A stretch of DNA of 64,000 bases, taken from positions 1 to 64,000 of the forward strand of contig CABYPW010000013.1 of the NCBI GenBank assembly GCA_902520885.1. Reading direction: 5' to 3'. Below are positions 1-64,000 of this stretch, piece by piece (within the stretch, counting starts at the first letter, position 1; the number at the start of each line of letters is the position of its first letter). This stretch comes from an uncultured SAR116 cluster alpha proteobacterium. GTDB lineage: Bacteria; Pseudomonadota; Alphaproteobacteria; Puniceispirillales; Puniceispirillaceae. The notes under the pieces are model-generated. The model was not told the DNA's origin. It was given only the letters and a program-made list of their open reading frames with translations, and did no database searches. The translations under genes were made by a program, and so were the position numbers.

Positions 1-184
1 CGAGCTTAAATCCGACCTCTGCAATTTTGCGCTGAATACTCGATTCGATATCTGACCAATTGAAAAGAACTATACTTATTACTGCAAGCGGAACTATAAA
101 AAGTAGATTATATAAATATCTTATTGATGAAAATACAGAGATTTTTTTTACGCCATCAGTTTCAAAGTGCTTGTCTAGTCGCAT
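1..184 (-). CDS. ftsQ: Cell division protein FtsQ, N-terminal part (cut by window edge)
   Basis: Only the first 61 codons are present; the gene runs off the left edge. Reading from the ATG at 184, there is a short charged cytoplasmic segment, one hydrophobic transmembrane stretch (about residues 22-39) and then the sequence AEVGFKL, which is where the POTRA domain of FtsQ normally begins. FtsQ links FtsL/FtsB to the early divisome. The start overlaps the 3' end of ddlB by 10 nt, and the place directly after ddl is the standard position of ftsQ. The call rests on topology and gene order; the diagnostic C-terminal domain is outside the window. Confidence 0.8.
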   Translation of the reverse strand, partial: MRLDKHFETDGVKKISVFSSIRYLYNLLFIVPLAVISIVLFNWSDIESSIQRKIAEVGFKL

Positions 185-1074
185 TGTGCCGCCTCAATTA
201 ATAATTTGATTAAATGGTGCATACTAAGATTACAAAAGGATGCCTGTTCTGGAACAAGAGAGGTCTGTGTCATACCTGGTTGTGTGTTTAGCTCGAGTAA
301 ATATAATTTATCTTTATCTTCATCCCACCTGAAATCAGCTCTTGCTACACCACGACATCCGATCAGATTAAAAGCCTTCTCAGCCCATAATTTTGCCTTG
401 AGGGCACACTTTTCTGGAATATCTGCTGGTAGAATGTGCTTTGAGCCACCTATTTTATATTTTGCTTTATAATTATAAAAATCAGCATTCGCTATAATTT
501 CAGTAACGCATAGAGCTTTTCCATTTAAAACAGATACTGTTAGCTCGCGTCCTGAAATGTAATGCTCTCCAATTAACTCTGTGCCTAAACTCCACATTTT
601 TCTGGAGCATAATCTCCCATCTAATATAATTTCTACTCCAACACTAGAGCCCTCATTTTTTGGCTTAATAACATATGGTCCTGAATAGTCCGAAGGCGTG
701 ACGAACTCCCCCTCATTTAATAAGATTTTAGGTGGCGTATGAATATTAGCACTTTCAAATAATTTACAAGATAAGTATTTATCCATTGCAAGTGCTGATG
801 CTGTTACACCACTATGAGTGAAAGGTATGTTCAAAATATTTAGTAATCCCTGCACTGAACCATCCTCACCTACCCTTCCATGCAAAGCATTAAATACAAT
901 GTCTATTTTGTTTTCGTTGAGGTATCTTGGGAGGTTTCTATCAAATTCAATTTCAATAACATCGTACCCACATTCTCTAGCGATAGTAGCGCAGAAATGT
1001 GCAGATGCTCTGCTTACCTCTGCCTCAGAACTCCAGCCACCATAAAGCATGCCAATTTTAGGAAGCCCACTCAT
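175..1074 (-). CDS. ddlB: D-alanine--D-alanine ligase
   Basis: Joins two D-alanines using ATP, making the dipeptide that MurF adds to the peptidoglycan precursor. The 299-residue length is normal. ATP-grasp features are visible: an N-terminal GGWSSEAEVS segment corresponding to the family's GGxSxExEVS loop, the HGRVGEDGSVQG segment, VIKPKNEGSSVGV, and a C-terminal LELNTQPGMT metal- and substrate-binding segment. The start ATG overlaps the murB stop as ATGA. The gene sits between murB and ftsQ, the usual place for the dcw-cluster ligase. Confidence 0.96.
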   Translation of the reverse strand: MSGLPKIGMLYGGWSSEAEVSRASAHFCATIARECGYDVIEIEFDRNLPRYLNENKIDIVFNALHGRVGEDGSVQGLLNILNIPFTHSGVTASALAMDKYLSCKLFESANIHTPPKILLNEGEFVTPSDYSGPYVIKPKNEGSSVGVEIILDGRLCSRKMWSLGTELIGEHYISGRELTVSVLNGKALCVTEIIANADFYNYKAKYKIGGSKHILPADIPEKCALKAKLWAEKAFNLIGCRGVARADFRWDEDKDKLYLLELNTQPGMTQTSLVPEQASFCNLSMHHLIKLLIEAAQCD

Positions 1075-2015
1075 TTTGCTAGCTCCTCATTTATTTTTTT
1101 TATTTGGCCAATACGTTTGATCTCCCAGCGTAAGTCGATTCCACAATTTCTTTTAACACGCTGGCAAATTTCAAGACCAAGTTCCTCAATTTCTAAAGCA
1201 GTTGCACCACCGTTATTTATTAAAAAGTTACAGTGCTTTTCTGATACTTGTGCCTTGCCAACTGTGAGACCTCTACATCCAGCTTGGTCAATGAGTTTCC
1301 ATGCTTTATGTCCTATTGGATTGGCAAAAGTAGAACCACCGGTTCGCTTGCCTAATGGCTGTGCATCTGCCCTGTGTACTAGGTTATTTTTTAATATTTT
1401 ACGGATGGTTTCCGTGTTGCCTTCGTATCCAAAAAATTCGGCGTGTGTAAATATCCAGTCTTTTGGTGTTTGGGTATGTCGATACGCCATTTTTAAATCA
1501 TCAGCGTTTACAATATGCTGAATACCGTTTCTATCGATGGCAAAGGCATATTTAAGAATATCTTTGAACTCACTTCCACTGGCACCTGCGTTCATTCTCA
1601 AGCCACCACCAATTGTTCCTGGTATACCAATTAAAAACTCTAATCCTGAAACTTTATTTTTAGCTGCAAATCTTGCTACATCAGCGTCACTAGCACCGGC
1701 CCCAGCAATAATTTTGTGTGGTTGATAGAAATTTATATTCGTGAAAAATCCTGATAATTTTACAGTAATGCCTCTAATACCGCCATCTCTAATCAATATG
1801 TTCGAGCCTGCTCCCAATACTTGAATTGGAATTTCTTTCGGGCATCTCTTTAAAAGTAGTTTAAGGTCTTCAATGTCAGCAGGTTCAAAAAGCCATTCAG
1901 CGGGACCACCAACCCCAAACCATGTGAGTTTATTTAAATCTGCCATTGGGTTAAGTTTGCCGCGAACATTCTGCCAACTTTGTTTTGTCAACGATGATTG
2001 ATTTTTTACAGTCAT
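1071..2015 (-). CDS. murB: UDP-N-acetylenolpyruvoylglucosamine reductase
   Basis: An FAD-dependent enzyme that reduces the enolpyruvyl group to lactyl, giving UDP-MurNAc. Seen in the 314-aa product: the LTWFGVGGPAEWLFEP FAD-binding entry, VLGAGSNILIRDGG, GIPGTIGGGLRMNAGASG, and GGSTFANP near residue 225 carrying the catalytic Ser region of type I MurB. The ATGA overlap with murC upstream and with ddlB downstream indicates translational coupling. Confidence 0.97.
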   Translation of the reverse strand: MTVKNQSSLTKQSWQNVRGKLNPMADLNKLTWFGVGGPAEWLFEPADIEDLKLLLKRCPKEIPIQVLGAGSNILIRDGGIRGITVKLSGFFTNINFYQPHKIIAGAGASDADVARFAAKNKVSGLEFLIGIPGTIGGGLRMNAGASGSEFKDILKYAFAIDRNGIQHIVNADDLKMAYRHTQTPKDWIFTHAEFFGYEGNTETIRKILKNNLVHRADAQPLGKRTGGSTFANPIGHKAWKLIDQAGCRGLTVGKAQVSEKHCNFLINNGGATALEIEELGLEICQRVKRNCGIDLRWEIKRIGQIKKINEELAK

Positions 2016-3439
2016 TTTACCAGTTCCTGAGTGTAAATCGATGCGAGTTGCTCTGGTAATTCACTAGCCCAGCTTGTAATTGTTCCTGCTCCAAGAAAAA
2101 TTACAAGATCACCTGGTTCTGCGCTCGCTTTTATTAACTTTGCAAGCTGATCCTTACTCTTTAGTGTTATTGCATTTCGATTTCCAAATTCATGCAGTCC
2201 TCGCACTAAATCCTCTTTCTCAAACCCTGGAATAGCGGGCTCTCCTGCAGCATAGATATCTGCTACTATCGTAACGTCAGCATTATTAAAGCAGGCACAA
2301 AAATCAGAGAATAAGTCTTTTACTCTACTATACCGATGGGGTTGTACAACAGCTATGACTTTACCTGCATCGCAATATAGCCTTGCAGCTGATAATGCTG
2401 CTTTTATTTCAACTGGATGGTGCCCATAATCATCAATAATAGTTATATTATTAACGCATCCTTTGTAGTCGAACCTCCTTGCTACGCCATTGAATTCTGA
2501 TAGTGATTTTTCGATTTTAGAAATATCAATACCCATCTCAAGGCATACGGAAATGGCTGCTAGACAATTTTGGATATTGTGTTTTCCAAGCATAGGAAAA
2601 CGAAATTTTGCTTTTTGTTTTCCCCGCATTGCAATGCGGTCAGATAATTGTAAGTCAAAAATCATTTCTCTATCTTTGGAATGCACATTATTCGCCCGCA
2701 CATCTGCATTGCTGGCTAAGCCAAAAGTAATTATCCGCCTATCCAAAATCTTAGGAATTAGTCTTTGAACCGAGGGGTGGTCAATGCATACTGATGCAAA
2801 CCCATAGAAAGGTATAGCTCTTAAAAAATTGGCAAAAGCTAACTCAAGATTCTCATAGTTTCCGTGATAATCGAGATGTTCAGAGTCAATATTAGTTACC
2901 ACTGCTACAGTGGGATTAAGCTTGGAGAATGACCCATCACTCTCATCTGCTTCCACTACCATCCAGTCACCAAGACCTAATCTTGCATTACTTCCCCATC
3001 CTTGAATAATTCCTCCATTAACTACAGTAGGGTCATACCCAGCTGTCTCAAGAATTGTTGCGACAAGTGATGTTGTAGTGGTCTTGCCATGAGTTCCAGC
3101 AATAGCAATTGACCAACGTAGTCGCATAAGCTCTCCAAGCATTTCTGCACGGTGCACTATTGGCAAAAATTGCCTCTTAGCTTCCTCTAACTCGACATTA
3201 TTTGGCTTTATAGCTGTTGAAACAACAACGAAGGCAACTTCGTCAATATTTTTGGGTTCTTGTGGTATTGAGATTTTTATCCCTAATTTTCTTAAACGTT
3301 TTACATTATTATTTTCAGCTATATCGCTTCCTTGGACCTGATATCCAAGAGAAAATAATATCTCTGCAATGCCACTCATTCCGATCCCACCTATACCAAT
3401 AAAATGAATAGTTCCTATTGTTAAGGGAAGAGCAGTCAT
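2012..3439 (-). CDS. murC: UDP-N-acetylmuramate--L-alanine ligase
   Basis: First Mur ligase: adds L-Ala to UDP-MurNAc using ATP, in the cytoplasm. At 475 aa it has the family length. Visible motifs are the N-terminal Rossmann-type HFIGIGGIGMSGIAE, the P-loop AGTHGKTTTTSLVA (about residue 115), EADESDGSF, NIDSEHLDYHG and the C-terminal YGHHPVEIKAAL and QPHRYSR segments. The ATG overlaps the murG stop by 4 nt (ATGA), with a GGAGGG ribosome site inside the end of murG. Confidence 0.98.
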   Translation of the reverse strand: MTALPLTIGTIHFIGIGGIGMSGIAEILFSLGYQVQGSDIAENNNVKRLRKLGIKISIPQEPKNIDEVAFVVVSTAIKPNNVELEEAKRQFLPIVHRAEMLGELMRLRWSIAIAGTHGKTTTTSLVATILETAGYDPTVVNGGIIQGWGSNARLGLGDWMVVEADESDGSFSKLNPTVAVVTNIDSEHLDYHGNYENLELAFANFLRAIPFYGFASVCIDHPSVQRLIPKILDRRIITFGLASNADVRANNVHSKDREMIFDLQLSDRIAMRGKQKAKFRFPMLGKHNIQNCLAAISVCLEMGIDISKIEKSLSEFNGVARRFDYKGCVNNITIIDDYGHHPVEIKAALSAARLYCDAGKVIAVVQPHRYSRVKDLFSDFCACFNNADVTIVADIYAAGEPAIPGFEKEDLVRGLHEFGNRNAITLKSKDQLAKLIKASAEPGDLVIFLGAGTITSWASELPEQLASIYTQELVK

Positions 3440-4560
3440 CTTATCCCTCCAGAATTCATATGCTGGAATGATTTTATTGATGAAATCATGTCATTAAGAG
3501 CATGCTTATGCGCAAGATTTCTCGCTTTTACAGCTAGTTTTTTACATTTCGCTGGGTTTTTTATAAGTGATAATAGTTCTTTGGCGAGTATACTTGGATC
3601 TGTTTCGATTTCTTCTTGGTGTAAAATAATTGCAGCATTTTTGTCTGCTAAACTTCGGGCATTATGTATTTGATGGTCATCCAGAGAATTTGGGAAGGGA
3701 ATAAGTAATGCTGCTCTTCCAATTGCTGCTATCTCTGCAATGGAGGCAGCTCCTGCTCTTGATATTATTATATCGGCCTTTGCCATTTGGTTAGGCATAT
3801 CATCAAAAAATGTAGAACAAAAATGTCTGATTGACATCGAAGAATAGAATCTCTCAAGCTTAGATAGCTGATCCCCACGCACCTGTTGTGTGATTATAAT
3901 TGATTTTTGTATCTTCTTGGGGAGGGTAGAAATTACTTCAGGGATAATTTTAGCAAATGCTTCTGCTCCGAGAGATCCTCCAGTTATCAATATGTGGCAA
4001 GGGCGTTCTGTGCTGAATTCTCTTTTTGCTTTATAATTAGGTGCCTCGAAAAGTATGTTTCTCACGGGGAGTCCAGTTAGAGTTATAGGTGTGTCTGAAG
4101 GGAGTGGTCTACTATTTTCCCAACTTATCAACATCACTTTTACTCTTTTAGCAAGAAACAAATTCGCCCTGCCAACTCGCGCATTTTGTTCATGAAGCAA
4201 ACTTGGAAGTCTACAAATGTTAGCAGCTATCAAAGGAGGTGCTGAAGGATAACCGCCGAAGCCAATAACGCAAAATGGTTTAAAACGAATAATATAAAAC
4301 AGAGACTGAATTACGCCAAAACAGAGTTTTATGGCAGCTATTAGTCTTTGGAGAACATTTCCAGAAAAAGGAGAACCAGCAGAAATAATAAAAACTTTTT
4401 GTCCAGGAGTTACATTTTTTATCAAAGATAAGCCACGTTTATCAGAAAAGAATTTACAATCGATCCCGTTTTTTAAAAGACCATTGGAAACTGCTAGGGC
4501 AGGAACAATGTGTCCCCCAGTTCCACCAGCAGCCAGTATAACTCGGTTAGACGTCATCAT
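3436..4560 (-). CDS. murG: UDP-GlcNAc--lipid I N-acetylglucosaminyltransferase
   Basis: Adds GlcNAc to lipid I to make lipid II at the inner face of the membrane. The N-terminal glycine-rich loop AAGGTGGHIVPALAV, LHEQNARVGRANL, ITGGSLGAEAFAKIIP and the C-terminal SRAGAASIAEIAAIGRAALLIPFP are all typical of the GT28 family. The open frame extends to a TTG at 4569, but the ATG pair at 4560/4557 is the better start; it lies inside the last codons of ftsW, as expected in this cluster. Confidence 0.96.
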   Translation of the reverse strand: MMTSNRVILAAGGTGGHIVPALAVSNGLLKNGIDCKFFSDKRGLSLIKNVTPGQKVFIISAGSPFSGNVLQRLIAAIKLCFGVIQSLFYIIRFKPFCVIGFGGYPSAPPLIAANICRLPSLLHEQNARVGRANLFLAKRVKVMLISWENSRPLPSDTPITLTGLPVRNILFEAPNYKAKREFSTERPCHILITGGSLGAEAFAKIIPEVISTLPKKIQKSIIITQQVRGDQLSKLERFYSSMSIRHFCSTFFDDMPNQMAKADIIISRAGAASIAEIAAIGRAALLIPFPNSLDDHQIHNARSLADKNAAIILHQEEIETDPSILAKELLSLIKNPAKCKKLAVKARNLAHKHALNDMISSIKSFQHMNSGGIR

Positions 4561-5665
4561 CTGTTCCAATCATATATCTGGTATCCCGTGTAAGAGCTAA
4601 AATCATGCCTACAGTTATGCTAGAGGCGACTAGCGATGAACCACCATAGCTTATTAGAGGTAAAGTCATTCCTTTTGCAGGAATTAGATTTACTGAAGAC
4701 GCCATATGTATAGAAGCTTGAACTGTAAATTGCATGATTAGTCCAGCACCAGCTAGTAGGTTAAATAAGCTAGGACCGATAGCGGAGCGTTCAAATCCTC
4801 TTAATAGAAAAAAACTATACAATCCGATTAAGAATAAACATGCTAGAACGCCATATTCTTCTGCAGCAACAGAGAAAATAAAATCAGCATGAGCATCTGG
4901 TAGGTTTAATTTCACCTGGCCATCTCCAGGGCCTACGCCAAAGAAACCACCTTGAGAGAAACTCTCAATTGATTTAGTGGTTTGCATTGTTCCACCATCA
5001 AAAAACCTATCTATCCGTTTTTCTACATGTGGCAGAAACAAATAAGCTGCGTATAAGCATAAGGGTGCTAAGGCAATTGCTATTAAAACAAGTAACATTG
5101 GCATTCCTGCCAAAAACATTTGGAATCCCCAAGTGAGCACAATTACTGATGTCATGCCTATATCGGGCTGTAATACTAATATAAATACTAAAATAGCAGC
5201 AATGCCAGTCGCCCATATCCAGCCTGGAAATTTATCTCCATCTCTCCAGAGAGTTAGAAGCCACGCACAAGTTATAGCAAAGAAAGGTTTAGCAAATTCA
5301 GATGGTTGTATTCTAAATGGTCCCAAGGAGAACCATCTTGTTGCCCCATTAATTTCATTACCAATTAATGCTGTTATAAGCATTAAACTGATAGCAGCAG
5401 AAAGGCCAATCAAGCTGATAACCCGAATTTGTCTTGGTGAAATTAAGGAGAAAATTAGCATCATAAACAAAGCGGGCAGGAGGAATATCAGTTGTCGCCA
5501 GACAAAATGTTGTTCTGGTAGGCCAATTCTGACTGCTACTGGTGGGCTGGCGGCCATTACGAGGATGGTGCCTAGTGCCATTAGAACAAGTACTATGCTA
5601 AGAAGCCATCTATCAACCGTCCACCACCAAATTCCGATTAAGGATCTGTCTGTTCTGTCAAACAT
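4547..5665 (-). CDS. ftsW: Septal peptidoglycan polymerase FtsW (SEDS family)
   Basis: Polytopic SEDS glycosyltransferase that polymerises lipid II at the septum together with FtsI. About ten hydrophobic segments can be counted. The conserved C-terminal motif LPLISYGGSSL and the central GPFRIQPSEFAKP motif identify the SEDS family. The frame is open further upstream, but the ATG at 5665 is preceded by AAGGAGG at good spacing and overlaps the murD stop as TAATG, so it is taken as the start (372 aa). Its place between murD and murG separates it from RodA. Confidence 0.95.
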   Translation of the reverse strand: MFDRTDRSLIGIWWWTVDRWLLSIVLVLMALGTILVMAASPPVAVRIGLPEQHFVWRQLIFLLPALFMMLIFSLISPRQIRVISLIGLSAAISLMLITALIGNEINGATRWFSLGPFRIQPSEFAKPFFAITCAWLLTLWRDGDKFPGWIWATGIAAILVFILVLQPDIGMTSVIVLTWGFQMFLAGMPMLLVLIAIALAPLCLYAAYLFLPHVEKRIDRFFDGGTMQTTKSIESFSQGGFFGVGPGDGQVKLNLPDAHADFIFSVAAEEYGVLACLFLIGLYSFFLLRGFERSAIGPSLFNLLAGAGLIMQFTVQASIHMASSVNLIPAKGMTLPLISYGGSSLVASSITVGMILALTRDTRYMIGTDDDV

Positions 5666-7020
5666 TAGCAGGCCTCCTTGTTTTGGACCTGCTGACATAA
5701 TATTTTTGCTAAATCAGTAAACTGCTTGCCACGAACCTCGAAATTTTCGAAAGCATCAAATGATGCAGCTGCTGGTGACAATAAAATAAAACTATCAACC
5801 TCATGTTGACGAGTAAATTGTTTGGCATCAGCAAAAGCCTTGTTCGTTGCGTCTTTTAAGTTTTTTGCGAGTGTAATAGGCAGTAATCCTGATAGTTCAG
5901 ACTGAAATAAGGGTTGCGAATCTCCATATAAATAAGCGCGTTCAACATGAGCTAAATGCGCTATACAATTTGTTAATTTTTTTTCTTTTGCAATGCCACC
6001 TGCACACCAAAAAATATGTTTAAACGAAGATAGGGCTTTTGAAGCAGCATCATCATTAGTTGCTTTAGAGTCATTTATTATATGTAGACGATTACCATTC
6101 AAATTGCAGCTTGCGACAAGTTCTAATCGGTGTGGCAGGCCCTTAAAACTCAATATAGATTTGTTTATTTTTTTTTCAGAGATATCGAAATGCCTGCAAA
6201 TGCGTGCAGCAACAGCAGCATTTTCGGCATTGTGTGGACCCGATAACGCTATATTTTTATATGCCCCTTGGGGAGTATCATCCTCCTTTATTTGATACAA
6301 TGAACAGGTATATTTTTCAGGTAATAAGGATAAAAGATTAGGATTTTTTCCGAGTATTATCAGACCATTAGACTTTACATTTTTTATAGCTTTTGCTTTG
6401 GCTGCTGCATAATTTGCCATGGAGCCATGTCTTTCGAGGTGGTCTGGTGACAAATTAAGGATTGCAGAAACATCTGGATTAAGTGAAGGGGTGATTTCTA
6501 ATTGGTAAGAGGATAACTCAACCACTCTTATACCATTTTCACCAGGGCTTTCCAACTCTGCCATTGGTGTGCCTAAATTGCCACCGACGGATATCGATTT
6601 ACCTGCATTTTTTAAAATATGCGCTGTTAATGCTGTTGTCGTAGATTTTCCATTTGTTCCAGTTATAACAACCCATTTTGATACTCCTTGAAGTCTCATA
6701 ACCAGCTCGATATCACTTATTATTGGGACATTAGAATTTTCGGCTAGAAAAACCACAATATGTGGTTTAGGTAGATAAGTAGGAATTCCTGGGCTCAAAA
6801 TAACAGCATTAAGTTCATTCCATGGCCATTCATGGTAAGATTTAAAGAAATTTCTAAATTCATCGGGGATAAAGTTTGGTTTATCGTCATAAATATATGG
6901 TTCGATATGATTCTTTAATGCTAGTTTAATAGTGGCCATACCTGTTCTCCCCAATCCAAGAATACCTATTTTTCGGATTGGTGAGTGTTTGATAGGTAAT
7001 AACGTTCGTTTACTTAACAT
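5665..7020 (-). CDS. murD: UDP-N-acetylmuramoylalanine--D-glutamate ligase
   Basis: Second Mur ligase, adding D-Glu. It has an N-terminal Rossmann-like KIGILGLGRTGMATI, a P-loop GTNGKSTTTALTAHIL (about residue 120), VVELSSYQLE, LNLSPDHLERHG and a C-terminal LLSPAAASFDAF segment that matches the MurD signature. Length 451 aa is normal. It ends in TAATG shared with ftsW, and 12 nt separate its start from the end of mraY. Confidence 0.97.
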   Translation of the reverse strand: MLSKRTLLPIKHSPIRKIGILGLGRTGMATIKLALKNHIEPYIYDDKPNFIPDEFRNFFKSYHEWPWNELNAVILSPGIPTYLPKPHIVVFLAENSNVPIISDIELVMRLQGVSKWVVITGTNGKSTTTALTAHILKNAGKSISVGGNLGTPMAELESPGENGIRVVELSSYQLEITPSLNPDVSAILNLSPDHLERHGSMANYAAAKAKAIKNVKSNGLIILGKNPNLLSLLPEKYTCSLYQIKEDDTPQGAYKNIALSGPHNAENAAVAARICRHFDISEKKINKSILSFKGLPHRLELVASCNLNGNRLHIINDSKATNDDAASKALSSFKHIFWCAGGIAKEKKLTNCIAHLAHVERAYLYGDSQPLFQSELSGLLPITLAKNLKDATNKAFADAKQFTRQHEVDSFILLSPAAASFDAFENFEVRGKQFTDLAKILCQQVQNKEAC

Positions 7021-7032
7021 AAGCTATGCTTC

Positions 7033-8118
7033 CTATCTCAATTTCAGGGTTGAAAGGCTGATTAAGGCAAGGACTACTGAAATAATCCAGAATCTGATCA
7101 CAATTGTTGGTTCAGCCCAACCTTTCTTCTCAAAATGGTGATGTAGTGGTGCCATAAGGAATATTCGTTTCCCAAATAAACGAAAAGAAGCAACCTGTAA
7201 AACAACAGAAATGGTCTCAACAACGAACAGCCCACCAGCGATAGCAAGGACAAATTCATGTCGTGTTGCCACCGAAATAGCTCCAAGTGCTCCACCTAAT
7301 GCCAGTGACCCCGTATCTCCCATGAATACTTTAGCAGGTGGCGCATTAAACCATAAGAAACCAAGACTTGCCCCTATAAGAGCACCGCATAAGGTTGCGA
7401 GGTCTCCCACTCCTGGGATGTAACTGATCTGCAGATAGGACGCAAAATTAATATTTCCAGATAGATAAGAAAATAGCACAAAACAGGAGGCAACTATCAT
7501 TACAGGGACAGTTGCTAATCCATCTAGCCCATCCGTTAAATTCACTGAATGCGAGGCACCTATAATTACAAAGCTTGAAAAAAGAATATAAAAAAAACCA
7601 AGTGGAAGAATTTGCTCTTTAAAAAATGGTAAAGCCACACTGTAACGCAACTCATCTGGTGACAGCTCTATAAAAACCATACTAACAAATATGCAGATTA
7701 TAAGTTGAATAATTAACTTTCGTTTCCCACTTAGTCCGTTACTGGTATTCCTATTTAGTTTCATCCAGTCATCAACAAGGCCGATGGAACCAAAAGATAT
7801 AATTATCGTTAAAACTGGCCAGAGGTAGGGGTTTTTAAGTGGCACCCATAAAAGAGAAGAAATTACGAGACTGCATAATATTAGCAGTCCGCCCATTGTT
7901 GGTGTCCCCTTTTTAAGAAAATGTGTTTCGGGTCCATCATCTCTTATGGGCTGACCCTCTGACTGTCTCTGTTTTAACCAATTTATAAAAGGAGCTCCTA
8001 AAATTAGTGATATCAGAAGGGCTGTTAGAATGGCACCACCAGTTCTAAAAGTGATATAGTTGAAAAGATTAAATATCTGGTATTCAGCGCTCAATGGCGC
8101 AAGCAAATCAGACAACAT
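7033..8118 (-). CDS. mraY: Phospho-N-acetylmuramoyl-pentapeptide transferase
   Basis: Integral membrane enzyme that transfers phospho-MurNAc-pentapeptide to undecaprenyl phosphate, forming lipid I. The product (361 aa from the chosen start) has about ten hydrophobic segments and the hallmark motifs TPTMGG, SIGLVDDWMK (catalytic Asp pair), NLTDGLDGLA, FNAPPAKVFMGDTGSLALGG and MAPLHHHFEKKGW. The ATG at 8118 lies within the last codons of murF and has GGAG 7 nt upstream; seven further in-frame upstream codons are less likely to be used. Confidence 0.97.
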   Translation of the reverse strand: MLSDLLAPLSAEYQIFNLFNYITFRTGGAILTALLISLILGAPFINWLKQRQSEGQPIRDDGPETHFLKKGTPTMGGLLILCSLVISSLLWVPLKNPYLWPVLTIIISFGSIGLVDDWMKLNRNTSNGLSGKRKLIIQLIICIFVSMVFIELSPDELRYSVALPFFKEQILPLGFFYILFSSFVIIGASHSVNLTDGLDGLATVPVMIVASCFVLFSYLSGNINFASYLQISYIPGVGDLATLCGALIGASLGFLWFNAPPAKVFMGDTGSLALGGALGAISVATRHEFVLAIAGGLFVVETISVVLQVASFRLFGKRIFLMAPLHHHFEKKGWAEPTIVIRFWIISVVLALISLSTLKLR

Positions 8119-9529
8119 TTTGTATCTCCTCATTATCAAGAGATTTTAGATGCTCTACAAGAAGATGAGCGCCTGAGCCGTGTGAGCCTTTTATGAGAAT
8201 TAAATCAGCGTCTATTATGGTCGGGATTAAACCCAATTTAGCTTCTTCAATATTTGAATATGCATAAACATTGGTAAAAGGTTGAAGAGATTTTTTAATT
8301 TTACTCATTTCAGTGCCCACTAAAATTACTGAACATGGGCGCGTATTGACTATATAAGGCACTATAGACAAATGCATTTCATTGCTAAACTCACACAATT
8401 CAAGCATATCAGTGAGAATTACAATTTTATTTCTTTCTGGCCGAGTGGCAAAATCCTCCAGTGCTGCTATGACTGAAGATGGGGAAGCATTATACGCATC
8501 ATCAATGATAACAGTTGTAAAATCCTTAGCCACTAATTTGGTCTCAGCGCCTCTTCCTGCCAAAGCTGTTTGAGTTTTTAAGCTATCACAAGCAGTATTG
8601 ATATTGAGCCCCATAAAGTAACAAGCCGCAATCACAGAAAGAGCATTAGTTGCCCAATGTTCTGCCCGCATTCCAAAACTTATTTCATAGGTCTCGTCTA
8701 AAATTTTGAATGAAATTATTCTTTTGGCGGTAGAGCCGCACGTTTCTTTAACGTGACTTGAGATTAGCTGGATAGTGCTTTCTGAGTTTTTCCCAAAGCT
8801 AATGATGTTATTGATTTTCGCTTCAATAGCAGCTTTCTCTAAAATAGAATATTGCTTATCGTCTCGAGGTAGTATTATGCAACCATTTACACTTAAACCA
8901 GCGCAGATGGTAGCTTTTTCATTTGCAACTTCTTTTAAAGATTTCAATTGGCCAATGTGAGACTCAGATATTTTGGTAATAATTGCTATATTTGGCCTAA
9001 CTAGGCAGCTTAGTGGCGCAATTTCTCCCTTATGGTTCATACCTATTTCGGTAATTAAATAGGAAATTGAAGGCGGCATTGACAATATAGTTAGAGGCAC
9101 ACCTAGATGATTATTATAATTGCCTTGATTTGCGTGCGTAATACCAAATTGCCTTAGACATGTCGCCAGCATTTCTTTTGTACCGGTTTTCCCAACAGAG
9201 CCCGTTATCGCTATTTTTAAAGCATTAGTCTCTTCTATGAATGCAGTTGCTAATCTATTAAGCGCATCCTTGGTTGACTTGACAATTAGCTGTGGTACCT
9301 GTGCAACATTTATGGGCCTTTCAACAATTGCTGCAGCAGGAGATCTTAATCCTTTCACGAAATCATGCCCATCTCTATTAGCGCCATTTATAGCAACAAA
9401 TAGTTCGTTTGCGTTGACTTGATTAGTATTAATTTCAACCCTTGTGAAATGGTTAGAGGGAATCTGACCAAGATGCCAGTAACCACAGCAGATAGCAGCT
9501 AAATCCCAAGGGTTTAATGATGACATCAT
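8108..9529 (-). CDS. murF: UDP-MurNAc-tripeptide--D-alanyl-D-alanine ligase
   Basis: Final cytoplasmic Mur ligase, adding D-Ala-D-Ala from Ddl. The P-loop reads AITGSVGKTGTKEM (about residue 110), the MurF form with GSVGKT. EIGMNHKGEI, SESHIGQLKS, and the C-terminal IDDAYNASPSSV and ILTDMLELC segments follow. The length, 473 aa, is normal. ATGA overlap with murE; the last codons overlap the mraY start. Confidence 0.97.
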   Translation of the reverse strand: MMSSLNPWDLAAICCGYWHLGQIPSNHFTRVEINTNQVNANELFVAINGANRDGHDFVKGLRSPAAAIVERPINVAQVPQLIVKSTKDALNRLATAFIEETNALKIAITGSVGKTGTKEMLATCLRQFGITHANQGNYNNHLGVPLTILSMPPSISYLITEIGMNHKGEIAPLSCLVRPNIAIITKISESHIGQLKSLKEVANEKATICAGLSVNGCIILPRDDKQYSILEKAAIEAKINNIISFGKNSESTIQLISSHVKETCGSTAKRIISFKILDETYEISFGMRAEHWATNALSVIAACYFMGLNINTACDSLKTQTALAGRGAETKLVAKDFTTVIIDDAYNASPSSVIAALEDFATRPERNKIVILTDMLELCEFSNEMHLSIVPYIVNTRPCSVILVGTEMSKIKKSLQPFTNVYAYSNIEEAKLGLIPTIIDADLILIKGSHGSGAHLLVEHLKSLDNEEIQNVV

Positions 9530-11022
9530 TTTTTAGCCTCTGATTTCAAAATGGTTTCACGTAGACGCACAACGCTATTTCTGGCAACAACAGCATCATT
9601 AAAAGGTAGTGTTTCTGAGCCTATCAATTGCAGATTTTCGTGGCCTTTACCTGCAATCAGAAGACTATCAGAGTCCTGTAATTGGTTGATTGCAAATTCT
9701 ATTGCTTCATCCCTATTAGCTATTTGTATTGCGTCAGGGCAACCAGCTAAAATATCACTTCTTATTTTATTTGCAGACTCATTTCTGGGATTATCATCGG
9801 TAATTATTATAGAATCTGCTAAGCTTTCTGCCACTTTGCCCATTTGACTGCGCTTTCCTTTATCTCGTTCGCCACCGCATCCAAATACTACATAAACCTT
9901 TCGCTCCGTCTGGTTTTTCAGTGACATTAGAACTTGCTCGAGTGCATCCGGTGTATGCGCGTAATCAATTACAATTAGTGCGTTCCTCGGGTGTCCATGA
10001 ATAGGTTGCATTCGACCATCAATTGCAGTCAGAAAAGAGATTGTTCGTAGTGTATTTTCGACTGGCAACCCTGATAAATGAGCAGCAATTGCTGCAGCAA
10101 GGACATTTTTGGCTTGAAAAGTCCCTGTCAAGCCAAGAGGGCAGATATATTGGGTATTATTATGGCAAACCTCTAATTCTAGCCCATAATTGGAAGGTTT
10201 TATTGATTCAATTCGAAAATCAGCGTCTACATGCTCACCGAATGTTTTAATATTGATTGGCCTATTTTTTAAGTTTTGTATCAGTTTTCTTCCATAGTAG
10301 TCATCGATATTTATTACTGCCTGACCTCCATCTTGAAGATAGTTTAAAAATAACTTTTCTTTCGACTTAAAATAAGCTTCTGAATCCTGATGGTAATCGA
10401 GGTGGTCTCTGCCAAGGTTAGTAAAAATAGCTACCTGAAACTTCAAACCAGTCATTCTGTCTTGTTCTAAACCATGACTAGAGGCTTCGATAGCTGCATG
10501 GGAAATATTATTTTTACAAAAGATACTTAGAGCGGAAAATAAATACTCTGATGATGGGGTTGTAAGGCCTGAAAAAGGAAGATTAAGTTTAGATGAAGAC
10601 CGTACTCCAAGAGTTCCAACTGAAACCGCATTCCAAGTATTGCGTTCCCAAATTTGTCTTAAAAATTCTACCGTCGATGTTTTTCCATTAGTACCCGTAA
10701 CTCCAACTAAGAAATTGGGTCTTAATGACCAAAATCTGGCACATGCCTTTGCAAATTCTCTCCTTACATTATTTACTGTCAAGACTGATACTGTTTTCGA
10801 AACCTCCACATTTCTTCCATCAGTTAAAATCGCAATAGCCCCTTTTCTGATTGCACTATTAATAAATTTGTGACCATCAACTTTTTCTCCAGAGATTGCT
10901 GCAAATAGTGAGCCTTGCTGAACGTCTCGAGAGTCACTTGTTAGGTGAGTGATATCTATATTTTTATCCCCCTGCACAATTTTTATAGAATCTGAGAATT
11001 TTAATAAATTAGTAAGTTGCAT
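9526..11022 (-). CDS. murE: UDP-MurNAc-tripeptide synthetase, meso-diaminopimelate type
   Basis: Adds the third residue of the stem peptide. The motif DDNPR (about residue 410) is the recognised meso-DAP specificity motif, so the wall is predicted to be the usual Gram-negative mDAP type. Also seen: the P-loop GVTGTNGKTSTVEF, TNLGRDHLDYH, DYAHTPDALEQVL and GCGGERDKGKR. The start overlaps the ftsI stop by 14 nt and has GGAGG 6 nt upstream. Confidence 0.97.
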   Translation of the reverse strand: MQLTNLLKFSDSIKIVQGDKNIDITHLTSDSRDVQQGSLFAAISGEKVDGHKFINSAIRKGAIAILTDGRNVEVSKTVSVLTVNNVRREFAKACARFWSLRPNFLVGVTGTNGKTSTVEFLRQIWERNTWNAVSVGTLGVRSSSKLNLPFSGLTTPSSEYLFSALSIFCKNNISHAAIEASSHGLEQDRMTGLKFQVAIFTNLGRDHLDYHQDSEAYFKSKEKLFLNYLQDGGQAVINIDDYYGRKLIQNLKNRPINIKTFGEHVDADFRIESIKPSNYGLELEVCHNNTQYICPLGLTGTFQAKNVLAAAIAAHLSGLPVENTLRTISFLTAIDGRMQPIHGHPRNALIVIDYAHTPDALEQVLMSLKNQTERKVYVVFGCGGERDKGKRSQMGKVAESLADSIIITDDNPRNESANKIRSDILAGCPDAIQIANRDEAIEFAINQLQDSDSLLIAGKGHENLQLIGSETLPFNDAVVARNSVVRLRETILKSEAKK

Positions 11023-12724
11023 ATACCGCCTCCTGTCCGTCTAGCAACATTGGTGGCAGAAGATTCTGGCTATTTTCTGGCTTTGAAATGTCAACAGGAT
11101 GCACATTTAATATTGGCGAAATTTGATTTACAATATCCCTAATTGCGGGCGCAACCACCCAACCGGCAGTAGCATAATTATTGGAATGCTTTTGTTTTAT
11201 TGGCTCATCTACCATAATCATGATTAGGTAAGCCGGGTCACTTACTGGGAATGTTGCAACAAAGGAAACTCTGTTTGTATTCTTATCAAAACCTTTATTT
11301 TTGATCTTTTCTGCAGTTCCAGTTTTTCCACCTACAAGGTAGCCGTGCGCATCTGCAAAATTTCCTGTACCGAGTTTGTGGCTAACAACAAGTCGCATCA
11401 TAGAGCGAACAGCCTTTGACGTTTGTTTTGAAAAAATTCTTACCTTTTTGATTGCTTCATTTGCATTTCGTTTCAAAAGCGTTGGAGAAATGAAAAGACC
11501 ATCCCCACCAGCAGCAGCTATCGCTGCCGCTGCCTGCACCATACTTACAGATAAACCATATCCATAAGACACTGTCATTGCAGTTATGTTTGACCAATCA
11601 TCTGGGACAAGTGGCACCCCGTTTTCAACAATTTCAAGTGAAGAAGGCTCGAATAGTCCAAGCTGTTTCATATATTTTCTTTGGGTCTTTGGACCTATCA
11701 TTTGACTGATATGTGCCGACCCTATATTTGAGGACCGAACTAAGATTTCCGCTAGTGTGATTGACCCATTGATTGGCTTATAATCATTTATAATCTGTCC
11801 TGCAATCGGAATAGGTTTTGAAACATCCACAGTACTATGCATATCAATCGCACCAGTTTCCAATGCAATTGCTGTATTTAGAATCTTAAATATAGAACCC
11901 ATTTCATACACGCCCTTCGTAACCTGATTAAAACGTGCAGCATCAGTGGAAAGCATAATATGGTTTGGATCAAAATCTGGAAGAGAAGTTGCTGCGATAA
12001 TCTCACCGGTCTTCATATTGAGAATAAGACCCGCCCCACCAATCGCCTCAAACTTATCGATTTGAGTTTTTAGAGATTTTCGAAGGATTGTCTGTAAGCC
12101 TGTATCAATCGAAAGATTAACATTTTCACCCGCGGCCAATTTTTCATTCTGACTTTTTTCTATACCAGCAATACCAATGTTATCTCTATCTACAGCTCCA
12201 ATAATGTGTGCTGCCTCTGTTCCTTGTGGGTAAATCCGAATGGTTGAGGGTTTAACGTAAATACCTGGTATCCCTAATTGCAGAATAGCGGAATGTCTTT
12301 TAGGTGTGAGTTTCCTGTCTAGCTCCGAAAACCGACTATTTTTAGTAAGTTTTTTTAACAGTATTTCTCTGCTCAGATTTGGTAAAAATGGAAGCAACTC
12401 CGAAGCAACTTGTTCCGGGTTAAATATATGTTTTGGATCTGCATATAAAATATTTATAGGCACGGTGCTTGCAAGAATTCTGCCTTTCTGGTCAAAGATA
12501 GAGCCTCTAGTTCTATCATGATTGGTTGTAGAGAAACTCTCAGATGGCGATAAAGTTTTTATTGCAAGGGCCACAGACTGCATACCGATGATGCAAAAAA
12601 TAAAAAGCATTGAAAAGCCTGCGAATATCAACCTATATCCAGCTATTTTTCTTGATTTTGCAGGCTCAGGATGGGCTGGCCATAAAAGACTTATACAAAA
12701 TTTTAGAGCCCTAATATACCACAT
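11009..12724 (-). CDS. ftsI: Peptidoglycan D,D-transpeptidase FtsI (PBP3)
   Basis: Septal class B penicillin-binding protein. One N-terminal membrane anchor (about residues 27-50) is followed by the PBP dimerisation domain and the transpeptidase domain. The active-site motifs are visible: SIFK (SxxK, in YEMGSIFKIL), SSN (SxN, in VRSSNIG) and KTG (in VGGKTGTAEK). The ATG at 12724 is preceded by GGAG inside the end of ftsL and is preferred to an in-frame upstream codon. It works with FtsW, encoded in the same operon. Confidence 0.96.
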   Translation of the reverse strand: MWYIRALKFCISLLWPAHPEPAKSRKIAGYRLIFAGFSMLFIFCIIGMQSVALAIKTLSPSESFSTTNHDRTRGSIFDQKGRILASTVPINILYADPKHIFNPEQVASELLPFLPNLSREILLKKLTKNSRFSELDRKLTPKRHSAILQLGIPGIYVKPSTIRIYPQGTEAAHIIGAVDRDNIGIAGIEKSQNEKLAAGENVNLSIDTGLQTILRKSLKTQIDKFEAIGGAGLILNMKTGEIIAATSLPDFDPNHIMLSTDAARFNQVTKGVYEMGSIFKILNTAIALETGAIDMHSTVDVSKPIPIAGQIINDYKPINGSITLAEILVRSSNIGSAHISQMIGPKTQRKYMKQLGLFEPSSLEIVENGVPLVPDDWSNITAMTVSYGYGLSVSMVQAAAAIAAAGGDGLFISPTLLKRNANEAIKKVRIFSKQTSKAVRSMMRLVVSHKLGTGNFADAHGYLVGGKTGTAEKIKNKGFDKNTNRVSFVATFPVSDPAYLIMIMVDEPIKQKHSNNYATAGWVVAPAIRDIVNQISPILNVHPVDISKPENSQNLLPPMLLDGQEAVYATY

Positions 12725-13037
12725 TGTTGACTCCTGAAACAGCATTGGTTGACAGCATGGATGTGGCTCGTGCGAGTGGTATTGATGAAATTGGTAAGAT
12801 TCGTTCCGGTGTAATAGGGCTCATCCCAAGTAGTAATTCAGACAATTCAAGCAATCTCTCGGGGCGAGTAAGGAATGTCCACTCTGCTTGAAGAACATAA
12901 TTATGTTCCGTTTGGATTTTTATTTCTTCTTCAAGTCGTTTAAGCGTTCGGTATTGCTCATCCACACTTAATTTTGTAAAATAAAGACCAGAACCCAAGA
13001 CTGCCGTAATAAGACACGATAAAAGAACAAAGCGCAT
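12711..13037 (-). CDS. ftsL: Cell division protein FtsL
   Basis: Small bitopic divisome protein of 108 aa. It has an N-terminal transmembrane segment (residues 3-19), a heptad-like coiled-coil stretch (about 28-50, LKRLEEEIKIQTE) and the short LEWxF-type region AEWTFLTRPERLLEL typical of alphaproteobacterial FtsL. It overlaps rsmH through TAATG and ftsI by 14 nt. FtsL sequences diverge strongly, so position and topology carry much of the evidence. Confidence 0.9.
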   Translation of the reverse strand: MRFVLLSCLITAVLGSGLYFTKLSVDEQYRTLKRLEEEIKIQTEHNYVLQAEWTFLTRPERLLELSELLLGMSPITPERILPISSIPLARATSMLSTNAVSGVNNVVY

Positions 13038-14020
13038 TAGCTTCTCCTGCTCAACATTTCGTGTTTATTGAAAGCTCTATTCGCAGCTGCTGAAGTTCTT
13101 ATTGCAATTCGTAATTTTGCTGAGCGCGCCCGCGGATTTATCTTGATTTCATCTGATTCCGGAGATATTGGCCTTTGAGGTGATAGTCTAAATGTTGGCT
13201 TTATATCATATTGAAATGGTTGATGCCGTGATGGTTGTGAAGAAAGGCCAGCACGCTCGCGCATAAATCTTTTTACAATTCTATCCTCTATGGAATGGAA
13301 GCTCACAACGGCAAGGATTCCACCCTCCTGCAAAATTCGCTCTGATGCCAGCAATGCATCGCATAGCTCATCAATTTCGTTATTTACATATATCCGCAAT
13401 GCCTGAAAAGTGCGTGTCGCCGGATCACTTTTACCTTTTTGCGCGCGTGGTAATACAGAGCGAACAATTTGTGCAAGCTCAGCAGTTCTTATGAGGGGCT
13501 TTTGGGCTCGTCTTGCGCCAATTGCGCGAGCAATTCTTCGGGATGCACGTTCATCACCATAGTTATAGATAATATTTGCTAATTTGCTCTCTGGAATTGA
13601 ATTTACAACATCAGCAGCACTTTTGCCTGTTTTAGACATTCTCATGTCTAAAGGCCCATCATATTTGAATGAAAAACCTCTCTCTGCCTCATCAAGCTGA
13701 GTTGAGCATACGCCAAGGTCAAACACAATTGCGTCAGGTCTATTAAAGGGCGTGTTCTTGGTAAGGCGTTCAATATTAGAAAATGATCCCTCTAAGATAG
13801 TAAATTTGCTGCCAAATTTCTGCATTTTAGCATGTGCTCTCGATATAGCATCAGGGTCCCTGTCTATACCAGCCACAAAGCAATTAGCATGATTAAGGAT
13901 GGACTTGCTATATCCCCCATCACCAAAAGTAGCATCTATAATGTAGTCACCATCTTTTGGCGCTAAGGCGGAGATAATTTGGGGCAACATTACCGGATGG
14001 TGGAGAGTGCCCGTACTCAT
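13037..14020 (-). CDS. rsmH: 16S rRNA (cytosine-1402-N4)-methyltransferase
   Basis: SAM-dependent methyltransferase of the MraW/RsmH family, modifying the 30S decoding site. Seen: HHPVMLPQII at the N terminus, the SAM-binding DATFGDGGYSKSIL, VFDLGVCSTQLDEAERGFSF, GPLDMRM and LAVVSFHSIEDRIVKRFMR. The ATG at 14020 overlaps the mraZ stop as TGATG. The 327-aa length is normal, and the place after mraZ is invariant in dcw clusters. Confidence 0.97.
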   Translation of the reverse strand: MSTGTLHHPVMLPQIISALAPKDGDYIIDATFGDGGYSKSILNHANCFVAGIDRDPDAISRAHAKMQKFGSKFTILEGSFSNIERLTKNTPFNRPDAIVFDLGVCSTQLDEAERGFSFKYDGPLDMRMSKTGKSAADVVNSIPESKLANIIYNYGDERASRRIARAIGARRAQKPLIRTAELAQIVRSVLPRAQKGKSDPATRTFQALRIYVNNEIDELCDALLASERILQEGGILAVVSFHSIEDRIVKRFMRERAGLSSQPSRHQPFQYDIKPTFRLSPQRPISPESDEIKINPRARSAKLRIAIRTSAAANRAFNKHEMLSRRS

Positions 14021-14487
14021 CACAAATTTCCTTGGCTTGTATTGCGGGAAAACGTAAGTTTTGGAACTTTTCCATTTTTAGCACTATCGCGAGTCAGAGT
14101 GTCTCTGGGGTGCCATAACTCAGGATTCCAAATTTCAAATGAACGACCAATTCCTGAGAATAGTGCAATGTTGCCTAGGTCTGCATAATTAATAAAATCT
14201 TCTGAAAGTAAAATTCTACCTTCATTATCAAATTTCATCTCTTGGGTGCTCGATAATATAGTTTGTAAAGTAAGAGAGTCTTGGGATAGTAGGTCCATTT
14301 GGTCAATTGCATCCACAATTTGATTAATGCGTTCTTCACCACAACCTTCTAAACAGGATTTAGTTAATGATTTAAACAAAAATAGAGGCGAATTGCTTCG
14401 ATCAAATACCAAGCGATATTTTGCGGGAACAGAAAGTCTACCCTTCCTATCAATTTTATTTTCAAATGTGGATAGAAATAAATCCAC
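14020..14487 (-). CDS. mraZ: Transcriptional regulator MraZ
   Basis: AbrB-like regulator of the dcw operon with two MraZ repeats. The N-terminal DLFLSTFENKIDRKGRLSVP is the first repeat's DNA-binding half. A second DxxGR motif appears as FDNEGRILL near residue 88. The start codon is GTG (14487), chosen because GGAGG lies 7 nt upstream and translation then begins with MDLFLSTF as in other MraZ proteins. Known MraZ proteins bind direct repeats upstream of their own gene, and such repeats are present here. Confidence 0.95.
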   Translation of the reverse strand: MDLFLSTFENKIDRKGRLSVPAKYRLVFDRSNSPLFLFKSLTKSCLEGCGEERINQIVDAIDQMDLLSQDSLTLQTILSSTQEMKFDNEGRILLSEDFINYADLGNIALFSGIGRSFEIWNPELWHPRDTLTRDSAKNGKVPKLTFSRNTSQGNL

Positions 14488-14804
14488 TCAATTCCTCCAA
14501 TATTTTAAATTATCCAAAACACAATTTGAAAAAAATGGGAATATATGGGATATCATGGGATATAATGGTAGTCAATGGTATTTTATTGTATTTTTGTGGA
14601 AAAAAGTGTTATAATTCAATTATTTGAATGTAATATATAAGGAATGTTATTTAAATTTCTGAATTTAAATAGTATTTTTTATTCTGTTTATGATTTGTTC
14701 TTCATTTTAATATACTAAAGCTTCAAACAGAAGAATTTACCACGTTTTAAGGTCAACAAAAAAAACAATAAATTAATTTGCAAGAATTTTGTGAGTTAAA
14801 GTGT
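14488..14804. other. Intergenic region between rnpB and mraZ
   Basis: This AT-rich 317-bp stretch holds the MraZ-type boxes at 14536-14580 and no convincing gene. On the minus strand a TTGACT hexamer (14575-14570) and TATCCC (14552-14547), 17 bp apart, could be a promoter lying inside the boxes. This would fit repression by MraZ but is a weak match at the -10. Confidence 0.4.
14536..14580. promoter_or_regulatory. MraZ operator: five TGGKA boxes at 10-bp spacing
   Basis: On the plus strand TGGGA occurs at 14536, 14546 and 14556, and TGGTA at 14566 and 14576, each starting exactly 10 bp after the last. A weaker GTGGA follows at 14596. TGGGN repeats separated by 5 nt are the known MraZ target. 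The array lies 49-93 nt upstream of the mraZ start, so autoregulation of the whole division operon is inferred. Confidence 0.8.
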
Positions 14805-15185
14805 TCAGAGAGCCTGTAAGCCGGGTTCTGTTTGAAGATAACTTCTTTGATAGCTATTCATCTGAACCTTATTGTTACCAACAGGTTTTAGCGATCTACC
14901 CGGGCATCTGGCAGGATCACCAGTGCTATTAGATGCGTATGCCCCTATATGATCTTGCTTCGGATGGGGTTTACCCTGACCAGTATTGTTACCAACACCG
15001 CGGTGTGCTCTTACCACACCATTTCACCCTTACCTTATCTATTTAGCTAAGGCGGTTTAATTTCTGCGGCACTTTCCCTAAGGTCGCCCTCGCTGGATGT
15101 TATCCAGCATCCTGATCCTGTGAAGCCCGGACTTTCCTCTCAACTCAAAATTTTATATAAGTAAAGCAGCTATCTAGCTCTCTAA
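14805..15185 (-). ncRNA. rnpB: RNase P RNA, bacterial class A
   Basis: Catalytic RNA of RNase P, which matures tRNA 5' ends. Read on the minus strand, the 5' part contains the universal GAGGAAAGTCCGGGC and the GGCGACC...GGGAAAGTGCC core. The 3' part ends with the conserved ACCCGGCTTACAGGC. The first and last bases pair as P1 (AGAGAGCU with GGCUCUCU), which fixes the ends to within a few bases. Total length is about 380 nt. The 70-codon open frame inside it is a by-product of the RNA sequence. Confidence 0.96.
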
Positions 15186-15285
15186 ACAATTTTGTTTTGA
15201 CTTGTTTTGAAATTAAAATCAAGTTTTATCCAAAATTATAAAAATGTTTAAAAAATTTAAAGCTAAATTGGTCAGTAAATTATAA

Positions 15286-17106
15286 TTATACTATCTCTCC
15301 AAGTGCTTCTCGTTTTAATTCAAGCTCAAGCCATTTTTGTTCTTTTGATCCCAGTTGGTGCTTTAAATCTTCAACCTGAAGTGCGCACTCTTTATAAGTT
15401 TCTGGTTCTTTATGATAAAAATTCATATCAGATAATTGATTTTCTATTAACGTGATTTGTTTAGTCAAATTTTCAATTTCTTTAGGTAGTGTTCTCAAAA
15501 GATATTTTTCTTTAAATGTTAATCTTATTTTTACGTTATTTTTAGGTTTAGTATCTGATTTCTTATTCTTTTTCTCGGTTCTCTTTTTTGAAATATATAA
15601 TCGTTTTTCTAAGTATTCTGAATATCCACCTGCATGTATTTGAACTTTCCCATCTCCTTCAAATGCTAAAATAGAGGTAACGGTTCTATCAATGAAATCA
15701 CGGTCATGACTTACAATTAAAATAGTTCCATCATAGTCTGCTATCACTTCTTGCAAAAGGTCAATTGTTTCCAGATCAAGGTCGTTCGTGGGTTCATCAA
15801 GCACAAGAAAATTATGAGGTTGTGCGAATATTTTAGCAAGAAGTAACCTATTTTGTTCACCTCCAGAAAGGCTATTGACACGCTGAGTCATTTTATAATC
15901 GTCAAATAAAAAATCGCGAAGATAGCTTGTAACATGTTTTGTTTTTCCTGCCACTTCTACTATATCTCCGCCATCAGGGCATAATATTTTCCAGGGCGTT
16001 GCTTCTTGAATTAGTTGCTCACGTTTTTGATCAAAATAGGCTGGCAATAATCCAATTCCAGATTTTACGTAACCTGTATCTGGTTCTCTTTGACCTAGCA
16101 TGGTACGAACCAAAGTTGATTTGCCAACTCCGTTTGGACCTACAATGCCAATCCTATCACGTCTTTTGATTGTTAGGTTTAAGTGGTTTACTAGAATGTT
16201 TGGATTTTGAATGTTATGTTTAGGCGACAAAGTAAGGCTCAGATTGCGTGTCTCTAATACAATTTGTCCCCCTGGTTCAGCTTTACCACTTGGCATTCTG
16301 AATTCATGCTCCGTTTTGCCAAAATCATTTTGCCTACTCTGCCTTAATGCATGAAGTTCTCTCAATCTTCCCTGATTTCGCTTACGTCGAGCACTAATTC
16401 CTTGGCGAGACCATCTTATTTCTTCTGCAATTTTTTTATCAAGTTTTGATAGCCTGACAGACTCCTCTTGTAATATTGTTTCTGACCATTCTTCGAATTC
16501 AGAAAATTCTCCTTCTCTCTTTCTAAGAACCGACTCATTAATCCAGATAATACTGTTACAAAGAGAGCGCAGAAATGCCCTGTCATGGCTGATGACAACT
16601 AAGGCGCCATGGAATAAAGATAAGCGAGACTCAACCCATTCAATCGTTGGCAGGTCAAGGTGATTAGTTGGCTCATCTAAGAGCAACACATCTGGTCTAT
16701 TTACCATCGCAGATGCAAGTGCTAATCTTCGAGCCTCCCCACCTGACAGAGTATCTGTCATACGAGAAGACCTCAAGTCCATCTTCGTTAACATTGCCTC
16801 TGCTATATGTTGTTCCGCTGGGTTTTGAAGAAACTGCCCAACATAACTTCCAAGTGTTTGAATGCCTTTAATAATTGGATTTTGTGGCAAATAAGCAACT
16901 TTCGCAGCCGGGGCAACCCATAGGCTACCTTCATCTGGTTCAACTAATCCACTAATCAGTTTCATTAATGTTGATTTGCCTGCACCATTTCTTCCTACAA
17001 GGGCAAGTTTTTCACCCGAATGTAATGCTAAATCGACGTGACGAAGTAACCATCTGTCACCTAGGTTTACTCCAGCATTGTTCAGATTTATGAGAGGTTT
17101 TGACAT
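15286..17106 (-). CDS. uup: ABC-F family ATPase, Uup type
   Basis: Soluble protein with two ABC domains and no membrane part; ABC-F proteins act on the ribosome. Domain 1 has Walker A GRNGAGKST, signature LSGGEARRLALA and Walker B LLLDEPTNHLD. Domain 2 has GPNGVGKST, LSGGEQNRLLLA and FLVLDEPTNDLD. The last ~90 residues are lysine- and glutamate-rich and coiled-coil-like, as in the Uup C-terminal domain. The 606-aa length fits Uup. It lies 41 nt downstream of djlA on the same strand. Confidence 0.93.
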   Translation of the reverse strand: MSKPLINLNNAGVNLGDRWLLRHVDLALHSGEKLALVGRNGAGKSTLMKLISGLVEPDEGSLWVAPAAKVAYLPQNPIIKGIQTLGSYVGQFLQNPAEQHIAEAMLTKMDLRSSRMTDTLSGGEARRLALASAMVNRPDVLLLDEPTNHLDLPTIEWVESRLSLFHGALVVISHDRAFLRSLCNSIIWINESVLRKREGEFSEFEEWSETILQEESVRLSKLDKKIAEEIRWSRQGISARRKRNQGRLRELHALRQSRQNDFGKTEHEFRMPSGKAEPGGQIVLETRNLSLTLSPKHNIQNPNILVNHLNLTIKRRDRIGIVGPNGVGKSTLVRTMLGQREPDTGYVKSGIGLLPAYFDQKREQLIQEATPWKILCPDGGDIVEVAGKTKHVTSYLRDFLFDDYKMTQRVNSLSGGEQNRLLLAKIFAQPHNFLVLDEPTNDLDLETIDLLQEVIADYDGTILIVSHDRDFIDRTVTSILAFEGDGKVQIHAGGYSEYLEKRLYISKKRTEKKNKKSDTKPKNNVKIRLTFKEKYLLRTLPKEIENLTKQITLIENQLSDMNFYHKEPETYKECALQVEDLKHQLGSKEQKWLELELKREALGEIV

Positions 17107-17147
17107 AACAATTTACCCTTTAACCTGATTTTATTAGTTAGAGACTT

Positions 17148-17864
17148 TCATTTTTTATGTTTTATCATCGATTTATAAGCAGCATTGATGAGGTGTAATC
17201 TTTCTGTAGCAGCCTCTAAAAACTCATCAGGTAAACCTTGTGAGATTAATTTATCGGGGTGGTTTTTTCTAACTAACTCCCTCCAAGCTTTCTTTATTTC
17301 ATTCAAGTCAGCATCTTGGGCAACCCCAAGAATCACATGAGCAGCACCTTCACCGCTTCCGTATATATCGGCCATACGATGAAATTCTTTTTCGTCAAAA
17401 CCAAAGATAGTAGAAACTGAGCTTAAGTATTCCCATTCCGGTGAAGAGATTTTGCCATCTGCTTTGGCAATAAAAAAAAGTAACTCAAGAAGTTGTTCCA
17501 AAATAACTGCACGATTGCCAAATAAACCGACTATTTGTTTCGCATAGGATTGATATCCATCTGGCGTTTGTCTTGCTAAATCCCAAAATTGTCCTACTCT
17601 TTTTAAATCTTCTGATGGTATGTGAACCTTCTGTCGAAATGCATTTATTTCAGAACGTGTTATTATTCCATCTGCCTTTGCCATTTTTGCTGAAAGCGCA
17701 ATAATAGCGACCGTAAAAGCTATTTTTTTTGCTTCGAATGGGTCTCTTGGTCCCTTGAGTTTGGCTTCAGCATAATGACCAGCTGCAACACCTAAAAGTG
17801 CACCTATTGGCCCGCCAATAGCAAATCCAGCTGCACCACCAATAATCATTCCCCATATATTCAT
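17148..17864 (-). CDS. djlA: DjlA-like co-chaperone (TerB and J domains)
   Basis: The 238-aa product begins with a glycine-rich hydrophobic segment (residues 4-28). A TerB-like helical domain (about 50-155) follows, with the repeated AKADGxI motif (MAKADGIITRSE, IAKADGKISSPE). The C-terminal J domain (about 170-236) has the diagnostic HPD in VRKNHPDKL. J domains stimulate DnaK ATPase. The predicted role is a membrane-associated DnaK partner; client proteins are unknown. Confidence 0.93.
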   Translation of the reverse strand: MNIWGMIIGGAAGFAIGGPIGALLGVAAGHYAEAKLKGPRDPFEAKKIAFTVAIIALSAKMAKADGIITRSEINAFRQKVHIPSEDLKRVGQFWDLARQTPDGYQSYAKQIVGLFGNRAVILEQLLELLFFIAKADGKISSPEWEYLSSVSTIFGFDEKEFHRMADIYGSGEGAAHVILGVAQDADLNEIKKAWRELVRKNHPDKLISQGLPDEFLEAATERLHLINAAYKSMIKHKK

Positions 17865-17968
17865 AGGCTAAGTTGTGACTGTTTTTATTATTAAATGCAA
17901 GTTGCATAATCCAAGCAAAAAGGTATTCTGTGTGCCAACAGTAAGTGTTTTATGGTTTTCTTATTTAT

Positions 17969-18199
17969 ATGCAGGAACAAATTTTTGATTTTACTGGTTT
18001 GAAATGCCCATTACCAGTTTTGAAAGCAAGGCGCGCATTGAAGTCAATAGATATTGGCCAAACCATAACTGTAATGGCAGATGATCAAGCCGCCCCTATA
18101 GATTTTAAACATTTTTGTGAAACAGCTGGTCATCAGCTTCAACATCAGTCTGACCAAAACGGTTTATTTACATTTATTATTCGCAAACTTTCCTCATAG
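17969..18199 (+). CDS. TusA-like sulfur carrier protein
   Basis: Small 76-aa SirA/TusA-fold protein. The CPxP motif with the persulfide-carrying Cys is present in TGLKCPLPVLKARRAL (about residue 12), preceded by the typical FDFTGL. TusA relays sulfur for tRNA thiolation; related proteins have other sulfur-transfer roles. The frame is open to 17945, but the ATG at 17969 gives the usual N terminus. No good ribosome site is visible before either start. Its last 23 nt overlap the convergent gene at 18177. Confidence 0.88.
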   Translation: MQEQIFDFTGLKCPLPVLKARRALKSIDIGQTITVMADDQAAPIDFKHFCETAGHQLQHQSDQNGLFTFIIRKLSS

Positions 18200-18545
18200 A
18201 AAAAAGCTTATTTTTTTGGGACTCTATAAATTCTTGTGCTACAGATGACTTATTTTGGTACTCAATAAGACCAATTTTCTCGCAAAATAAAAAAAAACCT
18301 GGAGATGGCAGTTCAGGTGTTTGTTTTGAAAATATCATTGATGCTCTTAAAGGATTGCCGGCATGAGCATCTTCTAATGTTATTTGCTCTAACCATTTTA
18401 CTATACGATTGATTTTTTGAGGGCCGCTTAATTCAAGAAGAGATGAAAAATCAGAATAAGAAACAGGTGTTCTTTTTTCAATTAATTCTTGCAGAATTAC
18501 ATTTGCTAGAATCTGTTCTTCAAGTGTTAAACCCATTACTTCCAA
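18177..18545 (-). CDS. Unrecognised 122-aa protein
   Basis: No family was recognised. The product is soluble, with no signal or membrane segment, and mixed helical character: an N-terminal helix (LEEQILANVILQELIEKR), a central IVKWLEQITLEDA and an LPSPGFFLFCEKIGLIEY segment. It converges on, and overlaps by 23 nt, the TusA-like gene, while plsC starts 130 nt away in the other direction. Codon usage looks like its neighbours and the frame is clean, so it is probably a real gene. Confidence 0.6.
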   Translation of the reverse strand: MEVMGLTLEEQILANVILQELIEKRTPVSYSDFSSLLELSGPQKINRIVKWLEQITLEDAHAGNPLRASMIFSKQTPELPSPGFFLFCEKIGLIEYQNKSSVAQEFIESQKNKLFSMRKVCE

Positions 18546-18675
18546 CTATTCCTTAAATATATCTGATTGTAAGTGAGAGATAAACTTTTGCGTAAAAAAA
18601 GGCTAATAGAATTTGGACTTTTTCAAACATATCTATGGGCTTGCCTAAGGAGCCTAAAATAGCTACCAAGTGGTT

Positions 18676-19386
18676 ATGAGTTTTTTTCGTTCTTTATTAT
18701 TTTTGGTGACGTTTTATTTTTTCACTATACTGTTAAGTATAATTAGTCTTCCTCTTTTAGCATTGCCACCGAGATTTGCCTCACATTTGGGTTCTTTTTG
18801 GGGACGAATAGTTAATTTATGTCTTAAAACGATACCGATTGATTTTTCAATAAAAGGTAATGTTCACAAAAAAGAACAGGTAATTTACGCTGTAAAGCAT
18901 CAATCTGCTTGGGAAACATTAATTCTATATTGGCAATTAGAAAGACCAATAGTTGTACTAAAAAAAGAATTATTATTAATTCCAATCATAGGGGCGTTAA
19001 TGAAGCGTGCCGGCTGTATAGCTGTTGATAGAAAAGCAGGTATAAGTGCATTGAAAAAATTACAACGAGAGGCCACAGTTGCAAGACAAACAGGTAGATC
19101 TATCCTTATTTTTCCTCAGGGCACCCGTGTTTCACCATCTGACAATACAACACCCTATCAGGTTGGTGTATTTTCTATTTATCAATTATTATCCTCATCA
19201 GTTATTCCAGTTGCTCTTAATTCAGGTTATTATTGGCCAAGCAAGACACTTTTAAAAAAACCTGGTATTATAAATGTTGTTTTTTTGAATCCGATTAAAC
19301 CAGGTTTGTCTCGAAGTGAATTTATGACAAAATTAAAGCATGATATTGAAAGTTGTTGTGCTGAATTAGAAAAAAAGGAAGATTAA
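18676..19386 (+). CDS. plsC: 1-acyl-sn-glycerol-3-phosphate acyltransferase
   Basis: Acylates lysophosphatidic acid to phosphatidic acid in membrane lipid synthesis. A hydrophobic N-terminal segment (residues 3-28) is followed by the acyltransferase motif KHQSAWET, a variant of HX4D with Glu in place of Asp. LMKRAGCIAVDR and the substrate-binding FPQGTR motif come next. Length is 236 aa from ATG 18676; a GTG two codons earlier is possible. An AAGGAG lies rather far upstream (about 24 nt). DUF2237 starts 1 nt after its stop. Confidence 0.9.
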   Translation: MSFFRSLLFLVTFYFFTILLSIISLPLLALPPRFASHLGSFWGRIVNLCLKTIPIDFSIKGNVHKKEQVIYAVKHQSAWETLILYWQLERPIVVLKKELLLIPIIGALMKRAGCIAVDRKAGISALKKLQREATVARQTGRSILIFPQGTRVSPSDNTTPYQVGVFSIYQLLSSSVIPVALNSGYYWPSKTLLKKPGIINVVFLNPIKPGLSRSEFMTKLKHDIESCCAELEKKED

Positions 19387-19387
19387 T

Positions 19388-19771
19388 ATGGATGGTGAAA
19401 GCCCTTTTGGTAGTTCCCAAAGAAATGTATTAGGCGGTCTCCTAGAAGTATGCTCATATGACCCGTTGACCGGGTATTTCAGAGACGGTTGCTGTCACAC
19501 AGACATATCTGACAGGGGTGTTCATACGGTATGTGCAATTATGGATGATATATTTTTGGATTTTAGTAAAAAAATGGGAAATGATTTATCCACACCGCGC
19601 CCAGAGTTTGATTTTTTGGGTTTAAAGGCAGGTGACTATTGGTGTTTGTGCGCTGAAAGGTGGGAGGAGGCTAGATTAGCTGGTGTTGCGCCAAAGTTAA
19701 ATCTAAAAGCTTGTAATTTTAAAACCCTCAGCATTATACCCCTTGAGGTTTTAAATAAGTATGCGGTCTAA
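19388..19771 (+). CDS. DUF2237 family protein
   Basis: A 127-aa protein matching the DUF2237 pattern along its whole length: NVLGGLLEVCS, TGYFRDGCC, VHTVCAIM, GNDLSTPRPEFDFLGLK and GDYWCLCAERWEEA. Several cysteines are conserved in the family, but its function is not established. It starts immediately after plsC and overlaps the next small gene by 11 nt, so the three are probably co-transcribed. Confidence 0.88.
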   Translation: MDGESPFGSSQRNVLGGLLEVCSYDPLTGYFRDGCCHTDISDRGVHTVCAIMDDIFLDFSKKMGNDLSTPRPEFDFLGLKAGDYWCLCAERWEEARLAGVAPKLNLKACNFKTLSIIPLEVLNKYAV

Positions 19772-19964
19772 AGTTGATTTAAAACCTAAAATTAAAAAAC
19801 TAAAAGTTATTCAGGTTGATAGCATTTCTGATGAGGATAAGTCTGTTTGGTTTATCTGGATAGGTCTTGTTTTTATAGCAATCGCCGCCTTACCATTTAT
19901 CGCAAGGTCGCCGAATTTAGTAGGATTTATAGCAGATTTATGTCTGGCTGTTTTTCCAGTTTAG
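19761..19964 (+). CDS. Small single-pass membrane protein
   Basis: A 67-aa product with a lysine-rich N terminus, an acidic patch (SISDEDKS), then one hydrophobic segment (about residues 31-49) and a hydrophobic tail. No family is recognised. Its ATG lies inside the last codons of the DUF2237 gene, which suggests translational coupling. The call rests on the overlap, a clean frame and plausible membrane topology. Confidence 0.5.
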   Translation: MRSKVDLKPKIKKLKVIQVDSISDEDKSVWFIWIGLVFIAIAALPFIARSPNLVGFIADLCLAVFPV

Positions 19965-20173
19965 TTTTTTTATATTACAACAGAGATGCCATGCAAAAAG
20001 CAATAAAGAAGAGAAAGTATAAAGTGTCCCTCAAATGAGTTGGGACCGGCTAGTATTACTCATCTAAGGGACTAATAGTTTATACGGATGCAAGAAATCA
20101 ATGGATCTGTTTTAAAAAAAAAATTATTTTTAGACTTGATTCAGTTTAAAATACCAAAGGTTTTGCCAGACAA

Positions 20174-20605
20174 TTAATTTTTAAATTTTCGATGACATGA
20201 TTTGCAGCTATCACCAACAGTCGATGCGGCAGCCATTATTGCATCTTTATCAGATAGATTTGCTGCTTCTACGACTGAGAGTGCTGCTAGCTCAAATTTT
20301 TTTGCTGCTTTTTTGAAACCGTGAAAATCTTCCCATATTTTTTCTAATGCGTCCGATAGACCACCGCCACTTCCTTCTGGGAAATATTCAGGCATAACGG
20401 CAGCCCATTCTGCTAAAGACATGGAATAAGTTTTTATTTCATCTAAATTCCCGCTTCTGATAGAAGCGTAAAGGCCCTTTATATCTTGTTGGCTTTTTTT
20501 AAAGAAATTTTTACGTTCATTTATAACGTCAGCAGCGTTGTTAGTTGCATTTGAAACTACTGAAAAACTAATTGCTATTGTAATAAAAAGAATAAATAAG
20601 CGCAT
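20174..20605 (-). CDS. Periplasmic cytochrome c' family protein
   Basis: From ATG 20605 the product is about 143 aa. It has a cleavable signal peptide (hydrophobic residues 2-16, then SNA), a helical body, and a C-terminal haem site CKSCH followed by basic residues. A CxxCH at the extreme C terminus of a four-helix protein is the hallmark of cytochrome c'. Such proteins bind NO or take part in electron transfer; the role here is unknown. The frame opens 18 codons upstream, but the internal ATG gives a proper signal peptide. Confidence 0.85.
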   Translation of the reverse strand: MRLFILFITIAISFSVVSNATNNAADVINERKNFFKKSQQDIKGLYASIRSGNLDEIKTYSMSLAEWAAVMPEYFPEGSGGGLSDALEKIWEDFHGFKKAAKKFELAALSVVEAANLSDKDAIMAAASTVGDSCKSCHRKFKN

Positions 20606-20682
20606 CACTGAAAAGCCTGTTGTAAAAACATTACAGAAATTATACACAATTGACATCATTTTTGGATTAAAATTAGGATATA

Positions 20683-21564
20683 TTATTTTATATTTTTTTG
20701 TTCAAGCTTTATTTCTCGAAGCGCAATATAAATTCCCGCTCCTGTTATAATGAATATACCAAACCATGTCATCTTATTTGGGACTGCACCAAATAAATAA
20801 TAGCCAACAAAAGTTGCAGCAATAATTTGGAAGTAAACAAATGGAGATACTATGTTAGCGGCGGCTAATCTAAAAGCAGCGATCATTCCTATTTGGCCAA
20901 TTGCAGAGAATATGGCGAAGCACGATAAATAAGGTAGCTGGGATTGGGTGATTGGACTTGAAAAGAAAAATAATAGGGGTAGAAGAAAAAAGGATGAACA
21001 AAGAGAGGTATGAAAAACGCCACAGATAAGTGGACTTTCTGGTGCTAATTTTCGATTCAAAAGATAAAAAAAAGAGATAAACAACCCCGAACATAATGCT
21101 ATGAGATAACCCGGTGTTTCACCTGCTAAACTAGGTTGTAAAATGATAATTACACCTGAGAAACCAACAAGCACTGCGATAATGCGTCTAAAACCGAGTG
21201 GACGTTCACCTAATAACCATGGTGATAAAGCAGTAACTATCAAAGGAGAGACAAATACTACAGCTATAGCATCAGCAATGTGTATAAAACTCACAGACCA
21301 ATAATAAAAACCAACGCCGAGGCAGGCACATGCTCCACGTAATAACTGAAGCCACATTTTTGGTGGTTTAAGCGCTCTATTCCCAAAATAAAGGCTAATA
21401 GGGACTGATAAAATAACCACAAGAAACATATATTGAATAGATAAAAATGTTACTGGCGTGATCTCTGCCGATAATAATTTTGAAATACCATCTTTAATAG
21501 AGTTTAAACTTACAGCCCCAATAAACAGGAAGATGGCAAGAGGCACATTATTACGCGTTGACAT
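20683..21564 (-). CDS. EamA/DMT family transporter
   Basis: Ten hydrophobic segments in 293 aa, arranged as two EamA repeats, including VFVSPLIVTALSPWLLGERP in repeat 1 and FQIIAATFVGYYLFG in repeat 2. DMT proteins export or import small metabolites; the substrate cannot be read from sequence. It lies 3 nt downstream of a second EamA gene, so they probably form one transcript. Confidence 0.88.
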   Translation of the reverse strand: MSTRNNVPLAIFLFIGAVSLNSIKDGISKLLSAEITPVTFLSIQYMFLVVILSVPISLYFGNRALKPPKMWLQLLRGACACLGVGFYYWSVSFIHIADAIAVVFVSPLIVTALSPWLLGERPLGFRRIIAVLVGFSGVIIILQPSLAGETPGYLIALCSGLFISFFYLLNRKLAPESPLICGVFHTSLCSSFFLLPLLFFFSSPITQSQLPYLSCFAIFSAIGQIGMIAAFRLAAANIVSPFVYFQIIAATFVGYYLFGAVPNKMTWFGIFIITGAGIYIALREIKLEQKNIK

Positions 21565-21567
21565 ATA

Positions 21568-22437
21568 TTACTTATCCCGATGTGTTTTAAGGTTTACTAT
21601 GTTGGCACCTACAATCAAAATTGCTCCTATCAAAACAAAAATAGATAATGCTTCGTCATAAGCAAAGAAACCAACTAAGGCAATAAGTGGTAGGCGCAAA
21701 AATTCCAATGGTGCAACAACTGAGGCAGGTGCAAGAGTGAGTGCCGATGTAATGCAAAAATGTGCTGTAAGCCCCCCGATACTAATTATGGTAATCCAGT
21801 GTAAGGATGTGATTTTTGGAGTGGCAATATTTCCATGTATACTCGCAAAAAATAAACTTAATAAAAATTGCATTACGGTTAACCAGAACAAAATACAGGT
21901 TACAGAATAGTTTCTTGTAAGAAGCTTGGTTGTAAGAACACTTCCTGCAAACCCCACTGCACAGAAAATAGCGGCTAACATTCCAAATGATAAGCCGCTT
22001 GCCTCTGGCCTTGCTATAATTAAAATCCCACTAAACCCAACACAAATGGTTAAAAATTTGAGTTTTGTAAATGTCTCTTTTAGAAATAGTGGAGCCATTA
22101 AGGCAACCCACAATGGTGCTGTGAATTCAAATGCAAATAATTGGGCTAAGGTAACTTGAGTTACCGCAAAATACCATAAAGTTTGTCCAAAAAAATGACT
22201 TATATTCCTTAATGCATGAAGTTTGAGGTGAGTAAACTTTATTTGATTTAACGCATTAAATTTCCATGCAAAAGCCAAAACGATCACTATACCGGCGAGT
22301 GAGCGCCAAAGCATTATCTCAAAGCTATTTAATTCACCGCCTAATTCTCTACCAGATATTGCCATTAGGCTGAAACTAAAAACGGCTCCAAGCATCCAAA
22401 AACCAGCTTTCATCGAAGCAGAAAAAGTCAGAAACAT
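21568..22437 (-). CDS. EamA/DMT family transporter
   Basis: A 289-aa protein with about ten hydrophobic segments and the two-repeat EamA plan. The repeat 1 motif is ALMAPLFLKETFTKLKFLTI and the repeat 2 motif PLEFLRLPLIALVGFFAYDE. Immediately upstream of a paralogous transporter gene (3-nt gap). Substrate unknown; a heteromeric pair is possible but not shown. Confidence 0.88.
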   Translation of the reverse strand: MFLTFSASMKAGFWMLGAVFSFSLMAISGRELGGELNSFEIMLWRSLAGIVIVLAFAWKFNALNQIKFTHLKLHALRNISHFFGQTLWYFAVTQVTLAQLFAFEFTAPLWVALMAPLFLKETFTKLKFLTICVGFSGILIIARPEASGLSFGMLAAIFCAVGFAGSVLTTKLLTRNYSVTCILFWLTVMQFLLSLFFASIHGNIATPKITSLHWITIISIGGLTAHFCITSALTLAPASVVAPLEFLRLPLIALVGFFAYDEALSIFVLIGAILIVGANIVNLKTHRDK

Positions 22438-22761
22438 TAGAGCACTCTTTTATTGATGAGGGGTAAAGGCCAAAACTAGACTATTTTAGTAAGATGCGGA
22501 AAATAAAGCATCTTTCCAAGATTTAAACAAATGAATACATTATGAAAATAAATAAATTTGAAATTTTGATATTAAAAAATGTTGTAGAGCAAAAATCATC
22601 TTTGCTTAATATGGAACTATTTTTCTAAAAAATTAATGAAAATGTTCATCAAAAACCTATATATGAATTTTTTATTTTTCAAAAACTCATAATTTATGAT
22701 TAATTTTTTAAAAATAGCCAAAGATTGCTATTTAGTTTCTTGAAAAAATAGGAGTGATGAC
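22438..22761. other. AT-rich divergent intergenic region
   Basis: This 324-bp stretch separates the divergent EamA and Gfo/Idh genes. It is strongly AT-rich with A- and T-runs. I see no gene, tRNA or clear operator in it. It must carry the start signals of both flanking genes. Confidence 0.5.
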
Positions 22762-23916
22762 TTGTCTGGCGATAAATTAAGAACGAGCATTGGTTTGGCA
22801 ATAATTGGATGCGGGGATATTGGAAAAGCTAGAGCTCAATTTGCAAGAATGTATCCAGCCGTTGAATGGATAGGTGTTTGTGATGTTAATTTAGACTTAG
22901 CAAAGTTATTAGCCGAGCAAATTCACGCTGATTTTGTTACTAATGATGCATCAGAATTGCTATCCCGCTCTGAGCTAAATGCTGTAATTATTGCTACAAA
23001 TGAGACCGCACATTTTATCCCAGTTTCACTTGCTATTGAAAGAAATTTATCTTTGTTCATTGAAAAGCCACTGGCAGTTGAGTTCAAACAATCAAAAGAA
23101 TTATTAAATAAAATCATGTGCAATAATATTGATGCCGTAATGGGCTATACACAGCGATTTAGGCAACGCTTTTTAATAGTAAAAGAAAAACTCTTAAATA
23201 ATCAAATTGGAGCTGTAACATCTATTTCAGCCAGAGGATTGCTTAACCGCGCAATCGCAAACATGGTGCTTTCGAGGGCGAATGACCATACAAATATTAC
23301 ACCGATGGTAATTAGCGGAACACATATGCTAGATATGTGTTTATGGCTGGCAGGAGAATGCAAGCCCAAAAAGATCTTTGCAAAGTCAACTGATAAAGTT
23401 TTTGGTAATGCTGGTAGTAAGGATACTACCATGGCTATTGTAGAATTTGACAATGATATTTTGCTCTCTGTAAGCCATAGCTGGTCAGCACCAGAAAATT
23501 GGCCTGGCGGTGTTTATGGAATGCAAATTGGACTGATTGGGACGGAAGGTATAATTGAAATTGATGACATGCATAAAGATGTAATACTTGCAAGCAATCA
23601 ATATCAGCCAGCAGGATACAAAAAAAAATCAACGGACATAGTAGATGTATCAAACACAAATTATGAAAGTAGGAATGTTGATTTTCTTACGAGCATTCCA
23701 TTTGGCCAGAGAAGCCAGTCGGAAATGTGGGGACCAATAAGGGAAGAGACATTTTCATGGTTCCATAGGCTTATGACTGGCGCTAAAACACCACATACTA
23801 CAGCAAAGGAGGGTCATGAGAATTTAGCAATATGTTTGGCAATTGACCTTGCTGCAAAAACTGGAAACTTAATTGATATACCAGCAGATTTAAATGATTT
23901 AGAGTCATATTTTTAA
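22762..23916 (+). CDS. Gfo/Idh/MocA family oxidoreductase
   Basis: A 384-aa NAD(P)-dependent dehydrogenase. The N-terminal Rossmann motif is LAIIGCGDIGKARA, and the family's EKP motif is present as FIEKPLAVEF (about residue 96). The C-terminal alpha/beta domain includes GTHMLDMCLWLAGE, where the conserved His region lies. Substrates are usually sugars, inositols or related polyols; the exact one cannot be told. The start is TTG at 22762, supported by GGAG 7 nt upstream and no in-frame ATG nearby. Confidence 0.88.
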   Translation: MSGDKLRTSIGLAIIGCGDIGKARAQFARMYPAVEWIGVCDVNLDLAKLLAEQIHADFVTNDASELLSRSELNAVIIATNETAHFIPVSLAIERNLSLFIEKPLAVEFKQSKELLNKIMCNNIDAVMGYTQRFRQRFLIVKEKLLNNQIGAVTSISARGLLNRAIANMVLSRANDHTNITPMVISGTHMLDMCLWLAGECKPKKIFAKSTDKVFGNAGSKDTTMAIVEFDNDILLSVSHSWSAPENWPGGVYGMQIGLIGTEGIIEIDDMHKDVILASNQYQPAGYKKKSTDIVDVSNTNYESRNVDFLTSIPFGQRSQSEMWGPIREETFSWFHRLMTGAKTPHTTAKEGHENLAICLAIDLAAKTGNLIDIPADLNDLESYF

Positions 23917-24061
23917 AAAAATATTTTAAAATTTATATGAAGAGGTGTTTTATCGAACTAATAAAATACACTTAAAAATTAGCTATTTGTATTGTCGATT
24001 TACCACAAATAAACTAGCGTAGTTATTATTCAATGAGGTTTTTTTATAAGGGTAAAATTAG

Positions 24062-25174
24062 ATGTCCGCAAAAGCAAGAAGTGGTTTTTTAGTTGTAGCA
24101 GATGTTTCTGGATATACTCGTTTTCTGGCAGATACGGAGCTCGAGCACGCCAATGGAATTATAAAGGATTTATTTGATGCAATAATCCCCTGCTTTGAGA
24201 AATCTGTTGAAATTTCAAAATTTATGGGAGATGCAATTTTTGGGCATAGCGATGATTATGCATATTTAAATTCACAGCATATGCTGGATTTCGCTCAAGA
24301 TGTTTATAACGCTTTTGCAGATAAAAAAGAACTAATCAACATTAATACCTCTTGCAAATGCAGTGCCTGCTCAAATATGTCAGAATTGGATTTAAAGATA
24401 TTCATCCATTATGGAAAATACATTAATCAATCCTTACAGGGTAGGGAGGAGTTAGCCGGCTCGGATGTGAATAGTCTTTTTAGGCTTATGAAAAATGATG
24501 TTGTCGAGAATACTAATATTGAACCTTATCTATTAGTCACAGATAATGCATTGGAAGCAATGGCTCTTTCTGATTATGGAAATGGCAAATTTAGAATGTC
24601 ACAAAATTATGAGCATATAGGAGAAATTAAGTTTGTTGTTGATGATTTGAGTAAAGATTGGAAAATTCATCGCCAGGCAAAAAGGCACTATATTGAGCCT
24701 TTTGATAAATTATTATTTGATGAAATTACTGTAGAAGCCAATGCAGGAGCTCAACTAGCATTTCTAATTTACACTAAACCTGAATGGCGAAAAAAGGTAA
24801 TGCATGCGGACAAGATGGAAATATTTAATAAAAACTCTGCAAAATTAGGTGAGGGAACATCCTTTCATTGTCATCATGGAGACCAAGTTTTCAAAATGGA
24901 AATAACAGATTGGAAAACAGGTAGCTATGTTTCATTAAAACATGTTCTACCCTTTGGATTATGTGTGCGTGAGACAACAGAGTTTATTCAAAATGGCAAC
25001 AAATGTATTGTTAAAACAAGGTTTTCTGAGATAGATACATCTGGTGTGTTGGGTAAAATATTGGTGGGCTTTATCAGAAAAAAGGTGAGAGACACATTAC
25101 AGGAGGGAATGACAGTCGTTCTAGACAGTATAGCATCACTTGCAGATGAATTAACCCAAGTTCAAACGAAATAA
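24062..25174 (+). CDS. DUF2652 protein with C-terminal SRPBCC-like domain
   Basis: The first ~190 residues match DUF2652, a relative of class III nucleotide cyclase domains: FLVVADVSGYTRFLADTELEHA, then a KFMGDAIFG segment in place of the cyclase GDxxxA strand. A short CKCSACSN cysteine cluster (about residue 98) could bind metal. Residues ~215-370 look like an SRPBCC/polyketide-cyclase ligand-binding domain (GEGTSFHCHHGDQ, KTRFSEIDTSGVLGK). Catalytic activity is not shown; the family may be degenerate cyclases. It stands alone on the plus strand. Confidence 0.72.
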   Translation: MSAKARSGFLVVADVSGYTRFLADTELEHANGIIKDLFDAIIPCFEKSVEISKFMGDAIFGHSDDYAYLNSQHMLDFAQDVYNAFADKKELININTSCKCSACSNMSELDLKIFIHYGKYINQSLQGREELAGSDVNSLFRLMKNDVVENTNIEPYLLVTDNALEAMALSDYGNGKFRMSQNYEHIGEIKFVVDDLSKDWKIHRQAKRHYIEPFDKLLFDEITVEANAGAQLAFLIYTKPEWRKKVMHADKMEIFNKNSAKLGEGTSFHCHHGDQVFKMEITDWKTGSYVSLKHVLPFGLCVRETTEFIQNGNKCIVKTRFSEIDTSGVLGKILVGFIRKKVRDTLQEGMTVVLDSIASLADELTQVQTK

Positions 25175-25201
25175 GCTTTTAAAAAAATAGACATCATTTC
25201 T

Positions 25202-25348
25202 CTAGCTATTGAATAATGCAATAGTAGCCAAACTAGCTATACTGAAGCCGGCCCAATACTTCCAACCTGATAAGTTAGACTTCTCGGCTATTAGTGTCCA
25301 GATAAGCCATACTGAGCCGGCAATTATGATTTTTGTGATATTATTCAT
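25202..25348 (-). CDS. Possible 48-aa two-helix membrane protein
   Basis: This frame begins MNNITKIIIAG and contains two hydrophobic stretches (about residues 5-21 and 32-45) separated by a basic loop with KSNLSGWKYW. A weak AAGAAG lies upstream of the ATG. It shares the interval with a plus-strand 61-codon frame that lacks a convincing start. The minus frame has the more protein-like make-up. No family recognised. Confidence 0.4.
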   Translation of the reverse strand: MNNITKIIIAGSVWLIWTLIAEKSNLSGWKYWAGFSIASLATIALFNS

Positions 25349-25486
25349 ATTATTAGCTTCTTTATCTATTTACATTCCTTATTTGACTCAATAACTTAAA
25401 CAGCTAATTGACAAATAGCTACCCTCATCGAACGTATTTTATAAAAGCTAAATTGTTAAAGTGAAATAAAAAATTTTCTTAAATAT

Positions 25487-26467
25487 TTATTCCTGTTTAA
25501 ATATTAACATTATTCTTCCAATATGCTCATTCTTTGCCATTCTAAGAAGAGCCATATCAATATCCTTGAATTGAAATTGAGAGTCTATTGGCATCTGAAG
25601 ATGTTTTGAAGCGATTGCATTCCACAAATCATTAAAAGCAGATTTTGTTACTTTTTGGTGCTCTTGTATATTTCTCGTTCGCCCTGTCGTTCCAATGAAA
25701 GTAATACGTCTCTCTGCATGCTTATTAAAATCAAATTCATACGACTGACCACTTAATCTTCCGACATTTATTATCCTACCACCAATTTTTGTTACTGATA
25801 AATTAGCGCTCGCAAAGGGTCCTGAGAGTTGGTCAACCACTAAATCAACTCCCTTTTGTTCTGTTGCATTTAAAATAGTATCTTTCCAATTCTTATTAGA
25901 AATATCTATGCAAATATCTGCGTGATATTGTTTCAGGATATTAAATTTACTGTTATCACGAGTGCTACCAAATATTTTTTTTGCTCCAAGAAATTTCGCT
26001 ATCTGAAGCCCCATTAAACCAACTCCGCTAGTAGCACCCTGTATGAGAATTGTTTGGTCCTTTTTAAAAAGTCCATTGGTTATTATTGCATCATGCATCG
26101 TTAAAACGGCAGAATTGTATGCTCCTGCCTGCACAAAGGTCATCTCATTTGAGGGTATAGGTAAAACGCGTCTATAGTCTGCAACATTATATTCTGCCCA
26201 TCCGCCTGCACCTTGTGCAACAACTTTATCTCCGACTGAAAAACCGGAGACTCCTTCGCCAATTTCGACTATTTTTCCACAACAAGTAGCTCCTAAAATT
26301 TTTTGTGTTCCTGACACATGACCAAAAGATTGCCCCTGTGTTTCTAAAAGGTCTGATCGATTTATGGTGGAGGAATAGACTTCAATCAAAACCTGAGTTT
26401 CATTTATAGTTGGTTTTTCAACGTCTGCTATCTCAACGCCATTTAATCCTAGCACAATAGCTTTCAT
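25487..26467 (-). CDS. Zinc-free MDR-family quinone oxidoreductase
   Basis: A 326-aa medium-chain dehydrogenase/reductase of the QOR type. The N-terminal GroES-like domain (residues 1-115) has EVYSSTINRSDLLETQG and GDKVVAQGAGGWAEY. The NADPH-binding domain has IQGATSGVGLMGLQIAKFLGA (residues ~143-162). Zinc-ligand cysteines of alcohol dehydrogenases are absent. It probably reduces quinones or enones with NADPH; the substrate is unknown. Its 5' end is 84 nt from the cupin gene on the same strand. Confidence 0.85.
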   Translation of the reverse strand: MKAIVLGLNGVEIADVEKPTINETQVLIEVYSSTINRSDLLETQGQSFGHVSGTQKILGATCCGKIVEIGEGVSGFSVGDKVVAQGAGGWAEYNVADYRRVLPIPSNEMTFVQAGAYNSAVLTMHDAIITNGLFKKDQTILIQGATSGVGLMGLQIAKFLGAKKIFGSTRDNSKFNILKQYHADICIDISNKNWKDTILNATEQKGVDLVVDQLSGPFASANLSVTKIGGRIINVGRLSGQSYEFDFNKHAERRITFIGTTGRTRNIQEHQKVTKSAFNDLWNAIASKHLQMPIDSQFQFKDIDMALLRMAKNEHIGRIMLIFKQE

Positions 26468-26551
26468 ATATGTTTTGCTCCCTACAATGCAAAAAACACG
26501 ATGGGTTTAAATTAGTTCCAGGTTTTTTTTGCAAATTATAACCTTATAAGA

Positions 26552-26908
26552 TTAATGATTTTCGCCCCAAGCTCCATGAAATTCATAAGCTACTGCTGGC
26601 ATATCTCCAACAACCCAAGCATCATGCCCTGGTTCTATGGCATAAGCATCTCCCGCAGAATAGGTGATTTCACCTCCATCAATATGTTTACAAGTTATTG
26701 TACCTTCGACGATAACTCCAACATGTTTGGCCTGACAGCTATCTGTTTTGACAATAGGCTTGATATCTTTTGACCATTTCCAGCCAGGTTGAACTGTTAA
26801 TTTCATAACTCTTTGCCCAAGCACATTGACTGTTTCAACTCTAGCATTGTTGGGTGTTGAAACTTCATCCGCCTCTGTCTTAAAATTTTTACGCTCCAAA
26901 CTCGCCAT
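26552..26908 (-). CDS. Cupin-domain protein
   Basis: A 118-aa single-domain cupin. WKWSKDIKPIV and the VGVIVEGTITCKHIDGGEI stretch form the first cupin motif, and AYAIEPGHDAWVVG the second. The metal-site histidines are only partly kept. Similar small cupins bind small ligands or act as isomerases or dioxygenases; nothing in the sequence narrows this down. A CCTCC-complementary ribosome site (GGAGGGG) lies just before the ATG. Confidence 0.82.
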   Translation of the reverse strand: MASLERKNFKTEADEVSTPNNARVETVNVLGQRVMKLTVQPGWKWSKDIKPIVKTDSCQAKHVGVIVEGTITCKHIDGGEITYSAGDAYAIEPGHDAWVVGDMPAVAYEFHGAWGENH

Positions 26909-27002
26909 TTTCCCCTCCTAAAAACAAAATAAGTTTTTATGATTAATTTTATATTTTTGATTACGGTATCACTAATTTTGTTTGAAAAGGTAGAAATTTT
27001 TT

Positions 27003-27743
27003 TTATTGTTTGAGATAATAATACAGGCGCCCGATATATTCTCTTATGCCTTTACTTGTTTCATAAAAACCATATGCACTTGGAAAAAAGAATGTCCAAT
27101 TAATTTCATAACCGAGGGCTTTAAAATCAACAGGGAATGAATCGGCGCTAATTCCTTGTTTGAGGAATATGAATTCTGTTCTTGGAATATGAAAACTTGA
27201 AGTTACTATTATAACTTTATTGATATTATCCACGGTCAATAATTCCTTAATTGCTTCAGCTTCTTCAAATGTGTTGGCTGCTATTTTTGTCAGAATTATT
27301 TTATTTTCTGGGATTCCTAATTCAATAGCTTTTCTTTTTAGTATCTCACCCTCAGGAGGAGAATTAGACCAGGGTAAAAGGCCTCTAGTAAAGATGATTT
27401 TTTCTGCTTTATTGGACTTTAGGATCCTCAAACCAGCAAAAAATCTGTCTGGGTCACCCCATTCAACGAAATCCACACCGTGAATTTTATTTGTTGTTAA
27501 CATTCCACTTAATACAACCACTGCGTCATAATTTTCAATTTCATTTAAATGCTTGGGTGGATTTGAGCGTTCAAGAGAAACCCATATTAAATGGGATGTT
27601 ATCTTTAAAGAACAAAGGCAAATTAAAAAAATGCCTAAAAAAATTAACTTAGACTTTCTCAAAAATATACTTAGCAATAATATAAAAATGATTAATATTA
27701 GAGGGGAAACTATTAGCGGAAGTATCTTGTGAAAATAAATCAA
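27003..27743 (-). CDS. YdcF-like (DUF218) membrane protein
   Basis: A 246-aa protein with two N-terminal transmembrane segments (about residues 8-28 and 31-52) and a DUF218 domain beginning YDAVVVLSGML. Family positions include GLRILKSNKAEKIIFTRG, GIPENKI, NTFEEAEAI and VTSSFHIPRTEFIF. DUF218 proteins such as SanA and ElyC act in envelope integrity; the fold binds nucleotides. The role here is inferred only at that level. Confidence 0.85.
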   Translation of the reverse strand: MIYFHKILPLIVSPLILIIFILLLSIFLRKSKLIFLGIFLICLCSLKITSHLIWVSLERSNPPKHLNEIENYDAVVVLSGMLTTNKIHGVDFVEWGDPDRFFAGLRILKSNKAEKIIFTRGLLPWSNSPPEGEILKRKAIELGIPENKIILTKIAANTFEEAEAIKELLTVDNINKVIIVTSSFHIPRTEFIFLKQGISADSFPVDFKALGYEINWTFFFPSAYGFYETSKGIREYIGRLYYYLKQ

Positions 27744-28006
27744 AAATTTTCCTTTTAAATTTCTTGGCTATATTTAATGTTTTAAATGTTACATGAAAGA
27801 TTAATAGCTTGATCAATATAATTTTACCAAAAAAGTGGGAGTGCTAAAGAAGGCATCATTTTTATTTTTCACTCAAGAATTAATCGAAAAGAATTTAAAA
27901 ATTAGCATCTATTTTAAATTTCTCATATGTCTACCCAGAACTGTAATGACCAAAAATATGGCAAAAACTACTCCACGGAATAGAATGATAACTATATAAC
28001 TGTTTT

Positions 28007-28882
28007 CTATACTCCCATAGGAGTTGTAAGAGAAGTTGTAAGAATACTAGTCAACAATAAAATGATCAAGGCAATCATAATTTCAACTTGAATTGAGTTT
28101 TTAAGTCTCGCAGTTCCCTTATCATAGTCTATTCTCAGGTGAGGGACTAATCTGAATTTATTTAAAGCACCCAAAAATAATATGGTCGACACAGAAAATA
28201 ATTTGACCATTAAAAAAATTCCGTAACTCGTTGATATTAAGGCATCAATCCCGCCTACCAATATATATGAAAAAATAAGTCCAGTTACTAATAAGCTGCT
28301 AATATAAAAGATTGCATAATCGCCAAACTTTTCAGAAATCACACTTAAATTTTTTGAGTTTTTATTCATACACATAAATCGAAGTGGTAGAAATGAACCT
28401 AACCAAAATGAAATACAAAATATATGTATTAAGATTAGGGTCTGTGTCGAAAGTCCCTTTAAAGTTGAGTGACCAACTATAATAAAAGACCAAAGAATTA
28501 AAATAATACCTAGAAATTTAGTTAAGCTTGAAAAAGTACCGTTGATGAAGATGGAGATGATTATAACGAAAAAGCCTACAAACAATAAAATGGCAGATTT
28601 TCCTGATAAAGTCTCAAAAGCTAACATTAACAAGGACAAATCAGTTGTACTGTACAGGTCACCGCCCAAATTTCCAGCCACTGACAAGAAAACAACTAGA
28701 CTGGTAAATAAACCAAATACAGACATTTTTTTTATAAGAGCCCTACAATAGTTATAAAGTTCTTTGTCAAAAAAATTATTGAAATGAAATTGAAAAAGAA
28801 CAGTGCCTATAGTCGTTAGAACGGTTATATAGACTAACGTTCTTAAAACTGGATTTATGATTGTCCAAATATCAAAAAACAT
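28007..28882 (-). CDS. copD: CopD-family copper transport membrane protein (locus 1)
   Basis: A 291-aa polytopic protein with about eight hydrophobic segments and the CopD pattern, including SVAGNLGGDL, HSTLKGLSTQTLILIHIFCISFWLGSF and KLFSVSTILFLGALNKFR near the C terminus. Membrane histidines and methionines could bind copper. It follows copC by 1 nt. It is clearly paralogous to the CopD at 40127 but diverged along its length. Confidence 0.85.
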   Translation of the reverse strand: MFFDIWTIINPVLRTLVYITVLTTIGTVLFQFHFNNFFDKELYNYCRALIKKMSVFGLFTSLVVFLSVAGNLGGDLYSTTDLSLLMLAFETLSGKSAILLFVGFFVIIISIFINGTFSSLTKFLGIILILWSFIIVGHSTLKGLSTQTLILIHIFCISFWLGSFLPLRFMCMNKNSKNLSVISEKFGDYAIFYISSLLVTGLIFSYILVGGIDALISTSYGIFLMVKLFSVSTILFLGALNKFRLVPHLRIDYDKGTARLKNSIQVEIMIALIILLLTSILTTSLTTPMGV

Positions 28883-28883
28883 A

Positions 28884-29228
28884 TCATTTTACTTCAAAAT
28901 CAGACTTACCTTTTATGATGTGTCCGTCCGTGCTTAATGCACGCCATTCAAACCGATATATCCCTGCATCCAATTTAGGCATTGGTATGGAATAATTATT
29001 AGAATTATTTTTCACAAAACTTGAATCCAATTTAATTTTTTCTTTAATATCAACTCTTATCAAATCAATTTTAACTAATTTAACTTCAGATTTGAATTTC
29101 ATCTCTATTTGAGGAGGAACCTCATTATAGGTAACATTATCTTTGGGTAAAATTTCAGTTAATTGAGAATGAGCAAAGGCTGCTGAATTGATAAAAATCA
29201 GCAAAAATATAATGATTATTTGTTTCAA
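28884..29228 (-). CDS. copC: CopC-family periplasmic copper-binding protein (locus 1)
   Basis: A 114-aa exported protein. The signal peptide ends in AAFA, leaving His as the first mature residue (HSQL), as in CopC proteins where this His is part of the Cu(II) site. The C-terminal DGHIIKGKSDFEV provides the Asp and His of the site. CopC binds periplasmic copper and is thought to pass it to CopD. The pair is 7 kb from the larger copper operon. Confidence 0.88.
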   Translation of the reverse strand: MKQIIIIFLLIFINSAAFAHSQLTEILPKDNVTYNEVPPQIEMKFKSEVKLVKIDLIRVDIKEKIKLDSSFVKNNSNNYSIPMPKLDAGIYRFEWRALSTDGHIIKGKSDFEVK

Positions 29229-29560
29229 TTTAATATCCTTAATACTTAATAATTCGTCTAAATATGCTTTATTAAAAAGTTTTTTACAGTTAACTGGATG
29301 AAATTTTCTATCACTCCAGTGTTTTCAAAAAATGAAAAAGTCATCTTATGAATAGCGTCATTTCTATCAATGCTAATAATTTAATGTTTAATACATCCTG
29401 TAATGGGAGGGTTGAGACAAAAATGAAGATGTTTTACTTCATACAAACATTAATCAAAATATCTAACTCAGGGTAAATGCTTTGTAGTGTATTTTGAATT
29501 TTTTTCAAGTTAAAAAATTTGAACCCTAAATTTCATTATGTTTTTTGATCGTCTAAATTT
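29229..29560. other. Intergenic region upstream of copC locus 1
   Basis: 332 bp of AT-rich sequence with no supportable gene. Unlike the copper operon at 36.2 kb, there is no CueR-type dyad upstream of copC locus 1, so this copCD pair may be regulated differently. Confidence 0.45.
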
Positions 29561-30451
29561 TCATTTTTTTTTACTTTCAACTTTATTTCGTCTCAAAATA
29601 ATATAAATACCTGATAATACTACAATTAGACTACCGCACAAAACTAGATTATTTGGTTCTTCACCTAGAAATATTATTCCAAAAAACAAAGCGAAGAGTA
29701 CACGCACGTATCTAAAAGGAGTCACGAAGGATACATCCCCATTGCGCATTGCTATAGTCAGACATTGATAGGCTAATATGCCTGCTAAACCGTTGGCTAA
29801 TATAATCCACCAGTCTTCAACTGAAATAGTTACCCAAATTGATTTTGATGGGAAAATAAATAGGTTGAAAAGTGTGATTAATATCCCTGATATAAAAACC
29901 ATCAAAAAGCCAAAACTACCTAGCTGAAAATTGGACATATTCACTGGGCTCAATCGAGTGGCTAAGTCCCTTCCAGCAAAACCAATCATGCCTACCACTG
30001 CGAGAATAGAGAATATACTAAAGCCTTCGGTTCCAGGCTGTATTATAAGTAATACACCAAAAAAACCAAAAATGATTGCGGCCCACCTTCGCCAGCCTAC
30101 TTTTTCATTTAAAAAAATTACGGCTCCTAAAACAACTACAAGTGGTGTGGCTTGCAATATAGCAGAGGCATTTGTTATGGGCATCAATGCTATCGCTAAT
30201 GCATAAAATACTCGTCCACCAATTTCAAATAATGAACGAACTAAAAGAATAGGCTTGAAAGCCTCTTTATAAACCACTTTTTGTTTTGAAATGAAAGAAC
30301 ATCCTAAAAAGAAAATAAATCCAAGAAGGCCGCAAATAATCAGTATTTCCCCCAATGGAGCAACCTTTGTAGCTTTTTTGAGAAAAAAATCCTCCACAGT
30401 GAAAGCAAGCATTGCAAGTGTCATGAAGACACTACCTTTAAAGTTATTCAA
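29561..30451 (-). CDS. EamA/DMT family transporter
   Basis: A 296-aa protein with ten hydrophobic segments and two EamA repeats. Repeat 1 ends with TPLVVVLGAVIFLNEKVGWR and repeat 2 with FRYVRVLFALFFGIIFLGEE. The tail is basic. Third of four EamA genes in this part of the window; substrate unknown. Confidence 0.87.
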   Translation of the reverse strand: MNNFKGSVFMTLAMLAFTVEDFFLKKATKVAPLGEILIICGLLGFIFFLGCSFISKQKVVYKEAFKPILLVRSLFEIGGRVFYALAIALMPITNASAILQATPLVVVLGAVIFLNEKVGWRRWAAIIFGFFGVLLIIQPGTEGFSIFSILAVVGMIGFAGRDLATRLSPVNMSNFQLGSFGFLMVFISGILITLFNLFIFPSKSIWVTISVEDWWIILANGLAGILAYQCLTIAMRNGDVSFVTPFRYVRVLFALFFGIIFLGEEPNNLVLCGSLIVVLSGIYIILRRNKVESKKK

Positions 30452-30546
30452 TTTTTTCTCATTAGGTGATTTTTAATTATTATTAACAGTTTAAATTTAA
30501 TTAAAAGATTGATTTGGAGTAGATAAATTTATAAAATTTAGAGTGT

Positions 30547-31488
30547 CTATTGTTGCTTTACTCGATTATCATTCTTTGCAGCTGTTCCTAAGGTCATAAG
30601 GAAAACACCACTAATCACGAAAATTATAGCAAACATATGATAAAACTCAAAATTTTCATCTAATATCAAAACTGCTAATAATGCAGTAAATAGTGCCCGC
30701 ATATAATTTGATATGCTTGCCTTATTAGCACCTATTTTCCTTATAGAAAAGCTAATCATGCCAACAGCAATTGTGGTTACAGCAACTCCAACCCATATAA
30801 TTGAAAAAATATTTAAGGGTGTGATTGTGACTGGTGCAAAATAAATGGTCTCTAGAATGTAAAAGGGTAAGGTTATAAGGCTCCCAGTACAAAGAACTAT
30901 AATTAAAAGCTGGGATACCGGAATTTCCCTTGGTACCTTGCGAATAAGCACGTTATATAAGGCCCCAAAAATTACTGCGGCTAGCATCACTAAATCACCG
31001 ATATTAAATTGAAGGCCAGCGAGTGTTGATAGCTCCCCGTTTGTTATGATGGAAAGCACACCTACGCCGGCGATTAAAATACCAATACTTTGTTTCCAGT
31101 TAATAAATTCATTAAATAATAACCATGATAATAGTACCGTTAATGCAGGTTGAGAAGCTGAGACGACACCTCCATTTATTGCCGTGGTATAAAGATATGA
31201 AACATATATGAGGCCATTACCCAATGGTACAAATAAGGCACCCATCAGTAAAAATAATCTCCAATGTTTAAGAATAAATTCACGGTTTTTCAGTAAACCG
31301 TAAACAGTAAACGGTAGCAGGAATATTGCTCCTGTTACCATGCGCCAGAATACGAATCCCATAGGCGGGATTGCTCCATCTAAGTATCGTGCCAGCACGT
31401 GATTTGACGCTATTATTAATGCACCAGAGACAATCATTAAATATGGAAATGAATTTGCTATTTTTGTAATTGATGTAACCTTATTCAT
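30547..31488 (-). CDS. EamA/DMT family transporter
   Basis: A 313-aa protein with about ten transmembrane segments in the EamA arrangement: SQPALTVLLSWLLFNEFINW in the first half and NYMRALFTALLAVLILDENF in the second. It is divergent in sequence from the neighbouring EamA gene 95 nt away. Substrate unknown. Confidence 0.87.
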   Translation of the reverse strand: MNKVTSITKIANSFPYLMIVSGALIIASNHVLARYLDGAIPPMGFVFWRMVTGAIFLLPFTVYGLLKNREFILKHWRLFLLMGALFVPLGNGLIYVSYLYTTAINGGVVSASQPALTVLLSWLLFNEFINWKQSIGILIAGVGVLSIITNGELSTLAGLQFNIGDLVMLAAVIFGALYNVLIRKVPREIPVSQLLIIVLCTGSLITLPFYILETIYFAPVTITPLNIFSIIWVGVAVTTIAVGMISFSIRKIGANKASISNYMRALFTALLAVLILDENFEFYHMFAIIFVISGVFLMTLGTAAKNDNRVKQQ

Positions 31489-31657
31489 AAAAAAATGGTA
31501 ATTATTTAAATTTTTATTATATCCTCAGAAACGGCTAATCAATCATCAAAAGAGTTTTTAGTAAAAGTGAGTCAGTGAATATGTTTAAATATGATTTCAA
31601 CCAAATAAGATAATGTTTCACGTAATCAAAATTCTGCTTTATCTTAAGAAATAATTA

Positions 31658-32680
31658 TCACCTAGCAAATTGAGGATATTTTTTAAAAATTTCATTTGCA
31701 ACATCATCAGTTGGAGATGCTCCTATTTGTTTGATTGCATTAGCGGCAAGCATGCTTCCTAGCTCTAAAGACACATCCAAATTTGAGGTGATAAGTTGAC
31801 CAAAAATATAGCCAGCAGCATAGAAATCACCGGCCCCAGTTGTATCCACAATATCAGATGTATTTAGAGCTTCGATATTTTTTGTTTCATTCTTAGAAAA
31901 TGCAATGGCACCATTCGCTCCATCCGTTACTGAGCCAGCTTCCACTATGTTTTTTAGTTGTTCGATTGCATAATCGAATGAGCCACCAAACATCAACATT
32001 AGCTCATCTTTATTGCATATCACAATATCAGCATATTTTTTTATAAAATTTGATAGTTTGTTTCTATGTCTGTCTACGCACCAGCTATCAGAAAGTGATA
32101 TTGCTACTTTTGTTCCAAATTTTTTTGCAGAATTTCCAATTTTTTCCCAGCATTTTGGACCCTCTGGAGCGTCATAAAGATAACCTTCCACATATATTAT
32201 ATCAGCAGATTGAATTAGAAACTCAGGTATGTCGTTTGGTCGTAAATTAATAGATGCACCCAAGTGAGTATTCATAGTTCTCTCTTTATCAGGGGTTACA
32301 AATATATATGAGCGTGCAGTTGGATATTCTAGGTCATTTATTAAATGGGTTTTTACAAGCTGTTTTTTTAGATTATTTCGATAATTTACACCATACTCGT
32401 CGCTACCAACTCTTCCAATGAAGTTTGATGAACAATTAAATTTTGACAAGCACGCAGCAGTGTTGGCAGCAGATCCGCCTGCGACTATTGTGGCATCATT
32501 TATTAATTTATCTATTTCTTCTGAACGATTATGATCGATAAGGTTCATTGCATTTTTGATCATTCCGTTATTTGATATAAATTGTTCAGTTGATGATGAT
32601 ACTACGTCTGTTATGGCGTTTCCAATACACAAAATGTTTGGGTAAGTATTAGTCAATTTTTTGCCTTTTTGTAGCTTCAC
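31658..32680 (-). CDS. PfkB-family kinase, adenosine kinase-like
   Basis: A 340-aa ribokinase-fold kinase. The N-terminal ILCIGNAITDVV, the substrate-binding AGGSAANTAACLSKF (about residue 67), FIGRVGSDEYG and the C-terminal catalytic motif DTTGAGDFYAAGYIFG (about 281-296, with the base Asp in GAGD) are all clear. Layout resembles bacterial adenosine kinase or guanosine kinase-like PfkB proteins; the sugar or nucleoside used cannot be settled by eye. Confidence 0.85.
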   Translation of the reverse strand: MKLQKGKKLTNTYPNILCIGNAITDVVSSSTEQFISNNGMIKNAMNLIDHNRSEEIDKLINDATIVAGGSAANTAACLSKFNCSSNFIGRVGSDEYGVNYRNNLKKQLVKTHLINDLEYPTARSYIFVTPDKERTMNTHLGASINLRPNDIPEFLIQSADIIYVEGYLYDAPEGPKCWEKIGNSAKKFGTKVAISLSDSWCVDRHRNKLSNFIKKYADIVICNKDELMLMFGGSFDYAIEQLKNIVEAGSVTDGANGAIAFSKNETKNIEALNTSDIVDTTGAGDFYAAGYIFGQLITSNLDVSLELGSMLAANAIKQIGASPTDDVANEIFKKYPQFAR

Positions 32681-32866
32681 CGTAAATTATTTTTTCTCTA
32701 TCAGGTGGCCTGAAGCTATTTTAAAAATTAGCACGCTTGGCAGATTTATCTGAAAAAATAGAAAATCTAGCTTACTAATTCCATCACATTTTTGTCTTGG
32801 AGTTTATTGCCACAACTTTTGTTTATAGTAAATTGCTTATTTTATTTTTTGAGGGGATAGGAGGAT

Positions 32867-32937
32867 GAGGTGGGCTTATCTGCAACCGCTTGGTTCAATA
32901 TGTTTTCTGTAAGTAAGGAGCAGAACTCCCCCACCTC
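32867..32937. ncRNA. Candidate structured RNA or long hairpin of unknown type
   Basis: GAGGTGGG (32867-32874) pairs perfectly with CCCACCTC (32930-32937). Inside, TCTGC (32879-32883) pairs with GCAGA (32920-32924), and AACC-GCTT-GGTT (32884-32895) makes a small hairpin. G+C content is far above the flanks in this 467-bp gene-free gap (32681-33147). The strand is not decided; it lies 190 nt upstream of the PfkB gene and 210 nt after the cytochrome c gene, both minus. No T-run follows, so it is not a simple terminator. Confidence 0.45.
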
Positions 32938-33147
32938 CAATTTATATTTGCAAAAACTATGCCATTTTTTTACGTTAGAAAGATGTTTATGCCGAGGCAC
33001 ATCAATTTTTAATCATTTTTTATAAATTTAAAAACAGTTAAGATATTTTAATATAAGTAAAATTGAATTTTTGCTGTTTTTCACGAGTTTTTAAAAAGTA
33101 TAAGGATATCTTTTAACTTAATAAATGAAGTATAAATTAACAAAAAA

Positions 33148-33618
33148 TTAGCGTGAATTTAGTGTATTATGCTGTTGCTTAATTTGCTCTGGCCATGTGC
33201 TTTTTATGTATGATAGAACCGCAATTATCTCATCATCCGTCAGCACGTCTTTGTAGGCAGGCATATTATTTGGGTATCTTTTACCAATCATTTCTTCAAT
33301 CCCATATTTCGTCATTAGAAAGAGATATTGATCTGAATGGTGCCAAGTATGGCCAGACTCATCATGAGGAGGTGCAGGCAAGTATCCATTTGAGTCTCTT
33401 TGACGCCAATTGATTTGCCCCTCCAAATTAGCGCCATGACATGAGGCACAATTTTTGGCATATACAGACCCTCCTAGTTTAATAGTTAGAGCGTCGTTTG
33501 GTTTTAGCGATACATTTGTCACGATTTCACTAGTAGAAAATTGTGTATAATATATTCCCATTCCTAAGAACAAAAAAATTACCACTATGAATGAGATATG
33601 CTTGATGCCTTTGAACAT
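33148..33618 (-). CDS. Membrane-anchored class I cytochrome c
   Basis: A 156-aa protein with one N-terminal membrane segment (about residues 8-25) and a mono-haem domain: CASCH at about residue 57 and a likely Met ligand in NNMPAY (about 119). The region between them is His- and Trp-rich (HDESGHTWHHSDQ). It follows the DUF4396 gene by 19 nt and is probably expressed with it under the CueR-type palindrome. An electron-carrier role in copper stress is inferred from context. Confidence 0.88.
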   Translation of the reverse strand: MFKGIKHISFIVVIFLFLGMGIYYTQFSTSEIVTNVSLKPNDALTIKLGGSVYAKNCASCHGANLEGQINWRQRDSNGYLPAPPHDESGHTWHHSDQYLFLMTKYGIEEMIGKRYPNNMPAYKDVLTDDEIIAVLSYIKSTWPEQIKQQHNTLNSR

Positions 33619-33637
33619 TTTTTTATCACCAATTCCT

Positions 33638-34084
33638 CTAATGGCATCCCTTTCCCAGAGCTTTTAAACGCCAATAATTATAGGGTAGAGGAGCAATAAA
33701 TCCTGCAATTAGCATTATTGGTATAACCCACCATTTTAAAATAGCGCCGCCAGTGAGCATAACATCGGTTATGTTCATTGCAGCCTCCATTGCAATCATC
33801 GAAATGAGTGACATTCCTATCGCTGTTTTAAAAGCTACTTTCAATGCCATTTGTCTAATTAAAATTATGGTTTCAAGCATTATTGAGGTCATAATTCCGT
33901 TTAAAATTGCCAGACACATAATTGCCCACACTGGCCATGGTATGCCAGTAAATTGAAAGAATGCTATGGTACCTAAATCTCCGATGGAACATCCAATCAA
34001 ACACCATGAAGTGTTATAAGACGAAGTTTTCCATGTATGTTTGCATTTCCAATTTATCGCAACGTTTACAGGTACAGATATCAT
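33638..34084 (-). CDS. DUF4396 membrane protein
   Basis: A 148-aa protein with four hydrophobic segments and the DUF4396 pattern: WKCKHTWKTSSYN, then WCLIGCSIGDLGTI, MLETIILIRQM, AMNITDVM and a basic end (YNYWRLKALGKGCH). Cys, His and Met residues are frequent in and near the membrane. The frame opens at a TTG at 34096, but ATG 34084 has GAGG 8 nt upstream and leaves room for a leader after the predicted promoter. Function unestablished; copper context is inferred. Confidence 0.8.
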   Translation of the reverse strand: MISVPVNVAINWKCKHTWKTSSYNTSWCLIGCSIGDLGTIAFFQFTGIPWPVWAIMCLAILNGIMTSIMLETIILIRQMALKVAFKTAIGMSLISMIAMEAAMNITDVMLTGGAILKWWVIPIMLIAGFIAPLPYNYWRLKALGKGCH

Positions 34085-34113
34085 TTTTGACCTCAAAGAA
34101 AAAGAAAGCTATA

Positions 34114-34132
34114 CTCTCCTGTAACAGGAGAG
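34114..34132. promoter_or_regulatory. CueR-type operator, perfect 19-bp palindrome
   Basis: CTCTCCTGT-A-ACAGGAGAG is a perfect inverted repeat in the gap between cueR and the divergent DUF4396 gene. On the minus strand it reads TTGC-CTCTCC-N7-GGAGAG, the same layout as CueR sites (CCTTCC-N7-GGAAGG). It lies between a TTGCCT -35 and a TAGCTT -10 separated by 19 bp, the long spacer used by MerR-family activators. Confidence 0.8.
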
Positions 34133-34143
34133 GCAAGCAAAAA

Positions 34144-34533
34144 ATGAATATAGGACAAGTAGCGAAATTATCTGGGTTAACGGTAAAGACAATAAGATAT
34201 TACAGCGATATTGGTTTAATTAAGCCGGAAGTGAATGAAAGAAATGGTTACAGAGACTTTTCAAGAGCTGACCTTGCTAAAATCCAATTCATAGGTAGAG
34301 CAAGAAAATTTGATTTTAGCATAGATGAATGTAGAGAGTTGTTAGCATTATATGAAAACTCGGAAAGGTCTAGTAGAGAGGTAAAGTTTCTGACATTAGA
34401 GAAGATTGCAGAAATTGATTTAAAGTTAAAAGAGCTTGAAGTGTTAAAAGACCAATTGAATACATTAGCTTCGGCCTGTCAGGGGGACGAAAGACCAAAC
34501 TGTCCTATTTTAGACGCATTAACCAGCGAATAA
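34144..34533 (+). CDS. cueR: CueR-like copper-responsive MerR regulator
   Basis: A 129-aa MerR-family activator. The winged helix begins MNIGQVAKLSGLTVKTIRYY, followed by a long dimerisation helix (about 80-110) and the metal loop CQGDERPNCPI with C112 and C120, a CX7C spacing at the same numbers as E. coli CueR. Ser77, typical of sensors for monovalent metals, is also present. The frame is open upstream to 33961, but the ATG at 34144 gives the family N terminus. It is divergent from DUF4396-cytochrome c. Confidence 0.93.
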   Translation: MNIGQVAKLSGLTVKTIRYYSDIGLIKPEVNERNGYRDFSRADLAKIQFIGRARKFDFSIDECRELLALYENSERSSREVKFLTLEKIAEIDLKLKELEVLKDQLNTLASACQGDERPNCPILDALTSE

Positions 34534-34588
34534 AAATTTTGTTCTGCTAAAAAATTAAAAAATAAGCGTTTATAAATAAATTAGCCTA

Positions 34589-34687
34589 ATGATAAAACTT
34601 AGTCATTCGGCACGAAAATTAACCAAAATATGGCATATTCTTTCCATTGTTGTGACGTTAGTTGGAACCTTCTTTTATATTCTTTAA
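34589..34687 (+). CDS. Possible 32-aa membrane peptide
   Basis: The frame starts MIKLSHSARKLTK, a basic N terminus, followed by a single hydrophobic stretch (about residues 15-32) that ends the peptide. It lies 55 nt after cueR. No clear ribosome site precedes the ATG. No family recognised. Confidence 0.3.
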   Translation: MIKLSHSARKLTKIWHILSIVVTLVGTFFYIL

Positions 34688-34691
34688 TAAA

Positions 34692-34734
34692 AAGTAAGGG
34701 TTAGTATATCGAAAAACAAACCCTTTCCTTACTT
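34692..34734. repeat. Inverted repeat downstream of cueR
   Basis: AAGTAAGG (34692-34699) pairs with CCTTACTT (34727-34734), and GGGTT with AACCC lie nested inside. It could act as a terminator or structured leader of the small frame at 34764. No T-tract follows it on the plus strand. Confidence 0.5.
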
Positions 34735-34763
34735 ATTAAGTCACTTATCGGGAGGAAAAATAG

Positions 34764-34853
34764 GTGACTAAACTTACTAAAAAAACTTTGTGCCACTTCA
34801 TACTGCTGTTTCTTCATGGAAGTGATGTATTTATTGCAGCAGCAGATTATTGA
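34764..34853 (+). CDS. Possible 29-aa signal-peptide-like frame
   Basis: A GTG start with GGGAGG 8 nt upstream opens a frame beginning MTKLTKKTLCHFILLFLHG. It has a basic n-region, a hydrophobic core and an AAAD end like a signal peptidase site, then stops. It may be the remains of an exported protein truncated after its signal sequence, or a very small peptide. The good ribosome site is the main support. Confidence 0.3.
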   Translation: MTKLTKKTLCHFILLFLHGSDVFIAAADY

Positions 34854-34951
34854 AGGTTTTAAAATTTTCACTTAGGCACTAACAGAGTTGACTGATTGAG
34901 GAAAAGCGGCAAGATTTAAGTAAATGAGTATCCAATAAATAGAAGTTTAGG

Positions 34952-35389
34952 ATGTCACGAATGAAGGCATTGCATCTAATATGCAGACTTAATCCAGAAA
35001 CAAACAGAGGCTTTGGTGTTGATGCCTATCACAAAAAAGACCCACCTAGTTGGGTAAGAAATGATGCCAAAAATATATTCACTTCAGGATTTTGGGTTTG
35101 CGGAACTTCAGAAGCGACAGAGCTTGTTGGAGGTAGATTACATCTTCATGAAACCAAAACAGAAAAATCTTGGTTAAGTGGCAAGGTAATTGACGTTCTA
35201 CTTATTAATATGGACTTCCCGGGTAGATGGTTTGTTGATGAACGAGATGAGTCTAATGATTGGCAACCTGCAAAAATTAGAGACAGGATTGTCTTTAAGG
35301 TAGAGGTTACTGCATCTACAAGGGTGCCAACTGCTTGGAGAGGGGCAAAGCACAAAATGGCTTTCTCCGGTGGTATTATAGATAATTAA
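34952..35389 (+). CDS. Unrecognised 145-aa protein (full-length copy)
   Basis: No family recognised. The product is soluble, Trp-rich and ends in AWRGAKHKMAFSGG. Its 3' half (35170-35381) is repeated nearly exactly at 41461-41672, where the 5' half is missing. Most differences between the two copies are at third codon positions, which suggests that the frame was under selection before the copies parted. It sits left of the tRNA-Thr fragment, so it probably belongs to an integrated element. Confidence 0.6.
   Translation: MSRMKALHLICRLNPETNRGFGVDAYHKKDPPSWVRNDAKNIFTSGFWVCGTSEATELVGGRLHLHETKTEKSWLSGKVIDVLLINMDFPGRWFVDERDESNDWQPAKIRDRIVFKVEVTASTRVPTAWRGAKHKMAFSGGIIDN
35170..35381 (+). repeat. 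Direct repeat, copy A (coding half)
   Basis: About 210 bp aligns without gaps to 41461-41672 (constant offset 6291), with roughly a dozen differences. Beyond it, both copies continue into a diverged non-coding extension that includes the shared word TACATATACGTATGG. Confidence 0.9.
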
Positions 35390-35619
35390 ACATAGATTTA
35401 AACCCGCACCTAACCTATTCACATGCTGTGTAAGGTTTACAAGCTAAACAGTTTATGTGTACAGGAGGCTGAGTACATATACGTATGGCATAGAGGTGGT
35501 TCCTGCATGAAGGGTATGATAATTGAAGTGGGTAGACCATTGGGTAGATCAAATTGATACACTTGAAATGTTAGCTTCTACAAGAGATTCCGAGCATAGC
35601 CACAATTATTGTGTAAGGT
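35390..35619 (+). repeat. Element-end sequence, copy A
   Basis: Gene-free sequence next to the tRNA-Thr fragment. CTGAGTACATATACGTATGG is shared with 41813-41832. A stretch starting GGGTAGATCAAATTG at 35542 and running to the fragment is similar, with scattered substitutions, to 42915-43013 beside the intact tRNA. Shared flanks at both tRNA copies point to repeated insertion of related elements. Confidence 0.65.
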
Positions 35620-35666
35620 TTGTGCTGGCAGAAAGACTCGAACTCCCAAACGCCCGATTACAAATC
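35620..35666 (-). repeat. Partial tRNA-Thr 3' half (att-like direct repeat)
   Basis: Forty-seven bp match the anticodon loop, anticodon 3' stem, variable loop, T arm, acceptor 3' strand and CCA of the tRNA-Thr gene at 43014, with three mismatches. The 5' half of the tRNA is absent. A 3' tRNA fragment in the same orientation as an intact copy 7.4 kb away is the standard footprint of integrase-mediated insertion. Confidence 0.88.
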
Positions 35667-35835
35667 AGAGTTTCGCATGATTGAACAAGAATTAATATAG
35701 ATTTTTGAAACTCAATATATATCGTAAAAACAGTACATTATACTTTTTTCGTATTATAATTGTGTTTATGTAGAACAATGTAATTAAATGTAAAACAAAA
35801 CAAATATGACCTCTAAAGTGACGCCTAATTGAAAA

Positions 35836-36055
35836 ATGCCTACAGCACTGATAAGTCTGTTTTACAACTTAGACTGTCAAAACAAAACAGACATTTACCA
35901 ACCCAAAATCACCACTGATAATTAGAGTTAGAAAAACTGGCACTTATTATTATTTTAGAAAAAAACAGGGTAAAATCAGGATTGGTAAAGTAGGAGTCGT
36001 TGCGTTAAAAGATGCTCGAATAAAAGCTCACGAAATTGAGTTTATAATCCACTAA
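35836..36055 (+). pseudogene. Broken tyrosine recombinase (integrase) N-terminus
   Basis: An ATG at 35836 starts MPTALISLF and the frame stops at TAG 35925. In another frame, the sequence continues LIIRVRKTGTYYYFRKKQGK, then IRIGKVGVVALKDARIKAHEIE, before a stop at 36053. IRV-x3-G-x-YYYFR and the ALKDARIKA motif are typical of the N-terminal arm-binding domain of P4-like integrases (DUF4102 type). The catalytic C-terminal domain is missing. It begins 170 bp inside the left tRNA fragment, where an island integrase is expected. Confidence 0.75.
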
Positions 36056-36181
36056 GGGAAAAGCCCAAGAAACACTTCTCTTGATCGTGATCTGACCGTT
36101 AAATCGATTTATTTTGAATTTGTAAATTCTGATAAATTTACTGAGATGAAAAGTAGAAATAATAAAAAAGTAAAAATATGT

Positions 36182-36212
36182 TTGACCTTCCCCTTAGGGG
36201 AAAGTTTATATA
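36182..36212 (+). promoter_or_regulatory. CueR-type copper promoter
   Basis: TTGACC (36182-36187), a 19-bp spacer and TATATA (36207-36212). The spacer carries the dyad ACCTTCCCC-TTA-GGGGAAAGT, one mismatch from perfect. The -35 and left arm match the well-known E. coli copA promoter (TTGACCTTCCCCTT). Transcription would start about 65 nt upstream of the copC-cusF ATG. Confidence 0.9.
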
Positions 36213-36283
36213 AAATAAAATTATTTTTTTTTAAAAATCTTGATTTTTATAAATTTTTTCAAAGAAATTGGAGTGAATATCTA

Positions 36284-36913
36284 ATGAGGATACTCGGAAT
36301 TTTTGTATTAAGTTTATTCTTAAACTTTTCAACTGCTACAGCTCACTCTCCAGTAGGTTTTGTGGTACCAAAAGATGGGTCTATAATCAAAAAGGCCCCA
36401 GAAAAAATGGAAATCGTTTTTACTGCACCAGCAAAACTGATTAAAGTTGAGTTTTCCAAAGTCACATCAAACCAAGAAAAGTTATTACTTAGTGGCCTGC
36501 TTGGGAACGAAGCTCTTGCCCCTATAAAATTAGATAAAGAGCATCTTATGAAGGAATCAAGACGACACATTATAAGTCTCCCTAAATTAGATGATGGTAT
36601 ATATAAAACAGCATGGCGCGCTCTTAGTGAAGATGGTCACGCCATTAAGGGAGAGTTTATATTTGAGGTGTCACCCAAAGGCTCAGACTTATCAGTCGAT
36701 GATGTAAAATTGTTGATTGGTGAAGGTCAAGTTAAACGCGTAAGAGGGACAAAAATAACAATAAAACATGGACCTTTAGGAGAGTTAATGCCAGCAATGA
36801 CAATGGAATTTAATGTCTCAGACAAGAAACTAATTTCAAACTTTAAACGGGGAGACGAAGTTAAGATTCAAGTGAATGAAGAGTTACAACTTCTTAAAAT
36901 TGAGTCAAAATAG
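36284..36913 (+). CDS. CopC-CusF fusion, periplasmic copper-binding protein
   Basis: From ATG 36284 (GGAG about 10 nt upstream) the product is 209 aa. A signal peptide ends TATA, leaving HSPVGF as mature N terminus. The CopC domain follows (to about residue 125) with SEDGHAIKGEF. Residues ~140-209 match CusF: VKRVRGTKITIKHGPLGE, then MPAMTMEF and FKRGDEVKIQV. The CusF copper ligands His, Met and Met are kept, but the Trp that caps the metal in E. coli CusF is replaced by Met. First gene of the copper operon. Confidence 0.88.
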   Translation: MRILGIFVLSLFLNFSTATAHSPVGFVVPKDGSIIKKAPEKMEIVFTAPAKLIKVEFSKVTSNQEKLLLSGLLGNEALAPIKLDKEHLMKESRRHIISLPKLDDGIYKTAWRALSEDGHAIKGEFIFEVSPKGSDLSVDDVKLLIGEGQVKRVRGTKITIKHGPLGELMPAMTMEFNVSDKKLISNFKRGDEVKIQVNEELQLLKIESK

Positions 36914-36927
36914 GGGTCTAACAAAAG

Positions 36928-37248
36928 ATGAATATAAAAAAAGATATATCTACAAAAACTAATTCTAAAAAAACTATTTTTATGTCAGCTTACTACTTTA
37001 ACTTTCATAATTTCTTATACACTTTTAAAGCTTTATTTTTCTTGATGATTGCCGGAACTATTTCGTTTTCAGTAGCCGCTAAAAGTGAAGATAATTCAAT
37101 AAATAAAAACATATATGAATCTATTTTTGACGCTTATGAAAAATGGGAGTGGGAGGAAACATTAGACTGGATCATTTCAAATAAAATAGTTGATGAGATT
37201 GGTGGTTGGCAATATTACTCTCGTGAAAAAAGCGAGGAAAAAAAATAG
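36928..37248 (+). CDS. Small exported protein with IGGW motif
   Basis: A 106-aa product. A hydrophobic segment (about residues 34-50) ending VAAK resembles a signal peptide or anchor; an internal ATG at codon 19 may be the true start. The rest is acidic and Trp-rich: YEKWEWEETLDWI, then EIGGWQYYSRE at the C terminus. Similar small proteins with an IGGW-xx-Y end are found next to TolC-like genes in copper loci, from memory. It ends 7 nt before tolC. Confidence 0.65.
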   Translation: MNIKKDISTKTNSKKTIFMSAYYFNFHNFLYTFKALFFLMIAGTISFSVAAKSEDNSINKNIYESIFDAYEKWEWEETLDWIISNKIVDEIGGWQYYSREKSEEKK

Positions 37249-37255
37249 GTTAGCG

Positions 37256-38656
37256 ATGAAATTGAGTATTTTTTACATTGGCTTAATATTTTTAATATCT
37301 GGTTGTACGTCTTATAAATTTGAAGATAGTTTAAATGACATTAACAGCAACAAAGAGATAGTTATTGCCGGTAAAATAACCGCAGCTGTTAATCAAGAAC
37401 AACAAGATGAATTATTTAACAATTCAAAAGCGCTGCTAAATTCAGAGGTTGGTGAAAAGGAAGCTGTAGAATTAATGCTTTCCAAAAGTCCTAGTTTTCA
37501 ATCCCTTTTATTTAAATATCGCGAGAGTGGATCAGCTGCTGCTCAAAATGGGAGGATTGCTAATCCAGCGTTTTCGTTTGAACGAATGGTTAAGGGTTCT
37601 GAAATAGAATATGGAAGGTTTTTAAGTTTTGGGCTCCTTGATTTGCTTTTTCTTCCAACCAAACAAAAATCCTCAAAACTTGCTGTTGATTTGAATGATG
37701 TAAATTTTGCCTCTGAAATTTATGGGGTAATAAATGACGTAAGAATGTCTTGGTTTGAAGCAGTTGCTTCAGAACAACAACTAACTCTTTATGATAATGC
37801 TTTTATCGCTCTTTCTGCAAATGCTGAACTTGCTAAACGAATGAAAAAAACTGGTAATATGACAACTAGTGATAGAGTTCGTGAACAATTGATCTATTCG
37901 GAAGCTACTATAGCTCTTGCCAAAGCGAAAATGAGAAAAATTTCTAGTAGGGAAAACTTAATACGTAAAATAGGTCTAACAGAGAGTGAAGCTAAAAATT
38001 TTACCATACCTAAAAAATTACCAGAATTACCAAAAGCACCGATATCAATAGAGAAAATTGCTAATAAAATTAGTGACAGATTTGATGTTAAAATGGCTCG
38101 TATCGAATATGAGTTGTTATTGGAACAGGTAGGAGTTGAAAAAATTAATTCTTACACAGATATCGAATTCGGATATAGAAATGATAGAATAAAAGATGAT
38201 GGAGTTATCTCAAACAAAAAAGGCTATGAACTTGAAATTAAAATTCCAATTTTTGATTGGGGTAATCTTCAAAGAGATAAAATTCAATCAGAACTAATTG
38301 CGAAGCAAAAAAGTTATGAGAATATCGTACTTACTGCGGCCTCTGAATTTCGTGAAGCCTACCAAATGTATAGGACAGCCTTCGATATCGCGAAACATTA
38401 TTATGATCAAGTTATTCCAATGCACGAAATACTCTTAGAAGAAGCAACTTATAATTATAATGGAATGATAATCGGAATATTTGAGTTGATGCAAAGTGGG
38501 CTTGAGAAATCAACAGCTGAAATAAAAGCTATAGACGCATTACAAAACTTATTTATTGCAGAACTAAACTTAAATAGTGTTGCTGTAGGAAGAAAACTAG
38601 GAGCAAAATCAAGGACCACAGAGGTTGCTTCTAACAAAGCCAAAAAAGGTCATTAG
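37256..38656 (+). CDS. TolC-family outer membrane lipoprotein
   Basis: From ATG 37256 the product is 466 aa with a lipoprotein signal ending LISGC, so it is predicted to be acylated at Cys. The rest has the two long-helix repeats of TolC/CusC proteins, with AVELMLSKSPSFQ, NPAFSFERM and IKIPIFDWGNLQRDK, the last being the family IPIFDxG strand motif. Such proteins form outer membrane channels for tripartite pumps, but no inner membrane pump or adaptor gene is present here. Confidence 0.88.
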   Translation: MKLSIFYIGLIFLISGCTSYKFEDSLNDINSNKEIVIAGKITAAVNQEQQDELFNNSKALLNSEVGEKEAVELMLSKSPSFQSLLFKYRESGSAAAQNGRIANPAFSFERMVKGSEIEYGRFLSFGLLDLLFLPTKQKSSKLAVDLNDVNFASEIYGVINDVRMSWFEAVASEQQLTLYDNAFIALSANAELAKRMKKTGNMTTSDRVREQLIYSEATIALAKAKMRKISSRENLIRKIGLTESEAKNFTIPKKLPELPKAPISIEKIANKISDRFDVKMARIEYELLLEQVGVEKINSYTDIEFGYRNDRIKDDGVISNKKGYELEIKIPIFDWGNLQRDKIQSELIAKQKSYENIVLTAASEFREAYQMYRTAFDIAKHYYDQVIPMHEILLEEATYNYNGMIIGIFELMQSGLEKSTAEIKAIDALQNLFIAELNLNSVAVGRKLGAKSRTTEVASNKAKKGH

Positions 38657-38688
38657 TGAGAAATAATAGTGAAAAAATGGAGACTTAA

Positions 38689-40095
38689 GTGAATACAAGA
38701 CGCGAATTTATAAGGTTATCTGCATTAGCAGGCACAGCAATAGCAGGTGCATCGGTTGCTAACTCGTCACTCGCAGGGTTACCCGAGCCGATGATACAAA
38801 CATCTGCAGACACAATCAGTCCAAATAAGTCGAAAGAAACATCCGAGTATAATCCCGTTGTTACACTTAATGGATGGACATTGCCTTACAGAATGAACGG
38901 TAACTTTAAAGAGTTTCATTTAGTTGCTGAACCTATTGTTCGTGAACTAGCACCTGGAATGAATGCTAATCTTTGGGGATATAATGGTCAAAGTCCAGGC
39001 CCTACAATTGAAGTTGTTGAGGGTGATAAAGTTAGAATTTTCCTTACAAATAAATTACCAGAACATACCAGTATTCATTGGCACGGCCAAAGGCTACCAA
39101 ATGGAATGGATGGAGTAGCAGGGCTAAACCAATTAGCTGTAAGTCCTGGTAAAACCTTCGTATATGAATTTGAAGCAAAACGACCAGGAACCTTTATGTA
39201 TCATCCTCATGCTGACGAAATGACTCAAATGGCAATGGGTATGATGGGATTTTGGGTTACTCATCCAAAAAAAGAACATCCCTGGATTAGCAAAGTAGAT
39301 AGAGACTATTGTATTTTACTAAATGCATTTGATATTGTCCCTGGCTCAGAGACACCAAAAATAATGACTATGCTTGATTTTAATTTATGGGCTTGGAACA
39401 GCAGAATTTTTCCTGGAATTTCACCCCTTATAGCAAGAAAAAATGAACGTGTTAGAGTAAGAATTGGAAACTTAACAATGACAAACCATCCTATACATGT
39501 CCATGGAATAGAGTTTGAGGTAACAGGGACAGATGGTGGACCAACTCGACCAGAGAGTCGATGGAAAGAGGTAACTAGTGATATAGCGGTTGGCCAAATG
39601 AGGCAAATAGAGTTTATTGCTGAGGAAGAGGGAGACTGGGCAATTCACTGTCACAAAAGCCATCATTCAATGAATGCTATGGGCCATAATGTGCCTACAA
39701 TGATTGGTGTTGACCATAGAGGTGTGTCAGAAAAGATTAAGAAGTTAGTGCCAGATTATATGGTTATGGGTGAACGAGGAATGGCTGATATGACTGAAAT
39801 GACCATGCCATTACCAGATAATACAATCCCAATGATGACGGGAGATGGTCCTTATGGCTCTGTTGAAATGGGAGGTATGTTTAGTATACTTAAGGTTAGA
39901 GCTGATCAAGCCCCAGGTGATTACACTGATCCCGGCTGGTTTAAACATCCTGTGGGTAAACAGGCGTATGAGTATAAGGGAGAAATGCCAAAAATGTCAA
40001 AAATAAATGGAACAGGCAATTCGCTTATGTCTTCAAAATCTGAAATAAAAACAAGTCAATTTACAGCTGTAAAATCAAATTATAGGAAAAGTTAG
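38689..40095 (+). CDS. Multicopper oxidase, Tat-exported
   Basis: A 468-aa product from a GTG start with GGAG 6 nt upstream. The N terminus TRREFIRLSALAG is a Tat signal. All four copper motifs are present: HWHG (130-133), HPH (172-174), HPIHVH (267-272) and HCHKSHHSMNAM (320-331), which fits the type 1 pattern HCHx3Hx4M. A Met-rich C-terminal region (about 357-395) resembles the Cu(I)-binding inserts of CopA/CueO. It probably oxidises Cu(I) to the less toxic Cu(II) in the periplasm. Confidence 0.93.
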   Translation: MNTRREFIRLSALAGTAIAGASVANSSLAGLPEPMIQTSADTISPNKSKETSEYNPVVTLNGWTLPYRMNGNFKEFHLVAEPIVRELAPGMNANLWGYNGQSPGPTIEVVEGDKVRIFLTNKLPEHTSIHWHGQRLPNGMDGVAGLNQLAVSPGKTFVYEFEAKRPGTFMYHPHADEMTQMAMGMMGFWVTHPKKEHPWISKVDRDYCILLNAFDIVPGSETPKIMTMLDFNLWAWNSRIFPGISPLIARKNERVRVRIGNLTMTNHPIHVHGIEFEVTGTDGGPTRPESRWKEVTSDIAVGQMRQIEFIAEEEGDWAIHCHKSHHSMNAMGHNVPTMIGVDHRGVSEKIKKLVPDYMVMGERGMADMTEMTMPLPDNTIPMMTGDGPYGSVEMGGMFSILKVRADQAPGDYTDPGWFKHPVGKQAYEYKGEMPKMSKINGTGNSLMSSKSEIKTSQFTAVKSNYRKS

Positions 40096-40126
40096 TAAAT
40101 ACATCTAAGGGTTTTAAAGGGTATAG

Positions 40127-40999
40127 TTGATGGATGTATGGATCTTTTTCACTCCTGTTTTGAAAGTTCTACTTTATTTAGTTGGATTAGCGGTAGTTGG
40201 AACAAAATTATTTAGTCTTCATTTTAGTAAGTATCAATCAATAGACAACTTGGAATACTGTAACTTGTTATTTCAAAAGAGTTGTTTGTATGGCCTTATA
40301 ATATCGGTTGGGATGATATTTTCCATAGCAGGTAATTTAGGTGGAGAGTTTTTGAGTATTTTAGACCCAATGATTTTAGAGCTTGCTTTAACGTCAAAAG
40401 CAGGGTACGCAACGATTTTTGCATTTATAGGTTTTATACTTACTTTTATTAGCACAAGACATGAAGTAGTTTCTCTAAAGGCCCTTGGGTGGCTAGGTAT
40501 TGGTTTTGTTCTTTTATCATTTATTTCTACAGGGCATTCCCAAAAATCTGGTATCTTGGCACAGATTTTACTATTATTTCATCTCATTTGTGTGGCGTTT
40601 TGGCTTGGATCTTTTATCCCATTACACAATATGTGCTCATCTGCTAAAACAAGCAACCTTCATGTAATAGCCCACAGATTTGGTATTCTAGCTGTTTTTT
40701 ATTTAGTTGTTTTAATAATATCTGGAAGTTTATTTGCATATATCTTGATGAATGAGGTTAGTTTATTGTTCAGCACTTCTTATGGCAACGCATTTTTAAT
40801 TAAAATGTCTTTAGTTTCTTTATTACTTTCATTTGGAGCGCTAAATAAATTTAAAAATGTTCCATTAATAAAAAACGAGCCTACAGTTGGCTCGATTCAA
40901 CTAAAAAAATCCATTCGTATTGAAATGTTCATTGCATTACTCATTTTATCCTTAACTAGTATTCTTACCACTTCGATGACTTTACCTATGGGCGGTTAA
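40127..40999 (+). CDS. copD: CopD-family copper transport membrane protein (locus 2)
   Basis: A 290-aa polytopic protein with about eight hydrophobic segments. It shares with locus 1 SIAGNLGGEF, a GHSQKSGILAQILLLFH stretch, FWLGSFIPLHNMC, FGALNKFKNVP and the end SILTTSMTLPMGG. It is the last gene of the copper operon and is followed by a perfect inverted repeat. With the CopC domain encoded at the start of the operon it makes a CopC-CopD pair. Confidence 0.87.
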   Translation: MMDVWIFFTPVLKVLLYLVGLAVVGTKLFSLHFSKYQSIDNLEYCNLLFQKSCLYGLIISVGMIFSIAGNLGGEFLSILDPMILELALTSKAGYATIFAFIGFILTFISTRHEVVSLKALGWLGIGFVLLSFISTGHSQKSGILAQILLLFHLICVAFWLGSFIPLHNMCSSAKTSNLHVIAHRFGILAVFYLVVLIISGSLFAYILMNEVSLLFSTSYGNAFLIKMSLVSLLLSFGALNKFKNVPLIKNEPTVGSIQLKKSIRIEMFIALLILSLTSILTTSMTLPMGG

Positions 41000-41026
41000 A
41001 TTCGTTTATTTAATTCAGACCTTGCT

Positions 41027-41063
41027 TATAGATGAAGTTTTGAGTTTTTTACCTTCATCTATA
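41027..41063 (+). terminator. Hairpin after the copper operon
   Basis: TATAGATGAAG (41027-41037) pairs perfectly with CTTCATCTATA (41053-41063), 27 nt after the copD stop. The T-tract after the stem is poor, so it may stop transcription only weakly or protect the mRNA 3' end. Confidence 0.6.
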
Positions 41064-41143
41064 TAATATTTGCTCTAATAATTTCTTTCTAATATTTACC
41101 CAGTTAGTTTTTATAAGAAAATTATGGGCAATATCATAGATAA

Positions 41144-41341
41144 ACTGACCTGTGTCGTAACGTCCAATTTGGAATCCAATCGGCAGATTTGTTTTTTGAA
41201 AAAACACATGGAATTGATATTGATGTATTGCCTGAAACGTTAAATGGTGATCGAGCTTGTCTCATATTGTATTTATTAATTTGTAAGATATCTCCAAGTT
41301 TGAAAGGAAGATCAAAATTTGCAGGTATGATTAAAAAATAA
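41144..41341 (+). pseudogene. Start-less coding relic
   Basis: A 65-codon frame runs from just after a TAA to TAA 41339-41341 with no start codon at its beginning. The translation looks protein-like: QFGIQSADLFFEKTHGIDID, then PETLNGDRACLILYLLICK and GRSKFAGMIKK. The upstream part of the gene is missing. The family was not recognised. Confidence 0.35.
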
Positions 41342-41460
41342 TATTTTTATCTTCAGGTTCTCAACTATCATATAAATAGTAAAAAATCACTTTCTTTGGA
41401 GGGTAATTAGGGCGGCATTCAGAAATTAAAAAATTAAAAACAACATTTACAATCAGTGAT

Positions 41461-41698
41461 TTGGTTAAGTGGTAAGGTAATTGACGTTCTACTTATTAAT
41501 ATGGACTTTCCGGGTAGATGGTTTGTTGATAAACGAGATGAGTCTAATGATTGGCAACCTGCAAAAATTAGAGACAGGATTGTCTTTTGGGTAGAGGTTA
41601 CCGCATCTACAAGGGTGCCAACTGCCTGGAGAGGGGCAAAGCACAAAATGGCTTTCTCCGGTGGTGTTACAGACGATGAAACTTTTCCGGCCTATTAA
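41461..41698 (+). pseudogene. Truncated copy of the 34952 gene (direct repeat, copy B)
   Basis: The sequence corresponds to codons ~74-144 of the full-length gene at 34952, with a changed end (DDETFPAY). The first half and start codon are missing; homology begins abruptly at TTGGTTAAGTGG. Replacements include E to K and K to W, while most other changes are silent. Confidence 0.85.
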
Positions 41699-42047
41699 GA
41701 AACGCCTATTAATAATTCTTAAAACGTCATTAATGATTTCTTTTAAATTCACACATAAGCTATTCACATCCGGTGTAAGGTTAACACCCTGTAAACTTAA
41801 TGAGTGTAGAAAGCTGAGTACATATACGTATGGTGTGGGGGTTGAGTCCTGCACGGGGTGGGACAGTTGAAGTGGGTAGACCAAATTGATACACTCGACG
41901 AGGATGATAATTAGTTGCATACTGTGATGGACTGAAATTTCCATTCTTTTTAAGGTGCATTCTTGCCCCTTTTACCGGCACTAAAATTGTATAATAGTAG
42001 TCGAACCTTAAATCGTAAAAACATCTTGAACAAGGAGAGACACCAAA
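41699..42047 (+). repeat. Gene-free stretch with element-end sequence, copy B
   Basis: It holds TATTCACATCCGGTGTAAGG, CTGAGTACATATACGTATGG (41813-41832) and GGGTAGACCAAATTG (41874-41888), in the same order as in copy A. Homology ends soon after the last word. The remainder up to 42030 shows no gene. Confidence 0.6.
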
Positions 42048-42449
42048 ATGAAAATGGTCAGTACATTTGAAATTAAGAAAAACTTTGGTAGATGGCTTCA
42101 ACTTGTAGATGTCGAGTTGAAATCAAAGCTATAAGAGTACGGTATGAAAGTGCATTTCGCTTGTGCAAATGAAGATGAGACTCCTGTGTATGATATGTTT
42201 GAAATCAAAAACCCAAGTCGTGTTGAAGCTTTTCTGATGGACGAAGAGGTCATTAAACTACGCACTAAAACAGGAGTTATTCTCAATAGCTCAGATGAAT
42301 TGGCAACAGTGGTAAATTCAAAGTTTGGTAAATTTAACAGCAACCGTGGTTGCTTGGCTTGCCTATGCAATGGGAGTAAAAACTCCACTGAGGGAAGGGA
42401 GGATACCAAACCCTCAGCAGAGTCGTTTAAGACCCCACTAGTGGGATAA
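42048..42449 (+). pseudogene. Small protein gene with in-frame stop
   Basis: ATG 42048 has AAGGAGAG 9 nt upstream and starts MKMVSTFEIKKNFGRWLQLV. A TAA at 42132-42134 interrupts the frame after 28 codons; the same frame then continues EYGMKVHFACANEDETPVYD, then FEIKNPSRVEAFLMDEEVIK. The two parts read as one ~90-residue alpha-beta protein resembling small dimeric ferredoxin-like-fold proteins. Restart at ATG 42144 is possible. The last ~50 codons look non-coding and run into a hairpin. Confidence 0.6.
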
Positions 42450-42502
42450 TCGTTTATTTAATAAGTAAAATAAACGTCAATGATAAAATCTAGTGGGGTC
42501 TT
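42429..42502. repeat. Compound inverted repeat
   Basis: AAGACCCCACTAG (42429-42441) pairs perfectly with CTAGTGGGGTCTT (42490-42502). Nested inside are CGTTTATTT and AAATAAACG arms. CCCACTAGTGGG (42434-42445) is itself a 12-bp palindrome, so two alternative foldings exist. It may be a terminator or a recombination-related structure. Confidence 0.75.
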
Positions 42503-42529
42503 TGATAGCTATCAGGGACAATTTCATGC

Positions 42530-42610
42530 CTAATGACTTTGTCCTAATTTAGAAGTATTCCAAATTACTATTAAAAACAATGCGACAAACAGCCACGTTA
42601 TTCTTAGCAT
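42530..42610 (-). CDS. Possible 26-aa membrane peptide
   Basis: A frame starting MLRITWLFVALFLIVIW has an AGGAG ribosome site 5 nt upstream and one hydrophobic helix, followed by a short polar tail. It is too short to identify. The ribosome site and hydrophobic pattern are the only support. Confidence 0.33.
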   Translation of the reverse strand: MLRITWLFVALFLIVIWNTSKLGQSH

Positions 42611-43013
42611 TTTACTCCTACCAAAAGTCACCTGTGTTCAATTTAAGTGACAAAAAACTGAGAAAGAACAATCCCAAATAAGACTAACCAGCGCCTCTTA
42701 AGACCCTCTTTGGTAGTCCACATATCTCCACCACCCTTTCAGTGACTCTGTATGAGTCAGCAATAGGCATTCTAAACCCCTTCTTTTGATAACATCAGAC
42801 ACCCCAGCCAATTAATCTTTAGTTAGACTTTAGAGACGACAACAAAACTCAATAACAACAACAATAAGTGGGTCTTCAACGGTATTTTTGAAGTCGTGTT
42901 TGTCGTAACCCACTGGGTAGACCAAATTGATATACTTGACGTGTTAGGTTGTACGTGAGATTCTAGGCATAGCTTCAATTACAGCGTGTTAGCACATGAT
43001 GTGATAGGGAGAA
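42611..43013. other. Island right end with element-end copy C
   Basis: Degraded sequence beside the intact tRNA-Thr. Two overlapping minus frames near 42690-42790 have protein-like but broken translations (for example MPIADSYRVTERVVEICGL before a stop). From 42915 (GGGTAGACCAAATTG) to the tRNA it resembles the left flank of the tRNA fragment at 35.6 kb. Confidence 0.5.
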
Positions 43014-43089
43014 TGGTGCTGGCAGAGAGACTCGAACTCCCAACCGCCCGATTACAAATCGGGTGCTCTACCAATTGAGCCATGCCAGC
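43014..43089 (-). tRNA. tRNA-Thr(TGT)
   Basis: A full cloverleaf on the minus strand: acceptor GCTGGCA pairs with TGCCAGC, D arm GCTCAATTGGTAGAGC, anticodon stem CCCGA/TCGGG with TGT anticodon, T loop TTCGAGT, discriminator A and an encoded CCA. Its 3' half is duplicated at 35620-35666, so it served as an integration target. Confidence 0.96.
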
Positions 43090-43201
43090 AATATTCTTAT
43101 TTCAAAACGTTTACGCATAATACTACGTAAACGCAAATAAAAAATAGATATTTTTAGCTGTAATTAATTAAAAAATTACGGGTTAATTTTACATATTCTA
43201 T

Positions 43202-44080
43202 TTAATTATTTTTTTGTGTGGCGTAAAGAGCAATTGCAGAAGCAACGGAAACATTTAATGATTCCATCTCATTTTGCATCGGTATTTTTACAACATGATC
43301 GCATGCTTCTTTAGTTAATCGACGCATTCCGTAATTTTCTGAACCCATGATTATCGCCAGCTTTGGCTCTAAAGAAAATTGATTTAAATTATTGCTACCA
43401 GATGTATCTAAACCAATACAGCAAATTGCGTTTGATTTTAATGTTTCTATGGTTCTTTTCAGATTTGTGACTTTAACTACAGGAATATCCTCTAAAGCAC
43501 CTGCGGCAGCACGCGCCAAATTTCCATTTTCCGCAGGTGCGTTATGTTTAGAAATAATAACAGCATCGCAACCAAAAGCTTTTGCAGATCTAATAATCGC
43601 GCCTATATTTCTTGTGTCAGTTATTTGATCCAGCACCACTAGTCGCAAATGCTTTTTAGCAAACAAAATGTCTGATAAATCAGTAATCTCAAGTGGTTTA
43701 ACCTCAATCATGAGTTGTTGATGCACTCTCTTTTCGGAAGAATCAGGTGGTAAACTAAACTGTGCCACATCTAAAATCATTAGTTTCAATGGGTCTGTGT
43801 CTGTTTTACATGTTGCATTTTGAATGAGATTCATAGCCATTTCTTTTGTTTTTGGGGAGGCATAGAATGTTCGTACAAAACGATTTGGGTTTGAAAGGGC
43901 AGCTGTTACTGCATGATATCCCCAGATAAAATAATATCCATTTTTAGCGGTTAGCCGACGTTTTCGTGATTGAGGATCCGCATTTTTTGAAAATGTGTTT
44001 TTTTCAATAACTTTTTTTTTGTTCTTTTTGTCAATATCAAAACCTAATTGTTTCTTCTTTAAATTTTTTTGTCGCATCAT
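43202..44080 (-). CDS. rlmB: 23S rRNA (guanosine-2251-2'-O)-methyltransferase family protein
   Basis: A SPOUT-class 2'-O-methyltransferase, about 292 aa. After a lysine-rich N terminus comes the substrate-binding domain (YFIWGYHAVTAAL). The SpoU motifs are LDQITDTRNIGAIIRSAKAFG (motif 1 with the NxGaixRtA core), IIMGSENYGMRRL and the C-terminal SLNVSVASAIALY knot. The frame is open to a TTG at 44098; the ATG pair at 44080/44077 is preferred. Exact target guanosine is inferred from the family. Confidence 0.92.
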   Translation of the reverse strand: MMRQKNLKKKQLGFDIDKKNKKKVIEKNTFSKNADPQSRKRRLTAKNGYYFIWGYHAVTAALSNPNRFVRTFYASPKTKEMAMNLIQNATCKTDTDPLKLMILDVAQFSLPPDSSEKRVHQQLMIEVKPLEITDLSDILFAKKHLRLVVLDQITDTRNIGAIIRSAKAFGCDAVIISKHNAPAENGNLARAAAGALEDIPVVKVTNLKRTIETLKSNAICCIGLDTSGSNNLNQFSLEPKLAIIMGSENYGMRRLTKEACDHVVKIPMQNEMESLNVSVASAIALYATQKNN

Positions 44081-44091
44081 TGACTTCTTTG

Positions 44092-44120
44092 TTGACAAAT
44101 TGTTTAAGCTTTTTTAATTC
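44092..44120 (+). promoter_or_regulatory. Possible promoter for tRNA-Tyr and tuf
   Basis: A perfect TTGACA (44092-44097) is followed after 17 bp by TAATTC (44115-44120), about 55 nt before the tRNA-Tyr gene. The -10 match is modest. Confidence 0.4.
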
Positions 44121-44174
44121 GCAGAACTAATTGATTTTCGCAAGTAAATCTTTAAGTTATAGAAAGTCGATTAA

Positions 44175-44259
44175 GGTGGGGTGGCCGAGTGGTTAAAGGC
44201 AGCAGACTGTAAATCTGCCCGCGTAGCGTACGTAGGTTCGAATCCTACCCCCACCACCA
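44175..44259 (+). tRNA. tRNA-Tyr(GTA)
   Basis: An 85-nt class II tRNA with a long variable arm. The acceptor GGTGGGG pairs with CCCCACC, the D arm reads GGCCGAGTGGTTAAAGGC, the anticodon is GTA, the T loop is TTCGAAT, and CCA is encoded. It lies 62 nt before tuf, on the same strand and possibly in the same transcript. Confidence 0.97.
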
Positions 44260-44321
44260 TGAATAAAATATTACTTTAATTATTAAAAGAGTTGAACACA
44301 TAACAATAGAGGCAAATACTC

Positions 44322-45512
44322 ATGTCCAAGGAAAAATTTGACCGTTCAAAACCACATTTAAACATCGGCACGATTGGCCATGTTGATCATGGTAAGACAA
44401 CATTGACAGCGGCTATTACAAAGGTAATGGCAGAGCAAGGTGGTGGAGAATTTCAGGCGTATGATCAGATTGACAAAGCTCCAGAGGAGCGTGCGCGTGG
44501 TATTACTATTTCTACGGCGCACGTTGAGTATGAGACAGAAAATCGTCACTATGCTCACGTAGACTGTCCTGGTCACGCTGATTATGTTAAAAATATGATA
44601 ACTGGTGCAGCACAGATGGATGGAGCGATACTAGTTGTGTCAGCAGCAGACGGCCCGATGCCGCAGACACGTGAGCACATATTATTAGCAAGACAAGTAG
44701 GTGTTCCAGCATTGTGTGTGTTTATGAATAAAGTTGATCAGGTTGATGATGAAGAATTATTAGAGCTTGTTGAAATGGAAATACGAGAATTGTTGAGTTC
44801 TTATGATTTTCCAGGAGATGACATTCCGATTGTGAAAGGTTCAGCGCTTGCCGCATTAGAAGGTGGCAGTGAAGAGATTGGCCGCAATGCAATATTGGAG
44901 TTAATGAAAGAGGTTGATGCATATATACCGCAGCCAGATCGTCCAAAGGATCAGGCATTTTTAATGCCAATTGAAGATGTTTTTTCAATATCTGGTCGTG
45001 GAACAGTTGTAACAGGCAGGATTGAGCGTGGTATTTTGAATGTAGGCGAAGAGATTGAAATTATTGGTCTTAAAGATACTACAAAGACAACTTGTACTGG
45101 TGTTGAGATGTTCCGCAAGCTGTTAGATCAAGGTGAAGCAGGTGACAACGTAGGAGTGCTGTTAAGAGGTACTAAGCGAGAAGAGGTTGAGCGTGGTCAG
45201 GTATTAGCTAAGCCAGGTAGTATTACACCTCATACAACATTCAAATGCGAGGCATATGTGCTAAATAAGGATGAGGGAGGGCGTCATACGCCATTTTTCT
45301 CAAATTATCGTCCTCAGTTCTATTTTCGTACCACGGATGTAACCGGTTCAGTGGAACTTCCATCAGGTACAGAAATGGTGATGCCAGGAGATAATGTTGC
45401 GATGACGGTAACGCTAATAGCGCCTATTGCAATGGATGAAGGTCTCCGTTTTGCTATTCGCGAAGGTGGTCGTACGGTTGGCGCTGGAGTTGTATCGTCT
45501 ATCGTTAAGTAA
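44322..45512 (+). CDS. tuf: Elongation factor Tu
   Basis: Delivers aminoacyl-tRNA to the ribosome as a GTPase. The 396-aa product carries the G motifs GHVDHGKTT (residues 19-27), DCPGHADY and NKVD, then RGITI of switch I. The catalytic His is in DCPGHADY. Domains 2 and 3 are complete. It directly precedes rpsJ, the usual junction of the str and S10 operons. No other copy is seen in the window. Confidence 0.99.
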
Positions 45513-45522
45513 ATGAGTTATG

Positions 45523-45543
45523 AGGGAGGCACTTTGCCTCTCT
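45523..45543 (+). terminator. Hairpin between tuf and rpsJ
   Basis: AGGGAGGC (45523-45530) pairs with GCCTCTCT (45536-45543), including one G-U pair, around a 5-nt loop. TTAATGTTTTTT follows. It could partly stop transcription between tuf and the S10 operon. Confidence 0.55.
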
Positions 45544-45572
45544 TTAATGTTTTTTGAAGAAGGAATAATACT

Positions 45573-45881
45573 ATGGATAATCAGAATATCCGCATTCGGT
45601 TAAAAGCCTTTGACCATCGTATTTTAGATCAGTCAACAAGTGAGATTGTAAATACAGCAAAGCGCACGGGTGCGAATGTTCGTGGACCTATTCCTTTGCC
45701 AACAGATATGCGTCGGTTTACTGTGCTTCGTTCTCCTCATATCGATAAAAAAAGTCGTGAGCAGTTTGAAATGCGAACACATAAACGATTGTTAGATATT
45801 ATTGACCCAACACCACAGACAGTTGATGCACTTATGAAATTGGATTTAGCTGCTGGTGTAGATGTAGAAATAAAGCTTTGA
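45573..45881 (+). CDS. rpsJ: 30S ribosomal protein S10
   Basis: A 102-aa protein with the S10 hallmarks [35 protein letters not shown] and the loop [16 protein letters not shown]. It is part of the 30S head and also the transcription factor NusE. First gene of a run of ribosomal genes with short spacers; AAGAAGGAATAA is its ribosome site. Confidence 0.98.
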
Positions 45882-45904
45882 AGAAAAGGTGAGGTAACAG
45901 CGTT

Positions 45905-46759
45905 ATGCGTAGCGGTGTGATAGCAAAGAAAATAGGTATGACTCGTGTATTTAACGAGGTTGGTCAGCATATTCCAGTTACTGTTCTGCAAATGGATGCG
46001 GTTCAGGTAGTTGGGGTTCGGAATCAAGAACGAGATGGTTACACAGCTGTTCAATTAGGTGCTGGTTCGGTCAAAGTTAAGAATGTATCCGCAGCGATGA
46101 GGGGCCATTTTGCGAAGGCCTCAGTATTACCAAAACGCAAAATCGCGGAATTTAGGGTTTCGGAAGATGCAATGTTAGATGTTGGTGCAACATTAGCGCC
46201 TAGCCATTTTGTGCCTGGTCAAATTATAGATGTCGTCGGAACCTCCCATGGCAAGGGATTCGCTGGGGCAATGAAGCGACACAATTTCGGTGGTTTGCGC
46301 GCCTCTCATGGTGTGTCACTTTCACACCGCTCACACGGTTCCACCGGTCAGTGTCAAGACCCCGGCAAGGTATTTAAGGGTAAAAAAATGGCAGGGCATT
46401 TAGGTGCCCAAAGAGTAACAGTACAAAATCTGGAAATTGTTACCGTTGATGATGAAAGTGGAGTAATTTTGGTTCAGGGTTCAGTGCCAGGTGCAAAGAA
46501 TGGATGGATATTAATAACAGATGCAGCGAAGAAAATTCGTCCTGATTCAGCTCCATTTCCTGCAGGTCTTCTAGTTGAAAATTCTAGCGTTCAAAACGCA
46601 GATGAAACAATAATTTCTGACGATGAAAGTGAAATGCAAACTGCAAGTAAATCTTTTGAAACAGAAGCAGTAAAAGATGTTGTGAGTGAAAAGTCTAATG
46701 AGACTAAAATGCCGGCTGATGCAGGTGCTGAAAATGAAAGTGCAAGCGATGAAAGTTGA
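45905..46759 (+). CDS. rplC: 50S ribosomal protein L3 with acidic C-terminal extension
   Basis: Residues 1-215 are a normal bacterial L3: [16 protein letters not shown], the [15 protein letters not shown] loop reaching the peptidyl transferase centre, and [25 protein letters not shown]. The Gln methylated by PrmB in other L3 proteins lies in [10 protein letters not shown] ~65-residue Glu/Asp/Ser-rich tail follows (for example [14 protein letters not shown]), absent from standard L3 (~210 aa). Its last codons overlap the rplD start by 11 nt. Confidence 0.97.
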
Positions 46760-47366
46760 ATCTAAATCAATTCTCAATAAAAAAACAGGTAATATAGATT
46801 TGGCAGATAGCGTTTTCGGTATAGTTCCTCGAGAAGACATCGTAGCGAGGGTTATTAAGTGGCAGTTAGCAAAACGCCGTGCAGGAACGCATAAAGTTAA
46901 ATCGCGCTCTGAAATAGCTAAGACTGGGGCTAAAATGTTTCGACAAAAAGGAACTGGCAGGGCTCGACACGGTCCGGGGTCAGTTGTTCAATTCAGAGGC
47001 GGTGGAGTAGTGCATGGACCTGTCGTAAGAGATCATGGACATGACCTTCCTAAAAAGGTGCGTAAATTAGGACTTCGTTCTGTTTTATCTGCTAAGGCCG
47101 CTTCTGGAAAATTACTAATTCTTGATAAGCTACAATCCGACGGAAAAACCGCCTCCCTTAGAGCAAAACTTCATGCTTTAGGGGTATCAAATGCATTAAT
47201 CATTGGAGACGAGAAGTTAGACAATCAGTTTGCACAAGCAGCAGCTAACATTCCACTAGTTGATGTTCTGCCATCTCAGGGAATTAATGTATATGATGCA
47301 GTTCGCCGCGACTTGTTAGTTATGACTAAAGAAGCGGTTAATTATGTTGAGGAGCGTTTAAAATGA
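46749..47366 (+). CDS. rplD: 50S ribosomal protein L4
   Basis: A 205-aa protein from ATG 46749, which overlaps the rplC stop. The frame is open 63 nt further, but that part lies within the L3 tail. Seen: [20 protein letters not shown], the long tunnel loop [16 protein letters not shown] and a C-terminal [17 protein letters not shown]. In enterobacteria L4 also represses its operon; this is not shown here. Confidence 0.97.
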
Positions 47367-47689
47367 GTATTCGCCCCAAAAAACCGATAGTAACAAGGGT
47401 TAGCCAAGCAAAGGCATACGATACAATAGTTCGTCCTGTAATAACCGAAAAAGCAACAATGTCGAGTGAGAACGGACAGGTATCCTTTGTTGTTCGGAAT
47501 GATGCTACTAAGCCAGAAATTAAGGCTGCCGTAGAAATGTTATTTGATGTAAAGGTTGTTACCGTTAATACGTTGATTACCAAAGGTAAAATAAAAATGT
47601 TCCGAGGTCGTAAAGGGCGTCGTAGTGATGTAAAAAAAGCAATTGTTACCTTGGCTGAAGGCCAAACAATTGAAATAATGGGAGCATAA
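47363..47689 (+). CDS. rplW: 50S ribosomal protein L23
   Basis: A 108-aa protein at the exit tunnel, docking site for SRP and trigger factor. [33 protein letters not shown] and the [21 protein letters not shown] loop match L23. It overlaps rplD by 4 nt (ATGA). Confidence 0.97.
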
Positions 47690-47692
47690 GAT

Positions 47693-48517
47693 ATGGCGTT
47701 AAAGAAGTTTAACCCCATCACCCCTGGTCAGCGTGGCTTAGTAATTGTTGACAGGTCTAACTTATATAAAGGTGACCCTGTAAAAAAACTTTCGCAAGGT
47801 TTGCATAAGACGGGTGGTCGAAATAACTCAGGGCATGTCACTTCATGGCATCGTGGGGGCGGCCACAAGCGCAAGTATCGTATAATCGATTTTAAACGTC
47901 GAAAATTCGACATCAAGGGTACAGTAGAACGAATAGAGTATGATCCTAATAGAACAGCATTTATTGCACTCATAACATATGAAGACGGTGAGCAGTCATA
48001 CATTTTAGCTCCACAAAGGCTATCTATTGGTGATATAGTCGAGGCTGGACCGAAAGCTGATATTAAACCAGGAAATGCGCTTCCTATTTCGAATATCCCA
48101 GTTGGAACATTAATTCATAACATTGAGTTAAAACCTGGGAAAGGTGGCCAACTTGCTCGGTCTGCTGGAACCTATGTCCAACTAGTTGGACGAGATAGAG
48201 GATACGCTATTTTGCGTCTTACTTCCGGTGAGGTTCGTCTGGTGAGATCCGAATGCATGGCGTCCATTGGAGCTGTATCAAATCCAGACCAGCAAAATAT
48301 AAAAATTGGAAAAGCTGGACGAAATAGATGGCTTGGAAAGAGGCCACATGTGCGCGGCGTAGTGATGAACCCAGTTGACCACCCTCATGGTGGTGGTGAA
48401 GGTAGGACTTCTGGTGGTCGTCATCCCGTTACGCCTTGGGGAAAACCAACAAAAGGAAAGCGCACTCGCAATAACAAAAAAACAGACCGCTTGATTGTGC
48501 GGCGACGTAAACCTTAA
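47693..48517 (+). CDS. rplB: 50S ribosomal protein L2
   Basis: A 274-aa RNA-binding protein needed for subunit joining. Visible: the [15 protein letters not shown] start, [16 protein letters not shown], the SH3-like core [19 protein letters not shown], and the conserved [20 protein letters not shown] with the functionally important His. Starts 3 nt after rplW. Confidence 0.98.
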
Positions 48518-48532
48518 GGGAGCATATCACCT

Positions 48533-48808
48533 ATGGCACGCTCAGTTTGGAAAGGCCCGTTTGTCGATGGGTATTTATTGAAAAAAGCAGAAAAAGCAGC
48601 TGCTTCACAGCGTAACGATGTCGTCAAGATTTGGTCACGCAGGTCTACGATATTACCACAATTTGTTGGCATTACATTTGGTGTGTACAACGGTAAGAAA
48701 TTTATTCCTGTTTCGGTCTCAGAAGACATGGTTGGCCACAAATTTGGTGAGTTTGCACCTACACGCACCTACTATGGCCACGCAGCTGATAAAAAATCTA
48801 AGAGGTAA
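48533..48808 (+). CDS. rpsS: 30S ribosomal protein S19
   Basis: A 91-aa protein of the 30S head. [33 protein letters not shown] and [20 protein letters not shown] match S19 end to end. Confidence 0.98.
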
Positions 48809-48816
48809 TATTTGTT

Positions 48817-49197
48817 ATGGGAAAGAAATCAATGCCACGCCCTATTGCAGATAATGAGGCAAGAGCTGTGGTGAAAAATATACGGGTGAGTCCTCAAAAA
48901 CTAAATTTAGTGGCTACCATGATTAGAAAATTGGATGTGAGTAAAGCACTTGCAGCGCTAGAGTTTTCAAGGCGCAGAATATCGAATGATGTTAAAAAAG
49001 CTCTTGAATCAGCAATCGCAAACGCCGAAAATAATCATTCTTTAGATGTGGATAGGCTTGTTGTTAAAGAGGCTTATGTTGGCAAGTCGATTGTGATGAA
49101 AAGATTCCGAGCCAGAGCTAGGGGTCGCGGTTCTCGGATTTTAAAGCCATTATCACATTTAACTATTGTGGTAAGTGAGAAAGAGGAGCAGGCATAA
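48817..49197 (+). CDS. rplV: 50S ribosomal protein L22
   Basis: A 126-aa protein lining the exit tunnel. [19 protein letters not shown], the hairpin end [20 protein letters not shown] and the closing VVSEKEEQA identify it. The stop TAATGG overlaps the rpsC ATG. Confidence 0.97.
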
Positions 49198-49892
49198 TGG
49201 GCCAAAAGATTAAGCCTATCGGACTTAGAGTTGGCATTAACCGCACGTGGGATTCACGTTGGTTTGCAGGGAGAACCTATGGAGAACTGCTCCATAAAGA
49301 CATTAAACTCCGTTCTCATCTGATGAAGCGATTAAAACCTGCTGGTATTAGCAGAGTAGTTATTGAGAGGCCTGCAGGTCGTGCTAGAATAACAATCTAT
49401 GCAGGTCGTCCCGGCTTAATTATTGGAAAAAAAGGGCAGGATATAGAAAATCTTCGTCTTGACCTTGCCAAGCGGGTTGGCTCAGACGTTAGTCTTAATA
49501 TTGTCGAAGTTCGCAAACCTGAGATAGACGCAAAATTGGTTGCAGAAAATATAGCACAGCAGTTAGAAAGACGTGTTGGTTTTAGGCGTGCTATGAAGCG
49601 GGCTGTTCAATCTGCAATGAGACTTGGTGCGCTGGGAGTAAGAATCAATTGCTCCGGCCGTCTTGGAGGTGCAGAAATTGCGCGTACGGAGTGGTATCGC
49701 GAGGGTAGAGTTCCATTACATACTTTACGTGCAGAAGTAGATTATGCAGAGGCCACTGCGTTTACCACCTATGGTGCCAACGGGATAAAAGTGTGGATTT
49801 TTAAAGGTGAAGTTATGACGCATGACCCGATGGCACAAGATAAACGACTTGCAGAGCAGACCTCAAGCGCTGCTCCTCGAAATAACGTTTAA
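49197..49892 (+). CDS. rpsC: 30S ribosomal protein S3
   Basis: A 231-aa protein with the N-terminal domain [20 protein letters not shown], a KH domain containing [17 protein letters not shown] (GxxG loop), and the C-terminal S3 domain with [19 protein letters not shown]. It lines the mRNA entry channel. Confidence 0.98.
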
Positions 49893-49908
49893 TAGAGGAG
49901 ATTGAAGG

Positions 49909-50328
49909 ATGCTTTCGCCAAAACGAACAAAATTTCGAAAAGCCCATAAAGGTCGTATCCATGGAAACTCAAAAGGAGGATCACAGCTTAATTTTGGCTC
50001 TTACGGATTAAAGGCAGTATCTCCTGAACGAATTACAGCTCGTCAAATCGAGGCTGCGCGTCGTGCAATAACTCGTCATTTGCGCCGTGCTGGACGCGTA
50101 TGGATAAGAATTTTTCCTGATGTACCAGTATCAAGTAAGCCCGCAGAGGTAAGAATGGGTAAAGGAAAGGGATCACCAGAATTTTGGGTTGCCCGTGTAG
50201 CACCAGGTAGGATTCTGTTTGAAATAGATGGTGTTTCTTGGGATTTAGCGAACGAGGCATTAAAGTTGGCATCAGCTAAACTGCCAATAAATACAAGAAT
50301 AGTCCGAAGGTTAGGTGATACGGGATAA
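49909..50328 (+). CDS. rplP: 50S ribosomal protein L16
   Basis: A 139-aa protein near the A-site tRNA elbow. [40 protein letters not shown] and [20 protein letters not shown] are diagnostic. The region 50 in the [20 protein letters not shown] stretch contains the flexible loop. Confidence 0.98.
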
Positions 50329-50342
50329 ATTTGGAGATTAGT

Positions 50343-50564
50343 ATGGCAACAGTAAAAGCTTCTGAAATGCGAGCACAAACAAGTGATGAATTAAAGACAA
50401 AGCTAGTTTCATTAAAAAAGGAACAGTTTAATTTAAGATTTAAAGTCGCTTCTGGAGAAAATGAAAATTCTTCGAGAATTCGTATAATACGGCGTGAAAT
50501 AGCGCGGTTAAAGACAGTACTTTCAGAAAAAATCGTTACAAACAGCAAAGAGACAGGAAAATAA
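50343..50564 (+). CDS. rpmC: 50S ribosomal protein L29
   Basis: A 73-aa helical hairpin protein from ATG 50343; four earlier in-frame codons are not needed. [20 protein letters not shown] and [17 protein letters not shown] match L29. Confidence 0.95.
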
Positions 50565-50568
50565 GACT

Positions 50569-50814
50569 ATGCCAAAACGTGTTTTACAAGGTGTTGTCGT
50601 TAGCAACAAAGGAGATAAAACAGTTGTTGTTCAGGTTGAGCGTAGACTGATGCATCCGGTATACAAAAAATTTATCACAACATCAAAAAAGTATGCTGCT
50701 CATGATGAAGAAAATCGGTTGCAGGAGGGAGAGCCAGTAAAAATACGAGAATGTCAGCCTGTGTCGAAGAGAAAGTTCTTTGAAGTGATTTATGATGAAG
50801 CGGCAAAGGGCTAG
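50569..50814 (+). CDS. rpsQ: 30S ribosomal protein S17
   Basis: An 81-aa OB-fold protein: [39 protein letters not shown] and the [18 protein letters not shown]-terminal motif. Four nt after rpmC. Confidence 0.97.
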
Positions 50815-50829
50815 ATAGGGGAAATCGCC

Positions 50830-51198
50830 ATGATACAGATGCAGTCAAGTTTAGAGGTTGCCGACAACTCAGGTGCTCGAAAAGTCCAATGTATAAAAGT
50901 TCTTGGAGGTTCTGGAAGAAGGTCAGCAGGTGTTGGCGACGTTATTGTCGTTTCAGTTAAAGAGGCAATCCCAAGAGGACGTGTTAAAAAGGGTGATGTT
51001 TATCGAGCCGTTATAGTGCGTACCGCTAAAGAAGTCAGACGTGATGATGGAACAGCTATTCGCTTTGATAGAAATGCAGCGGTTCTCTTAAATAAGCAAA
51101 ATGAGCCTATCGGAACACGTATATTCGGACCTGTAACGCGTGAGTTAAGGTCACGCAACTTCATGAAAATCGTCTCATTAGCTCCAGAGGTATTGTAA
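50830..51198 (+). CDS. rplN: 50S ribosomal protein L14
   Basis: A 122-aa protein at the subunit interface: [40 protein letters not shown] and the closing [12 protein letters not shown]. The stop overlaps the rplX ATG (TAATG). Confidence 0.98.
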
Positions 51199-51515
51199 TG
51201 CAGCCAAAGTTAAAAATTAAAAAAGGTGACGAGGTAATTATTGTTACAGGGAAAGATAAAGGAAAAAAAGGAACGGTCCTTGAAGTGTTGCCTATGGAGT
51301 CTCGTGTTAAAGTACAAGGTGTTAATTTGGTAAAACGTCATCGACGTCCAACTCAAACTTCACCAGGCGGGATAGATAGTATTGAGGCATCGATGCATAT
51401 CTCCAACGTAGCCCACGTTGATCCTGATTCTGGAAAAGCAACAAGAGTTGGATATCGTCTCGAAGAAGGTAATAAAGTGAGGGTAGCAAAAGCCTCAGGT
51501 AAGGTTATAAGCTAA
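51198..51515 (+). CDS. rplX: 50S ribosomal protein L24
   Basis: A 105-aa KOW-domain protein: [20 protein letters not shown] is the KOW motif, followed by [17 protein letters not shown] and [11 protein letters not shown]. It starts early 50S assembly. Confidence 0.97.
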
Positions 51516-51531
51516 AATAGAGGAAGTTTAG

Positions 51532-52077
51532 ATGAAAACGCGTTTGGAAGAATATTATCGAACGGCTGTTCGCCCGGAACTTGTAGCTAAATTTGGTTAT
51601 ACTAATGAGTTTCAGGTGCCGAAGATAGAAAAAGTAATTATAAATATGGGTGTTGGTGGAGCAGTGCGAGACTCTAAGAAAGTAGAATTTGCCGTGAAGG
51701 ATATGATGGCAATTGCTGGTCAAAAACCAATAATTACAAAAGCAAAAAAAGCAAATGCAGCATTTAAACTTCGTGAAGGCATGGCGATCGGATGCAAAGT
51801 AACGTTGCGCAAAGAGAAAATGTATGAATTTCTTGATAGGTTAGTAAACATCGCTTTACCCCGGGTTCGTGACTTTCGTGGCTTAAATAATAAAAGTTTT
51901 GATGGAAGTGGAAATTATGCCCTTGGTATAAAAGAGCAGATCGTTTTTCCAGAAATCGAGTATGACAAAGTGGATGAAATCCGTGGAATGGATATCATTG
52001 TGGTAACAACAGCGAAAACAGACGATGAAGCGCGTGAACTACTTCGTGGTATTCAGTTCCCGTTTGGTACCGCTTAA
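51532..52077 (+). CDS. rplE: 50S ribosomal protein L5
   Basis: A 181-aa 5S rRNA-binding protein: [59 protein letters not shown] and [17 protein letters not shown] match L5 throughout. Confidence 0.98.
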
Positions 52078-52102
52078 CTTATTCATAAAAAGGAATGCTT
52101 CA

Positions 52103-52408
52103 ATGGCAAAGAAAAGTTCAATAGAAAAAAACAAACGCAGAATTAGAATGGTAGCCTCGAAAGGGGGACGTCGTGAATCCTTGCGAAAAATTATTAAGAA
52201 TAAAAATCTTCCATTGGAAGAGAGGTTCGCGGCTTCTTTAAAAATGTCGGAGGAACCAAGAGATAGCTCACCAAGCCGCGTCCGAAACAGATGTGAAATT
52301 ACAGGTCGTCCTCGTGGTTATTATCGCAAATTAAAAATGTCACGCATTGCATTACGGGACCTGGCTTCATTTGGTCAAATCCCAGGCATCGTGAAGTCTA
52401 GTTGGTAG
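52103..52408 (+). CDS. rpsN: 30S ribosomal protein S14, zinc-free type
   Basis: A 101-aa protein from ATG 52103 (AAGGAATG upstream); the frame open further upstream overlaps rplE and is not used. [20 protein letters not shown] and a closing [15 protein letters not shown] identify S14. The CxxC pairs of the zinc-binding form are absent, so this is the C-minus type. Confidence 0.97.
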
Positions 52409-52425
52409 AAAGGGAGAGATTAAAA

Positions 52426-52824
52426 ATGTCTATGAGTGATCCTCTCGGAGATATGATTACACGAATTCGCAACGGACAGACTGCACGTAAATCTGTTGTG
52501 TCTAGTCCTTCATCAAAATTACGAAAGAATGTTCTTGAAGTTTTAAAACGCGAAGGATTTATTCGTGATTACAGCAATTCTCAGGTAAGCCCTGGTATTT
52601 CAAAGCTTAGTATCGAGCTTAAATACCATGAGGGTTCGCCTGTCATTTCTGAAATTGTGCGTGTGTCTCGTCCTGGAAGACGTGTGTACTCAGGTATAAA
52701 AGACTTGCGGCGTGTATACAATGGTCTTGGTATTTCAATTCTATCAACACCTAATGGAGTTTTATCTGACAATGAAGCTAGAGTGGCTAATGTTGGTGGT
52801 GAAGTTTTATGTCAGGTATTTTAG
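52426..52824 (+). CDS. rpsH: 30S ribosomal protein S8
   Basis: A 132-aa protein from ATG 52426, preceded by [45 protein letters not shown] and a C-terminal GGEVLCQVF match S8, which binds the 16S central domain. Confidence 0.97.
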
Positions 52825-52835
52825 AGGAGAGTTGA

Positions 52836-53369
52836 ATGTCAAGAGTAGGCAATGCGCCCGTATCCATCCCGGATGGTGTTACCTTAACAATAGATGCTGA
52901 CGTGATTAAGGTTAAAGGTTCTAACGGGGAGCTTCAGAAAAAAATTCCTTCATCAGTTGGCGTATCAATTGACGATAAATTAGTTAAATTCTCTTTAAAA
53001 GGGTCTGATAATCAAAGTAGGTCTCATTGGGGAACAACAAGAGCGCACGTAGCTAATATGGTTAAGGGAGTTTCGACTGGCTTTACCAAAAATTTAGAGA
53101 TTAACGGTGTTGGATATCGTGCTGCTATGCAAGGTAATAAGCTTCAGTTGAACCTAGGTTTTAGTCATCCAGTCGAAATGCTTGTTCCTGAGGGTATAAA
53201 AGTTTCTGTCGAAGGGAATACTAAAATAGCTGTGACCGGTGCAGATAAAGAGTTAATTGGAATGTTTGCTGCTGAAATTAGGTCGAAACGCCCACCTGAA
53301 CCTTTTAAAGGTAAGGGTGTAAAATATGCTGAAGAATATATTGTTCGCAAAGAGGGCAAGAAGAAATAA
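52836..53369 (+). CDS. rplF: 50S ribosomal protein L6
   Basis: A 177-aa two-domain protein: MSRVGNAPVSIPDGVTLTID, GTTRAHVANMVKGVSTGFTK, LEINGVGYRAAMQGNKLQLN, and the L6 signature RPPEPFKGKGVKY near the C terminus. Confidence 0.98.
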   Translation: MSRVGNAPVSIPDGVTLTIDADVIKVKGSNGELQKKIPSSVGVSIDDKLVKFSLKGSDNQSRSHWGTTRAHVANMVKGVSTGFTKNLEINGVGYRAAMQGNKLQLNLGFSHPVEMLVPEGIKVSVEGNTKIAVTGADKELIGMFAAEIRSKRPPEPFKGKGVKYAEEYIVRKEGKKK

Positions 53370-53382
53370 AAGGAATTAAAAG

Positions 53383-53745
53383 ATGTTAACAACAAATGAA
53401 ATGTTTGAAAGACGACGAAATCGTACTAGAGCAATTCTTCGAAAATCAGGTCAGGGTCGCCCTCGTTTATCGGTGCATCGCTCATCAAAGCATATTAGAG
53501 CTCAAATCATTGATGACCAAAAGGGAATTACAATAGTAACAGCATCCACTTTAGAACCGGACTTCAGGAAACAGGGTAAGACTGGCGCTGACTCTAGCGC
53601 GGCAAGCTTTGTTGGGAAGCAATTAGCTGAACGTGCAAAAAAAAGTGGTGTTAAAAAAGTGGTGTTTGACCGCGGTGGTTTTATGTTTCATGGCAGAGTT
53701 AAAGCACTTGCAGATGCAGCCCGTGAAGCTGGGCTAGAGTTTTAA
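53383..53745 (+). CDS. rplR: 50S ribosomal protein L18
   Basis: A 120-aa 5S rRNA-binding protein: [36 protein letters not shown] and [19 protein letters not shown] are the standard blocks. Confidence 0.97.
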
Positions 53746-53758
53746 GGAGTAGAAGGTG

Positions 53759-54313
53759 ATGGCAAGAAATAACGATAGAAGTGCTGAATCAACTGGCCGA
53801 GATGAACCTGAACTTATTGAAAAATTAGTTGGTATTAATCGTGTTGCCAAAGTTGTGAAAGGTGGCCGTAGATTTGGGTTTGCAGCATTAGTTGTGGTTG
53901 GAGACGGGCGAGGTAAAGCTGGGTTTGGTACTGGCAAAGCAAAAGAGGTGCCTGAGGCTATCCGTAAAGCTACGGAAGATGCAAAACGTAATATGGTCCG
54001 AATTCCATTACGCGACGGCCGCACTTTGCACCATGATGTTAAGGGCACTTATGGAGCTGGGCATGTGCTTCTTCGCTCCGCTCCATCAGGTACAGGTATA
54101 ATTGCTGGTGGACCAATGCGTGCCGTTTTTGAGTCATTGGGCGTTCAAGATGTTGTTGCAAAGTCAATCGGAACGTCTAATCCACACAATATGATAAAGG
54201 CGACTTTTGCTGGGCTCTTATATATTCAAGCCCCCCGGGCAGTTGCCTCAAAACGAGGTATCAAGGTTGCTGACGTATTTGGTAAAAAATCACAATTAGA
54301 AACCGCATCTTAA
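53759..54313 (+). CDS. rpsE: 30S ribosomal protein S5
   Basis: A 184-aa protein from ATG 53759 (a GTG one codon earlier is possible; AAGGAGTAGAAG lies upstream). [40 protein letters not shown] and [18 protein letters not shown] match S5, which shapes decoding accuracy. Confidence 0.98.
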
Positions 54314-54327
54314 GTTCGAGAAATATA

Positions 54328-54519
54328 ATGGTAAAGCAGAAATTAATAGTGACACAGACAAAAAGTCCGATAGGACGTGAGGGAAGTCAGAGAAAAACAC
54401 TAATTGGCCTTGGATTGAATAAAATCGGAAGAACAAGGGAGTTAGAGGATACTCCTAGTGTCCGAGGCATGATAAATAAAGTAAAACACCTCATAAAAGT
54501 TAATGATTTAGATGCATAG
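54328..54519 (+). CDS. rpmD: 50S ribosomal protein L30
   Basis: A 63-aa protein: [40 protein letters not shown] and [13 protein letters not shown] match bacterial L30. Confidence 0.96.
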
Positions 54520-54550
54520 TTTATGAAAAATTAGGTTTTTGGAGATGGAG

Positions 54551-55027
54551 ATGGAATTAAATACATTAACTGATAACAAAGGCTCTACTCGAAATCGAAG
54601 GCGGGTAGGGCGAGGCGTTGGGTCTGGTATTGGTAAAACTTCTGGCAGTGGACATAAAGGTCAAAAGGCCCGTTCTGGTGTTGCAATAAAGGGGTTTGAA
54701 GGTGGGCAAATGCCTATACATAGGCGTCTACCAAAACGTGGTTTTGTAAATATATTTCGAAAAAATTACATCGAAGTCAATATTGGGGAAATACAAAAAG
54801 CGATTGATGATGGTAAAATTGACCCATCTAACCCAGTTGATGTAAATGCTCTCAGATCTGCGGGTCTCGTTGGAAAGCCAAAAGATGGTATCCGTCTTCT
54901 TGGTAATGGAAATATCTCTTCCAAGATAGAAGTTCATGTAACAGGTGCATCAAAACCTGCTATATCAGCCGTTGAAAAAAAGGGCGGGTCAGTCGTCTTG
55001 AGCCATTCTGATGTAGTTTCGGAATAA
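54551..55027 (+). CDS. rplO: 50S ribosomal protein L15
   Basis: A 158-aa protein. Three starts are in frame (TTG 54539, ATG 54545, ATG 54551); the last has GGAG 6 nt upstream and gives the family N terminus MELNTLTDNKGSTRNRRRVG. GKTSGSGHKGQKARSG and GFEGGQMPIHRRLPKRGF are diagnostic. Confidence 0.95.
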   Translation: MELNTLTDNKGSTRNRRRVGRGVGSGIGKTSGSGHKGQKARSGVAIKGFEGGQMPIHRRLPKRGFVNIFRKNYIEVNIGEIQKAIDDGKIDPSNPVDVNALRSAGLVGKPKDGIRLLGNGNISSKIEVHVTGASKPAISAVEKKGGSVVLSHSDVVSE

Positions 55028-55053
55028 TGTTATTAGCAAGTGGTGTTTAAATA

Positions 55054-56385
55054 ATGGCAACAAATAGTGGAACCCAAGCTGGATTTGATTTATCTGCATT
55101 CGCAAAAGCAGATGATTTAAAAAAGCGCCTACTTTTCACCATAGGCGCCCTGATAATTTATCGACTCGGGACCTTTATACCTTTGCCCGGAATAGACCCA
55201 ATAGCTCTTGCAGATGTTTTTTCGCGTCAGTCAACGGGTATTTTGGGAATGTTCGATATGTTTTCCGGTGGTGCGTTAGGTAGAATGACTATTTTTGCTT
55301 TAAATATTATGCCCTATATTACTGCATCTATTATTATGCAATTAATGACGGCTATTATTCCAACATTGGAGCAGTTAAAAAAAGATGGTGAGTCTGGACG
55401 TAAGACTATAAATCAATATACACGCTATTTAACTGTCCTTCTTGCAGCTGTCCAAGGTTACGGTATTGCAATGGCGTTAGAATCTTCTACAGGAGTAGTC
55501 GTAGACCCAGGATTTTTCTTTAGGATTACAGCAGTAGTAACCCTAGTAGGTGGCACGTTGTTTCTTATGTGGCTTGGCGAGCAGGTTACTAGCAGAGGAG
55601 TTGGCAACGGTATATCGCTTATAATTTTTGCTGGCATCATAGCAGAAATTCCATCTGCATTGGTAGGTATGCTGGAGCTAGGACGCACGGGGGCCATATC
55701 AGGAGTAATTATTTTTGGTATCTTGGTTTTAGCTATTGCTGTTATTGCATTCATTGTCTTTATAGAACGTTCATTGCGTAAGATTTTAGTTCAATATCCA
55801 AAGCGCCAACAGGGTGGCAGGATGATGGGAGGTCAAGCACAACATCTTCCACTTAAATTAAATGTGGCTGGAGTTATACCGCCAATTTTTGCCTCTTCGT
55901 TGTTACTCATGCCCGTATCTATTATCAACTTGTCTGGTTCTCAAGGAAACGGCCCAGATTGGCTTTTAACGTTGAATTCACTTCTTGGTCGCGGTCAGCC
56001 TTTGTATCTCGCGATTTATGTTTCGATGATTGTATTTTTTGCATTTTTTTATACAGCCATTGTTTTTAACCCTGAGGATACCGCTGAAAATTTGCGTCGT
56101 AATGGAGGCTATATACCAGGCATTAGGCCTGGAAGACCAACCGCAGATTATTTAGATTTTATTCTTACTAGATTGACAGTTATTGGTGCTACTTATTTAG
56201 CTGCAGTTTGTATCTTGCCTGAGATATTGATAAGCCAATATTCTATTCCTTTTTATCTAGGCGGCACTTCACTACTTATTGTCGTAACTGTTTCTTTGGA
56301 TACTGTATCGCAAATACAGTCTCATTTGTTAGCTCACCAATATGAAGGTTTAATTAAAAGAGCACAAATAAAGGGGCGTAGATGA
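55054..56385 (+). CDS. secY: Preprotein translocase subunit SecY
   Basis: The channel subunit of the Sec translocon: 443 aa and ten transmembrane segments. Plug and gate-region motifs are visible, such as RLGTFIPLPGIDP, GGALGRMTIFALNIMPYITASI, the cytoplasmic loop YPKRQQGGRMMGGQAQHLPL with NVAGVIPPIFASS, and NPEDTAENLRRNGGYIPGIR. Between rplO and adk, its usual spc operon location. Its stop overlaps the adk ATG by 4 nt. Confidence 0.98.
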   Translation: MATNSGTQAGFDLSAFAKADDLKKRLLFTIGALIIYRLGTFIPLPGIDPIALADVFSRQSTGILGMFDMFSGGALGRMTIFALNIMPYITASIIMQLMTAIIPTLEQLKKDGESGRKTINQYTRYLTVLLAAVQGYGIAMALESSTGVVVDPGFFFRITAVVTLVGGTLFLMWLGEQVTSRGVGNGISLIIFAGIIAEIPSALVGMLELGRTGAISGVIIFGILVLAIAVIAFIVFIERSLRKILVQYPKRQQGGRMMGGQAQHLPLKLNVAGVIPPIFASSLLLMPVSIINLSGSQGNGPDWLLTLNSLLGRGQPLYLAIYVSMIVFFAFFYTAIVFNPEDTAENLRRNGGYIPGIRPGRPTADYLDFILTRLTVIGATYLAAVCILPEILISQYSIPFYLGGTSLLIVVTVSLDTVSQIQSHLLAHQYEGLIKRAQIKGRR

Positions 56386-56954
56386 TGAATATTATTTTAT
56401 TTGGGCCCCCTGGCGCTGGAAAGGGAACACAGGCAGAAAAATTGGTTACAGAACGCTCAATGGTTCAACTTTCAACTGGAGATATGCTTCGTGCTGAAAT
56501 TTCTAACAAATCTGATCTTGGGATTCAGGCAAAAGAAATTATGGATACAGGTGGACTTGTTTCAGATGATATTATGATAAAAATGATAGAATTGCGTTTT
56601 GGCAGTGATGAAGCAAAAAAAGGTGTAATTCTCGATGGATTTCCCAGAACGGTAAAGCAGGCTGAAGCATTAGATATAATGTTAACTCAAAATAAAGTTG
56701 TAATTAACCATGTTATCGAAATAAGTGTGGATGAGAATGCTTTGTTTGAAAGAATTGAAAGAAGGGCTAATGAGTCGGATAATGTTAGAGACGATGATAA
56801 TGCTGAAGTGCTTCGACAAAGACTTAAGGTATATCACGATAATACAGCTCCTGTTTTACCATTCTATCGTGAAAAGGGTATTTTATCTCAAGTTGATGGT
56901 ATGATGAGCATCGAAGAAGTAGCTAAAAATATTAATGAGGTTTTGGATAGTTAA
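56382..56954 (+). CDS. adk: Adenylate kinase, short form
   Basis: Interconverts AMP, ADP and ATP. P-loop FGPPGAGKGTQAEKL (residues 6-20), LSTGDMLRAEI, DGFPRTVKQAEALD and the RRANESDNVRDDDNAEVLRQ segment are clear. At 190 aa it lacks the large LID domain of the 214-aa enzymes, a form common in alphaproteobacteria. ATGA overlap with secY suggests coupling. Confidence 0.97.
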   Translation: MMNIILFGPPGAGKGTQAEKLVTERSMVQLSTGDMLRAEISNKSDLGIQAKEIMDTGGLVSDDIMIKMIELRFGSDEAKKGVILDGFPRTVKQAEALDIMLTQNKVVINHVIEISVDENALFERIERRANESDNVRDDDNAEVLRQRLKVYHDNTAPVLPFYREKGILSQVDGMMSIEEVAKNINEVLDS

Positions 56955-57003
56955 AAATATACTAAATAGTTTTACTATCTTAAAAATTTAAGTTGAAACG
57001 GGC

Positions 57004-57021
57004 TGGATAATTTTTTATCCA
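57004..57021 (+). promoter_or_regulatory. Hairpin in the rpsM leader
   Basis: TGGATAA-TTTT-TTATCCA is a perfect 7-bp stem with a 4-nt loop, ending 21 nt before the rpsM start. Its position in the 87-nt adk-rpsM gap suits a processing site or weak attenuator. Confidence 0.45.
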
Positions 57022-57041
57022 CCAAAAAAAAGGAGAAACCG

Positions 57042-57410
57042 TTGGCGCGTATAGCTGGTATAAATATTCCGACTAAAAAAAGGGTACAAATCGCCCTTAC
57101 ATATATTCATGGTATTGGTCTTACAAGTTCAAAAAAGATTTGTGATAAGGCCGGGATTACTGTTGAAAGGCGTGTGAATGACTTAACAGAAGATGAGTTA
57201 ACGCGCGTTCGAGATATCATTGATGAAGATTTCATCGTGGAGGGGGACCTCAGAAGAAAAACATCAATGGATATAAAACGTTATTTAGACCTTGGATGTT
57301 TGCGAGGATTGCGTCATCGTCGAAATCTTCCAGTGAGGGGACAACGTACTCATACGAACGCTCGTACAAGAAAAGGCCCTGCAAAGGCCATCGCTGGTAA
57401 AAAGAAATAG
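57042..57410 (+). CDS. rpsM: 30S ribosomal protein S13
   Basis: A 122-aa protein with a TTG start, supported by AAGGAG 8 nt upstream and the invariant N terminus [28 protein letters not shown] is the helix-two-turn-helix, and [20 protein letters not shown] the 16S rRNA-contacting tail. Confidence 0.97.
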
Positions 57411-57429
57411 GCAAAACAGGGAAAAAATT

Positions 57430-57825
57430 ATGGCTAAACAACCTACTCAAACACGTGTCCGTCGTCGTGAGAAGAAAAATATCGCGACAGGGGTAGCACA
57501 CGTAAATTCTACATTTAATAATACTATGATTACCATTTCTGATGTACAGGGCAACACTATTGCTTGGTCTTCTGCTGGTACTATGGGTTTCAAAGGCTCT
57601 AGAAAATCCACACCATTTGCTGCACAGATGGCAGCTGAAGATGCCGGAAAAAAAGCTGCTGAGCATGGTGTGAAATCAGTGGATGTAGAAGTAAGGGGGC
57701 CTGGATCTGGGCGAGAATCTGCACTCAGAGCATTACAAACCGTTGGATTTACCGTTAATTCGATTAGAGATGTTACACCGATCCCACATAACGGTTGTCG
57801 ACCAAGAAAACGTCGTCGCGTATAG
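57430..57825 (+). CDS. rpsK: 30S ribosomal protein S11
   Basis: A 131-aa platform protein: [37 protein letters not shown] and the conserved C-terminal [17 protein letters not shown]. Confidence 0.98.
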
Positions 57826-57908
57826 CGCGATATATTTTAACTTCCTCAATGATGGCGCAATTTTTATATAGCGCTGAGTTTGTTGCAAATAAACATAAAG
57901 GTAAACAG

Positions 57909-58925
57909 ATGATAGAAAAAAATTGGATGGAATTGCAGAAGCCTGATCAAGTTGGAGTGAAGGCTTCTGAGTATAACCCGCGTCAAGCTGTTATTTCAGT
58001 TGGCCCGCTGGAGCGTGGTTTTGGAATAACTTTGGGTAACGCACTTCGTCGGATATTGTTATCTTCGCTTCAAGGTGCTGCTGTTACGGCTGTTCAGATC
58101 CAGGGTGTTGTTCACGAATTTTCTTCCATACCAGGCGTTCGCGAAGATGTGACAGATTTGATATTAAATATAAAAGGTATAGCCGTTTCACTCGAATCAG
58201 AAGGCGCAAAAAGAGTGAGACTGCATGCAGAGGGGCCACTCGAAGTTACAGCTGGTATGATAAATGAAACAGCTGGCGTGGAAATCATGAATCCTGACCA
58301 TATAATTTGTCATTTAGATAAAGAAGCCACCCTTGTAATGGAGCTTACAATAGAGTCTGGAAAAGGATATGTACCCTCTTCTCAAAATAGGTTAGAGGAC
58401 TCCCCTATTGGTCTTATCCCCGTTGATGCCATTTTTAGCCCTATTCGTCAGGTAGCTTATAAAGTGGAAAATGAGCGTGTTGGACAAATAACTGATTATG
58501 ACCGGTTGTTGCTTACCATAGAAACAGATGGTTCAATTACCCCCGAAGACTCAGTCGCATTTGCAGCGCGAATTATGCAGGACCAATTACAACCATTTAT
58601 TAACTTTGAAGAGCCAAAAACTGAATTAGTAGAAGATGAGGCGGATAGTCTTCCATTTAATCGTAACTTGCTTCGCAAAGTTGATGAACTTGAGTTATCT
58701 GTGCGTTCTGCTAATTGTTTGAAAAACGATAATATAGTCTATATAGGTGACTTGGTGCAGAAAAGTGAAAATGAAATGCTCCGCACACCTAATTTTGGTC
58801 GTAAATCTTTGAATGAAATTAAAGAGGTATTGAAGGTTATGAACCTTGAATTAGGGATGGATCACGAAAATTGGCCTCCAGAAAATATTGAAGAGTTGGC
58901 TAAACGTATAGACGAGCCATTTTAA
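57909..58925 (+). CDS. rpoA: DNA-directed RNA polymerase alpha subunit
   Basis: A 338-aa protein from ATG 57909; the open frame upstream overlaps rpsK and is not used. The N-terminal dimerisation domain has [20 protein letters not shown] and [12 protein letters not shown]. The C-terminal DNA- and activator-binding domain has [19 protein letters not shown] and [14 protein letters not shown], the 265-type UP-element region. A MerR-family activator such as CueR does not depend on this domain. Confidence 0.98.
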
Positions 58926-58966
58926 ACTGTTATTAATAACTCTCTAAAGGGAATAGGAGTTGAAAT

Positions 58967-59407
58967 ATGCGACATCGAAGTGCAGGACGGAAATTAAATC
59001 GTTCATCTAAACACCGTCAGATGCTGTTTCGTAATTTATCTCAAGCATTGATAAAACATGAACAGATAATGACAACTCTTCCAAAGGCAAAGGATTTGAG
59101 ACCTTTTGTGGAAAAACTTGTCACTCTTGGAAAAAGAGGTAACCTGCATGCACGAAGGCAAGCTTTTGCGCAGCTTCGTGATGAAAAGATTGTATCAAAG
59201 CTATTTGAAGTTCTTTCAGATCGTTATTCAGATAGAGCAGGTGGTTATACAAGGGTATTGAAAGCAGGATATAGATACGGTGATTCGGCGCCGATGGCTA
59301 TTATTGAGTTTGTAGATAGAGATGAAAGTGCAAAAGGACAGGATTCTGGTCCGATTCAAGTTGATGGAATTGACGATGAAGTGCCGACATCTGTTGGGGC
59401 TGCTTAG
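58967..59407 (+). CDS. rplQ: 50S ribosomal protein L17
   Basis: A 146-aa protein: [40 protein letters not shown] and [19 protein letters not shown] are the L17 blocks. A short acidic tail (about 30 residues) extends it beyond the ~120 aa of E. coli, as in many alphaproteobacteria. Last gene of the ribosomal cluster. Confidence 0.97.
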
Positions 59408-59431
59408 TTAGCTGATAAATGTTTATATTGT

Positions 59432-59457
59432 AAAGAGCCAATTTTGGCTCTTTTTTG
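59432..59457 (+). terminator. Rho-independent terminator after rplQ
   Basis: AAAGAGCCAA (59432-59441) pairs perfectly with TTGGCTCTTT (59444-59453) and runs straight into a T-tract. It lies 25 nt after the rplQ stop and ends the ribosomal cluster. Confidence 0.92.
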
Positions 59458-59492
59458 TTTTTTAGAACTTATTCAGTGAGATATATTTATTT

Positions 59493-60764
59493 ATGAGGAG
59501 AAACTTGAGTGATAAGATACCGCTTGCAGAAAGGATGCGTCCAACGCTCCTTAGTGACGTTGTTGGGCAGCCTCATTTAACGGATTTGCCGCTCTCGCAA
59601 TTACAATTTGGTTCTTTTATTTTCTGGGGTCCACCAGGTTCTGGAAAAACGACCATCGCTAGGATTTTAGGGTATCTATCACAACAAGAATTTGTCTGTA
59701 TTTCTGCAATATTTGAAGGTATTACTGACATTCGAAAACTTTACGAGCGCTCTAAACTCAAAAATGAGAACGATAAAAGTATCTTGTTATTTATTGATGA
59801 AATTCATAGACTCAATAAAGCTCAGCAAGATGCTTTATTGCCAGCCATAGAAGATGGTTCAATTAGATTAATTGGAGCTACAACAGAAAATCCCTCATTT
59901 GCCTTAAATTCTGCTTTACTATCTAGGACTCAGGTAATTACCCTCGCAGCTTTAGATACATCTTGTTTGCGCATTATTTATGAACGTGCAATTGAATATT
60001 TAGGAAATCCTATTGAACTTGATGAGGATACGAAATGTTTTTTAATTGAATTATCAGATGGTGATGCCAGATATCTTCTAAACATGGTCCAGATGATTGT
60101 TTCTCATAGCGAAGAGCAAAATTGGACAAGGCAAAAAGTTTCTGTCTTTTTCTCAAAAAAACCGGTTCTTTATGATAAGAGTGGTGACCAGCATTTTAAT
60201 TTAATTTCTGCTCTTATTAAGTCATTGCGTGCTTCAGATTGTGATGCGAGTTTATACTGGCTTGCAAGAATGATTAATTCAGGAGAAGATTGTCATTATA
60301 TATTGAGACGTTTGGTCCGTTTTGCCTCTGAAGATATAGGGTTGGCAGACCCTCAGGCAAATCCCATGGCTATTTCGGTTTGGCAAGCATATGAACGTCT
60401 TGGTAGTCCTGAGGGTGAATTACATATAGCTGAGCTTGTTATATTCCTTGCCACTTCTCCAAAATCAAATTCTGTATACATAGCTTGGAAAAATGCCATA
60501 TCTGCTGCTAAGTCAACTGGAAGTTTGACTCCTCCAAAATCAGTATTGAACGCGCCAACACCCCTTATGAAACAGCAAGGTTATGGGAGGGGTTATGTTT
60601 ATGATCATGACAGTAAGAATGCATTTTCTGGACAAAATTGTTTTCCAGAAAAAATGCAAAGATTGAAATTATATTTCCCTAATGAACGTGGGTTTGAGAG
60701 AGAAATTGGCAAAAGACTTACTTATTGGGAAAATTTGCGTGATAAAACTAAAAAAGAAAAGTGA
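59493..60764 (+). CDS. rarA: Replication-associated recombination protein A
   Basis: A 423-aa AAA+ ATPase of the RarA/MgsA family, which acts at stalled replication forks. The N terminus LAERMRPTLLSDVVGQPHL, Walker A GPPGSGKTTI, Walker B LLFIDEIHRLNK, the ATTENPSFALNSALLSR sensor 1 box and the C-terminal LVRFASEDIGLADPQA with KQQGYGRGYVYDHD (RarA-specific) are present. It is slightly short in the linker but complete. Confidence 0.95.
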   Translation: MRRNLSDKIPLAERMRPTLLSDVVGQPHLTDLPLSQLQFGSFIFWGPPGSGKTTIARILGYLSQQEFVCISAIFEGITDIRKLYERSKLKNENDKSILLFIDEIHRLNKAQQDALLPAIEDGSIRLIGATTENPSFALNSALLSRTQVITLAALDTSCLRIIYERAIEYLGNPIELDEDTKCFLIELSDGDARYLLNMVQMIVSHSEEQNWTRQKVSVFFSKKPVLYDKSGDQHFNLISALIKSLRASDCDASLYWLARMINSGEDCHYILRRLVRFASEDIGLADPQANPMAISVWQAYERLGSPEGELHIAELVIFLATSPKSNSVYIAWKNAISAAKSTGSLTPPKSVLNAPTPLMKQQGYGRGYVYDHDSKNAFSGQNCFPEKMQRLKLYFPNERGFEREIGKRLTYWENLRDKTKKEK

Positions 60765-60768
60765 TATT

Positions 60769-61650
60769 TTGGAAGCTGAATTTGATTTGTTTATTGGTAT
60801 TGATTGGTCTGGCGCAAAAGGCTCCTCCCATCGGGGTATTGCAGTAAGTGAAGCAAAATTTGGCTGTTCTGCTCCAAAAATTGTTTCACCTCCAAAAAAT
60901 TTACGTTATTGGTCTCGTGGTAAGGTCATAGAATATCTTATAAAAAGAAGTAGTGAGAAAAAAGTTCTTGCAGGAATAGACTTCGCGTTCTCTTATCCAT
61001 TTTTTGATGAAATGTCTTTTTTTCCTGGAATAAAAGAAGCACCGACTACAGCTTTAGAATTGTGGGCGCTAATCCATAGGATTAATGTTAATTCATCTGA
61101 TTTTTATGGTGGTCTTATATGGAAAGACCCTACCTTCTCATGCTTCTATAATTCACCTGGGAATAGAGGAGAAAAATTTCGTTCCCGCAGACGGTTAACA
61201 GAAAATTGGGCAAAAAGAATTAAATCGCCAAGTCCTACATTTAACTGTGTAGGACCAGCTGGAGTTGGAACTGGTTCTTTGGCTGGAATGAGGATTCTAC
61301 ACGAAATTGGTCATCGCGCTTGCCGATGGCCAATAGAAAAAACATTGAAACATCGACTTACTTTAGTAGAAATTTTTCCATCATACTATTTTGCGCTATC
61401 TGGAATAAGACCAATAAAAGGTGACCATGCAAGAATTAAAGTACTGAATAAAGCGCTTGAATTTTTTGGGTCAGAGCCATTGCCTGAGAGTTTTGTTATT
61501 AATGGCCCTGACTTTGATGAGGCAGATGCGCTTATATCATCTGCTGCAGTACGAGCTTTATCTGCAAATGAAACAACTTGGATTGTTCCTAAAGAGGCTA
61601 TGAAAGAAGGCTGGATATTTGGCGTAGAATACAATGATAAAACATCATAA
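60769..61650 (+). CDS. Unrecognised conserved-looking protein, possible RNase H-like fold
   Basis: About 293 aa. The start is unclear: TTG 60769, 4 nt after the rarA stop, gives a natural beginning LEAEFDLFIGIDWSGAKGSS; the frame is open to ATG 60682 inside rarA. FIGIDWSGAKG followed by a second acidic strand (VLAGIDFAFSYPF) and a late DFDEADALISSAAVRAL recall RNase H-fold or DUF429-type proteins, with possible catalytic Asp residues. No signal or membrane segment. Function not assigned. Confidence 0.65.
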   Translation: MEAEFDLFIGIDWSGAKGSSHRGIAVSEAKFGCSAPKIVSPPKNLRYWSRGKVIEYLIKRSSEKKVLAGIDFAFSYPFFDEMSFFPGIKEAPTTALELWALIHRINVNSSDFYGGLIWKDPTFSCFYNSPGNRGEKFRSRRRLTENWAKRIKSPSPTFNCVGPAGVGTGSLAGMRILHEIGHRACRWPIEKTLKHRLTLVEIFPSYYFALSGIRPIKGDHARIKVLNKALEFFGSEPLPESFVINGPDFDEADALISSAAVRALSANETTWIVPKEAMKEGWIFGVEYNDKTS

Positions 61651-61790
61651 AAATTACTTTTCACTCATTCAGTCTTTTAAATTCGCAGCGTCAAGATTTC
61701 GCCATATTACCCTCCTATACAAGGCTCAATATTATTGTGTTAGAATGTTTTTTTGAATTTAAATTTTAAAATAAAAATTGGAAAATTTTT

Positions 61791-62765
61791 ATGGATAATA
61801 TTATTTTGATTTCTGCTGAAGATAACAATTTGAGACTTGATCGTGTTATTCGTGCGCGATTGCCAGCTTTGAAACAGGGCCAATTAGAAAAATTTGTTAG
61901 GCAAGGTAAAATTCGTCTTGATACAAAAAAAGTTAAGGCGGGAACGAGAGTGCATTCTGGACAACAAATTGAGTTAAAGTTTGATATTTATTCTTTTTTA
62001 TTGGATAAGGTTGGAATTAAAAAAAAGGTAAATGAGAGTATCAACCTAGTCTCTGAGAGAAGGAAGGCACTACGCCTTATTGAAAGTTGGAAGGTTGAAG
62101 AGACGCCAGAATGGTTGGCTATTAATAAACCCTCAGGGATTGCGGTACAGGGAGGGACGAGTACTAAAAATCATATAGATCGTATATTAAAGGAAGCATA
62201 TGGAGATGAACGACCTCGGCTCGTTCACCGTATTGATAAAGATACTTCCGGGGTTTTACTACTGGCAAAGTCGGAGAAATCCGCTCGTTATTTGACTCGC
62301 TATTTTAGAGAACAAACTATTGAAAAGACATATCTTGCTTTTTGTATTGGGAAGATTAGAAAATCAGGGAAAATTTCGGAGCCAATAATCAAATCAATGC
62401 TTAACAGCAATGAAAGAATGGCTGTTGACAGAAACAAAGGACTTGCTGCTATAAGCCTATTTGAAAGGTTATATTATGGAAAAGGAATTAGTATGGTGTG
62501 TCTTCGACCATTAACTGGAAGAACTCATCAGTTAAGAGTGCACATGGAATATTTTGGAACGCCTATTTTAGGAGATGGAAAATATGCAGGGAGAAAAGCA
62601 CATCCAGATAGTGAGTTTTCTAGAAAAATGCACCTTCATTCTCATTTCCTTTCTCTACCTGATGGGCATCTTATTATGGCAAAGGTTCCAGAACATATGC
62701 AATTAGCAGCAAATATAATCGGTGCTATTATCCCCAAAAATAATCAGTTTTTTCATGATGTTTAA
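61791..62765 (+). CDS. rluC: Ribosomal large subunit pseudouridine synthase, RluC/D family
   Basis: A 324-aa protein. The N-terminal S4 domain (residues 10-60) contains LDRVIRARLPALKQGQLEKF. The catalytic domain has LAINKPSGIAVQGG and the RluA-family motif PRLVHRIDKDTSGVLLLAKS with the catalytic Asp in RIDKDTSG. LTGRTHQLRVHMEYFGTPILGD completes the signature. Target uridines are inferred from the family. Confidence 0.92.
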   Translation: MDNIILISAEDNNLRLDRVIRARLPALKQGQLEKFVRQGKIRLDTKKVKAGTRVHSGQQIELKFDIYSFLLDKVGIKKKVNESINLVSERRKALRLIESWKVEETPEWLAINKPSGIAVQGGTSTKNHIDRILKEAYGDERPRLVHRIDKDTSGVLLLAKSEKSARYLTRYFREQTIEKTYLAFCIGKIRKSGKISEPIIKSMLNSNERMAVDRNKGLAAISLFERLYYGKGISMVCLRPLTGRTHQLRVHMEYFGTPILGDGKYAGRKAHPDSEFSRKMHLHSHFLSLPDGHLIMAKVPEHMQLAANIIGAIIPKNNQFFHDV

Positions 62766-62782
62766 AGGAGTTTGGAACTGTT

Positions 62783-63481
62783 ATGACTATTAATGTAGCC
62801 AGCTCAAAACAAGCTTTACGACTTGTTTTATTCGATTTTGATGGCACCCTCTGCGATAGTGCAGAGCAAATCATTAGTGCAATAAAAAGAGCGGGTCATG
62901 ACGTTGGATTGATAGATATCAAAGAAGAGCAAACCCGCCAGTCAATTGGAAAGGGTCTTCATCATTTAGCTCTAGAACTCACGAATAATGACGGTGAAAA
63001 AGCAAACGAATTTTTTAACGCTTATCGTCAAAATTTTAGAGCTGAGATGAACTTGGAAAGTAATTATGTATCGCCATTATTTGAAGGTGCGAAAGAAACT
63101 GTCACTTCTCTTGTTAATGATGGCTGGCTTACAGGCATTATAACAAACAAGGGTAGAATTGGGTTAAATCACCTATTAGAAATACACGAAATAGGGCATT
63201 TATTTGACGTGACTTATACGGTTGATGAGAAACAACCCAAACCCTCACCTGATATGGTGGTAGAAGCAATGTGTAAATGCGGAGTTGACCTAAATAAAAC
63301 AGTTCTTGTTGGTGATACTATTTATGATGCTCAGTGTGCCACAAATGCCGGTATTTCATTTATTGGTGTAAGTTGGGGATATAATAGTTCTGAAATTCTG
63401 AAACAAAATGGAGCAAGTATGGTTATAAATAACTTTTCTGAACTTCAAACCTGCTTGAATATACTTACCTCCAGGAATTAA
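62783..63481 (+). CDS. HAD-superfamily phosphatase, phosphoglycolate phosphatase-like
   Basis: A 232-aa HAD hydrolase. Motif I is LFDFDGTLCDS with the nucleophile Asp (residue ~18), motif II ITNKGR, motif III a Lys in KPSPDM, and motif IV VGDTIYDAQCA. The cap is the small helical type of Gph. Lies 17 nt after rluC and before ATP12, a recurrent alphaproteobacterial order. Substrate unproven. Confidence 0.9.
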   Translation: MTINVASSKQALRLVLFDFDGTLCDSAEQIISAIKRAGHDVGLIDIKEEQTRQSIGKGLHHLALELTNNDGEKANEFFNAYRQNFRAEMNLESNYVSPLFEGAKETVTSLVNDGWLTGIITNKGRIGLNHLLEIHEIGHLFDVTYTVDEKQPKPSPDMVVEAMCKCGVDLNKTVLVGDTIYDAQCATNAGISFIGVSWGYNSSEILKQNGASMVINNFSELQTCLNILTSRN

Positions 63482-63502
63482 TTATTAAATTGGAAAAACC
63501 TA

Positions 63503-64000
63503 GTGAAACGATTTTTTAAGAATGTTGAGATATTAGCATCTGATTTATTCTATCAAATAAAACTTGATGACAGAATTCTGAAGACCCCTTCAAAAAAAAC
63601 ATTAAATATTCCCACTAAAGTTCTTGCTCATAAAATTGCTGAAGAGTGGTCTTCTGTTGAAAATGAAATTATACCTGAACAAATGCCTTTTTATTCACTT
63701 ACTGTAACAGTATTAGACAGGGTAGAATCTCAGAAACCTGAACTGATTGCTAAAATGCAACATTATGTTATGAATGATTTATTATGTTATCGAGAATCAG
63801 AAGACACCAAATTACAGGGATACCAAAATAAAAACTGGAATCAGTGGTTATTATGGTCAAAAAAAGAGTATAATTTTGACCTTAAAACTACAAATGGTGT
63901 AATGCCAATTAACCAGGATGAGAATAACAAAAATCTATTATTAAAAATAATTTTGCCAATGGATATTTGGCGTTTTAGTGTCTTTGTAAAGGCTACAACG
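63503..64000 (+). CDS. ATP12-family F1-ATPase assembly chaperone, N-terminal part
   Basis: A GTG start at 63503 opens a 166-codon frame that runs off the right edge. KRFFKNVEILASDLFYQIKL, then DDRILKTPSKKTLNIPTKVL and AEEWSSVENEI match the ATP12 pattern VxLDGRPxKTPxxxxLxxP...AxEW. ATP12 helps assemble the F1 alpha subunit in mitochondria and alphaproteobacteria. Its presence supports the taxonomic call. Confidence 0.87.
   Translation, partial: MKRFFKNVEILASDLFYQIKLDDRILKTPSKKTLNIPTKVLAHKIAEEWSSVENEIIPEQMPFYSLTVTVLDRVESQKPELIAKMQHYVMNDLLCYRESEDTKLQGYQNKNWNQWLLWSKKEYNFDLKTTNGVMPINQDENNKNLLLKIILPMDIWRFSVFVKATT

Follow-up and report, generated by a model that had tools for sequence, protein, structure and literature searches.

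The window, a 64,000-nucleotide stretch of DNA from an uncultured SAR116 cluster alphaproteobacterium, carries a copper operon beside an intact tRNA-Thr gene and a displaced copy of that gene's 3′ half (Table 1). The copy lies downstream of the intact gene in the same orientation, as in a tRNA-targeted genomic island, and its BLAST core matches at 43 of 45 positions. When the whole draft genome was searched with tRNA-Thr at E ≤ 0.001, two matches were returned, the gene and the copy; because the copy is the sole further match (E = 1.3e-14), it is not a chance resemblance. That half a tRNA should stand here by coincidence, or as a passenger in a dispersed repeat, is thus extremely improbable: pieces of the inner 1 kb do recur around the genome, but the tRNA half is found nowhere else in it, has the correct orientation and side, and recurs in the same structure in the independently assembled genome G009. 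The genome-wide search already contradicts this explanation.

Table 1. Features of the copper locus in window coordinates
Feature	Position	Strand	Evidence or remark
Cytochrome c and DUF4396 genes, resident	33148..34096	-	same trio adjoins copper operon in L086, L088
CueR regulator, resident, outside variable interval	34147..34533	+	TIGR02044, 150.9 bits (cut-off 147.4)
145-aa gene, no assigned family	34952..35389	+	genus-restricted, always at tRNA-Thr locus
Outer flank, similar to inner flank	35525..35619	-	holds 12-bp-period tandem repeat (10/12), candidate integrase arm site
Copy of tRNA-Thr positions 30-76 (anticodon loop to 3′ end), distal att remnant	35620..35666	-	44/47 identical
Decayed tyrosine-integrase arm domain (PF13356), two stops	35867..36073	+	profile search
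Horizontally acquired copper block, promoter to operon 3′ end	36157..41347	+	DNA identity, SecY comparison, tree
CueR-type promoter: TTGACC, 19-bp spacer with operator 36185-36205, TATATA	36182..36212	+	sequence read
CopC-CusF fusion protein	36284..36913	+	Pfam; NCBIfam below equivalog cut-off
106-aa protein	36928..37248	+	no family match
TolC-like outer-membrane efflux protein	37253..38656	+	PF02321 on longer frame from 37190
Multicopper oxidase	38689..40095	+	Pfam; best NCBIfam TIGR01480 copper_res_A, below cut-off; PDB relatives
CopD membrane protein	40127..40999	+	PF05425; NF033808 below cut-off
Partial copy of 145-aa gene (codons ~72-145), inside island	41461..41682	+	95% DNA identity
~1-kb segment flanked by 28-bp direct repeats (41873-41900, 42914-42941)	41901..42913		repeat comparison
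Inner flank, adjoining intact tRNA-Thr	42914..43013	-	sequence comparison
tRNA-Thr(TGT), intact target gene	43014..43089	-	ARAGORN; Rfam RF00005

The copper operon and the integrase remnant

Periplasmic copper operons of the cop/pco type under CueR combine CopC, CopD, a multicopper oxidase, a CusF domain and a TolC-like protein. The operon in the window has each of these together with a CueR-type promoter, but differs in that CopC and CusF are fused, in that the oxidase, CopC and CopD fall below NCBIfam equivalog or subfamily cut-offs, and in that the block holds no copper ATPase or CusAB. Searches of Pfam and NCBIfam found no family for the 106-aa protein. Copper tolerance would be the function of the operon. 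Its 3′ end has a weak terminator candidate (hairpin z = -1.54).

At the sequence level, a CueR-family regulator and a promoter with 19 bp between its −35 and −10 elements and a dyad operator mark this as a predicted CueR-regulated copper operon. The promoter is kept in loci L082–L088 of other genomes. In a scan whose pattern was drawn from the site's own letters and which is therefore no independent test, no other site of the window matched with ≤2 mismatches, and the operator itself had 0 (chance expectation 0.61 at 2). The resident CueR gene, conserved in the genus relatives G001, G003 and G004, lies 1.6 kb away, and its product probably runs the operon through the operon's own imported promoter.

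The integrase remnant sits 200 bp inside the distal tRNA copy and points away from it. An open 60-aa piece (35873–36052) matches PF13356 (Arm-DNA-bind_3) with E 1.5e-5 and 25.4 bits, just below the curated cut-off of 27; when the search bridged its two stop codons, a TAG and a TAA, the full remnant reached 29.7 bits, above the cut-off, over profile positions 3–78 of 83. A tblastn search of 34500–43100 with four integrases at E ≤ 1 gave a single 11-residue match (E 0.98). The island holds no integrase gene beyond this stop-broken arm domain, and is therefore degenerate rather than complete. A preliminary description of this DNA had proposed the 47-bp same-strand tRNA copy, a broken integrase N-terminus inside it and a five-gene copper operon behind a CueR-type promoter; these were borne out, and the equally good match elsewhere in the genome that would have spoken against the first did not appear in the whole-genome search.

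The two ends are alike past the tRNA half as well, over ~100 bp of flanking sequence and a portion of the neighbouring gene: 35541–35619, outside the island, is similar to the inner flank, and 35170–35391 shares 95% DNA identity with 41461–41682. That the duplication exceeds the tRNA half had gone unremarked in the preliminary description. The 145-aa gene occurs in 5 of 61 family genomes, all of this genus. The first ~40 bp of the inner flank are similar to the tRNA-Thr flank in G012, G028, G015, G029 and G025, with no resemblance at that of G001, G003 and G004. The adjacent ~1 kb is in part an 86% copy of contig C21 of the window's own genome (G000).

Foreign origin of the copper block

Several comparisons set the copper block apart from the genome in which it lies. 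Its DNA is 89–93% identical to loci L082–L089 and L162–L169, such operons being found in another SAR116 family (f4) and in AG-359-I23. The oxidase is 95–97% identical in 16 of the 17 oxidase-bearing f4 genomes (88% in the other), versus 84–85% in three genomes of the same family and a 74% partial match in a fourth. For SecY the order is reversed, with 69–72% identity for five f4 genomes versus 79–81% for two same-family genomes (G004, G094 and G100 gave no SecY match). In AG-359-I23, identity to the window's genome is 95% for the oxidase, 57% for SecY and 59% for ThrS, which is encoded on the same contig. A tree places the window inside a clade of nine rows with support 100/99. The oxidase is present in 2 of 10 genomes of the genus, and in 2 of the 5 that are ≥90% complete and ≤5% contaminated; the cargo is thus foreign and missing from most genomes of the genus, as in a genomic island. 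These sequence comparisons show horizontal acquisition of the copper block from outside the family.

Composition was rejected as a marker of foreignness, since the adjoining chromosome is equally AT-rich (GC 34.0% in the copper block, 33.5% in 22762–33600 and 37.3% in the window). Among 342 plasmid records with a relative the best reached 75% identity, so the searched collection holds no near plasmid source; viral contigs gave one oxidase locus, 70% identical.

The locus is a readable case of genome-streamlined ocean bacteria acquiring trace-metal genes: one copper operon, with >95% protein identity between lineages whose core proteins are 57–72% identical, adjoins tRNA-Thr in two such lineages.

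The tRNA-Thr site in related genomes

Within the genus, the interval from CueR to tRNA-Thr is variable, spanning 2.8–22.9 kb in five genomes (8,475 bp in G000, 22,879 in G009, 2,804 in G004, 4,160 in G001 and 13,338 in G003), and the shared backbone resumes only at the CueR gene, at ~34539. The extent of 35.6–43.1 kb first given for the island was therefore too small. A full tRNA-Thr was readable in three genus genomes that lack the operon, namely G001, G003 and G004; the contig of G007 stops within the tRNA, and G002, G005, G006 and G008 gave no full tRNA-Thr match. The empty state that had been predicted, with the 35.6-kb flank joined directly to tRNA-Thr, was seen in none of the three, each of which has other DNA at the site, and no empty join for the copper insertion was found in the family genomes.

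Genome G009 differs from G000 by 31 mismatches in 15,131 bp (99.8% identity) and has both the operon and the tRNA fragment, so that the counter-example of an operon in place without a fragment did not arise. It also carries an additional 14.4-kb island at the same tRNA-Thr, with a 14-bp duplicated core and an integrase gene that is intact, and has a second att core; the window is the unoccupied state for this island. The tRNA-Thr site has thus been used recently. The remnant in the window matches the layout of the intact G009 integrase, which starts ~155 bp inside that island's distal att, and integrase-like open reading frames start beside tRNA-Thr in six other genomes, both of the two tested being confirmed by Pfam. 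The two genomes offer a natural comparison of the unoccupied and occupied states of a tRNA-Thr island whose integrase gene is intact, and integration at this site is therefore directly testable.

Among the 12 near loci (L082–L093), seven have no tRNA, three have a tRNA but no copy (L084, L085 and L093) and two have bracketing copies. In L087 (AG-359-I23), an independent instance of the arrangement, the operon begins ~265 bp past a different tRNA-Thr, and two same-strand tRNA copies, A (47 bp, from the anticodon loop) and B, lie downstream of it; a search for a second site of this type in the order gave only a 61-base tRNA match in G047. In L090, the operon is bracketed by a long repeat consisting of a tRNA-Met half and ~110 bp. 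We rejected the tRNA-Arg beside the operon in L084 and L085 and the tRNA-Met in L093 as attachment sites, as they have no copies, and the tRNA-Cys copy in L114 (5380–5397; tRNA 2745–2818), as it fails to bracket the oxidase at 10001–11341.

Origin of the locus

The copper island is a tRNA-targeted genomic island, a kind already known and here well documented. As set out in the Islander definition, such islands include an anticodon (A) sub-site class, the anticodon loop being a known integrase sub-site, and tandem arrays are a described class (PMC4383910). Like them, the window has an intact tDNA whose displaced 3′ fragment lies on the side and strand expected, a length >2 kb and the A sub-site; unlike them, its integrase is a remnant, which the Islander integrase filter would reject, and the fragment end is partly decayed (PMC4383910). 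Tycheposons are described as cargo-carrying, tRNA-bounded elements of marine plankton with a tyrosine recombinase (PMC10872708). Compared for setting, boundary, cargo and recombinase, the window shares the marine origin, the tRNA boundary, the carriage of cargo and the recombinase type, but has no functional recombinase gene, targets tRNA-Thr and carries copper genes.

We propose, with a probability of roughly three in four, that 34.54–43.09 kb is an accretion hotspot 3′ of tRNA-Thr holding an integrase-borne copper element and at least two stacked insertions. A mobile element with an extra-family copper operon would have integrated at the anticodon-loop sub-site through the action of a tyrosine integrase, bringing the new 3′ half that now completes the intact gene and displacing the old half to its present distal position; its PF13356-type integrase would have decayed afterwards, and at least two related insertions would have stacked before deletions set in. 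This proposal builds on the tRNA and its fragment, the foreign copper block, the dead integrase domain and the recent use of the tRNA in G009; from these we infer the insertion order and the identity of the acting integrase. Stacking is suggested because the DNA outside the fragment has the same flank type and neighbouring gene as that inside, and the extra island in G009 argues for a hotspot with tandem accretion, in which the element's own recombinase is broken and the site was recently used. It is the repeated flanks that point to a tandem nature for the window, which has one tRNA fragment and one integrase remnant.

The tRNA, its fragment and the broken integrase inside would equally be expected of a single clean insertion at 35.62–43.09 kb, immobilised by the death of its integrase. 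We find this unlikely: flank and gene fragments are repeated across its boundary, which tandem accretion explains and one insertion does not, the backbone resumes only at 34.54 kb, and the empty join is unseen in the three readable relatives. Thus, a copper island bounded by tRNA-Thr, as in the preliminary description, stands, with foreign copper genes and a broken integrase, while its one-island boundaries are not supported. Nor is its view of an island fixed by recombinase loss, given two further open frames in the genome above the PF13356 cut-off and the extra island at the same tRNA in G009.

Counting against our proposal are the lack of an empty site for the copper insertion, the unremarkable composition of the copper block, the scarcity of tandem repeats in the window's flanks (see below), the sub-cut-off score of the isolated 60-aa integrase piece and the operon's frequent placement away from tRNA islands. 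So does the outer flank, the closest one available for comparison: it recurs within the island, and homologous recombination could give rise to a similar picture. Such an origin would need no integrase: a circular or linear piece with the tRNA 3′ half, flank, gene fragment and copper operon would have recombined by homology and left direct repeats. It would account for a repeat exceeding att core length, for the comparable repeat around the L090 operon and for the L087 and L090 intervals, which had no match to the four test integrases; in L084, where the operon occupies the place of the native CopC–CopD pair in G053, a homology route is plausible. An integrase arm domain lies directly inside the fragment, however, the repeats begin at the known integrase sub-site in the window and likewise in copy A of L087, and the same tRNA-Thr was used site-specifically with a 14-bp core in G009. 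We judge the homology route improbable here, to about the same degree as a single insertion. A speculative and unlikely reading is that the operon is a non-autonomous rider that has no recombinase of its own, moves from promoter to terminator and borrows the integrases of resident elements, thereby repeatedly entering islands at different tRNA genes (tRNA-Thr in the window, a second tRNA-Thr in AG-359-I23 and tRNA-Met in TMED93) in different orders of marine Alphaproteobacteria, with tRNA 3′ halves and ~20–110 bp of flank as its ends.

Under our proposal of integrase-borne accretion, the tandem repeats behind tRNA-Thr ends may be integrase arm sites, which we offer as a lead only. Tandem 11–13-bp repeats with one mismatch occur at 8 of 21 tRNA-Thr-end sites compared with 26 of 4000 random 90-mers, and with two mismatches at 12 of 21 compared with 143 of 4000, the sites being mutually related and low-GC repeats filtered out. 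The window's inner flank has no such repeat and its outer flank has one only at the looser threshold; the outer-flank repeats run opposite in direction to those of G012.

The copper island and its probable regulation

The copper operon of the window lies on a tRNA-Thr island that is real, well supported and of a known kind. The window covers positions 1–64000 on contig C13; the draft genome is 2.17 Mb long, in 39 contigs, and 95% complete. Across this genome, the only matches to the tRNA-Thr query are the gene itself and a copy of its 3′ half starting at the anticodon loop; the Islander paper calls the anticodon loop the A sub-site and places the J sub-site at the T-stem/acceptor end (PMC4383910). 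Next to the copy, on its island side, the interrupted integrase arm domain scores 29.7 bits when both stops are read through, and its open piece alone scores 25.4 bits (E = 1.5e-5), against the PF13356 cut-off of 27. The preliminary description had proposed the tRNA and its same-orientation copy, the broken integrase, the promoter and the five-gene operon, all of which hold up.

Features of the window, the sister locus L040 and the AG-359-I23 locus L087
Feature	Position	Strand	Remarks
Resident CueR	34147–34533		above curated family cut-off; outside variable interval
Copy of tRNA-Thr positions 30–76	35620–35666	same as tRNA	44/47 identical
Tyrosine-integrase arm domain	35867–36073		most of PF13356; interrupted by TAG and TAA; just inside tRNA copy
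CueR-type promoter	starts 36182		opens copper operon
Copper operon			CopC-CusF, 106-aa protein, TolC-like, multicopper oxidase, CopD
tRNA-Thr (TGT)	43014–43089	minus	intact
Sister-genome tRNA-Thr island	L040 1262–15649		14.4 kb; ZrgA family zinc protein, CehA/McbA-like metallohydrolase (below cut-off), AAA_25 protein, intact integrase
L087 tRNA-Thr copy	19998–20044	same as tRNA	47 bp; 46 bp mismatch-free to tRNA end, from anticodon loop
L087 second tRNA-Thr copy	20826–20913	same as tRNA	

The operon probably functions in copper tolerance. The resident CueR is likely to control this imported operon, given its score and its position outside the variable interval, the CueR-like gene, DUF4396 and cytochrome c directly adjoining the operon at two other loci (L086 and L088), and an operator-like dyad visible in L082–L088. 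A second, resident CopC–CopD pair lies 11 kb away (28007–29228), its CopD 43% and CopC 37% identical to the island's copies.

Insertions at the tRNA-Thr site

Genome comparison marks the tRNA-Thr site as an insertion hotspot. In the five readable genus genomes, the interval from CueR to tRNA-Thr measures 8,475 bp (G000, the window's genome), 22,879 (G009, its sister), 2,804 (G004), 4,160 (G001) and 13,338 (G003). G009, with 31 mismatches to the window over 15,131 aligned bases, has the same copper island plus 14.4 kb of extra DNA inserted at this tRNA's final 14 bases; this 14-base core, CTCTGCCAGCACCA, is found at two places in L040 (1248 and 15650) but at a single one in the window. The insert's intact integrase ORF carries PF13356, Phage_int_M and Phage_integrase domains and has its start about 155 bp in from the distal core, a layout like that of the window remnant, which begins about 200 bp in from its copy. 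Among the genomes read from other genera of the family, six have a long integrase-like ORF starting beside tRNA-Thr (both of the two tested by profile match DUF6538 and Phage_integrase), and two genomes, G025 and G037, have short distal tRNA-Thr copies 6.9 and 6.7 kb away.

The preliminary description treated the island as a single insertion, fixed by loss of its recombinase. The intact integrase in the sister genome's insert at the same tRNA calls for correcting 'fixed', and the boundaries also need revision: 35541–35619, outside the tRNA copy, resembles 42914–43013, inside it, and 35170–35391 is 95% identical to 41461–41682, with neighbouring non-coding stretches matching at 73–79%. The predicted empty join of outer flank to tRNA-Thr was seen in none of the three genus genomes able to show one. 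The main rival explanation is that homologous recombination produced the repeats flanking the operon. The likeness of outer and inner flanks, together with a repeated gene (34952–35389) found in 5 of 61 family genomes, always in this genus and at this locus, is best explained by stacking, in which related elements would have inserted one on another at tRNA-Thr, with deletions following.

At 44175–45881 the window has tRNA-Tyr and tuf, then rpsJ, as in G012 and G020; in G001, G003 and G004, the gene after this tuf is tRNA-Trp. Either tuf copies have recombined with each other, or the window's arrangement comes from a join made at the tuf repeat during assembly. Immediately beyond the window's right end (L054 5106–6431), an intact DUF6538-type integrase gene starts 71 bp past tRNA-Leu(GAG). 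The pieces at 42144–42449 and 42672–42917 recur on contigs C21, C13 (71–73 kb) and C2 near tRNA-Glu, and are island-associated dispersed sequence. Contig C21 also holds a decayed island with integrase fragments (L067 5990–16504), whose genes match genes found at the tRNA-Thr site of relatives (caspase-like, 93%, and 106-aa protein, 84%, to G003; lyase-like, 34%, to G004); genes seem to pass from island to island.

Relatives of the operon

The copper block (36157–41347) is foreign in origin: it shares 89–93% DNA identity with the operons of L082–L089 and L162–L169, in alignments that end at or near the promoter (36157–36182, where the locus extends that far) and operon end (41026–41347). The named close relatives of its oxidase are SAR116-cluster alphaproteobacteria, so the window's genome probably belongs to SAR116. 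The oxidase occurs in 24 of 136 genomes of the order and, within the genus, in 2 of 10 (2 of the 5 that are at least 90% complete and at most 5% contaminated; several others are incomplete). Identity to the window's oxidase is 95–97% in 16 of the 17 carriers from another SAR116 family, f4 (88% in the remaining one), 84–85% in three genomes of its own family (a fourth gives a 74% partial match) and 81% in a single genome of f2. SecY is 79–81% identical within the family (two genomes), 69–72% in f4 (five genomes) and 57% in the L087 genome, values that follow the expected distances between genomes, unlike the oxidase; three queried genomes (G004, G094 and G100) gave no SecY match. ThrS encoded on L087's own contig is 59% identical to the window genome's, so this contig is no misplaced SAR116 fragment, despite its 95% identical oxidase. 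In a 20-row tree, the window falls in a nine-row clade with L082–L089 (support 100/99), within which branching is unresolved.

Some relatives also sit beside tRNAs. At L087 the operon starts about 265 bp past a different tRNA-Thr (7160–7235), which adjoins thrS and infC (names assigned by eye), and at L090 (TMED93; oxidase 85%) it has tRNA-Met on one side and, on the other, a copy that matches exactly over its last 53 nt. Of 80 oxidase loci scanned, 8 contain tRNAs and 3 contain same-strand 3′ copies (L087, L090 and L114, where the copy fails to bracket the oxidase). Among the 12 nearest loci (L082–L093), 7 have no tRNA within the available stretch, and L084, L085 and L093 have a tRNA and no copy. 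Together with the L084 operon, which occupies the place of a CopC–CopD pair in genome G053 (identity to the window's second pair, 69% and 63%), these loci show that movement or replacement of the operon also takes place away from tRNA islands.
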